Below are positions 1-32,911 of a stretch of DNA of 32,911 bases, one piece after another. Each line of letters starts with the position of its first letter. Position 1 is the first letter of the stretch. A program made the position numbers and the translations under genes. Source of the stretch: Candidatus Nomurabacteria bacterium RIFCSPLOWO2_12_FULL_40_42. Lineage in GTDB: Bacteria > Patescibacteriota > Minisyncoccia > Phycocordibacterales > UBA9973. The stretch spans positions 85,057-117,967 of the forward strand of contig MFVS01000008.1 of assembly GCA_001786195.1 (NCBI GenBank), given 5' to 3'. The notes beneath the pieces are model-generated. The model searched no databases. It was not told the DNA's origin and worked only from the letters and a program-made list of their open reading frames with translations.

Positions 1-144
1 GACATTTATGATTTTGAGTCTGATTTAAAAATTATTCATCCGGAAAATAAACACATTAAAGACAAAATCCGCCAGCAATTACAATTTTTGCGTGACAAAA
101 ATTACCTTGATTTTATTGGTCAGGGAAGATATCGACTCAGATAG
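1..144 (+). CDS. C-terminal fragment of a DpnI-like restriction endonuclease (5' end outside window)
   Basis: The frame is open from the first base and stops at TAG 142-144, leaving 47 residues. The tail contains IYDFE, then a P-x-N-x-H-x-KDKIRQQLQFLRD stretch, and ends in FIGQGRYRLR. This matches my knowledge of the winged-helix C-terminal domain of DpnI and Dam-replacing proteins, which recognises methylated GATC. The catalytic PD-(D/E)xK domain would lie upstream of the window. Two GATC sites follow directly at about 163-174. The family call rests on this short tail only. The neighbours are small unknown ORFs on the same strand. Confidence 0.6.
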   Translation, partial: DIYDFESDLKIIHPENKHIKDKIRQQLQFLRDKNYLDFIGQGRYRLR

Positions 145-178
145 TTGACTTTATTTTGTATTTGATCAAAGATCAGGT

Positions 179-340
179 ATGGACATCAGCAGGGAATTGG
201 CTATCAAAATTTTAAAGTATTTAGACCAACATCCGGATTTTTATTTTCCGTTTTGGGTTGTGTGCAAGGAATATACTCCCGAGGACGATGACTTTGTGGA
301 AATTGAGCCGAAAGAATGGGAGATGATTGCGGAAGATTAA
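179..340 (+). CDS. Small hypothetical acidic protein (53 aa)
   Basis: A short ORF starts at ATG 179 and stops at TAA 338, just downstream of the DpnI-like gene and preceded by two GATC sequences. The product begins MDISRELAIKILKYLD and ends in a strongly acidic half (EYTPEDDDFVEIEPKEWEMIAED). The N-terminal helix, the central aromatic FYFPFWVV segment and the acidic tail look like a real small protein rather than noise. No family is recognised. Its place directly after a restriction gene could indicate a partner or regulator, but nothing in the sequence proves this. Confidence 0.45.
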   Translation: MDISRELAIKILKYLDQHPDFYFPFWVVCKEYTPEDDDFVEIEPKEWEMIAED

Positions 341-403
341 ATTTATCAGACATTTCAGTTATGGGAGAATTTACAGAATTTATATGAAGAAACAGTAGTG
401 TTG

Positions 404-607
404 ATGTCTAAAGGTTTCATAGAGAAAATTACAAACGAGTCGCTAGAAAAACATATTGCTGAATTGGCAAAAAATTACAGAAAAGAATGGAAAGAAGAAT
501 TGTCAGAAAGCGCAAAGATTAAAGAATATGGATTTAATGAATTCATTGACGGCAAAGCCGAAGCCTACGAAGATTGTTTAGAAATAATTAGGGAGTATAA
601 TAACTAA
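404..607 (+). CDS. Small hypothetical helical protein (67 aa)
   Basis: An ORF stops at TAA 605-607. GTG 398, TTG 401 and ATG 404 are all in frame; ATG is preferred because none has a clear ribosome-binding site. The product is highly charged and predicted mostly helical (IEKITNESLEKHIAELAK, then ...DGKAEAYEDCLEIIREY). The C-terminal part resembles many small phage or restriction-associated helical proteins, but no specific family is recognised. It is co-oriented with the small ORFs around it and no promoter is obvious. Confidence 0.5.
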   Translation: MSKGFIEKITNESLEKHIAELAKNYRKEWKEELSESAKIKEYGFNEFIDGKAEAYEDCLEIIREYNN

Positions 608-628
608 TTCACTTAGTGTGTAAAATAT

Positions 629-784
629 ATGTTCATTTATCATAAAGACAAAACGATAACTATTAAGTGTTCTGATGAGAAATTTCGTACATATGTTTTG
701 GATGAAAAAGAATTTCTAGAATACATCAAAACTGGAGAATTTGATTATGAAAGACACATAGAAGTTGATAGTTCGATAATGTAG
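629..784 (+). CDS. Small hypothetical protein (51 aa)
   Basis: ATG 629 to TAG 782-784. The product starts MFIYHKDKTITIKC, and its core has the pattern KFRTYVLDEKEFLEYIKTGEF, which alternates like a small alpha/beta fold. No domain is recognised. It lies 21 bp after the preceding small ORF and 37 bp before the ClpS-like gene, so the four short genes may share a transcript. Low certainty because of its length. Confidence 0.35.
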   Translation: MFIYHKDKTITIKCSDEKFRTYVLDEKEFLEYIKTGEFDYERHIEVDSSIM

Positions 785-821
785 CGAGAATTTGGCGAGA
801 ATAATTCTTGAGATTACAACA

Positions 822-1100
822 ATGCCAACCCAAACCACAATCGACCCTAAAATCACTTTACTTACTGAAAAAGAATTAATATGGCAGGTGATTCTTTTTA
901 ATTGCAATTGCCATACTTTTGATGAGGTGATTGAGCAGCTTGTGCAAGCCATCGGATGTTCGAGTGCGACTGCTTCTCAATTAGCGCAAGTTGCTGACCA
1001 GTTCGGTAGTGTGAAAGTATATGAGGGAGAAAAAGAGAGCTGTGGAAAGGTTGCCGATACATTGGGGAGGATTGGTTTGTTGGTAAAGGTAACTCAATAG
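822..1100 (+). CDS. clpS: ClpS-like adaptor protein (92 aa)
   Basis: The core reads WQVILFNCNCHTFDEVIEQL, then A-x-QLAQVADQFGSVKVYEG and GLLVKV. This fits the ClpS fold: the W-x-V-x-L-x-N strand, the H-T-F-x-x-V-I helix and the long A-x-x-LA helix. ClpS proteins bind the N-domain of ClpA/ClpC and deliver N-degron substrates. The usual acidic N-D-D after the first strand is N-C-N-C here, so substrate recognition may differ. ATG 822 is preferred over upstream TTG 792 because it gives the usual short flexible N-terminus. The last 37 bp of the coding region recur at 2191-2227 beyond the neighbouring TA genes. No Clp ATPase gene is in the window. Confidence 0.7.
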   Translation: MPTQTTIDPKITLLTEKELIWQVILFNCNCHTFDEVIEQLVQAIGCSSATASQLAQVADQFGSVKVYEGEKESCGKVADTLGRIGLLVKVTQ

Positions 1101-1120
1101 CTAGAAATTTTTCCAACCTA

Positions 1121-1155
1121 TGCTAAAATAAGTACATATTTAATTACGTAATTAA
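1121..1155 (+). promoter_or_regulatory. Extended -10 and 16-bp palindromic operator of the AbrB-like gene
   Basis: TG-C-TAAAAT lies at 1121-1129. It is followed by a perfect 16-bp palindrome, TTAATTACGTAATTAA, at 1140-1155, between the -10 and the start codon at 1166. AbrB/MazE-type proteins commonly bind such palindromes in their own promoters, so autoregulation is inferred. Confidence 0.55.
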
Positions 1156-1165
1156 TTACATATAT

Positions 1166-1357
1166 ATGAGTGTACAAAAAATGATAAACAAAAACATACG
1201 GAAACTTACCAAATTGGGTGGGAAGTCTTTGGCGGTGACTTTACCTCGGGAATTGGTGGTGGGGCTCGGGTGGAAGGAGAAGCAGAAAGTCGTGGTAAAG
1301 AAAAAAGGCAGTAAATTAATTATCAGTGACTGGAAACCTAAAAAAGCAAAAAGGTAA
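1166..1357 (+). CDS. AbrB/MazE (SpoVT-AbrB) family DNA-binding protein (63 aa)
   Basis: The product contains the swapped-hairpin AbrB pattern: IRKLTKLGGKSLAVTLPREL followed by LGWKEKQKVVVKKKGSKLIIS. These proteins are dimeric DNA-binding beta barrels, often antitoxins. No toxin follows immediately; the next gene is a separate HTH/Doc pair with its own promoter, so this may be an orphan antitoxin or a free-standing regulator. A palindrome between its -10 and start codon suggests autoregulation. The basic tail (WKPKKAKR) is typical of such small regulators. Confidence 0.75.
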   Translation: MSVQKMINKNIRKLTKLGGKSLAVTLPRELVVGLGWKEKQKVVVKKKGSKLIISDWKPKKAKR

Positions 1358-1396
1358 AAGAGTCTGTACCGTAATAGGGTATTTTGTTAACCTGTC

Positions 1397-1425
1397 TTGA
1401 CTTTAGAGTTAACAATTGTTAACAT
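1397..1425 (+). promoter_or_regulatory. Promoter with overlapping 16-bp palindrome for the HTH-Doc operon
   Basis: TTGACT 1397-1402 and TAACAT 1420-1425 are separated by 17 bp. A perfect palindrome, GTTAACAATTGTTAAC, fills 1408-1423, spanning the spacer and the -10. GTTAAC half-sites also occur near 1386 and 1439. This is the layout expected for an autorepressed toxin-antitoxin operon. Confidence 0.6.
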
Positions 1426-1456
1426 ATACAATGTATAACGTTAACAAGAAATTATA

Positions 1457-1738
1457 ATGGAAAATAAAGGCAAAAAAGCAATATTTATATCTATTGCTGA
1501 GCTGGCAAAAATGCTAGGAATTAGTCGTATTGCAGTGTTCAACAAGATAAAGAAAGGTCAGATCCCAGCAGAGAAGATTGGACGTTCTTATGCTATTTCC
1601 ATGGAGCATGTTGATGAGATAGTAAATGGTAAAGGTTCCAGGATACTAACAGAAGAAAAGAAAAAGTTGATAAAAGAGGCCGTTGCAAAAGTTATAAGGG
1701 ATTATGGAGATACTCTAAAGCTTCTTGGTAAGGAATAA
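1457..1738 (+). CDS. Helix-turn-helix antitoxin partner of the Doc toxin (93 aa)
   Basis: Residues 10-55 form an excisionase/MerR-like HTH: SIAELAKMLGISRIAVFNKIKKGQIPAEKIGRSYAI. It is followed by a helical tail (TEEKKKLIKEAVAKVIRDYG) of the kind that binds and neutralises Fic-fold toxins. It lies 2 bp upstream of the Doc-like gene, which is a standard antitoxin-toxin order. The 16-bp palindrome in its promoter is the likely operator. The antitoxin function is inferred from position and architecture. Confidence 0.75.
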   Translation: MENKGKKAIFISIAELAKMLGISRIAVFNKIKKGQIPAEKIGRSYAISMEHVDEIVNGKGSRILTEEKKKLIKEAVAKVIRDYGDTLKLLGKE

Positions 1739-1740
1739 AT

Positions 1741-2166
1741 ATGCAAATCAAACGGCTAACAATTGTAGATGTAGAATATGTTGCCCATACATTGGCGAAA
1801 CAAACCATGACATGGTCAGAGCCGATACCTGACTTTAGTACCAGATATACTAACGCCCTTGAAAGGAGTATTGAAGCGCCATTTCAGACATTTGGCTGCA
1901 AGCAACTTTATCCGAGTCTTCTCAAGAAATCCTCGATACTATTTTATTTGATGATCAAAAATCACCCTTTTCAAAACGGGAATAAGCGTTTGGCAATGAC
2001 CACATTGTTTATATTTCTGTTTCAAAATAAAAAGTGGCTTAAAGTTGATAATCAAGAATTGTATAATTTTGCAAGATGGGTTGCTGAAAGTAATGCAAAG
2101 TTAAAAGATGACACTGTTCGCGCGATAGAGACTTTTTTGAGAAATTATATGGTTGATATAAAATAA
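1741..2166 (+). CDS. doc: Doc/Fic-fold toxin, death-on-curing family (141 aa)
   Basis: Residues 75-83 read HPFQNGNKR, the Fic/Doc loop with catalytic His75, followed by the helix LAMTTLFIFLFQNKKWL. A Lys replaces the second Asn/Gly position of AMPylating Fic enzymes (GNGR), as in Doc proteins, which phosphorylate EF-Tu. The length fits Doc (about 126-140 aa). There is no inhibitory S/T-xxx-E-G/N motif, so control should come from the HTH protein encoded 2 bp upstream. GGTAAGGA in the antitoxin tail may serve as its ribosome-binding site. EF-Tu as the target is known for Doc and not shown here. Confidence 0.85.
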   Translation: MQIKRLTIVDVEYVAHTLAKQTMTWSEPIPDFSTRYTNALERSIEAPFQTFGCKQLYPSLLKKSSILFYLMIKNHPFQNGNKRLAMTTLFIFLFQNKKWLKVDNQELYNFARWVAESNAKLKDDTVRAIETFLRNYMVDIK

Positions 2167-2190
2167 TCGTGAGCGAATCAGAAACACGGT

Positions 2191-2227
2191 TACATTGGGG
2201 AGGATTGGTTTATTGGTAAAGGTAACT
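2191..2227 (+). repeat. Duplicated 3' tail of the ClpS-like gene
   Basis: These 37 bp match 1058-1094, the last codons of the ClpS-like gene, with one mismatch (G to A). The two copies are direct repeats bracketing the AbrB and HTH-Doc genes. This fits insertion or duplication of that block by recombination at the gene end. Confidence 0.75.
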
Positions 2228-2326
2228 TCATTTTCATGTTAAAATACTTACTATGCCCGACTAAATAATCTGAAAACATGAATTTGCTTATTTCCATATA
2301 TATGCTAAAGTGTAAATATAAATAAT

Positions 2327-2332
2327 TATAAT
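2327..2332 (+). promoter_or_regulatory. -10 hexamer of the class II Fic gene
   Basis: TATAAT ends 7 nt before ATG 2340, so the transcript probably starts at or next to the start codon. No convincing -35 hexamer was found. Confidence 0.45.
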
Positions 2333-2339
2333 TACAGAT

Positions 2340-3470
2340 ATGAAACAAACATTTAAATCAGGCATATACAAACAACAGCTGGAATATAAAAGTTTCAGCC
2401 CTTTTCCTATTAATAAACTTTTTGAATGGGAAGATAGAAAAATTGACGTATTGCTCGCTGAAGCAATGCGACTTTTGGGTGAACTCAATGCTTATTCCAC
2501 CCTTGTTCCCGATGTAGACTATTTCATAAAAATGCACATTGCCAAAGAGGCGACCACTTCGAGTCGGATTGAGGGTACGAAAACCGGAATCGATGAAGTC
2601 TTGTCTCCCAAAGAGGATATCCAACCCGAGCGAAGAAATGATTGGAAAGAAGTGCAGAACTATATTCAAGCCATCAATCACTCGATCAAAGAGTTAAGTA
2701 GTTTACCTTTATCTATTCGACTTCTAAGATCTGCCCATAAAATTCTTTTGTCAGGTGTACGAGGCGAACATAAAACTCCCGGAGAAATACGCACCAGTCA
2801 AAATTGGATTGGCGGGTCTAATTTAAAAGACGCTTTCTTTATCCCGCCTCATCCAAGCGAGGTCGGGGATTTGCTATCTGACCTTGAAAAGTTTTGGTAC
2901 AACAAACAGTTGGACATACCGCTATTGATTAAGATTGCGGTTAGTCATTATCAATTTGAAACTATACACCCGTTTCTAGATGGTAATGGGAGAATTGGTC
3001 GTTTGCTGATCACCCTTCAATTGGTTGAAGCGAAAGTTTTGCGTAAACCAACTTTGTATCTTTCAGATTTCTTTGCTCGAAACAAAGGATCCTATTATGA
3101 TTCTTTAACACTAGTGCGTTCGTCCAATAGTTTGGAGCAATGGATTAAATTCTTTATTTCTGGAGTTATTGAAACAGCCACGAAGGGTAAAGAGACTTTT
3201 GAAAAGATTGTCGCTTTGCGGCAGAAATATGAAAAAAAGATAATGACAATTGGCCGGCGCGCAGAGTTGGGACAAAAGCTTCTGCTTAGGTTTTTCTCCA
3301 ATCCGATCATGGGAGTGAGTCAAATCGCTTCGGAGCTTGAAGTGGCTTTCATAACCGCCAATAGATTAGTAGATGAATTTGAAAAGAAGGGGATGTTGAG
3401 AGAGAAAACTGGTTTTTCCAGAAATCGATCATTTGAGTTATATGAATATGTAGCTTTATTTGATAAATGA
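2340..3470 (+). CDS. Class II Fic-domain AMP-transferase with N-terminal inhibitory helix (376 aa)
   Basis: Residues 210-218 are HPFLDGNGR, the complete AMPylation motif. SSRIEG at 74-79 matches the inhibitory S/T-xxx-E-G helix, so this is a self-inhibited class II Fic protein like the SoFic group. The N-terminal Fic_N-type region precedes it. The C-terminal 80 residues form a winged helix ([30 protein letters not shown]). Fic enzymes transfer AMP from ATP to Ser/Thr/Tyr of targets; the target here is unknown. A TATAAT ends 7 nt before the start, suggesting leaderless expression. The gene is monocistronic by spacing. Confidence 0.9.
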
Positions 3471-3503
3471 TTAAAATATCGCTATTAAATTTCCCCCAAC
3501 CTG

Positions 3504-3512
3504 TGCTAAAAT
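3504..3512 (+). promoter_or_regulatory. Extended -10 promoter of the DUF4105 gene
   Basis: TG-C-TAAAAT ends 6 nt before GTG 3519, which puts the expected transcription start on the start codon. Confidence 0.6.
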
Positions 3513-3518
3513 GTTTAG

Positions 3519-4355
3519 GTGAAATCTAAAATTAAAAAAGTTCTTAAGGTGTTCTTTATAATAACTGTGGTCATCGCAGTTGCTTATTTTATTTTCTCTC
3601 TCATTGTCCGACCTTCTTTAGACCGTGAGTGGAATAAGGATCAGGAAATTTTAGCGCGAGTGACTTTTGATGGCAATCTAATTTATGTTACAAATATTCG
3701 AAATATAAACTATCGATCAACTACAGACTATGACGTCCGGTATTATGATAAAGTTTTCGATTTAAATAAACTGAATTCAGTTTGGTATATGGTAGAACCT
3801 TTTTCTGGCTATGGCGCTGGAGCGGCTCATACTTTGGTGTCTTTTGGATTTGAAAGTGGAGACTATGTTTCTATATCTGTCGAAATACGAAAAGAAAAAG
3901 GTGAAAAGTTCTCTGCTTTGAAAGGTCTTTTGAGGCAATACGAGCTAGTGTATGTTATTGCTGACGAACGAGATGTTGTAAAATTGAGATCAAATTATCG
4001 CAAAGATGAAGTCTTCTTGTATCCAGTTGTAACTACAAGAGAAAATATGCAAAAGCTTTTTGTGTCAATGCTCAATAGAGCCAATAAGCTGGCCACTCGT
4101 CCCGAATTCTACAACACTCTCACCAGCACCTGCACTACGAATATAGTTTCTCATGTAAATGAAATTGTTTCTGGTAGAATTCCTTTCAGCTTTAAAGTTT
4201 TAATGCCGGCATATTCTGATGAATTAGCATATAAAATTGGTCTTATCGATAATACGATTCCTTTTGAAGAATTGAGAAATAAATATCATATAAACGAAAG
4301 AGCCTTGCAATATGCTGATAGTCCTGATTTTTCAAAAATGATCAGGGAAGAATGA
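3519..4355 (+). CDS. Membrane-anchored DUF4105 (Lnb N-terminal periplasmic domain) protein (278 aa)
   Basis: One transmembrane segment (residues about 11-30, VFFIITVVIAVAYFIFSLIV) anchors an extracytoplasmic domain. Diagnostic stretches include RNINYRSTTDYDVRYYDK, AHTLVSFGF, SVEIRKEKGEKFS, RQYELVYVIADERD, LRSNYR and EFYNTLTSTCTTNI. These fit the DUF4105/Lnb family. H104 in the AHT motif and the Cys in STCTTNI resemble a papain-like catalytic pair. GTG 3519 is chosen because it directly follows the extended -10 and precedes the anchor. The substrate is unknown; the related Lnb domain is linked to lacto-N-biosidase in bifidobacteria. Confidence 0.8.
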   Translation: MKSKIKKVLKVFFIITVVIAVAYFIFSLIVRPSLDREWNKDQEILARVTFDGNLIYVTNIRNINYRSTTDYDVRYYDKVFDLNKLNSVWYMVEPFSGYGAGAAHTLVSFGFESGDYVSISVEIRKEKGEKFSALKGLLRQYELVYVIADERDVVKLRSNYRKDEVFLYPVVTTRENMQKLFVSMLNRANKLATRPEFYNTLTSTCTTNIVSHVNEIVSGRIPFSFKVLMPAYSDELAYKIGLIDNTIPFEELRNKYHINERALQYADSPDFSKMIREE

Positions 4356-4450
4356 GAATAGTTTTAGTAACATTAGTAGCTGTTATTGTTATTATCACGG
4401 GCAGATTTTTATGGATATTAAATTGGAAGAGAAAACAAAAAACGCATTGA
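4352..4450 (+). CDS. Possible 32-aa transmembrane peptide
   Basis: An ATGA overlap with the DUF4105 stop opens a frame reading MRIVLVTLVAVIVIITGRF and then a basic tail, ending at TGA 4448-4450 inside the next gene. The hydrophobic core looks like one membrane helix. Its overlap with the following gene makes it doubtful; it could be a translational coupler or chance. Confidence 0.2.
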   Translation: MRIVLVTLVAVIVIITGRFLWILNWKRKQKTH

Positions 4451-4887
4451 TTTGGATTGTGGATATTTTAAATAAACATCAAATACCTTTTCAAATATCG
4501 GGAGGTTTTGCGGCTAAGATGCATGGTTCGCCACGGCCGCTCAATGATATTGATATAGATATTCCGCAAGACCAGTTTTCAAAAATTACAAGTGAGGTAA
4601 AAAAATATATCACTTACGCTCCGGGCTATTTTAAAGATAAAAAATGGAATCTCTATATCATGACTTTGAATTATCATGGGCAGGAAATAGATATCGGCAG
4701 TGCGGATGTAAAAATATACGACAATGCAAGCCAGACTTGGCTGCCTTTTGCCACTAATTTCGAAAAATCAGTCTGGAAAGAAGTTGCCGGTATTAAAGTG
4801 CCAGTGATGCCGAAGGAAGAATTAATTTTTTATAAGAAATTTCTCGATGGAGAGCACCAGAAAGTTGACATAGAAGCTTTGTCTTGA
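4411..4887 (+). CDS. Nucleotidyltransferase-fold protein (158 aa)
   Basis: GGFAAKMHGSPRPLNDIDIDI at residues 31-51 has the GG, R/N and D-x-D-x-D spacing of the Pol-beta-like nucleotidyltransferase fold, close to AbiEii-type or aminoglycoside-nucleotidyltransferase-like proteins. Later residues include EIDIGSADVKI and the tail MPKEELIFYKKFLDG, typical of those families (K-x-x-LL-x-x-x-x...D). Such enzymes transfer NMP to RNA, proteins or small molecules; the target cannot be read here. It starts 55 bp after the DUF4105 stop and is probably cotranscribed. No HEPN or AbiEi partner is adjacent. Confidence 0.7.
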   Translation: MDIKLEEKTKNALIWIVDILNKHQIPFQISGGFAAKMHGSPRPLNDIDIDIPQDQFSKITSEVKKYITYAPGYFKDKKWNLYIMTLNYHGQEIDIGSADVKIYDNASQTWLPFATNFEKSVWKEVAGIKVPVMPKEELIFYKKFLDGEHQKVDIEALS

Positions 4888-4897
4888 AGCACAAATT

Positions 4898-4925
4898 TTG
4901 AATTATTTTCGAAATTTGCTACAAT
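4898..4925 (+). promoter_or_regulatory. Promoter of the 93-aa conserved gene
   Basis: TTGAAT 4898-4903 and TACAAT 4920-4925 are 16 bp apart, with TG at 4917-4918 forming an extended -10. The hexamer ends 8 nt before ATG 4934. Confidence 0.55.
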
Positions 4926-4933
4926 AGTTAAAT

Positions 4934-5215
4934 ATGATCGATCCGAAAAAAATAGATATGAATCAACTGCCGAAGAAGTTTGTGGATGGGGCTATTGGCG
5001 CCCATGGCAAAGAAATTTTCTCTTTTGCTCTCACGAGCGGGAACAATCTGGATTCTTTTGCGACCACGCCACAAGTGATGAAAAGCATCGCTCTGTGGCT
5101 CAATGCGCAGATAGCGAATTATGAAAAACAGTTCGGCGCTATCGACATGACTCCGCCGCAAATCTCGAGCCCGATCCAGATGGCCGACCTCAAAAAGCCG
5201 GGAGAGAATAAATAA
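4934..5215 (+). CDS. Small hypothetical protein, DUF3467-like features (93 aa)
   Basis: The product has a beta-rich start (GAHGKEIFSFALTSGNN) followed by TPQVMKSIALWLNAQIANYEKQFGAI. That pattern, with a short strand pair and a helix ending in YEKxFG, resembles DUF3467-type proteins. The Pro-rich tail (PPQISSPIQMADLKKPGE) is probably disordered. No signal peptide is present. It has its own promoter and lies alone between the nucleotidyltransferase-fold gene and the ArsR-like gene. Function unknown; the DUF3467 resemblance is only by eye. Confidence 0.65.
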   Translation: MIDPKKIDMNQLPKKFVDGAIGAHGKEIFSFALTSGNNLDSFATTPQVMKSIALWLNAQIANYEKQFGAIDMTPPQISSPIQMADLKKPGENK

Positions 5216-5248
5216 AAAAATTTTTGCACCTCTATTCTTTATTTTCTA

Positions 5249-5260
5249 ATTCGTACGAAT
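5249..5260. promoter_or_regulatory. Palindromic operator copy 1, upstream of the ArsR-like gene
   Basis: The perfect 12-bp palindrome ATTCGTACGAAT lies 23 bp upstream of the -10 of the regulator gene. It sits in a conserved block of about 42 bp (5233-5274) that starts TATTCTTTATTT and ends ATAGAAA. The same block recurs at 5591-5632. Confidence 0.7.
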
Positions 5261-5279
5261 AGGTAAATAGAAAAAGTGG

Positions 5280-5288
5280 TGATATAAT
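5280..5288 (+). promoter_or_regulatory. Extended -10 of the ArsR-like gene
   Basis: TG-A-TATAAT ends 7 nt before ATG 5296, predicting a leaderless or near-leaderless transcript. The palindromic operator is immediately upstream. Confidence 0.65.
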
Positions 5289-5295
5289 ATTTATT

Positions 5296-5574
5296 ATGAA
5301 GGAATATGAAAAAACACTCAAAGCTCTTGCTAATCGTCGGCGTCTACAGATTATAAAATATCTCAAGGATAAAAAGCAGGGGACTGTCACAGAAATTGCC
5401 GGACATATAAAGTTATCATTTAAATCTACATCCAAACATCTGGCAGTATCCAAACATCTGGCAGTTTTGTTTAGCGCGGGAATTCTGGACAAAGAACAAA
5501 AAAGCCTCTCTATGTTTTATTTCGTTGTTGAACCATTGCCCAAAATAGCCAAGCATGTATTTGATATTATCTAG
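5296..5574 (+). CDS. ArsR-like winged-helix regulator with duplicated recognition-helix segment (92 aa)
   Basis: The protein has the ArsR winged-helix layout: KTLKALANRRRLQIIKYL, TVTEIAGHIKLSFKSTSKHL, then LFSAGILDKEQKSLSMFYFV as the wing. No Cys pair for metal sensing is visible. An 18-bp perfect tandem repeat (5430-5447 and 5448-5465) doubles SKHLAV, so the recognition helix reads SKHLAVSKHLAVL, six residues longer than normal. This could alter or abolish DNA binding. The 12-bp palindromes on both sides of the gene suggest autoregulation and control of the downstream ileS promoter region. The ligand is unknown. Confidence 0.8.
   Translation: MKEYEKTLKALANRRRLQIIKYLKDKKQGTVTEIAGHIKLSFKSTSKHLAVSKHLAVLFSAGILDKEQKSLSMFYFVVEPLPKIAKHVFDII
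5430..5465 (+). repeat. 18-bp perfect tandem duplication in the regulator gene
   Basis: ATCCAAACATCTGGCAGT occurs twice head to tail with no mismatch, which indicates a recent duplication. It adds six residues to the DNA-recognition helix. Confidence 0.85.
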
Positions 5575-5606
5575 AAAATTTTAATTCGCTTATTCTTTAT
5601 TTACCC

Positions 5607-5618
5607 ATTCGTACGAAT
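5607..5618. promoter_or_regulatory. Palindromic operator copy 2, upstream of the ileS T-box promoter
   Basis: A second ATTCGTACGAAT lies in the same wider block as copy 1, about 36 bp upstream of the ileS -35. A regulator bound here could affect transcription into the T-box leader. Confidence 0.65.
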
Positions 5619-5653
5619 AAGCCCATAGAAAATGCAAACAGTAATTGAGAGGA

Positions 5654-5681
5654 TTGATGTTGATTCATTTTATGTTATACT
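5654..5681 (+). promoter_or_regulatory. Promoter of the T-box/ileS transcript
   Basis: TTGATG 5654-5659 and TATACT 5676-5681 are 16 bp apart, with TG at 5673-5674 giving an extended -10. The expected start is near 5688, at the beginning of the T-box leader. Confidence 0.6.
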
Positions 5682-5687
5682 TTACAT

Positions 5688-5875
5688 ACAAGCGTTGAAG
5701 GGAGAATCACCCCGGAGCTTTGGGAAGAAACTAATTAGAACCCAACGGGTATGCCCGTTATAGCGGTAATGAAGTGTCCGCCTGCGTTAAAACTGCGGCG
5801 TGATGAAACAAGGTGGTACCACGAGAAAACTCGTCCTTGTATGGCAGATATCTGCTGTATAGTGACGAGTTTTTT
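5688..5875 (+). ncRNA. T-box riboswitch controlling ileS
   Basis: The T-box core GGTGGTACCACG is at 5812-5823. ACAAGG 5808-5813 pairs with CCTTGT 5835-5840 to form the antiterminator. AAAACTCGTC 5826-5835 can instead pair with GACGAGTTTT 5864-5873 to form a terminator followed by T residues. The two structures are mutually exclusive. An AACGGG/CCCGTT hairpin at 5744-5759 is part of the upstream stem region. ATC at 5706-5708 is a candidate Ile specifier codon, but the Stem I fold was not resolved. Uncharged tRNA-Ile should stabilise the antiterminator and allow ileS transcription. Confidence 0.92.
5826..5875 (+). terminator. T-box regulated terminator
   Basis: A 10-bp stem, AAAACTCGTC/GACGAGTTTT, encloses an inner hairpin (GGCAGATATCTGCT region) and ends in six T residues, directly before ATG 5878. 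The 5' arm is shared with the antiterminator. Confidence 0.85.
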
Positions 5876-5877
5876 AT

Positions 5878-8800
5878 ATGGAAAATAAAGATACAACAAA
5901 GAAATCAGACGCAGCGCTTCGCGAAGAGGCGATTTTGCAGTTTTGGAAAGAGAATAAAATTTTTTCGAAGACCCTGAGCCAGTCGAAGGGGAAGAAGGAA
6001 TTTGTTTTTTATGAGGGTCCACCGACGGCCAATGGTAAGCCGGGGATCCATCACTTGGAGGCAAGAGCTTTCAAAGATGCTATTCCGCGGTATAAAACCA
6101 TGCAGGGTTTTCATGTCCGTCGCAAGGGCGGCTGGGATACGCATGGGCTTGCGGTAGAGATTCAAACTGAAAAGAAGCTCGGTCTTAATTCTAAAAAAGC
6201 GATCGAAGAATACGGTATTGCGAAATTCAACCAAGAATGCAAGGAAAGTGTCTGGGAATATTTGGAGGTGTGGAATAAATTTACCAAGCGAATTGGATAT
6301 TGGCTTGATCAGGAGCATCCGTATGTGACTTACGAAAACAATTATATTGAATCCGTTTGGAATGTGGTCAAAAAAGTAAATGACCAAAAATTACTTTACA
6401 AGGATTATAAAGTTGTGCCTTGGTGTCCGCGCTGTGGCACGGCTCTCTCCAGCCACGAACTCGCGCAAGGATACGAAGATGTGAAAGATTTGTCAGTGTA
6501 TGTGAAATTTAAAGTGAAAGGGCAAGAAAATACTTATTTGATTGCATGGACTACAACACCGTGGACATTGCCCGGGAATGTAGCGCTGGCGGTCGGGGAA
6601 AATATTGATTATGTAAAAGTAAAAGCGGGAGATGAAATATTTATTTTAGCTAAAGAGCGGCTTTCGATACTTGCCGATGGTTATAAAGTTATTGAGGAAT
6701 TAAAAGGTAAAGATTTTGTAGGCCTAGAATATGAACCGCTTTTCCCCTTCCTGAAAAATCTCCTAGACCCTAGAACCTACAACCTAGAACCTGCTTATAA
6801 AATTTACGCGGCGGATTTTGTAAATACCGCAGACGGCACGGGGATTGTGCACACGGCTGTAATGTATGGACAGGATGATTTTGAGCTCGGCACAAAGGTT
6901 GGTTTGCCAAAGCATCACTTGGTGAATTTGGAAGGGAAATTTATCAAATGCACTGGATTTTTGGAAGGCAGATTTGTGCGAGAGGTTGACGATAAAGGCA
7001 AACCGACTTTAGCTGTCGACATCATCGAAGACTTGAAGAAAAGAAATTTATTTTTCAAACAGGAAAATTACAAGCACTCCTACCCGCATTGCTGGCGTTG
7101 CCATACGGCACTCATATATTACGCGCGGGATTCTTGGTATATCCGAATGTCGGATCCAGTGATCAAGCAAAAGCTAATAAGTGAAAACAAAGAAATAAAT
7201 TGGGAGCCGGAGTATATTCGCGAGGGGCGTTTTGGCGAGTGGCTGCGGGAGGTCAAAGATTGGGCCATTTCTCGCGAGCGGTATTGGGGGACGCCGCTTC
7301 CGGTCTGGGTCTGCGATTCTTGCAAAAAAATAGAAGTCATTGGCAGTATTATGGATTTGCAGGCTAAAACCAAAAAGTCCGGCAATAAATATTTTGTCAT
7401 GCGGCATGGGGAGGCGGAAAATAATGCCAAGCATATTTTCGACCCCAAGGGCGATCCGAATAATCATTTAACAGAGAGAGGAAAAAAAGAGACCATCATT
7501 TCGGCGCAAAAATTGAAAAATAAAAATATAGATATTATTGTTTCTTCTCCATTTCTTCGCGCTAGAGAAACATCGGAAATAGTCAGAAAAGAATTGGGTT
7601 TAGGAGAGAAAGCGCTTTTGGTAGATAATCGCTTGCACGAGTACAACGAACCAAGTGTGGATTTCGTAAAACAAAGAATTGGAGAATTTATTTTTGAAAT
7701 AGAGAAAGTGCATTCCAACAAGAACATCCTGATTGTTTCTCACGGTAATCCGATTTGGGTTTTAGGCAATTTGTCAAAATTAGAGAAGGATCAAAATTCT
7801 TCTGAGAGTAATATATTTCAAACTGCAGAAATCCAGGAAATACGTTTATTTTTATTTCCCCATAATGAAAATTACGAACTGGATTTGCACAAGCCGTATA
7901 TTGACGCAGTTGCGCTGGCTTGTTCTTGTGGCGGCAATTTAATCCGAACCCGTGAAGTTATGGATGTGTGGTTGGATTCTGGCGCGATGCCTTTCGCGCA
8001 GGATCATTATCCCTTCGACTTTGCTCAGGACAAGCCCTTCGAGGCGCAAAAAATTATGTACCCGGCGGATTTTATTTGCGAAGCAATTGATCAGACCCGT
8101 GGCTGGTTTTATACTTTGCACGCGATCGGAATTTTGATGGGGCGGGGGCTGGCTTATAAAAATGTCATTTGCCTCGGTCACTTGCTCGACGCATCCGGGG
8201 AAAAAATGTCCAAGTCTCTGGGGAATGTCGTTGATCCGTGGCTTATGATGGATAAATACGGAGTGGACACGCTTCGTTTGTGGATGTATTCGGTTAACCA
8301 GCCCGGCGAGTCGAAAAATTTTGATGAAAAAACTGTGGCGCTCATTCAACAACAGACTTTCGGTTTGCTTTACAATGTGCTCGCGTTTTATGAGTTGTAT
8401 AAAGACCCCACCCTTCGCCCTCCTCTTGATAAGGGGAGGGTTGGGGAGAGGTCTAATTCCGTTTTAGATCAATGGATTTTAGCCAGATTGGATGAATTGG
8501 TAGAACTTTCTACCAAAAATCTAGATAATTATAAATTACTGGAACCAGTACGAGGAGTTAAAGATTTTGTTGGAGATCTTTCGACCTGGTACTTGCGTCG
8601 TTCTAGAGAGCGCATCAAGGGGGAGGTTGCCAACCCCGAACTAGAGCAAGCTCAGTACGGGGCAAGGGCAACTTTGTATTTTGTACTAAAAACTCTAGCA
8701 AAACTGCTGGCGCCGTTTGCGCCTTTTGCGGCCGAGGATATTTGGCTCCGATTAAAAAATGAAAGTGACCAAGAGAGTGTGCATTTAGAAGAGTGGCCGA

Positions 8801-9816
8801 AAATATCAAAAAGTTTTTTTGATATTTTCGGCCTAGGGAAGAACAAACAAAAGAAAATTTTAGAAAATATGGGAGTAGTTCGCGAAATTGTAACTCTCGG
8901 CTTAGAAGCTCGTCAGAAGGCAGGAATAAAAGTGCGGCAACCACTCAATACTTTAGAAATTAAAAATTTTGCTTTAAGCCAAGATTATATTGAGCTTATA
9001 AAAGATGAACTCAATGTAAAAGAAGTAAAACAAAATAATAATATTGAAAACAAAGTTGTTTTAGATCTAAATATTACCCCGGCCTTGAAAGCCGAAGGGG
9101 AGTACCGCGAATTTATGCGGGAACTGCAGGATGAAAGAAAAAGCCGGGGCCTGAATCCTGGCGACTCGATGCCTATCTCCATTGAAAGAATATATAAAAA
9201 ATACAAAATCATGCCGAATCTGCAAACGCATATGTTGCGCGTGGCGGCGGTTGCCTCGCTTATCTGCGATAATCTGAATGAACCAGTGAACAAGGAGGAA
9301 ATAATTTCAGCCTGTCTTTTGCACGATATGGGAAATATCATCAAATCAAACTTCGAGTTTTTGCCGGAATCTTTGGAGCCGGAAGGGCGAGATTATTGGG
9401 AAAAAGTCAAAGAAGAATATATAAAAAAATATGGAAACAACGATGAAAAAGCGAACGAACAAGTTGCTAAAGAACTGAAAATGTCCCCAAGCGTAGTTTC
9501 CTTAATAAAATCAATCAGTTTTTCCTTGATTTGCCAACATAAGGGTGCTGTCGATATGAGCGTGAAAGTTATGCACTATGCCGACATGAGAGTGAGTCCT
9601 TACGGAGTCGTCTCGCTCGAAGAGCGCATGAAAGAAGCAAAAAATCGCTATAAGCTGGAAAGCCCTTCTGAGGAAGAGGAACGGGAGAGGCTCATAGAGT
9701 GCGGGCGAGAAATCGAAAAACAAATTTTCGCTAAATGCAAGATCAAGCCGGAAGACATAAATAATGAAACTGTGACGCCCCTGATTCCGATCTTAAAGAA
9801 TTTTGTGACTAAATAA
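5878..9816 (+). CDS. ileS: Isoleucyl-tRNA synthetase with internal histidine-phosphatase domain and C-terminal HD domain (1312 aa)
   Basis: This class I synthetase charges tRNA-Ile. It has the signature GPPTANGKPGIHH (residues 47-59), TTTPWTLPGN in the editing region, VMDVWLDSGAMPFAQ, QTRGWFYTL and KMSKS at 776-780. It is a type 2 (eukaryote-like) IleRS but longer than the usual 1030-1050 aa. Residues about 500-655 carry a complete histidine-phosphatase/phosphoglycerate-mutase-like domain (MRHGEAENN with R509-H510, SSPFLRARET, SHGNP with H622). From about 1105 the normal C-terminal domain is replaced by an HD domain (H1118, H1149-D1150, later QHK and HYAD). Palindromic DNA repeats have added peptides at residues near 33, 296, 711 and 843. 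ATG 5878 follows the T-box terminator; no Shine-Dalgarno is visible. Confidence 0.95.
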   Translation: MENKDTTKKSDAALREEAILQFWKENKIFSKTLSQSKGKKEFVFYEGPPTANGKPGIHHLEARAFKDAIPRYKTMQGFHVRRKGGWDTHGLAVEIQTEKKLGLNSKKAIEEYGIAKFNQECKESVWEYLEVWNKFTKRIGYWLDQEHPYVTYENNYIESVWNVVKKVNDQKLLYKDYKVVPWCPRCGTALSSHELAQGYEDVKDLSVYVKFKVKGQENTYLIAWTTTPWTLPGNVALAVGENIDYVKVKAGDEIFILAKERLSILADGYKVIEELKGKDFVGLEYEPLFPFLKNLLDPRTYNLEPAYKIYAADFVNTADGTGIVHTAVMYGQDDFELGTKVGLPKHHLVNLEGKFIKCTGFLEGRFVREVDDKGKPTLAVDIIEDLKKRNLFFKQENYKHSYPHCWRCHTALIYYARDSWYIRMSDPVIKQKLISENKEINWEPEYIREGRFGEWLREVKDWAISRERYWGTPLPVWVCDSCKKIEVIGSIMDLQAKTKKSGNKYFVMRHGEAENNAKHIFDPKGDPNNHLTERGKKETIISAQKLKNKNIDIIVSSPFLRARETSEIVRKELGLGEKALLVDNRLHEYNEPSVDFVKQRIGEFIFEIEKVHSNKNILIVSHGNPIWVLGNLSKLEKDQNSSESNIFQTAEIQEIRLFLFPHNENYELDLHKPYIDAVALACSCGGNLIRTREVMDVWLDSGAMPFAQDHYPFDFAQDKPFEAQKIMYPADFICEAIDQTRGWFYTLHAIGILMGRGLAYKNVICLGHLLDASGEKMSKSLGNVVDPWLMMDKYGVDTLRLWMYSVNQPGESKNFDEKTVALIQQQTFGLLYNVLAFYELYKDPTLRPPLDKGRVGERSNSVLDQWILARLDELVELSTKNLDNYKLLEPVRGVKDFVGDLSTWYLRRSRERIKGEVANPELEQAQYGARATLYFVLKTLAKLLAPFAPFAAEDIWLRLKNESDQESVHLEEWPKISKSFFDIFGLGKNKQKKILENMGVVREIVTLGLEARQKAGIKVRQPLNTLEIKNFALSQDYIELIKDELNVKEVKQNNNIENKVVLDLNITPALKAEGEYREFMRELQDERKSRGLNPGDSMPISIERIYKKYKIMPNLQTHMLRVAAVASLICDNLNEPVNKEEIISACLLHDMGNIIKSNFEFLPESLEPEGRDYWEKVKEEYIKKYGNNDEKANEQVAKELKMSPSVVSLIKSISFSLICQHKGAVDMSVKVMHYADMRVSPYGVVSLEERMKEAKNRYKLESPSEEEERERLIECGREIEKQIFAKCKIKPEDINNETVTPLIPILKNFVTK
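5972..5990 (+). repeat. Palindromic repeat (family P3) inside ileS
   Basis: CCCTGAGCCAGTCGAAGGG encodes part of LSQSKG near residue 35. A related sequence lies inverted at 8011-8043. Confidence 0.55.
6764..6795 (+). repeat. Short repeat encoding PRTYNL inside ileS
   Basis: A degenerate CTAGAACCTA-type repeat inserts DPRTYNLEP in the editing region. A related repeat encodes KPRTYNL in ftsK (19490-19515, minus strand). Confidence 0.5.
8011..8043 (+). repeat. Palindromic repeat (family P3, inverted) inside ileS
   Basis: CCCTTCGACTTTGCTCAGGA and following bases encode FDFAQDKPFE between the conserved MPFAQ-x-HYP and YPADFI blocks, where family members are normally continuous. Confidence 0.6.
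8404..8453 (+). repeat. 50-bp palindromic repeat P1 inside ileS
   Basis: This element encodes [15 protein letters not shown]. The same element, with only a few changes and in the same reading frame, lies in recA (16547-16596, minus strand). A dyad in the centre pairs CCTCCTCTTGAT-type and ATAAGGGGAGGG-type arms. Confidence 0.85.
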
Positions 9817-9833
9817 AATTAGTTAAGCAAATT

Positions 9834-9868
9834 TAGCTAATAGCGTAATAAACGCGGTCGCTCCCAAT
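9834..9868. repeat. Degenerate copy of the 34-bp palindrome element, upstream of the PaaX-like gene
   Basis: TAGCTAATAGCGTAATAAAC followed by GCGGTCGC resembles the left half of the perfect palindrome at 10496-10529, including its upstream TTAG-TTAA context. It sits just upstream of the gene's -10. Confidence 0.55.
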
Positions 9869-9874
9869 ATGCTA

Positions 9875-9883
9875 TGCTATGAT
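9875..9883 (+). promoter_or_regulatory. Extended -10 of the PaaX-like gene
   Basis: TG-C-TATGAT ends 13 nt before ATG 9897. A degenerate palindrome lies directly upstream and could be an operator. Confidence 0.5.
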
Positions 9884-9896
9884 GTAAGTATAACTT

Positions 9897-10457
9897 ATGA
9901 AAATAATTGACAAAGAATCTAATAGTGGAAAGATTATTCGGGCCTTGGGTATGGGAGTAGGAATAGCCGTGGCTTTGTCAAACAGGAGGGCTAGTTATCA
10001 AATATCCAAGTTATTGATTAAAGAAATTTTTGGATTAAACAAAAGACCGCCCAATCTAGCGAGCTACTTTTTTCGGCTAAGAAAACAAAAATTAGTGGAG
10101 ATAAAAAAAGATGGCAAGCATCATAAAATTGTTCTGACCGAAAATGGCAGAGAAGTATTTTTGCGCTTCAATTACGAAGAATTAAAGATAGAAAATCCAA
10201 AAATTTGGGATAGAAGTTTTCGAGTAGTTGTCTTTGATATTCCCGAAAGAAGAAAAAGCGCCAGAGATTCCTTGACGGAAAAGATGAAAGAACTGGGGTT
10301 TGTTAGGTTTAACGATAGTGTTTGGGTTTATCCATACCCGTGTCAAGAAGAAATTGATTTTATTGCCAATTATTGGCAGATAGGTAAGTATGTGCATTTC
10401 ATTTTGGCTAGGGACATCACTAACAGAGCTTTATTGGAAAGAGCTTTTCATCTGTAG
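9897..10457 (+). CDS. PaaX-like regulator with Cas2-fold C-terminal domain (186 aa)
   Basis: The N-terminal part (residues about 30-90) is a winged helix (ASYQISKLLIKEIFGLNKRPPNL, then ENGREVFLRF). Residues 105-186 hold WDRSFRVVVFDIPERRKSAR, LKELGF-like KELGFVRFNDSVWVYPYP and YVHFILA, the ferredoxin-like pattern shared by the PaaX C-terminus and Cas2. No CRISPR array or other cas gene is in the window, so a regulator is more likely than a spacer-acquisition nuclease. Related palindromic elements flank the gene, one before it and a perfect one before the next gene, which suggests operators or element ends. Confidence 0.7.
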   Translation: MKIIDKESNSGKIIRALGMGVGIAVALSNRRASYQISKLLIKEIFGLNKRPPNLASYFFRLRKQKLVEIKKDGKHHKIVLTENGREVFLRFNYEELKIENPKIWDRSFRVVVFDIPERRKSARDSLTEKMKELGFVRFNDSVWVYPYPCQEEIDFIANYWQIGKYVHFILARDITNRALLERAFHL

Positions 10458-10495
10458 TTGCATTTTGGGTATTTTAAAAATCAATTTTAGTTAAA

Positions 10496-10529
10496 TAGCA
10501 TAATAGACGCGGCCGCGTCTATTATGCTA
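10496..10529. repeat. Perfect 34-bp palindrome
   Basis: Half-site TAGCATAATAGACGCGG is followed immediately by its exact reverse complement. There is no T-run, so it is not a standard terminator. It lies 50 bp upstream of the next gene's -10. A degenerate relative lies before the PaaX-like gene. Confidence 0.85.
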
Positions 10530-10578
10530 TCATGGGTTTGTCTAGGAGCGCTCTGATTTCTATATTTTATTTGCTCTG

Positions 10579-10587
10579 TGGTAGAAT
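10579..10587 (+). promoter_or_regulatory. Extended -10 of the MBL-fold/recO operon
   Basis: TG-G-TAGAAT ends exactly 6 nt before ATG 10594, predicting leaderless mRNA. Confidence 0.6.
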
Positions 10588-10593
10588 AAAAGG

Positions 10594-11232
10594 ATGAAAA
10601 TCAAAAAACTTGGGCATTGTTGTTTTATCGCCGAACCAAAGACTGGAGTCAGAATAATGACCGATCCGGGTGCTTTTTCGGCTTTACAATTGCAAGAAAA
10701 AAATATAAATGCAATTATTATTACCCACGAACACCAAGATCATTTGCATATTGATTCGTTAAAGAAAGTTTTAGAAAATAATCCGAATGCAATTGTAATT
10801 ACCAATACAGCGGTGGGAAAGTTGCTTGATGAAGCTGGGATAAAATATATAAAAGTAGAAGATGGCCAAAAATACGATTTTAATGGAGTCAATATTGTTG
10901 GGTTTGGTAGTAAGCATGCGGAAATATACGGAACATATGGGCAAGTCCAGAATACAGGTTATACAATTGATTCATTGTGCTATCCTGGCGATTCTTTTTC
11001 TAATCCAAACTCTAAAATAGATATTCTTGCGCTTCCGATTGCAGGTCCATGGATGAAAATCAAAGATGCGATTGATTATGCAAAAATTATTAAACCACGA
11101 ATTACATTTCCAGTTCACGATGCCTATATCCATGATTGGGCTACATTTATTTGGCGTGGTCCTGAAAATTTTCTCAAAGAAGCGGGAATCGGGTTTGAAA
11201 AACTAGAATTAGGAAAAGAAGAAGAATTCTAA
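10594..11232 (+). CDS. Metallo-beta-lactamase-fold hydrolase, UlaG/UPF0173-like (212 aa)
   Basis: THEHQDH at residues 44-50 is the HxHxDH metal-binding motif. Further ligands fit H at GSKHAE, D at CYPGDSF and H at FPVHDAY. The short N-terminal GHCCF segment and overall length match the UlaG-like/UPF0173 branch of metal-dependent hydrolases. The natural substrate is not evident. The stop codon overlaps the recO start by one base (TAATG), so the two are translationally coupled. The start follows an extended -10 by 6 nt. Confidence 0.8.
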   Translation: MKIKKLGHCCFIAEPKTGVRIMTDPGAFSALQLQEKNINAIIITHEHQDHLHIDSLKKVLENNPNAIVITNTAVGKLLDEAGIKYIKVEDGQKYDFNGVNIVGFGSKHAEIYGTYGQVQNTGYTIDSLCYPGDSFSNPNSKIDILALPIAGPWMKIKDAIDYAKIIKPRITFPVHDAYIHDWATFIWRGPENFLKEAGIGFEKLELGKEEEF

Positions 11233-11837
11233 TGCACCACATTTATCATACCGAGGGAATAATATTAGGGAGCCGGAATTTTGGCGAAGCGGGGAAGCAT
11301 TATTCCATTTTTGCCCGCGATTTGGGGATGATCACTGCTTCAGCGCAGGGGGTACGCAAAATGTCTTCCAAACTCCGCTATGTCTTACAGGATTTTGCTT
11401 ATCTCAAGATTGATCTGGTCCAGGGCAAAAATATTTTTCGGGTGACCAATGCAGGGAAGACGGGCATGTTGGAACAAATTACCAAAACGCCAGAAACTTT
11501 TGCCGTTTTTGCCAACATTACCCGCCTGCTCAAGCGACTTCTCGCAGGCGTGGAACCGAATGAGGCATTGTTTACTGATCTCGTAAATGGTTTATCGGTT
11601 TTAGAAAATTTATCCGCCCAAGGTGGACCAGCCTTAGGCTGGGAAGAAGATCTACGGAACATTGAGGCAATTATTGTTTTGCGGATATTGAACAATTTGG
11701 GCTATATTGGCGAAAATGAGATACTAGAGAATCTTGTAAAATCTCCATTTGAGCAAAATTTGGTGTTTGAAGTCTCCAAATCTCGCACTCATGTATTACA
11801 GCAGATCAACAAGGCGCTGAAAGAGACACATTTGTAG
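11232..11837 (+). CDS. recO: DNA repair protein RecO (201 aa)
   Basis: The N-terminal OB-fold pattern is clear: YHTEGIILGSRNFGEAGKHYSIFARDLGMITASAQGVRK, followed by SKLRYVLQDF and a helical C-terminal region. RecO loads RecA onto SSB-coated single-stranded DNA in the RecFOR pathway. The protein is shorter than E. coli RecO (242 aa) and lacks the zinc-binding Cys cluster found in some Gram-positive RecO proteins. It overlaps the upstream hydrolase gene by 1 bp; an AGAAGAAG stretch upstream may serve as its ribosome-binding site. Confidence 0.85.
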   Translation: MHHIYHTEGIILGSRNFGEAGKHYSIFARDLGMITASAQGVRKMSSKLRYVLQDFAYLKIDLVQGKNIFRVTNAGKTGMLEQITKTPETFAVFANITRLLKRLLAGVEPNEALFTDLVNGLSVLENLSAQGGPALGWEEDLRNIEAIIVLRILNNLGYIGENEILENLVKSPFEQNLVFEVSKSRTHVLQQINKALKETHL

Positions 11838-11841
11838 AGTA

Positions 11842-11878
11842 CATGCCCCGTAAAAATTTCTCAAATTTGGTTCGGGGT
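11842..11878. repeat. 37-bp palindromic repeat (family P7) carrying the next gene's promoter edge
   Basis: CATGCCCCGT ... TTCGGGGT arms enclose a variable centre. The same arms with the same 37-bp length occur at 20864-20900 inside a coding region. The -10 of the next gene begins at the right end of this copy. Confidence 0.65.
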
Positions 11879-11886
11879 GTTATAAT
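11878..11886 (+). promoter_or_regulatory. Extended -10 of the Ig-like protein/glyS operon
   Basis: TG-T-TATAAT ends 6 nt before ATG 11893. No good -35 is seen. Confidence 0.6.
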
Positions 11887-11892
11887 CACAGG

Positions 11893-13851
11893 ATGCCACA
11901 AAATGATCGGGATAAATTAAATCGCATTGAAGAACTCAAAAGCAAGCTTTTCAGCAAAAATTATAAGACCCAGATCGAGCATCGAGACAGGTTTACCCAT
12001 TCCCGCGAAAGGAATATTCCGGATGGCTGGGAAAGTGATCCGAAAGCGCCAGTCTGGTCTTCTGAGAATCGCGGCAGTTTCCTGATGAAAACCCCGATCT
12101 TCAAAATTTTTTTCATCTGTTCGCTGGTTTTTTTCGTCTTGACCTTGGCCTATGCTTCCTATATTTTTTTTGGCGGCGGCAATATGGTTTCTAATGACAA
12201 CATTGATATTTCGGTTCTCGGAAACAATTTCACGGCTGGCGGGGAAGATTTGTCGCTGGTGGTTGGGATTACTAATCGAAACAATTCGGCTCTGGATTTG
12301 GTGGATTTGGTCGTCGAATATCCGAAAGATTCTTCGGTAAGTTCTGTTAGTCCGGAAGCTTCCGCGTCGGTGCCGACCGAACGTATGCGGCAGTCTCTCG
12401 GCACAATTCCAGCTGGAGCCGTGCGTAATGAAAACGTCAAACTAGTGCTCTTCGGCGAGCAAGGGTCCGTGCGCCCCATAAAAATTTCGATCGAATATCG
12501 TGTCGAAGGGTCCAATGCGATTTTTGTTAAAGACAAATATCACAATGTGACCATCAGTTCCACACCGCTCAATCTCTCTGTGGATGGTCCTCTCTCCGCT
12601 AGCCCAAATCAAGACATCACTCTCAAAGTAAAAGCTACGTTGAACGCTACCCATACCGCTTCTAAAATTTTGCTCAAGCTGAATTACCCGACCGGCTTTC
12701 AGTTTGCATCTGCGACTCCGCCTCCGTCTTTGGGCAACAGCATTTGGACCCTGGGTGATCTGCCGCCTGGCGCTGAACGCAATATATCTATCACCGGCAA
12801 AATGCTGGATGTCTCGGATGGCGAAGAAAAAACTTTCCACATCTCGAGCGGCTCGCAAGGAGGAGACAAATCAACGATCGAAGTGGTTTTCAATTCTCTG
12901 GCTCATACTGTGACCATCGAAAAGCCTTTTATTGAAGCAAAGCTTTTTGTCAACGGTACGTCCGGCAGGGAATATGCGGCCAATACCAAGACTCCGATTC
13001 AGGCTGAAATCAAATGGACCAACAATTTAGATACCAAGGTAAATGACTTGTCGATCCGCGCCAAAATTTCCGGCAACGCGGTGGACCGCCGGACGATATC
13101 TGCCGAGCAAGGTTTTTATGATTCCAAGACTGACACCATAACCTGGGACAAAAATCACAAAAATGGATTTAGTGAAGTGAATCCGGGCGATTCCGGCTCT
13201 GTCAACTTTTCCGTTTCTCCGCTTTTTTTGTTTTCTGGTTCGGGCGGTGTACTGCCAGACCCTTCGATCAAGATAGATATTTCCATTTCCGGCAAACAGG
13301 CCACTGGAGACTACGAGAGTACGGATCTTAATAATACGGACTCAGGTATTGTCCGGATTATTTCCGATGTCGGCTTCGCGGCCAAGGCGCTCTATTATTC
13401 CGGACCGTTCAAAAATACCGGGCCGGTGCCTCCGAAAGTGGAAAAAGAAACGACTTATACCATATCCTGGTCGCTATCCAATAGCTCCAATAATATTTCG
13501 AACGCCGTGGTGCATTCTTCTCTTCCATCCTGGATGAAATTTGTTGGCACGATTTCACCAACGGGTGAAGATCTGACTTACAACACTTCCACCCGGGAAA
13601 TCACCTGGAATATCGGCGCAATTGCGAAGGGCGCCGGTATCACCGGAGCAGGAAAAACGGTTTTCTTTCAAGTTGCTTTTACTCCTTCCTTGTCGCAAGT
13701 GCGAAACACCCCGATTATCATCAATGACGCTATTTTGACGGGGCATGATGATTTTACTAATGTGGATGTGAAGGTGAATAAAATGTCGCTGCGCACCTCG
13801 CTCGAGAATGATTCCGCGTTTCCTCCCGGCGGGGGTGTGGTCGTCGAATAA
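11893..13851 (+). CDS. Large single-pass membrane protein with Ig-like/DUF11-type repeats (652 aa)
   Basis: A charged cytoplasmic segment (residues 1-68) is followed by one membrane helix (about 69-92, FKIFFICSLVFFVLTLAYASYIFF) and a long extracellular beta-rich region. Several domains share patterns such as LVVGITNRNNSALDLVDLVVEYP, ILLKLNYPTGFQFASATPPP, IQAEIKWTNNLDTKVNDLSIRAKI and YTISWSLSNSSNNISNAVVHSSLPSWM. These are typical of CARDB/DUF11-like beta-sandwich repeats found in surface proteins. No catalytic motif is seen. It probably forms an operon with glyS (30 bp gap) and the M16 peptidase. Role unknown; cell-envelope or surface function inferred. Confidence 0.75.
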   Translation: MPQNDRDKLNRIEELKSKLFSKNYKTQIEHRDRFTHSRERNIPDGWESDPKAPVWSSENRGSFLMKTPIFKIFFICSLVFFVLTLAYASYIFFGGGNMVSNDNIDISVLGNNFTAGGEDLSLVVGITNRNNSALDLVDLVVEYPKDSSVSSVSPEASASVPTERMRQSLGTIPAGAVRNENVKLVLFGEQGSVRPIKISIEYRVEGSNAIFVKDKYHNVTISSTPLNLSVDGPLSASPNQDITLKVKATLNATHTASKILLKLNYPTGFQFASATPPPSLGNSIWTLGDLPPGAERNISITGKMLDVSDGEEKTFHISSGSQGGDKSTIEVVFNSLAHTVTIEKPFIEAKLFVNGTSGREYAANTKTPIQAEIKWTNNLDTKVNDLSIRAKISGNAVDRRTISAEQGFYDSKTDTITWDKNHKNGFSEVNPGDSGSVNFSVSPLFLFSGSGGVLPDPSIKIDISISGKQATGDYESTDLNNTDSGIVRIISDVGFAAKALYYSGPFKNTGPVPPKVEKETTYTISWSLSNSSNNISNAVVHSSLPSWMKFVGTISPTGEDLTYNTSTREITWNIGAIAKGAGITGAGKTVFFQVAFTPSLSQVRNTPIIINDAILTGHDDFTNVDVKVNKMSLRTSLENDSAFPPGGGVVVE

Positions 13852-13881
13852 GTTATAAAGTTCATAAAGTAGAAAGCAAAA

Positions 13882-15123
<1,242 letters not shown>

Positions 15124-15127
15124 TTAT

Positions 15128-16405
15128 ATGAAATTCTCCAAAAAAGTTTTAAAGAATGGACTGCGGGTTGTCGTGGTGCCCATGAAGGACAATCCGACGG
15201 TGACGGTTTTGGTCTTGGTGGAAGCCGGAAGCAAATACGAGACAAAAAATATAAACGGGGTTTCGCATTTCTTGGAACATATGTGCTTTAAGGGAACTTT
15301 GCGCCGGCCAAAAGCCGTTGATATTTCCAAGGAATTAGATGCTTTGGGTAGCCAGTACAACGCTTTCACCGCGCAGGAATATACCGGATACTATGCCAAA
15401 AGCGATGCTCGGCATTTCCGGCAGATTTTTGACGTTGTCTCGGATATCTATCTCAATTCCATTTTTCCGGAAGCAGAAATGGAGAGGGAAAAAGGAGTGA
15501 TCATCGAGGAAATAAATATGTATGAAGATATGCCGAATCACCAGGTGCAGGAATTATGGATGCGGCTTCTCTACGGCGATACACCGGCAGGCTGGAGCAT
15601 TGCCGGCACTAAACAAAATATACTGGCCATGAAGCAGGAAGATTTTGTCAACTATCACCGGAAGCATTATTTGCCGGAAGCAACCGTGCTCATCGTGGCC
15701 GGGCAAGTTACCGAAAAAGAAGTGATAAAAGAGGTAAAGAAAATTTTTGGAAGCATGAAGCGCGGACATAAAGGGAAGAAAATAAAAGTCAGAGAAGCGC
15801 AAAGCCGACCAAAGGCACTCATTAATTTTAAAAAGACGGATCAAACGCATTTTGTTCTGGGGGTGCGGACTTATGATTTATTCGATAAGCGCAATGCGGC
15901 GCTCTCGGTCTTGGCAGGAGTCTTGGGTGGGGGAATGAGTTCGCGGCTTTTCGTAAAGCTGCGCGAAGAGATGGGGGTCGGCTATTATGTGCGGGCCGGG
16001 AACGACGCTTATACCGATCATGGATTTTTTCAAATTTCGGTCGGAGTGGATAACAAAAGAATCGAGGAAGTACTAAAAGCAATTCTGGAAGAATGCCAGA
16101 AACTGAAAACGGCGGGGGTGGGCGAAGAAGAATTGAAAAAAGTTAAAGAATTTTTGATCGGCAACATGAAATTATCTCTAGAATCGACAGATGATATAGC
16201 CAATTTTTATGGCGGGCAGGAACTTTTGAAGCGCGAATTGAAAAATGCGGAAGATAAAGCAAAAGAAATCCGCAAAGTCACCGCAAAAGAGATCCAGACT
16301 TTAGCAATGAATATTTTTAGCAATAACAAACTCAACTTGGCTCTCATCGGGCCGTTTCCAAGCAAAAAAGCTAAAGCAAATTTTTTGAAAATACTGAAGT
16401 TTTAA
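15128..16405 (+). CDS. M16-family zinc metallopeptidase (425 aa)
   Basis: HFLEH at residues 47-51 is the inverted zinc motif HxxEH. The downstream glutamate ligand lies in [14 protein letters not shown]. Strong family stretches include [63 protein letters not shown] and [15 protein letters not shown]. It resembles the PqqL/MPP-beta/YmxG-like single-chain members of about 420 aa. There is no signal peptide, so it is probably cytoplasmic, degrading peptides. It overlaps the recA 3' end by 4 bp in convergent orientation. Confidence 0.92.
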
Positions 16406-17529
16406 CCTCTAACTTCCTCTTCGGCAAATTTTTTCCTAATTTCCTTTAAAATTTTATCGGATATTTTTTTATCTTCTTTCAGGAATTTTCTCGTCGCATC
16501 ATAACCTACGCCCAGTTTTATTTTCTCCGCCTTCTCCTCCCCCTTAGACCCCTCCCCAACCCTTCCCTTATCAAGGGGAGGGCGAAGGGTGGGGTCGGGT
16601 GCATAGAAATACGAATTTCCACTTTTCTCTATAATTTTAAATTTTTCTCCGAGGGCCATAATTTCGCCTTCTTTAGAAATGCCTTCGTTGTAAATAATAT
16701 CGAATTCTGTCTGCTTAAACGGAGCGGCTACTTTATTTTTGACTATTTTCACCCGGGTGCGGCTGCCCACAACCTCCTCTCCCTTTTTGATCTGGGCAAT
16801 TTTGCGGATATCGAGCCGCACCGAAGTGTAAAATTTAAGCGCCTTGCCTCCGGGAGTCGTCTCGGGGTTGCCGAACATTACGCCGATCTGCATACGGATC
16901 TGGTTGATGAAAATAACTACGGTTTTACTACGAGCGACGATAGCGGTCAATTTGCGGAGCGCTTGAGACATAAGACGGGCTTGCTTGCCGACATGATACG
17001 CTCCCATATCGCCCTCGATTTCGTCTTTCGGAGTAAGTGCTGCCACCGAGTCAATCACGATTACGTCAATTTTACCGGTTCGCACCAAGGACTCCACTAT
17101 TTCGAGCGCTTGCTCGCCGTTGTCTGGTTGGGAGATTAAAAGATTGTTGATATTCACTCCCAGTTTTTTGGTATAATCCGGATCCATGGCATGCTCGGCG
17201 TCGATATAGGCGCAAACCCCTCCCAATCTCTGCGCTTCAGCCACGATGTGCAAGGACAACGTGGTCTTGCCGGAAGATTCTGGTCCGAAGATTTCGATAA
17301 TTCTCCCGCGCGGAATGCCGCCGACTCCGAGGGCCATGTCGAGTCCGATCGAGCCGGTCGGAATCACATTCACATCCACCTTCGGCGAGTCGCCGAATTT
17401 CATAATGGCTCCTTCTCCGAATTTTGTCTGAATGGCTTTCAGTGTGTCTTCGAGTATGGCCGTTCCCATAGTCTTGTCTTCTTGCCTACCGGCAGGCAGG
17501 TCTTTTTTCTCTTTTGGTTTTTTTAACAT
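16402..17529 (-). CDS. recA: RecA recombinase with two repeat-derived peptide insertions (375 aa)
   Basis: RecA forms ATP-dependent filaments on single-stranded DNA and drives strand exchange. Walker A is GPESSGKT (82-89); [21 protein letters not shown], the L2-flanking [27 protein letters not shown] and KVVKN-like [18 protein letters not shown] are all present. Two stretches are foreign to the family. DLPAGRQ near residue 10 comes from a palindrome at 17482-17502. [15 protein letters not shown] at 312-326 comes from the P1 element also found in ileS. Both are outside the ATPase core, so function should be kept. A TATAAT at 17559-17554 serves as the -10, 24 nt before the start. Confidence 0.97.
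16547..16596 (-). repeat. 50-bp palindromic repeat P1 inside recA
   Basis: Near-identical to 8404-8453 in ileS and in the same frame relative to the gene, giving the same 15-residue peptide. It lies between the RecA core and the C-terminal domain. Confidence 0.85.
17482..17502 (-). repeat. Palindromic repeat P2 in the 5' end of recA
   Basis: CTGCCTGCCGG and its near-complement form a short palindrome encoding DLPAGRQ in the N-terminal extension. Confidence 0.6.
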
Positions 17530-17569
17530 GATTGATTTTTAATGAGCGTAGCGATTATATAAAATCATC

Positions 17570-17625
17570 ACCCTGTTAAATGTCCTTTGGACAATTTTTG
17601 CTTCGCAAAAATTATTTAACAGGGT
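17570..17625. other. Three-way-junction-forming inverted repeat upstream of recA
   Basis: An outer 11-bp stem, ACCCTGTTAAA (17570-17580) with TTTAACAGGGT (17615-17625), encloses two perfect inner hairpins: TGTCC-TTT-GGACA (17581-17593) and AATTTTTG-CTTCG-CAAAAATT (17593-17613). It lies directly upstream of the recA -10 and downstream of the convergent-facing operon end. It could be a terminator for the ftsK operon, a recA regulatory site or a small mobile element. Confidence 0.65.
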
Positions 17626-17651
17626 CAAATAAAATATACTCACTTCGTTCG

Positions 17652-17996
17652 TTATTTTATAACTTGATAATTTTTTTCATCCACATATCCAAATTTGTCT
17701 TTGGCGATTATGGTTATTATATTATATCCCAAAAGAAGGGCAATTGTCTCGCTAAAATTACCTTCTTGATTTAATGAAATTTCTCGGCCGTTTAAGGTCA
17801 GATTGGTAGCATTTTTGGCGTTACCCCTAAGTTCAATCACGCTGCTCTCTGTTTTTTCTCCGTCCGTGATATTTACGTTTTTTATTTTCACTCCAAAAAT
17901 CAAATTGTGCGAGCCAAAAAGGGCATAGCCGACAATCAAAAGGAAAAAAATAGTCAGACCTGTTATTTGTAATATTTTTTTAGCGCTGTGATTCAT
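17652..17996 (-). CDS. Small membrane-anchored Ig-like protein (114 aa)
   Basis: The N-terminal segment ILQITGLTIFFLLIVGYALFG is one transmembrane anchor. The rest has the pattern VIELRGNAKNATNLTLNGREISLNQEGNFSETIALLLGYNIITIIAKDKFGY, typical of glucodextranase-B/bacterial Ig-like beta-sandwich domains. ATG 17996 is preferred over TTG 17999. It overlaps the ftsK 3' end by 17 bp and is therefore in the ftsK operon. The function is unknown; an extracytoplasmic binding or scaffold role is inferred from the fold. Confidence 0.75.
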   Translation of the reverse strand: MNHSAKKILQITGLTIFFLLIVGYALFGSHNLIFGVKIKNVNITDGEKTESSVIELRGNAKNATNLTLNGREISLNQEGNFSETIALLLGYNIITIIAKDKFGYVDEKNYQVIK

Positions 17997-20229
17997 CAAT
18001 TTTATTCCCGACGCTTGCGGTCGGGATCCCGACTCCTCCGGACGTCGGGACTAATACTTCGCGTGGCTTGGCGCCGTCGCCGGGGCCGATGACTCCGCGT
18101 TCTTCGAGTTTATCCATCAGTCGGGCGGCCCGGGCATATCCCAATTTTAATTTTCGCTGCAGATAAGACGTCGAAGCTCGGCCAGCTTCGATTACGCAAG
18201 CTCTTGCTTCTTCATACAGCTCATCGTCGTCACTACTGTCTTCATCTTCCAATGTACTTTCAAAAATACTTTTGTCAGCCGATATAGATCCCGAAGTCAA
18301 AGCTATCTCTTCCGATATTTCATCCTTATATTCATCCGCCAGATATTTTACCACTTTCTTAACTTCTGTTTCGGAAATAAACGCGCTCTGCAGACGCTCC
18401 GGTTGCGCTTCACCCGAAGAGTAAAGCATATCGCCCGCACCTAAAAGTTTCTCTGCTCCGCCGATATCCAGAATAGTGCGCGAGTCTATTTGCGAAGAGA
18501 CTTTCAAAGCGATGCGCGCCGGGATGTTCGCCTTGATGAGTCCGGTGATAATGTTTACTTCCGGGCGCTGAGTGGAAAGAATAAGATGAATGCCGACGGC
18601 TCGAGACATCTGCGCGAGTCGGACGATGGCGCTCTCGAGCTCTCTAGGGTAAGAACTCATAATATCCGCCAGCTCGTCTATTATGATAACGATGTAAGGC
18701 AAACGGTCTGGGTTTCCCCGCCTTTCGGAGGAGGGGACGGAAGGGGTGGTCTTATAAATATTGTTGTGATAACTCTCTACATCTCGCACGCTTTCAGCTT
18801 CCAATATATCATAGCGTCTGTTCATTTCTTTCGCTGCCCATTTTAAGGCGAGAATTGTTTTTTTAGCGTCGGTGATGACTGGCGTGAGCAAGTGTGGAAT
18901 ATTATTATAGAGAGTAAGCTCCACCCGTTTTGGGTCTATCAATATGAGTTTCAGATCGTCCGGTCCGTTTCGATACAGAAGGGAAGTGATCATAGCGTGG
19001 ATAGCCACAGATTTTCCGGAACCCGTAGTGCCGGCGACGAGAGCGTGCGGCATCTTGGCGAGGTTGCCGAAAACGGACCTGCCGCTAATGTTGCGGCCAA
19101 GAGCGATAGTGAGCGGTTTAGTTGAATTTTGGAATTTAATATCCGCAAGGAGGGTGGCGAGTCCGACTAGCGACTTACTGCGGTTTGGAATTTCAATGCC
19201 GACCAAGGATTTTCCCGGAATCGGCGCTTCGATGCGGATCGGGTGGGCGGCGAGCGCGAGCGCGAGGTCGTTCGTGAGGGCGAGAATGCGCGAGAGTTTC
19301 ACTCCTTCCGCCGGCTTGAGGGCGTAGCGAGTAACTGTCGGTCCTACGGTTATTTCATCCATCTCCACTTCAATGCCGAAGTTAGCGAGGGTGCGCTTGA
19401 TTATGTTGGCGTTCGCTTTAATGTCGCCGGTGTTCGGTTTACCCTGATCTTCTTCGAGCAGGGACAGCGGGGGAGGAGTGTAATTAGTCGATAGGTTATA
19501 GGTTCTGGGTTTTAGTTTTTTGAATTCAATTTCCTCATCTTCTTGTTCAGATTTTTTTCTCTTATCTAACCCCTCCTTCCTCTCCCTATCAGGGGAGGCG
19601 TCCTCTTCTTGTTCTTGTCTCCTTGATAAGGGGGATTCAGGGGGTTGTGTTTCCCCTTTGTCTTCCGGAAGTTCTTCTTCTACATCTTTCTCCCTAATAC
19701 CTAAAACCTTCCTGATCATATTCCAAACTTTTGTAAAAAATACCGCGAGTTCCAGTTCTTCATTAAAGATCACTAAAATGGAAATTATCAAAAGAGCGCC
19801 GAGAAAAATAATGCTGGCATAAATATCAAATAGCGCGGCCAGTGGGGTGGACAAAATTTCTCCGAATAGCCCGCCTGCATGCCGGGATACTCCCTCCGCG
19901 TTTACTCCCGAAGCGATGTCAATTATTCCGAGGCTCGAGAGCAAAAACATTACGGCGCTTATCATGCTTCTCCAGCCGATGTCCGGAGTTTGCGATTTGA
20001 TAAATGAGGTTCCAAGCAAAATAAAAAGAGCTGGCAACAGGATGTCGCCTATGCCGAGGAGGAGATTGAGTTTCTCGCTGACGAAATCGCCGGCTACTCC
20101 CGCCATATTAAATTTAGACATTAAAAAAAATAAAGCCAAAACAAAAAAAACTATTGCCACAATCCCATGTTTGGTTTGGCTCTTCAATCCTGAACTTTCT
20201 CTATCGTCGTTTTTTTTCTTTTTAGCCAT
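17980..20229 (-). CDS. ftsK: FtsK/SpoIIIE DNA translocase (749 aa)
   Basis: The N-terminus has four membrane helices (about 20-43, 57-77, 88-107, 135-155). A charged linker (about 165-250) follows, then the motor: Walker A GTTGSGKS near residue 400, Walker B IVIIIDELAD near 515 and STQRPEVNIITGLIKANIPARIALKV. The C-terminal gamma winged helix (STSYLQRKLKLGYARAARLMDKLEERGVIG) reads DNA polarity. FtsK pumps chromosomal DNA through the septum at division. Linker segments encoded near 19645-19568, 19515-19490 and 18748-18716 derive from palindromic repeats. The start lies exactly 6 nt after an extended -10. Confidence 0.96.
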   Translation of the reverse strand: MAKKKKNDDRESSGLKSQTKHGIVAIVFFVLALFFLMSKFNMAGVAGDFVSEKLNLLLGIGDILLPALFILLGTSFIKSQTPDIGWRSMISAVMFLLSSLGIIDIASGVNAEGVSRHAGGLFGEILSTPLAALFDIYASIIFLGALLIISILVIFNEELELAVFFTKVWNMIRKVLGIREKDVEEELPEDKGETQPPESPLSRRQEQEEDASPDRERKEGLDKRKKSEQEDEEIEFKKLKPRTYNLSTNYTPPPLSLLEEDQGKPNTGDIKANANIIKRTLANFGIEVEMDEITVGPTVTRYALKPAEGVKLSRILALTNDLALALAAHPIRIEAPIPGKSLVGIEIPNRSKSLVGLATLLADIKFQNSTKPLTIALGRNISGRSVFGNLAKMPHALVAGTTGSGKSVAIHAMITSLLYRNGPDDLKLILIDPKRVELTLYNNIPHLLTPVITDAKKTILALKWAAKEMNRRYDILEAESVRDVESYHNNIYKTTPSVPSSERRGNPDRLPYIVIIIDELADIMSSYPRELESAIVRLAQMSRAVGIHLILSTQRPEVNIITGLIKANIPARIALKVSSQIDSRTILDIGGAEKLLGAGDMLYSSGEAQPERLQSAFISETEVKKVVKYLADEYKDEISEEIALTSGSISADKSIFESTLEDEDSSDDDELYEEARACVIEAGRASTSYLQRKLKLGYARAARLMDKLEERGVIGPGDGAKPREVLVPTSGGVGIPTASVGNKIDESQR
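18716..18748 (-). repeat. Palindromic repeat inside ftsK motor region
   Basis: CCCCGCCTTTCGGAGGAGGG on the plus strand, flanked by more C/G-rich sequence, encodes PSVPSSERRGNPD in a surface loop before Walker B. A similar TTTCGGAGGAGGGG motif is at 20726-20741. Confidence 0.55.
19490..19515 (-). repeat. Repeat encoding PRTYNL in the ftsK linker
   Basis: The coding strand reads AACCCAGAACCTATAACCTA, related to the ileS repeat at 6764-6795. Both genes translate it as PRTYNL. Confidence 0.5.
19568..19650 (-). repeat. Two palindromic repeats in the ftsK linker
   Basis: CCCCTCCTTCC ... CCTATCAGGGGAGG and CCTTGATAAGGGGGATTCAG type sequences (plus strand) form short dyads related to the P1 centre. 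They encode PPESPLSRR and ASPDRERKEG in the disordered linker. Confidence 0.55.
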
Positions 20230-20235
20230 GTTGCT

Positions 20236-20244
20236 ATTTTATCA
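20236..20244 (-). promoter_or_regulatory. Extended -10 of the ftsK operon
   Basis: On the minus strand, TG-A-TAAAAT ends exactly 6 nt before the ftsK ATG (20229), predicting leaderless mRNA. Confidence 0.6.
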
Positions 20245-20301
20245 TATTTATCTTACTTTATAAAATTTATAACTTTGCAAACTTTTTACTATAGCAAGTA
20301 A

Positions 20302-20329
20302 TTGACTTGCCATGTCTTTTATATATAAT
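20302..20329 (+). promoter_or_regulatory. Strong promoter of the winged-helix gene, divergent from ftsK
   Basis: TTGACT 20302-20307 and TATAAT 20324-20329 are 16 bp apart. The -10 ends 6 nt before ATG 20336, which decides this start over the in-frame ATG 20312, which lies inside the promoter. Confidence 0.75.
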
Positions 20330-20335
20330 GGACAA

Positions 20336-21115
20336 ATGTTAAAGCTCGGGGAAAATATAAAAGACACATCTTCCCCCTCTCCTTTACCAGGAGAGGGTCG
20401 GGGTGAGGTGGTGTCCTTTACAAAGACAAATAAGCTAATTACTGCAGTATATATGGTAACGGACATAATAGACAAAGAAGAACCCCTTAGGAATAAATTA
20501 AGGACATTGGGGTTGGAAATTCTTTCGGACCCCCCGATAGCAAGGACGGTCCTTGCTATCGGCCAACTGATGTCCTTTTTAGATATCGCTTCGGCGGTCG
20601 GAATTATTTCCGAAATGAATGGCAATATTCTCAAAAAAGAGTTCTTGAAACTAGAGGGGGCTATAAAAGAATCTACAGACGTAAAGCCTAGCTGGTTGGA
20701 AGGGTTTTTATCGGAGCTCCCCCTCCTTTCGGAGGAGGGGAATGAGGGGAGGTCAGACCCCTACCCAGCCTCCCCCTTATCAAGGGGGAGGGGAAATCAT
20801 AAAGGACATACTCATCTTGGTGTCCAAAAGGGAAGCACTTTGCTCAAAGCCATAAAGGACATTCATGCCCCGTATGAAGCGGGAAGCTTTCGTTCGGGGT
20901 TTGATTTATTAAAAAAAGAAAGACGCTATGAAATAACTAATTTTATAAGCAAAAATGGAGGCAGTGCGACGATAACGGACATAAAAAATACAAAACTCAA
21001 CTCTCTAGTCTCTTCCAGCGAAAAAACCCTGCAACGAGAACTGTTGTCTATGATCAAGGACGGTGTCCTTTATAAGACAGGGGAGAAGAGGTGGAGCAGG
21101 TATTTTTTGAAATAA
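20336..21115 (+). CDS. Unknown protein with C-terminal winged helix, heavily invaded by palindromic repeats (259 aa)
   Basis: The C-terminus (RRYEITNFISKNGGSATITDIKNTKLNSLVSSSEKTLQRELLSMIKDGVLYKTGEKRWSRYFLK) is a winged-helix domain of the SMC-ScpB/ArsR kind. The N-terminal half (LITAVYMVTDIIDKEEPLRNKLRTLGLEIL, then SFLDIASAVGIISEMNGNIL) is helical and may be a coiled domain. At least four palindromic repeats are in frame: 20370-20412, 20534-20562, 20719-20795 and 20864-20900. Together they make up roughly a quarter of the gene, yet the frame stays open. Start chosen by the promoter. No family is recognised with certainty. Its divergent promoter faces ftsK. Confidence 0.7.
   Translation: MLKLGENIKDTSSPSPLPGEGRGEVVSFTKTNKLITAVYMVTDIIDKEEPLRNKLRTLGLEILSDPPIARTVLAIGQLMSFLDIASAVGIISEMNGNILKKEFLKLEGAIKESTDVKPSWLEGFLSELPLLSEEGNEGRSDPYPASPLSRGRGNHKGHTHLGVQKGSTLLKAIKDIHAPYEAGSFRSGFDLLKKERRYEITNFISKNGGSATITDIKNTKLNSLVSSSEKTLQRELLSMIKDGVLYKTGEKRWSRYFLK
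20370..20412. repeat. Palindromic repeat P4 in the winged-helix gene
   Basis: The element encodes SSPSPLPGEGRGEVV. Its reverse complement matches 21118-21157 and 32120-32162 (CACCTCA-YCCCAACCCTCTCC type), which are intergenic. Confidence 0.75.
20534..20562. repeat. 29-bp perfect inverted repeat in the winged-helix gene
   Basis: CCGATAGCAAGGAC, one central G, then the exact reverse complement GTCCTTGCTATCGG. It encodes PIARTVLAIG in frame. Confidence 0.8.
20719..20795. repeat. Pair of C/G-rich palindromic repeats in the winged-helix gene
   Basis: A CCCCCTCC-TTTC-GGAGGAGGGG dyad is followed by a TCCCCCTTATCAAGGGGGAG dyad. They encode LPLLSEEGNEGRSDPYPASPLSRGRG in frame and resemble repeats in ftsK. 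Confidence 0.6.
20864..20900. repeat. 37-bp palindromic repeat P7 in the winged-helix gene
   Basis: The same CATGCCCCGT and TTCGGGGT arms and the same total length as 11842-11878, with a different centre. It encodes HAPYEAGSFRSGF in frame. Confidence 0.65.
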
Positions 21116-21117
21116 AA

Positions 21118-21196
21118 CACCTCACCCCAACCCTCTCCTGGAGAGGAGAGGGGGAATTAGCCCCTTCCCCTTCCAGGGGAAGGCGGGGGATGAGGT
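21118..21196. repeat. Two palindromic repeats between the winged-helix gene and element A
   Basis: A P4 copy (CACCTCACCCCAACCCTCTC, with a GGAGAGG arm) runs to 21157. It is followed by CCCCTTCCCCTTCC-AGGGGAAGG and GGGGGATGAGG. No gene is present. Confidence 0.7.
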
Positions 21197-21245
21197 TATA
21201 GGGCTTGCTTTTGAATTAGACTGTGATAACATGGGTATGTGGCGA

Positions 21246-21335
21246 GTTATCTCCCACACCTGTCTTGGCATAGTTCTGACTGTGTCAGAACGTGCTAAAA
21301 GCACAATGCCAAAATAGGTGTGGGAGTTATCCACA
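21246..21335. repeat. Palindromic element A with GTTATC(C) at both ends
   Basis: Outer stem CTCCCACACCT (21251-21261) pairs with AGGTGTGGGAG (21316-21326). Then TTGGCAT (21265-21271) pairs with ATGCCAA (21306-21312). Inside are two hairpins: GTTCTGAC/GTCAGAAC (21273-21291) and GTGCT/AGCAC (21292-21304). GTTATCT precedes the left stem and GTTATCC follows the right one. TTATCCACA at 21327-21335 matches a DnaA box. Confidence 0.8.
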
Positions 21336-21342
21336 TAATACC

Positions 21343-21372
21343 TTGCTCTATTTTAGGGCTATGTATTATAAT
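21343..21372 (+). promoter_or_regulatory. Promoter of the surface-protein gene
   Basis: TTGCTC 21343-21348 and TATAAT 21367-21372 are 18 bp apart. The predicted start near 21379 leaves a leader of about 315 nt before ATG 21695. Confidence 0.5.
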
Positions 21373-21378
21373 GTTCTT

Positions 21379-21694
21379 ATATTTATTTTCCGTTAAGATT
21401 TCGTCGAAAAAATCTTAAAGAAAAATAGATGCCCATTGAAAACTGAATAAGTCCTGAGAGAATTTCTCGAAGGATAAAATGTTTTCAATGTTTAGTTTAT
21501 ATCTGTTCATTATTTTTCGCCTCATCGGCGAATCAGCCGAAGAGGCTGAATTTGTCCTCCACATTATTAGTTATTATTAGCTTATTGTTGGATAAAGAAT
21601 AATGATAGAAAAATTACGCTTTTAGTTTTGCCCAGCCATTAAAAGGGCGGGCAAGTCGAAACTTATTAATGGCGTAGAAAATTAGAAAAAATTT
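21379..21694 (+). other. Long structured 5' leader of the surface-protein gene
   Basis: No ORF of note. Stems: TTAAGATTT/AAATCTTAA (21393-21418); CATTGAAAAC/GTTTTCAATG (21434-21490) with an inner GAGAATTTCTC; TTCGCC/GGCGAA and TCAGCC/GGCTGA in 21517-21553. A candidate H-type pseudoknot near the start uses GCCC 21630-21633 with GGGC 21645-21648 and GCCATTAA 21635-21642 with TTAATGGC 21666-21673. A regulatory or mRNA-stabilising role is inferred. Confidence 0.5.
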
Positions 21695-23857
21695 ATGAGT
21701 AAATTATTAAAATCAAAATTTCTTCTTGGAGTTATGGTTGTAGCGGTTTTGGCTCTCGGAGCTGTTGCAGTTTCTGCAACTAAAGTTTCCGCAGCTACCT
21801 GTTCAATCACATCTACATTAAGATTGGGTTCTACAGGCGCCGAAGTTGTTTGCTTACAGCAATCTCTAGGTGGCCTTACTGCCGATGGTAAATTCGGTCC
21901 TGCGACACAAGCTGCTGTCATCGCTTGGCAGACAAACGAAAATTTGACAGCTGACGGCGTCTTTGGTCCTCGATCAAATGCCGCTTGGATGGCTAATCAA
22001 GGAAACGTAGGAGTCTTCCCAGCAGGTTGTACTTCCGCTGTAGGATACAGCACTACGGTTGGTGGATTGAGATGTGATTCAGGAGTTTCAAATCTTCCAC
22101 CAGGTTGTCAGGCAGGCGATTTGTTCAGCCGAACAAGTGGCGTGTCATGTACAGCTTTGACAAATCTTCCAGCAGGTTGTACTTCAACTGCAGGCTACAG
22201 TCCAACAACTGGCGTAAGATGTGATGGAACTGTTACACCAACACCAACACCGGCTGGTCCTCTAGCGGGAACAGACGGAACAATTGCTGATATGAACACT
22301 CTTTCACAGTATTCTGCCGAAGAAGTTGGCGCTGGACAGAAAGATATTAAAGTTCTTGGAGTTGAAATTGAAGCTTCCAAGGATGGAGATATTGGAATTA
22401 ATTCAATCAAAGTTCGTTTTGACTCAAATGGCAATGCTGCCGCTGACTCAGACCGTATTGAGGATTATCTTAAGTCAATTTCTATCTGGCAAGGAGGAAC
22501 CAAGGTTGGCTCTGCAGATACTTCTGAATTTACAAAAGTAAGCACTGGCCTTTATACAAAGGTTGTTACTTTGTCTGATTCGGTAGTACGCGCAGGCGCT
22601 ACAGAGAAGTTCTATGTGTCTGTTGACGCAGTAAGCAATCTTGATTCAGGCGATATTGATTCGGATTCATGGACGATCGCGCTTGACAATGTTCGTTATG
22701 TTGATGGTTCAGGGGTTGTAACAACTGAGACAGCGCAAATTCCAGCGGATATGGATTGGGATGCGGCAGCTGACGGTATTTCCCTCACTTTTGCCAGTTT
22801 CTCAACCGCAGCTGATACAGAACTTAAGATATCTACGAACAGTACTCCAGGTTCACAGGTTATAAAAGTAAGCACTACTAACGATACAAACAATGTTACT
22901 CTCTTGAAAGGTAAGTTTGTATTGGACGGTACATCCGATGTTTGGTTGGATGAGCTTCCTATAACTCTTACTACGACGGGCGACAGCGTTGATGCGTTGG
23001 CAAGTTCCATTACGCTTGTGCTTGGTGATAAGACTTACACAGAGTCTCTAGGCGCGAACTGTACGACTTCTTGCGCATTGGGTACTGCAAATCCAGTAGT
23101 TACCTTTGACAACCTTGATTACACCATTACTGCCGGCGATACTGTGAACTTCACAGTTAAAGTTGACCTTAATAATATTGAGGAAACTGGTGTTACCGCA
23201 ACTGACTTTGACGCCGGAGACACTCTTCTCGCTTCTTTGACAGCGACAAATCGCGCCGCAATGGTTGTTGAAAACTCTCAAGGTGATTCATTGACAGATG
23301 CTACGGAAAGGACTGGTTCTGCTACTGGTTTGGCTCAAGCATTCTACGCAACGGGAATCCAGGTCGCTCTTGTATCTGTAACTAACTCAGCTGTTAACAA
23401 GGCAACAATAAATGACACTAGCGATAATGCTGATGTTACATTTGTATATGATGTTACCGCCTTCGGCGCTGACATCTATGTTGACGGCACAGTAACAGAA
23501 GATGGTGATGGCACATATGCTGATGGTACGGGTAATAACTTCTACGTTACTCGCGCAGATACGGGCGCTACTGCAGCTGCGCTTACTGATGTTACCGCAT
23601 CTTTAACAACAGACGCAGATGTCGGATCTAACACAACTTGGTTGGTTGTACAAGGAACAACAGAGCGCTTTACTCTATCAGTGAATGTGGCTAACACATT
23701 TACTAACGATGCGGCAAATGACGCTCTTCAATTCCAGACTGCAATCACTTCTATTGGTTGGGATACGACCGCAATCGCGGCTACAACTAATGAATACACA
23801 TTTAACTTAGGTAAGTTCAAGAATGTTCCAGTTACTTTGGGTGAACTTGACGCTTAG
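21695..23857 (+). CDS. Secreted S-layer-like protein with peptidoglycan-binding domain (720 aa)
   Basis: A signal peptide (FLLGVMVVAVLALGAVAVSATKVSA) is followed by a peptidoglycan-binding-1 domain at about 36-105 (LRLGSTGAEVVCLQQSLGGLTADGKFGPATQAAVIAWQ). Three Cys-containing linker repeats of the LPAGCTSxxGYSxxTGxxC type lie at about 110-185, then a long Thr/Asp/Val-rich beta region (TVTLSDSVVRAGATEKFYVSVDAV, and so on) of S-layer or fimbrial style. It is likely an abundant wall-bound surface protein. The long structured leader and the strong terminator T1 directly after the gene fit high, isolated expression. The linker motif reappears in the protein at 31144. ATG has no visible Shine-Dalgarno. 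Confidence 0.85.
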   Translation: MSKLLKSKFLLGVMVVAVLALGAVAVSATKVSAATCSITSTLRLGSTGAEVVCLQQSLGGLTADGKFGPATQAAVIAWQTNENLTADGVFGPRSNAAWMANQGNVGVFPAGCTSAVGYSTTVGGLRCDSGVSNLPPGCQAGDLFSRTSGVSCTALTNLPAGCTSTAGYSPTTGVRCDGTVTPTPTPAGPLAGTDGTIADMNTLSQYSAEEVGAGQKDIKVLGVEIEASKDGDIGINSIKVRFDSNGNAAADSDRIEDYLKSISIWQGGTKVGSADTSEFTKVSTGLYTKVVTLSDSVVRAGATEKFYVSVDAVSNLDSGDIDSDSWTIALDNVRYVDGSGVVTTETAQIPADMDWDAAADGISLTFASFSTAADTELKISTNSTPGSQVIKVSTTNDTNNVTLLKGKFVLDGTSDVWLDELPITLTTTGDSVDALASSITLVLGDKTYTESLGANCTTSCALGTANPVVTFDNLDYTITAGDTVNFTVKVDLNNIEETGVTATDFDAGDTLLASLTATNRAAMVVENSQGDSLTDATERTGSATGLAQAFYATGIQVALVSVTNSAVNKATINDTSDNADVTFVYDVTAFGADIYVDGTVTEDGDGTYADGTGNNFYVTRADTGATAAALTDVTASLTTDADVGSNTTWLVVQGTTERFTLSVNVANTFTNDAANDALQFQTAITSIGWDTTAIAATTNEYTFNLGKFKNVPVTLGELDA

Positions 23858-23892
23858 TTGATTGTTGATTAGTTTTAGCTAACTTCTTTTCT

Positions 23893-23946
23893 TTGGTCGA
23901 ATAAAGAATTGAATCAAAAAAGCACTCAGAAATGGGTGCTTTTTTG
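23893..23946 (+). terminator. Terminator module T1
   Basis: GTCGAATAAAGAATTGAATC precedes the hairpin AAAAAAGCAC (23916-23925)/GTGCTTTTTT (23936-23945). First of the recurring module copies. Confidence 0.9.
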
Positions 23947-23989
23947 CTGTTGATTGCTTAAGTTTTTTATTTGTTCTATTATTAAGAGT

Positions 23990-24388
23990 ATGAATGAAAA
24001 AGAAGTACAAGACGCAATTAATTACTGGATGGAGATTGCTAAGAGAGATTATGATACCATGCTTGCTCTTTTTAACTCTGGACGCTATCCCGAAAGCCTT
24101 TTTTTCGGTCATATCATAATTGAAAAGATTATAAAAAGTTTGGTGACAAAAGAAACACGGGAACAGCCTCCATATACTCATGACCTTCTTCGCTTGGCTG
24201 AATTGGCAAAACTTGATCTAGTTAGCGAGGAAATGGATTTTTTAGATATGTTGAACGATTTTAACATTCGTGCCAGATACCCGGAACATAAATTAAATCT
24301 TTATAAAAAATGTGATAAAGCTTTTGCGGAGAAAAACTTGGGAATTATAAAGGAATTATACGACAAACTATGTCTAAAATTGAAATAA
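23990..24388 (+). CDS. HEPN-domain protein of a HEPN-MNT toxin-antitoxin pair (132 aa)
   Basis: The product is all-helical: YWMEIAKRDYDTMLALFNSGRYPESLFFGHIIIEKIIKSLV, and NIRARYPEHKLNLYKKCDK near 92-110. This matches HEPN (PF05168-type) proteins. R94/R96 and H100 resemble the HEPN Rx(4-6)H ribonuclease motif, although spacing fits only R94-x5-H100. Its 3' end overlaps the MNT gene by 19 bp, the classic HepT-MntA order. In such pairs the MNT enzyme usually neutralises the HEPN RNase by nucleotidylation. ATG 23990 is chosen over TTG 23954 because TATTAT (23977-23982) ends 7 nt before it. Confidence 0.8.
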   Translation: MNEKEVQDAINYWMEIAKRDYDTMLALFNSGRYPESLFFGHIIIEKIIKSLVTKETREQPPYTHDLLRLAELAKLDLVSEEMDFLDMLNDFNIRARYPEHKLNLYKKCDKAFAEKNLGIIKELYDKLCLKLK

Positions 24389-24684
24389 AAAAAATAATCA
24401 GAAAATATGGAGAAAATCTTAAAAAAGAAAGGTTTCCTTTTTCTAATATTTATCTGTTTGGATCGTATGCGAAAGGAAATTACAATAAGGATAGCGATAT
24501 TGATATTGCTATTATTTCCGATATTTCTACCGACAATGTGGAAAAAAATCGGTTATCTCTCTGGAAAGCTCGCAGAAATGTAGATTATCGGATAGAGCCG
24601 CATTTTTTCACTGAAAAAGATTTTGCGAATAATAGTGATCCGTTGGCTTACGAAATCAGGAAAACCGGTTTTATAATTTTATAG
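24370..24684 (+). CDS. Minimal nucleotidyltransferase (MNT) partner of the HEPN protein (104 aa)
   Basis: GSYAKGNYNKDSDIDIAII at residues 31-49 is the Pol-beta NTase signature GS-x10-D-x-D (D43, D45). A third acidic residue is expected in the strand carrying RIEPHFF. Length fits MntA-type enzymes. The gene overlaps its HEPN partner by 19 bp, which couples translation. By analogy with HepT-MntA it probably adds AMP to the HEPN protein and silences it; which partner is toxic cannot be read from the sequence alone. Terminator T2 closes the unit 56 bp downstream. Confidence 0.82.
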   Translation: MSKIEIKKIIRKYGENLKKERFPFSNIYLFGSYAKGNYNKDSDIDIAIISDISTDNVEKNRLSLWKARRNVDYRIEPHFFTEKDFANNSDPLAYEIRKTGFIIL

Positions 24685-24740
24685 AGGTTATGAAATCGAA
24701 ATAATAAATAGCTTCTAGATGCCTGCCCGCCCTGGGAGGG

Positions 24741-24790
24741 GTCGAATAAAGAATTGAATCAAAAAAGCACTCAGAAATGAGTGCTTTTTT
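24741..24790 (+). terminator. Terminator module T2
   Basis: GTCGAATAAAGAATTGAATC followed by AAAAAAGCAC (24761-24770)/GTGCTTTTTT (24781-24790). It closes the HEPN-MNT unit. Confidence 0.9.
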
Positions 24791-24800
24791 GTTTTTTGGA

Positions 24801-24886
24801 TTCTCCTCTTGAGGAGTACCCTTTAGGGGGAGGTGGACAGAATTTATCCACCCCGGCTTCCAGCCACCCCTCAAGAGGGGAATAAT
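24801..24886. repeat. Intergenic repeat P5, copy 1 (about 86 bp)
   Basis: Contains AGTACCCTTTAGGGGGAGG, a GGTGGA/TCCACC hairpin and a CCCCTCAAGAGGGG dyad. Other copies are at 25668-25752 and 29356-29442. Confidence 0.85.
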
Positions 24887-24916
24887 ACACCGTGGTTGCA
24901 AGTTTTGTTTGAAGTA

Positions 24917-24925
24917 TGGTATGAT
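24917..24925 (+). promoter_or_regulatory. Extended -10 of the ParD/RelE-type operon
   Basis: TG-G-TATGAT ends 6 nt before ATG 24932. TTGCAA at 24896-24901 is an 18-bp-spaced -35 candidate. Confidence 0.65.
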
Positions 24926-24931
24926 GGCACT

Positions 24932-25168
24932 ATGACTACGATAACGATACCAATTAAAGAATATAAAGAATCAATCCAGATACAAAAGAGCATTTTGTCT
25001 CGCTTGGATTTGCTACAAAAGGCCGTTTTTGAGAATTCAAAATATTATTACGATATTAATCCTTCTTTGTTGAAACGTTACGAAAAAATATCTCTTGATT
25101 TAGATAAAGGTAAAGGGAAAAAATTTTCATCTTTTTCTTCGTTTAAGAAGTATTTAAAAGATTTATAG
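24932..25168 (+). CDS. Putative antitoxin of a RelE/ParE-type module (78 aa)
   Basis: The product starts MTTITIPIKEYKESIQIQKSI, a short beta strand then helix, as in ribbon-helix-helix or Phd-like antitoxins. The tail, with an exposed basic helix (SFSSFKKYLKDL), would wrap a toxin. It has no strong family match by eye. It lies 10 bp upstream of a RelE/ParE-fold toxin, and this position supports the antitoxin call. ATG 24932 is fixed by the -10 ending 6 nt before it. Confidence 0.7.
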   Translation: MTTITIPIKEYKESIQIQKSILSRLDLLQKAVFENSKYYYDINPSLLKRYEKISLDLDKGKGKKFSSFSSFKKYLKDL

Positions 25169-25178
25169 AGATTCGAAT

Positions 25179-25463
25179 ATGGCAGAACAAATAACTTATA
25201 AACTTATAACCCCCATCGAATTTGAAGTTATTTTAAAGAAACTAAAACAAAAAAAGCCCGATGTTCTTAAAATCCTTGAAAAGAAAATAGAGAAAGTTTT
25301 GCGAGAACCAATGTTGGGCAAGCCGCTTAGGAATACATTGAGAAATTACAGAAGGGTCCATGTCGACCCCTTTGTATTACTTTATGAAATCAGAATGCTG
25401 GAAGTCAGACTTATGGATTTTGATCATCACGATAAAATCTACAAAAAATACAAGATTCTGTAG
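25179..25463 (+). CDS. RelE/ParE-superfamily toxin (94 aa)
   Basis: The order of elements fits the RelE/ParE fold: two N-terminal helices (FEVILKKLKQKKPDVLKILEKKIEKVL), then PMLGKPLRNTLRNYRRVHVDPFVLLYEI, and a final strand RLMDFDHHDKIYKKY. The GxPLRxxL-xxYRRxHV block is typical of mRNA-cleaving YafQ/RelE relatives. The C-terminal HHDKIYKK provides basic/His residues for RNA cleavage in related toxins. Ribosome-dependent mRNA cleavage is the likely action. Terminator T3 follows 164 bp downstream, after a short non-coding stretch. Confidence 0.82.
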   Translation: MAEQITYKLITPIEFEVILKKLKQKKPDVLKILEKKIEKVLREPMLGKPLRNTLRNYRRVHVDPFVLLYEIRMLEVRLMDFDHHDKIYKKYKIL

Positions 25464-25607
25464 CTCTGCCAATACGCCTTAAAAAGTATTCCTCCACTAC
25501 CTTTCAAAAGTTGAAAGGTGTGCAGGTAGAAAAAACTTAGCTTTCTAGATGCCTGTCCGCCCTGGTCGCCTGTGGCGCCGCCGAAGGCGGGTAAACCTTG
25601 GGAGGGG

Positions 25608-25656
25608 TCGAATATCTAGTAGCAACAAAAAAGCACTCAGAAATGGGTGCTTTTTT
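25608..25656 (+). terminator. Terminator module T3
   Basis: A diverged GTCGAAT head precedes AAAAAAGCAC (25627-25636)/GTGCTTTTTT (25647-25656). Confidence 0.85.
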
Positions 25657-25667
25657 GCGGTTTGGAT

Positions 25668-25752
25668 TCTCCTCTTCCCGAGTACCCTTTAGGGGGAGGT
25701 GGACAGAATTTATCCACCCCGGCTTCCAGCCACCCCTCAAGAGGGGAATAAT
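25668..25752. repeat. Intergenic repeat P5, copy 2
   Basis: Nearly identical to 24801-24886; differs mainly at CTCTTCCCGAG versus CTCTTGAGGAG. Confidence 0.85.
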
Positions 25753-25786
25753 ACACCGTGGTTGCAAGTTTTGTTTGGGGTGTGGT

Positions 25787-25860
25787 ACCCGGGTAGTGAG
25801 ACGGGGTAGTAGGGTATCTCACTACCCCGTGAGACTTGCAAAGCTCTACTACCGGGTGGT
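25787..25860. mobile_element. Hairpin insertion of 74 bp inside a promoter, with 5-bp direct repeats
   Basis: Relative to copy 1 of the unit, 74 bp are added between the -35 and -10. GTGGT is present at both edges (25782-25786 and 25856-25860). The insert forms an inner ACGGGGTAGT/ACTACCCCGT stem (25801-25830) and an outer CCCGG(G)TAGT/ACTACCGGG stem. This looks like a small palindromic mobile element. Confidence 0.65.
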
Positions 25861-25871
25861 ATGATGGAAAT

Positions 25872-26231
25872 ATGGAAAAGGATATAAAAAATTTAATAAA
25901 ATCTGTGGATTTAATTTCTAAAACAACTTTAAAAATTCTTGAAACAATGGCTACCAAAGAAGAGTTAAATGTTGTCAAAAAAGATTTGAGTGTTGTCAAA
26001 AAAGATTTGAGTGTTGTCAAAAAAGATGTTTCCGTACTCAAGACTGATGTTTCTGATCTCAAAACCGATCAAAAATCTTTCAGAACTGAAACTCGAGAAA
26101 ATTTTAACAGGTTAGAAAAAAATCTTAAAGAAAACGAAGAAAGTGTCGGAGCTGTAGTGGCTGATTATCATCCACACATAATTGCACTGGAAGAAAAAGT
26201 TTTCGGCTCCTCAACTCTCGCTGAATCATAA
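25872..26231 (+). CDS. Coiled-coil protein, paralog 1 (119 aa)
   Basis: The central region repeats VVKKDLS three times at the DNA level (21-bp tandem repeats, 25974-26036), followed by VLKTDVSDLKTDQKSF. This is a heptad pattern expected to form a long coiled coil. The C-terminal part, ENEESVGAVVADYHPHIIALEEKVFG, is shared with paralog 2 at 32255. There is no signal peptide, so it is probably cytoplasmic. The 5' region contains SVDLISKTTLKILETMATKEEL, also shared. TG-G-TATGAT ends 6 nt before ATG 25872. The function is unknown; it might tether or oligomerise a partner. Terminator T4 follows. Confidence 0.8.
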   Translation: MEKDIKNLIKSVDLISKTTLKILETMATKEELNVVKKDLSVVKKDLSVVKKDVSVLKTDVSDLKTDQKSFRTETRENFNRLEKNLKENEESVGAVVADYHPHIIALEEKVFGSSTLAES

Positions 26232-26235
26232 AAGT

Positions 26236-26288
26236 GTCGAATAAAGAATTGAATCAAAAAAGCACCGCGTCAGACGCGGTGCTTTTTT
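26236..26288 (+). terminator. Terminator module T4
   Basis: GTGTCGAATAAAG head, then a 15-bp perfect stem starting AAAAAAGCACCGCGT with loop CAG. The stem is longer than in the other copies. Confidence 0.9.
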
Positions 26289-26298
26289 GCGTGTTGGT

Positions 26299-26363
26299 AT
26301 CGTATCAAATGGTTGCATCAATCGTATCAAAATGATATGATTAGAGGGTTAGAATGATACGAT
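26299..26363 (+). promoter_or_regulatory. Promoter and three operator-like sites of the HTH-Fic gene
   Basis: TTGCAT 26313-26318 and TATGAT 26336-26341 are 17 bp apart, with TG at 26333. ATCGTATCA occurs at 26299-26307 and 26321-26329, and inverted (TGATACGAT) at 26355-26363, immediately before ATG 26365. The spacing suggests repression by a DNA-binding protein, probably the gene's own HTH product. Confidence 0.7.
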
Positions 26364-26364
26364 T

Positions 26365-27438
26365 ATGGATAAATTAAATGATAGACAACTTAATATTCTA
26401 AAAGAAATAAAATTGAACGAAGCTTTTTCTTCTTCAGATATTTTGGGTTTAATAAACAAAAAACAAAAAGTTTCTTTAGTAACAATAAAACGCGACTTGG
26501 ATTATTTGACTGATTTTGGATATCTTGAAAGAAAAGGCGGAGGACGCTCTACCGTGTATCAAAAAACAATCAAGGGGACTTTGTTTTCTCCAGCCAATCT
26601 TTCCGAATATGATAATCTAGAACCAGATCAGAGGAAAGGAAACAGTAGTTTTAATTTTCGCTTGTTTGAGGAATTTCCTCTCAGTATTTTTTCTGAAGAT
26701 GAAAAGAAAATTCTCGATTCTGCTACGGTTCAATATGAAAAAAAAATAAAAAAAACAACGCAGACAATTCATGCAAAAGAATTGGAACGTTTTATCATTG
26801 AATTGTCTTGGAAATCCTCAAAGATTGAAGGCAATACTTATACTTTATTAGATACCGAACGTTTGATTCGCGAAGGAATTCCAGCCAAAGGCCATACGGA
26901 GAATGAGACAACAATGATTCTAAACCACAAAAAAGCTTTTTCTTTTATCTTGAATAATATAGAAAATTTAGAGAAAAGCGGAGTCACGGTTGCTTTTTTA
27001 GAAAAGGTGCATGAAATAATTGTTGAAAAATTAGGTGTGTCTCGTGGTATTAGGGACGGGCTTGTTGGAATCATTGGCACAAAATATAAACCGCTTGATA
27101 ACAAATATCAAGTAAAGGAAGCCCTAGAATCTCTTTGTAAGTTGGTTAATAAGATGGAAAATGTCTACAGTAGCGCCTTGACTCTTTTGGTCGGTCTCTC
27201 TTACATCCAACCATTTGAGGACGGCAATAAACGTACCGCTCGCTTGCTCTGTAATGCCATTCTTTTGTCAAAAAAATGCGCGCCATTATCATATCGCAGT
27301 ATTGATGAAGATACCTATAAAAAATCAATTTTAGTTTTTTATGAAGAAAATTCCATGATTCCTATGAAAGAAATATTTATGGAGCAATATCTTTTTTCAA
27401 CCCAGAACTATTTGGTTAATACGCCCAGCCCGCATTAG
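26365..27438 (+). CDS. HTH-Fic protein with Gln in place of the catalytic His (357 aa)
   Basis: The N-terminal 75 residues form a DeoR-like winged helix (NDRQLNILKEIKLNEAFSSSD, SLVTIKRDLDYLTDFGYLERKGGG). A Fic domain follows with the class II inhibitory motif SSKIEGN (151-157). The active-site loop at 282-290 reads QPFEDGNKR, so the position of the canonical His is Gln and GNGR is GNKR. AMPylation by the usual mechanism is therefore doubtful. The three ATCGTATCA-type sites in its promoter suggest it is an autoregulator using a Fic-fold sensor domain. Terminator T5 follows. Confidence 0.85.
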   Translation: MDKLNDRQLNILKEIKLNEAFSSSDILGLINKKQKVSLVTIKRDLDYLTDFGYLERKGGGRSTVYQKTIKGTLFSPANLSEYDNLEPDQRKGNSSFNFRLFEEFPLSIFSEDEKKILDSATVQYEKKIKKTTQTIHAKELERFIIELSWKSSKIEGNTYTLLDTERLIREGIPAKGHTENETTMILNHKKAFSFILNNIENLEKSGVTVAFLEKVHEIIVEKLGVSRGIRDGLVGIIGTKYKPLDNKYQVKEALESLCKLVNKMENVYSSALTLLVGLSYIQPFEDGNKRTARLLCNAILLSKKCAPLSYRSIDEDTYKKSILVFYEENSMIPMKEIFMEQYLFSTQNYLVNTPSPH

Positions 27439-27490
27439 CTACGCTTCAAGCGTTGGCTGGCAGGCTTAAAAAGTACAAATTCTTTTCTTT

Positions 27491-27541
27491 GGTCGAATAA
27501 AGAATTGAATCAAAAAAGCACTTAGCAATGGGTGCTTTTTT
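27491..27541 (+). terminator. Terminator module T5
   Basis: GTCGAATAAAGAATTGAATC, then AAAAAAGCAC (27512-27521)/GTGCTTTTTT (27532-27541). Confidence 0.9.
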
Positions 27542-27566
27542 GCGGTTGCTTGTTTTGTTTAGGTTG

Positions 27567-27575
27567 TGGTATACT
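27567..27575 (+). promoter_or_regulatory. Extended -10 of the second RelE-type operon
   Basis: TG-G-TATACT ends 6 nt before ATG 27582. TTGCTT 27546-27551 is 18 bp upstream. Confidence 0.6.
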
Positions 27576-27581
27576 GTGGAT

Positions 27582-27875
27582 ATGGTTACATTAAGTATTC
27601 CACAAGGATTAATAAAGGACGGGTTCGTCGTTTTGCCTCGTCGAGAATATGAGGACCTTTTGCGTGCCAAACAGGTTAATGATATAGTGGTAAAAAGAGA
27701 TAAATCTTTCAAGGTACCAAAGAAACACGAAAAATTCTATGATGACTTGGATAAAGAATTGACTGAATCATTGCGAGAAATTAAAGAGGGTAAAGTTTCA
27801 GATATTTTTAATACATACGAAGAGGGAATTAAATTCTTAAATTCAAGAAAAAAATTTATACCAAATGAAGCATAG
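27582..27875 (+). CDS. Antitoxin of a second RelE-type module (97 aa)
   Basis: MVTLSIPQGLIKDGFVVLPRREYEDLLRAKQV has the strand-helix start of Phd/AbrB-like antitoxins (VVLPRREYEDLL is a common antitoxin signature). The charged C-terminal half (EKFYDDLDKELTESLREIKEGK) would neutralise the toxin. The 3' end overlaps the toxin gene by 11 bp, giving coupled translation. The start is fixed by the extended -10, 6 nt upstream. DNA-binding and autoregulation are inferred from the family. Confidence 0.8.
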   Translation: MVTLSIPQGLIKDGFVVLPRREYEDLLRAKQVNDIVVKRDKSFKVPKKHEKFYDDLDKELTESLREIKEGKVSDIFNTYEEGIKFLNSRKKFIPNEA

Positions 27876-28110
27876 ATTTTCAAAGGGTTTTTTAGATGAA
27901 TTAGATAGTTTCCCAATTCTAATTGAAAAAAAGTTTCAGAAACAGCTTAAATTTTTACTTTCTGACATACGATATCCTTCTTTGCGAGCCAAGAAATATA
28001 TTGAATCAAAAGGTATTTGGCAGGCAAGAGTAGATGATAATGTTAGATTTTATTTTAAAATTGAAGGAGATACTTATGTTCTTATTAATATAAAATATCA
28101 TCCTAAATAG
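27865..28110 (+). CDS. RelE-superfamily toxin (81 aa)
   Basis: HRFSKGFLDELDSFPILIEKKFQKQLKFLL gives two N-terminal helices. PSLRAKKYIESKGIWQARVDDNVRFYFKIEGDTYVLINI is the RelE beta sheet with the typical PSLR...W-A-R-V-x-x-x-x-R-F-Y-F run and the final strand (INIKYHPK). Length is right for the family. mRNA cleavage on the ribosome is the probable action. It overlaps the antitoxin by 11 bp. A further unknown gene follows after 16 bp. Confidence 0.82.
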   Translation: MKHRFSKGFLDELDSFPILIEKKFQKQLKFLLSDIRYPSLRAKKYIESKGIWQARVDDNVRFYFKIEGDTYVLINIKYHPK

Positions 28111-28126
28111 TCCCTCGCGGTTTAAA

Positions 28127-28489
28127 ATGAAAAAGATTCCTAATATGACTAATTCAAAATATAAAATTTTAAATACCAATAATTTATTGAACGATGGGTG
28201 GGCTTTTGCTACGGTAAATAATCGTTTTGCAGAAATTCATTTTGCAAAGGGTTTTGGTATTTGGGGTCATGCGTATGAAGACAAATCTTTTTTCAAAACA
28301 AAAAAAGAAAAAGACATGATAAAAAAGGATCTTAAAAAATATCACTTTACTTATCGCAATAGATTTTATTTTGATAAAATTAATAAACTAAAAACAAAAG
28401 TCCCCGATATAAAAAAAGTTTTTCCGGAATCAAAAAATAACAAAAAATTTTATTCACAAGATAAGGTTTTTAAAAAGCTCGGGCTTTAA
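28127..28489 (+). CDS. Hypothetical protein (120 aa)
   Basis: The protein is basic and aromatic-rich. Its core, GWAFATVNNRFAEIHFAKGFGIWGHAYEDKSFFKTKKEKDMIKKDL, alternates like a small alpha/beta domain. The tail KKYHFTYRNRFYFDK is strongly basic, which suggests nucleic-acid binding, but this is not proven. An alternative start is ATG 28145. It lies 16 bp after the RelE-type toxin and may belong to its transcript. No known family is recognised. Confidence 0.6.
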   Translation: MKKIPNMTNSKYKILNTNNLLNDGWAFATVNNRFAEIHFAKGFGIWGHAYEDKSFFKTKKEKDMIKKDLKKYHFTYRNRFYFDKINKLKTKVPDIKKVFPESKNNKKFYSQDKVFKKLGL

Positions 28490-28622
28490 AATTTTTATTT
28501 TTAGTTAGAAATATGAAAAAATCCAATAGACTTTCATTCAATGGTTATTGTAAGCTAGAATCTAGCCCCTAGCCCCTAGAAAGGGTTATCCCCCACACCT
28601 TTCGTTTTATTGCTTCAGATCG

Positions 28623-28628
28623 TATAAT
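28623..28628 (+). promoter_or_regulatory. -10 hexamer of the GIY-YIG gene
   Basis: TATAAT ends 6 nt before ATG 28635, predicting leaderless mRNA. Confidence 0.6.
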
Positions 28629-28634
28629 TACAAC

Positions 28635-28889
28635 ATGTATTATGTGTATGTTTTAAAAAGTCTAAAGGATGAAAAACTGTATGTTGGTTCAACAAATGAT
28701 CTGAAGCGAAGACTTTCGGAACATAATAATGGGCTTAATCGTTCAACAAAAGCGAGGCGTCCTTTTCAAGTTCGATATTATGAAGCTTATACTAGCGAGT
28801 ATGATGCTCGAAAAAGAGAATATTCTCTTAAAAAAGACGGCAAAGCGCTTGGTCAGTTAAAGGTACGAATCTCCGAAAGTATTCTATAA
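28635..28889 (+). CDS. GIY-YIG nuclease-fold protein (84 aa)
   Basis: YYVYVLKSLKDEKLYVGSTNDLKRRLSEHN matches the GIY-YIG core: YVY for GIY, YVG (16-18) for YIG, the helix Arg (R25/R26) and H30. YYEAYTSEYDARKREYSLKK supplies the conserved Glu/Lys region of the UvrC/Slx1-like small family. These proteins are single-domain nucleases; some are linked to repair, others to mobile DNA. Its place between terminal repeats favours the second role. The C-terminus ends in the right inverted repeat. Confidence 0.85.
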   Translation: MYYVYVLKSLKDEKLYVGSTNDLKRRLSEHNNGLNRSTKARRPFQVRYYEAYTSEYDARKREYSLKKDGKALGQLKVRISESIL

Positions 28890-28997
28890 AATGAAAGGTG
28901 TAGGGGTTATCCACACCCCCTGTTGTGTCTTAATTTTCTTTATTATTGTATATTTGTAATGTTAGTTTTATTAATATTTAAAATTTTAAAAGATATG

Positions 28998-29354
28998 ATG
29001 TCTAAAAAAAATATTGCGCTAGCGATTGTAATAGTTTTGGTTGTGGCAGGAGTTGCTTTTTTGATTAATAAAAAGAATAGAGAACAGGGTTATTCTGTCG
29101 TTTATCTGACAAGCGGGGAGGTATATGTGGGTAAATTGACCACTATTCCTGATTTACAGCTTAGAGATAGCTATATTTTACAGGTTACAAAAGACGAAAA
29201 GGATCCAACCAAGAACAATTTTCAGCTTCAACCTATAAAGGACGCTCTCTGGGCGCCGAAAGTGCTGCATTTCGTAAAGGACAACATTGTCTTTTACGGT
29301 CCACTGATGTCCAATAGCAAAATTGCTGAAACTTTAGCTGCGCAGGGGAAGTAA
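28998..29354 (+). CDS. Small single-pass membrane protein (118 aa)
   Basis: MSKKNIALAIVIVLVVAGVAFLINKKN is a membrane anchor. The extracellular part, GYSVVYLTSGEVYVGKLTTIPDLQLRDSYILQV, KDPTKNNFQLQPI and HFVKDNIVFYGPLMSNSKI, is a small beta-rich domain. This pattern is seen in CPR membrane proteins without an assigned function. In-frame starts further upstream (TTG/ATG before 28995) exist; ATG 28998 is preferred because the protein then starts with the KK-plus-helix layout. The gene follows the GIY-YIG element and precedes the P5 repeat. Confidence 0.7.
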   Translation: MSKKNIALAIVIVLVVAGVAFLINKKNREQGYSVVYLTSGEVYVGKLTTIPDLQLRDSYILQVTKDEKDPTKNNFQLQPIKDALWAPKVLHFVKDNIVFYGPLMSNSKIAETLAAQGK

Positions 29355-29355
29355 A

Positions 29356-29442
29356 TTCTCTTCTTGAGGAGTACCCTTTAGGGGGAGGTGGACAGAATTT
29401 ATCCACCCCGGCTTTCAGCCACCCCTCAAGGAGGGGAATAAT
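29356..29442. repeat. Intergenic repeat P5, copy 3
   Basis: Matches 24801-24886 and 25668-25752, but lacks the shared terminator upstream and promoter downstream. Confidence 0.85.
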
Positions 29443-29447
29443 TCGGA

Positions 29448-29555
29448 GTTATCCACGCATATCCCCTTATAGGGTAATTAGCATTAATGACCCTTATAAT
29501 AAAGGCACAGAAAAACCGATTACCCCGTGAGGGGATATGCGTGGAGTTATCCACA
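29448..29555. repeat. Palindromic element C with GTTATCC at both ends
   Basis: A 14-bp perfect stem, CCACGCATATCCCC (29453-29466)/GGGGATATGCGTGG (29531-29544), encloses GGGTAAT (29472-29478)/ATTACCC (29519-29525). GTTATCC lies at 29448-29454 and 29546-29552. The right end includes TTATCCACA (29547-29555). It has no gene inside. Confidence 0.8.
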
Positions 29556-29583
29556 TATTTTGTGTTGTAATAAATAATAGTGT

Positions 29584-29634
29584 TGTATAATTAAGAGTAT
29601 GAAAAAGTGTCGAATACTTTTTTATGCGCTTTGA
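29584..29634 (+). other. Promoter-start-terminator relict (gene-less cassette?)
   Basis: TATAAT (29586-29591), then TTAAGAGTATGAA as before the HEPN gene, and immediately AAAGTGTCGAATA as in terminator T4. The frame from ATG 29599 is only 11 codons plus stop. AAAAAGT (29602-29608)/ACTTTTT (29616-29622) forms a short hairpin. 29635-29726 holds no other gene or clear signal. Confidence 0.5.
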
Positions 29635-29726
29635 TTATCTAGCAGTGTATTTCCTTAAGGGCATTGTTAGGTAATTGAAGAAAATATTATTAATGTGTCT
29701 TTATTATTATTAAAATTAATTTAATT

Positions 29727-31058
29727 ATGAAAAATATATTTAAAGGTTTAGGTTTGGGTTTTGTGGCTTTGGCTCTTGTTGTAGTCGGCGCAAGTCAAGC
29801 GAGCGCGGTTGTTACGCTTACTAACTTAGCGGTGAATACGGCTGCAGGTGACGCTTTCGTTTTGGGCGCTGCCAATACCACTGGTTCAATCACCATTGGA
29901 TCGGCTACACATACAGGATCGACAACGCTTTCTTCAGGAACTGTCACAGGCACAACAACGACATCTGCTTTCCCTATTTTAGCGGATGCAGTGACAACAG
30001 GAACAGCGTTATATATGACAGCTGATGCTTTGACTACTGGAGAGGGAATTCTTGTTGATCACACCACTACAGTTATTGCTGATGGTGGATCGCTTGCTCG
30101 CTTGTCATCAACTTCGATTGATACGGGCACAACTACTGGAAATTTGCTTGATTTAAGTTCCACAGCATCAACTGCCGGAACACAAATTCTCGGTACATTT
30201 TCAGGATTGACTACTGGTATTGGGCAATCTGTTGTTGTTGATGCTTTGACGACTGGAACAGCGTTGAACTTGAACAATACTTCAGGCGTTATGACAACCA
30301 ACGGAGAGATGCTCAATGTATCAGCGGCGGCTGCTACAACTTCCACAGGACTTGTAAGAATTACAGGCGCGGCTCTTACTACTGGCGCGGCTCTTCAAGT
30401 TACCACGGCTGGCGCTGCTATGCTTACCACTGGTGAGGCTATCGATGTCGTACTTGGCGCTAACACAGTCGGTGCCGGTATAACTATTACTGGAACTGGC
30501 ACATACACGGGGGTAGGCGCTGCGGATGGTTACCTTAATATCGTTGGTAACGGACTTACAACAGGTCACGCTGCGAAAATATCCACGACTGCTATTACTA
30601 CTGGCACAGGGCTCTTAATCACCGGTTCTGCTGTTACAACAATGACTAACGCAGGATCATACTTAAGATTCAGCGATGGCACTACCGATGTCTTCCGAGT
30701 CGGTACCAATGGTCACCTTATAAGCGCTTCGGCTGATGTCGCTGGCGGTGAGCCTGCGCTTACCGTTTCCGGTGGCTTTACAGCAACCGCCGAAACTGGA
30801 GGTAATGGAGTAGGCACAGCTACAGACTCAAGAGGGCGAGTTTCATTCACTTCAGACGGTAATGCAGGGACTGCGATATTAACCTTTGGTACGGCATATG
30901 CTACTGCTCCTGTTTGTGTGATTTCTCCTGCAGACGCAGAAGCTCAAGCCAATGTGGATTTCGCGTTTGTTACGACTTCTGCAACAGCAATGACCATCAA
31001 CTACATCACCGGTACAGCTGTAACTGCAGATCTTTGGAACTACATCTGTATGGAATAA
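29727..31058 (+). CDS. Secreted Thr/Gly-rich repeat surface protein (443 aa)
   Basis: A signal peptide (LGLGFVALALVVVGASQASA) is followed by about 300 residues of irregular repeats built around xALTTGxxLxIT (for example DALTTGEGILVDHTT, DALTTGTALNLNN, AALTTGAALQVTT). This suggests a stacked beta-solenoid. The C-terminal domain (GTATDSRGRVSFTSDGNAGTAILTFGTAY...PVCVISPADAEA...YICME) resembles tail-fibre-like C-terminal domains. It is probably an exported fibre or surface protein. No Shine-Dalgarno is visible before ATG 29727. Its function is unknown. Confidence 0.8.
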   Translation: MKNIFKGLGLGFVALALVVVGASQASAVVTLTNLAVNTAAGDAFVLGAANTTGSITIGSATHTGSTTLSSGTVTGTTTTSAFPILADAVTTGTALYMTADALTTGEGILVDHTTTVIADGGSLARLSSTSIDTGTTTGNLLDLSSTASTAGTQILGTFSGLTTGIGQSVVVDALTTGTALNLNNTSGVMTTNGEMLNVSAAAATTSTGLVRITGAALTTGAALQVTTAGAAMLTTGEAIDVVLGANTVGAGITITGTGTYTGVGAADGYLNIVGNGLTTGHAAKISTTAITTGTGLLITGSAVTTMTNAGSYLRFSDGTTDVFRVGTNGHLISASADVAGGEPALTVSGGFTATAETGGNGVGTATDSRGRVSFTSDGNAGTAILTFGTAYATAPVCVISPADAEAQANVDFAFVTTSATAMTINYITGTAVTADLWNYICME

Positions 31059-31143
31059 TCTTAGTTTTCTTCTTTAAGAGAAATACTACGGAAAATTATT
31101 CATAACAGGTCGGTTCTGTAGTTAGTGAAAAACAAAAAACAAA

Positions 31144-32070
31144 ATGATTAAAAAATTAAAAATTGGTATTTTCTTCACAGCGTTGTCTTTGATGGCTGTG
31201 GTGGGAGTACAAAATGCAAATGCGCAAGCTTTAGATTGGGACGCTGATAGTAATGTTACTGTCAATAGCATGGACTTTATTATCAGGTCTGGTTCAGCGG
31301 CTACGCAGGTGGATGTAAATGCAAACACTCTTGTTGTGTTAGTTCCAGCCGCAAGCACATTTACCCTTGCTTCTGCCGGTGGCTTTACGCTTACGAATAC
31401 TGATGACGCGGACCCGGCTGTGGTTACAGCGCAAACATGTTCAAACGGCACAAGCACGGTAGCTTACACTGGAACGGGGGCATCGGTTACTTTTACTCCG
31501 ACTTCTATTGTAGCGTGTAGTGGAGGTGGAGGTGGAGGAGGTGGAGGAGGAAGTTCTTCTTCTACTCCAGCAACCCCAGCTGTACCTGCAACTCCAGCGA
31601 CGCCAGGAGAAATTCCTGGATGTGGAAATAGGACGACTGGTTTCAGTTCGTCTTCAGGGGTGTCTTGTGTTGGAAACACAGCTACAACTCCTGCTATTCC
31701 TGCTGCACCAGCGGTAATTCCTGGATGTGGAAATAGGACGACTGGTTTCAGTTCGTCTTCAGGGGTGTCTTGTGTTGGAAATTCTGGCGCAACACCTTCA
31801 ATTACACCTTCGCTTACGCCAGGCGCTGGAGTAACTTGGTACAACTTCGGCACTGCGACTCTCAAAAACGGGAGCCGAGGCGAAGCGGCTAAAGAGCTTC
31901 AAAGATTCTTGAATGCTAAATTGAATCTTGGGCTCGTGGTTGATGGTATTATCGGTCCGAAAACTATTGCTGTTATCAAGACATGGCAAAGAGCCAATGG
32001 CTTGGTAGCTGACGGTCTCATCGGTCCGAAAACAAAGACCGAAATGAATCGTCAAGCAATGGCGCAGTAG
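31144..32070 (+). CDS. Secreted protein with Cys-linker repeats and C-terminal peptidoglycan-binding domain (308 aa)
   Basis: A signal peptide (IGIFFTALSLMAVVGVQNANAQA) precedes a beta-rich N-terminal domain, a poly-Gly stretch near 130 and an Ala/Thr/Pro linker. Two identical IPGCGNRTTGFSSSSGVSCVGN repeats follow, and then a peptidoglycan-binding-1 domain at about 240-305 (LKNGSRGEAAKELQRFLNAKLNLGLVVDGIIGPKTIAVIKTWQ). The Cys repeats are cousins of those in the protein at 21695 (LPAGC...GYS..TG..C). The protein is probably wall-anchored. The paired repeats are identical over 65 bp. Terminator T6 follows. Confidence 0.85.
   Translation: MIKKLKIGIFFTALSLMAVVGVQNANAQALDWDADSNVTVNSMDFIIRSGSAATQVDVNANTLVVLVPAASTFTLASAGGFTLTNTDDADPAVVTAQTCSNGTSTVAYTGTGASVTFTPTSIVACSGGGGGGGGGGSSSSTPATPAVPATPATPGEIPGCGNRTTGFSSSSGVSCVGNTATTPAIPAAPAVIPGCGNRTTGFSSSSGVSCVGNSGATPSITPSLTPGAGVTWYNFGTATLKNGSRGEAAKELQRFLNAKLNLGLVVDGIIGPKTIAVIKTWQRANGLVADGLIGPKTKTEMNRQAMAQ
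31612..31676 (+). repeat. 65-bp direct repeat, copy 1, encoding a Cys linker
   Basis: Identical to 31711-31775. Encodes IPGCGNRTTGFSSSSGVSCV. Perfect identity suggests recent duplication or gene conversion. Confidence 0.85.
31711..31775 (+). repeat. 65-bp direct repeat, copy 2, encoding a Cys linker
   Basis: See copy 1 at 31612-31676. Confidence 0.85.
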
Positions 32071-32119
32071 GAATTACTTTCCACCTTAACAAGGGGGAAA
32101 ATGAAAGGGGGTTCTTAAA

Positions 32120-32162
32120 TTCACCTCATCCCAACCCTCTCCTTGTAAAGGAGAGGGGGAAT
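32120..32162. repeat. Palindromic repeat P4, intergenic copy
   Basis: CACCTCATCCCAACCCTCTC followed by the matching GGAGAGGGGGAATAG arm; the same family as in the winged-helix gene at 20370-20412. Confidence 0.75.
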
Positions 32163-32174
32163 AGAAAGCCAAAC

Positions 32175-32204
32175 AAAAAGGCACTCGGTAATGGGTGCTT
32201 TTTT
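32175..32204 (+). terminator. Terminator module T6 (hairpin only)
   Basis: AAAAAGGCACTCGG-TAATGGGTGCTTTTTT. The GTCGAATAAAG head is absent in this copy. Confidence 0.85.
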
Positions 32205-32218
32205 GGTTAATATTTGGC

Positions 32219-32248
32219 TTGCATTAAAAATATAACTTGTGATATACT
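32219..32248 (+). promoter_or_regulatory. Promoter of coiled-coil paralog 2
   Basis: TTGCAT 32219-32224 and TATACT 32243-32248 are 18 bp apart, with TG at 32240. The -10 ends 6 nt before ATG 32255. Confidence 0.65.
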
Positions 32249-32254
32249 TTTCTT

Positions 32255-32659
32255 ATGAATGAGAAGAAAGTGACAAATGAAGATTTAGCAAAGTTAATCA
32301 GCAATTTATCGGTAACTACTGATGGCAACACAAAAGCTATTGATTTAATTTCTAAAACAACCTTAAAAATTCTTGAAACAATGGCGACTAAAGAAGAGTT
32401 AAACATTGTAAAAAAAGATGTTTCCGGTATTAAGACAGAACTTGTAGGAGTCAAAAAAGATGTTTCCGTACTCAAGACTGATGTTTCTGATCTCAAAACC
32501 GATCAAAAATCTTTCAGAACTGAAACTCGAGAAAGTTTTAATAGGTTAGAAAAAAATCTTAAAGAAAACGAAGAAAGTGTCGGGGCCGTAGTGGCTGATT
32601 ATCATCCACACATAATTGCGTTGGAAGAAAAAGTTTTCGGTTCTTCAACATTGGAATAA
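32255..32659 (+). CDS. Coiled-coil protein, paralog 2 (134 aa)
   Basis: The heptad region reads NIVKKDVSGIKTELVGVKKDVSVLKTDVSDLKTDQKSF. The 3' 195 bp match paralog 1 (25872) at about 95% by eye, and the 5' segment AIDLISKTTLKILETMATKEEL is shared too. The heptad count differs from paralog 1, so repeat-number change is the main difference. The start follows the extended -10 by 6 nt. There is no export signal and no known domain. Terminator T7 closes the unit. The duplication appears recent. Confidence 0.8.
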   Translation: MNEKKVTNEDLAKLISNLSVTTDGNTKAIDLISKTTLKILETMATKEELNIVKKDVSGIKTELVGVKKDVSVLKTDVSDLKTDQKSFRTETRESFNRLEKNLKENEESVGAVVADYHPHIIALEEKVFGSSTLE

Positions 32660-32670
32660 AAATTCTATTG

Positions 32671-32720
32671 GTCGAATAAAGAATTGAAACAAAAAAGCGC
32701 TCAGCAATGGGCGCTTTTTT
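32671..32720 (+). terminator. Terminator module T7
   Basis: GTCGAATAAAGAATTGAAAC, then AAAAAAGCGC (32691-32700)/GCGCTTTTTT (32711-32720). Relative to T1-T5 both arms changed (GCAC/GTGC to GCGC/GCGC), so pairing is preserved. Confidence 0.9.
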
Positions 32721-32758
32721 GTGGTTGGCTTAATAGCTCATATTAAAACATCAGTGAA

Positions 32759-32911
32759 CTAAATCTGTATTTGCTTTGCTTCCATAGCGAGCCGATTAGC
32801 TTTTAATATATCACTTTTAATTTTAATTAGCTTGTCATGTAGGGTTTTTGGATTCAATTTTTCGTGTTCAATTTTTAATTTTGTTTTAATTTCTTCAGAC
32901 ACCCTTTCATT
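32759..32911 (-). CDS. C-terminal fragment of an unknown helical protein (start outside window)
   Basis: On the minus strand the frame is open from the window edge and stops at TAG (32761-32759), leaving 50 residues: VSEEIKTKLKIEHEKLNPKT and then LHDKLIKIKSDILKANRLAM. It is charged and helical, with no recognised family. It is convergent with terminator T7. Confidence 0.55.
   Translation of the reverse strand, partial: NERVSEEIKTKLKIEHEKLNPKTLHDKLIKIKSDILKANRLAMEAKQIQI

Follow-up and report, generated by a model that had tools for sequence, protein, structure and literature searches.

A 317-bp element of Patescibacteria with terminal inverted repeats and a GIY-YIG nuclease gene as its only gene

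Can an 84-aa GIY-YIG nuclease account for the movement of a DNA element in which it is the only encoded protein? The locus that raises this question lies in a window of 32,911 nucleotides, by which we mean the whole stretch of DNA that was analysed (positions 85057-117967 on contig 8 of a 767-kb genome from a Nomurabacteria-like member of the CPR/Patescibacteria). A sequence-only reading of the window had proposed a compact mobile element with inverted ends, a proposal that the present analysis supports. We consider it likely that this element belongs to an IS/MITE-like family in which a GIY-YIG nuclease is the lone encoded enzyme and would cut both its own terminal inverted repeats (TIRs) and the target. 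Mobility of the family is well supported by sequence comparison, and from the same comparisons we infer a role for the enzyme in movement.

A GIY-YIG gene enclosed by inverted repeats

The element occupies positions 28590-28906 on the plus strand (317 bp from TIR to TIR, with TTAT at both sides), and these boundaries were fixed by comparison with other copies. Its left TIR, CCCCCACACCTTTCGTTTTAT (28590-28610, plus strand), returns as the inverted copy ATAAAATGAAAGGTGTAGGGG at 28886-28906 on the minus strand, where it and the gene's stop codon overlap. With 21 bp and 2 mismatches between the arms, the inverted ends are real. Target-site duplications of TTAT flank them at 28586-28589 on the left and at 28907-28910 on the right; CCCCCACACC elements as a rule have duplications of 4 bp, and the right copy forms the first bases of an intact target, TTATCCACA. 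The host target box, GTTATCCACA (28906-28915, plus strand), is located upstream of the next gene, and its G at 28906 doubles as the final base of the element.

There is room inside the 317 bp for no ORF besides the GIY-YIG gene, and its product stands, as had been proposed, as the sole candidate enzyme within the element. The gene (28635-28889, plus strand) encodes 84 aa with intact catalytic residues (Pfam PF01541, 68.8 bits). The GIY-YIG domain and its catalytic Tyr, Tyr, Arg, His and Glu are all present, and residues Y3, Y5, Y16, G18, R26, H30 and E62 are invariant among 43 homologues. GIY-YIG type domains were the only Pfam matches of this ORF, and the domain search found neither a known transposase fold nor an HUH Y1 transposase in it. 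The protein was modelled with AlphaFold2 at a pLDDT of 91.7, and the solved folds nearest to it are UPF0213 (1zg2) and Slx1. Between copies, dN/dS is mostly 0.06-0.15 and reaches 0.24; the nuclease is under purifying selection. A probable -10 box, TATAAT (28623-28628, plus strand), is separated from the start codon by 6 bp, and a similar TATAAT is found in the close copies L037-L039 and L067. Because of this short distance to the ATG, the gene is probably leaderless, which fits its earlier description.

Target duplications and the GTTATCC repeat

The sequence-only reading had taken two copies of GTTATCC (28585-28591 and 28906-28912) as the bounds of the element. One GIY-YIG ORF is indeed present between them; as a boundary, the repeat did not hold up. 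The left copy is composed of a target G, TTAT and the first CC of the TIR, and the right copy of the last TIR G, TTAT and the target CC, so that GTTATCC amounts to the target duplication with its adjoining bases, and other copies of the element duplicate other 4-5 bp targets. GTTATCC was rejected as the element's end, since it belongs to the target and, relative to the gene, can point either way. Its count was likewise rejected as evidence by itself, being near chance (6 in the window against 3.2 expected, with at least 6 in 8 of 100 shuffles).

Across the GIY-YIG family, the target duplication is 4-5 bp long. Other copies have duplicated TTGA (L042, L180), TTTA (L044, L041, L172), TATGA (L166, L168), TCAAA (L037) and TGTG (L043), and among close copies the GTTATCCACA box occurs in both orientations to the gene (L036; L039, L066, L067). 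These other duplications and the two orientations of the box argue that GTTATCCACA is a preferred target and not a border of the element. Its core is abundant in this genome, where pattern searches showed GTTATCCAC to be strongly enriched: it occurs 33 times, and the reversed pattern once.

Boxes of the GTTATCCACA type also occur at 21326-21335 and 29546-29555 in the window and at L007, L015, L023, L028 and L034. They are intergenic at 25 of 30 sites, and in many of them a -10-like hexamer follows some 38-42 bases downstream (12 hits at 38-42); the box may be a promoter-linked element of fixed spacing in these bacteria. Within the box lies TTATCCACA, a textbook DnaA-box sequence.

Targets used repeatedly include GTTATCCACA boxes and, in one gene, the start ATGCAATTCAAAG. 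GIY elements of the TCCCGTTAGAGAT family are situated at the start codon of one gene in several genomes (L070, L072, L093, L094, L096 and L104). That gene, possibly PrgI-like, begins ATGCAATT(C/T)AAAG, and insertion duplicates its ATG.

Inverted repeats accompany the gene in related genomes

GIY-YIG homologues were present in 121 of 149 related genomes, with close homologues of the window gene in Nomurabacteria and in other Patescibacteria. TIRs were sought in ranges extended past the start and stop codons, since many arms overlap those codons. Neighbouring ORFs served as the control; a control of mismatched flanks was too lenient because families share TIRs. Strong TIRs lay tight around the gene at 57 of 93 GIY-YIG loci as opposed to 7 of 356 neighbouring ORFs (p 3e-39), and in a second set of loci, which overlaps the first at several of them, TIRs surrounded 35 of 79 GIY-YIG loci and 4 of 677 other ORFs (p 9e-34), p-values that overstate independence because the loci are related by descent. 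Direct repeats of at least 5 bp were found at the TIR edges in 46% of cases, compared with 3.7% in shuffled flank pairs. About 40% of the GIY-YIG ORFs sampled had no clear TIR, and many of these may represent host genes or copies that have decayed.

Inverted repeats close to genes are often terminators, and an ordinary fixed gene flanked by terminator-like repeats would resemble this arrangement at first sight. However, the arms pair across the gene instead of beside it and are absent from control ORFs; moreover, duplications are seen, and close copies mostly have flanks that are unrelated to each other. Together with the empty site of a close relative described below, which refutes it for that relative, these observations make this explanation very improbable.

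The sequence-only reading had named copies of the gene without these ends as evidence against itself. The outcome was mostly favourable to it: nine other copies, 73-88% identical, were compared, of which eight have ends of the CACACC type and the ninth (L040) has no clear pair. Close copies have CCCCCACACC ends in common, whereas distant families have other TIRs, the families being CCCCCACACCT (that of the window element), CCCGCACACTTA, TCCCGTTAGAGAT, ACCCTGTTAAAT, TCCCGTAGTAGA and TCCCGTACGAAAT. We found that the more similar the proteins are, the more similar are their TIRs (Mantel rho 0.44, null sd 0.034), with a mean TIR similarity of 0.97 at protein identity above 80% and of 0.35 at 45-55%. 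TIR sequences thus diversify together with the GIY-YIG protein, a co-descent that does not by itself prove recognition.

The ACCCTGTTAAAT family comprises a GIY-YIG copy and gene-less copies (L002 and L028, on contigs 32 and 22 of the window's own genome, and L149). On contig 14 of the same genome, a GIY-YIG gene (L003) lies amid tRNA genes, beside an apparent truncated tRNA-Leu start. A phage origin was considered and set aside, as matches in viral contigs number only two.

Gene-less hairpins with the same ends

Two further structures in the window, elements A and C, had been suggested as gene-less relatives. Element A (21251-21326, 76 bp) has the ends CTCCCACACC...GGTGTGGGAG and a TTAT duplication at 21247-21250 and 21327-21330, and is on these grounds a gene-less relative of the GIY-YIG element; the GGTGT(G/A)GGG core noticed in both is the TIR itself. 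Element C (29447-29555, exact ends ambiguous) occupies a duplicated copy of the same target box (GAGTTATCCAC) and is a mobile hairpin, of which two more copies lie at other loci of genome G112, each within a TTATCCAC box that is duplicated. Its ends, however, are different, and descent from a GIY family by loss of the gene is not supported, no matching TIR being found among the families sampled; we assign it to another hairpin family.

Another gene-less hairpin of the window's own genome is found on contig 5, at 10664. Among 38 gene-less CCCCCACACC hairpins, a duplication of at least 4 bp was present in 31, compared with 28% of shuffled cases, and it was exact in 25, with the consensus YWWR. 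Sixteen of these 25 duplications are non-palindromic and therefore true direct repeats; the other 9 are palindromic TATA and could therefore be longer TIRs instead. Inverted pairs of TCCCGTTAGAGAT recur at spacings of about 36, 67 and 107 bp in gene-less form and of about 265 bp with the gene, and the reversed control pattern matched once in 149 genomes.

Of the 9 genomes that carry this protein clade, 6 contain gene-less hairpins, as do 12 of 140 others (p 9e-5). One genome, G116, has 8 such hairpins and zero GIY-YIG matches at E 1e-3, as would be expected if MITE-like hairpins were moved by a transposase encoded elsewhere and the GIY-YIG gene were their cargo, a passenger or a regulator. To our knowledge, strand transfer by a GIY-YIG enzyme is also without precedent, which fits the same explanation. 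Against it, each TIR family has its own GIY-YIG subfamily with which it diversifies, GIY-YIG is the only gene that recurs within the elements, and purifying selection acts on the protein. We therefore regard a cargo role as rather unlikely, and prefer a nuclease that acts on its own element.

Some hairpins touch coding sequence. In a cysteine-desulfurase-like gene, one is inserted at the end (L128, genome G037) and another near the start (L130, on contig 5 of the window's own genome), and the L128 hairpin provides the final codons and the stop of that gene. Near-identical short ORFs or sequences between genes at 24671-24901 and 25537-25767 of the window, on the minus strand, are probably another interspersed repeat family.

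Unrelated loci and an empty site

Ends conserved at fixed loci, the other observation named as counting against a mobile element, were mostly not seen. Close copies lie mostly at unrelated loci; one pair, L039 and L067, does coincide at a common locus, as expected from shared ancestry. Two pairs, L038/L066 and L037/L041, adjoin homologous DNA in opposite orientation. The GIY element of L038 is interrupted by a hairpin some 30 bp long, with TCATA duplicated, and L036, L037 and L039 are uninterrupted at this place.

We found an empty site for a relative 82% identical to, and distinct from, the window copy. The flanks of L166 and L168 are 90.5% identical; L166 has the element with TATGA twice, and L168 has a single TATGA and no element. 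At the insertion site of L168's own element, L166 has an apparent decayed remnant. The neighbourhood of the window element is not conserved among relatives: 11 of them have a homologue of the next gene with no element beside it, and the intergenic DNA is too diverged to align.

A homing endonuclease gene, spreading into homologous sites by break and repair, would account for the GIY-YIG fold, for a weak resemblance to the endonucleases of group I introns and for recurrent targets such as the GTTATCCACA boxes and the gene start ATGCAATTCAAAG. However, homing does not produce TIRs, target duplications, gene-less hairpins or many unrelated targets, and the single TATGA at the empty site counts against it for one copy. 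No intron surrounds the gene, and no intron families were found in the window at 20000-32911 with E up to 1. GIY-YIG genes in CPR rRNA have also been judged to lie outside homing (PMC11270868). Homing is thus an improbable explanation, and a transposon-like family remains the preferred one. Together, the comparisons show a gene carried between TIRs, a 4-5 bp duplication, movement to unrelated places and gene-less MITE-like copies.

A possible mechanism and its known counterparts

In the mechanism that we propose, the 84-aa nuclease would recognise its own TIRs and a target resembling them; the target TTATCCACA closely resembles TTAT-CCCCCACACC. It would cut both element and target with a stagger of 4-5 nt, and host polymerase and ligase would join the cut ends, fill-in of the stagger giving the target duplication. 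The likeliest substrate would be the junction at the foot of an extruded hairpin (cruciform), because the TIRs can fold a single strand into a long hairpin and because the nuclease resembles Slx1, a cutter of branched DNA. Gene-less hairpins would be mobilised in trans. We know of no GIY-YIG enzyme that joins DNA strands, and a partner, either host ligase and repair or an unseen recombinase, would therefore be needed. We are evenly divided on the fullest version of this proposal, in which the 84-aa nuclease alone moves the 317-bp element and the gene-less hairpins by cutting extruded hairpins, as an autonomous transposon of a new class in the CPR whose copies with other TIRs have entered rRNA and RNase P RNA genes.

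The family resembles insertion sequences and MITEs in its TIRs, its short target duplication of fixed size, its one ORF and its gene-less derivatives with the same ends. It differs from insertion sequences in that its encoded enzyme is an 84-aa GIY-YIG nuclease and does not belong to the DDE, HUH, serine, tyrosine or DEDD transposases. At 317 bp, the element has roughly half the length of the smallest IS known to us. In Penelope-like retroelements, and in group I introns that have one, a GIY-YIG nuclease opens the target; unlike them, the present element has neither a reverse transcriptase nor an intron. By sequence and fold the nearest GIY-YIG nucleases are UPF0213 and Slx1, the latter differing as a member of a larger complex, and we know of no TIR element for either. 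In RAYT/REPIN systems, short palindromic repeats, most of them outside genes, form two-sided hairpins, and a single matching nuclease gene lies between such repeats (PMC2817692, PMC3116915). The present family is similar in its palindromic, mostly extragenic hairpins and its single matching nuclease gene between repeats; unlike RAYT, an HUH Y1 transposase, it has a GIY-YIG enzyme, near-perfect TIR ends and duplicated targets. Searches of the open-access literature yielded no prior description of a GIY-YIG TIR element.

If a role of the enzyme were shown, the element would represent a new class beyond the IS/MITE kind, a nuclease family would be added to the enzymes that move DNA, and the size limit of autonomous elements would be lowered, this one being among the smallest self-mobile elements known. 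It would also explain the abundance of small GIY-YIG genes in CPR genomes.

Copies within RNA genes

GIY-YIG copies were found inside 16S (L062, L204, L197) and 23S (L117, L175) rRNA genes and inside RNase P RNA (L054), which L187, L201 and L239 abut or enter. The rRNA copies bear TIRs, as intergenic copies do. GIY-YIG ORFs have been described in 16S and 23S insertions of CPR bacteria that are not introns, and their spread was left unexplained (PMC11270868); the three 16S and two 23S copies found here are similar to these, and differ in that TIRs are shown for them. Insertion of TIR-bearing copies into RNA genes is thus a possible explanation for the intron-less GIY-YIG genes of CPR rRNA (PMC11270868). 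Since TIRs also pair in RNA, insertion at the helix of a structured RNA could just lengthen that helix. A further copy, L049, adjoins a T-box-like leader (30.5 bits, under the cut-off of the family).
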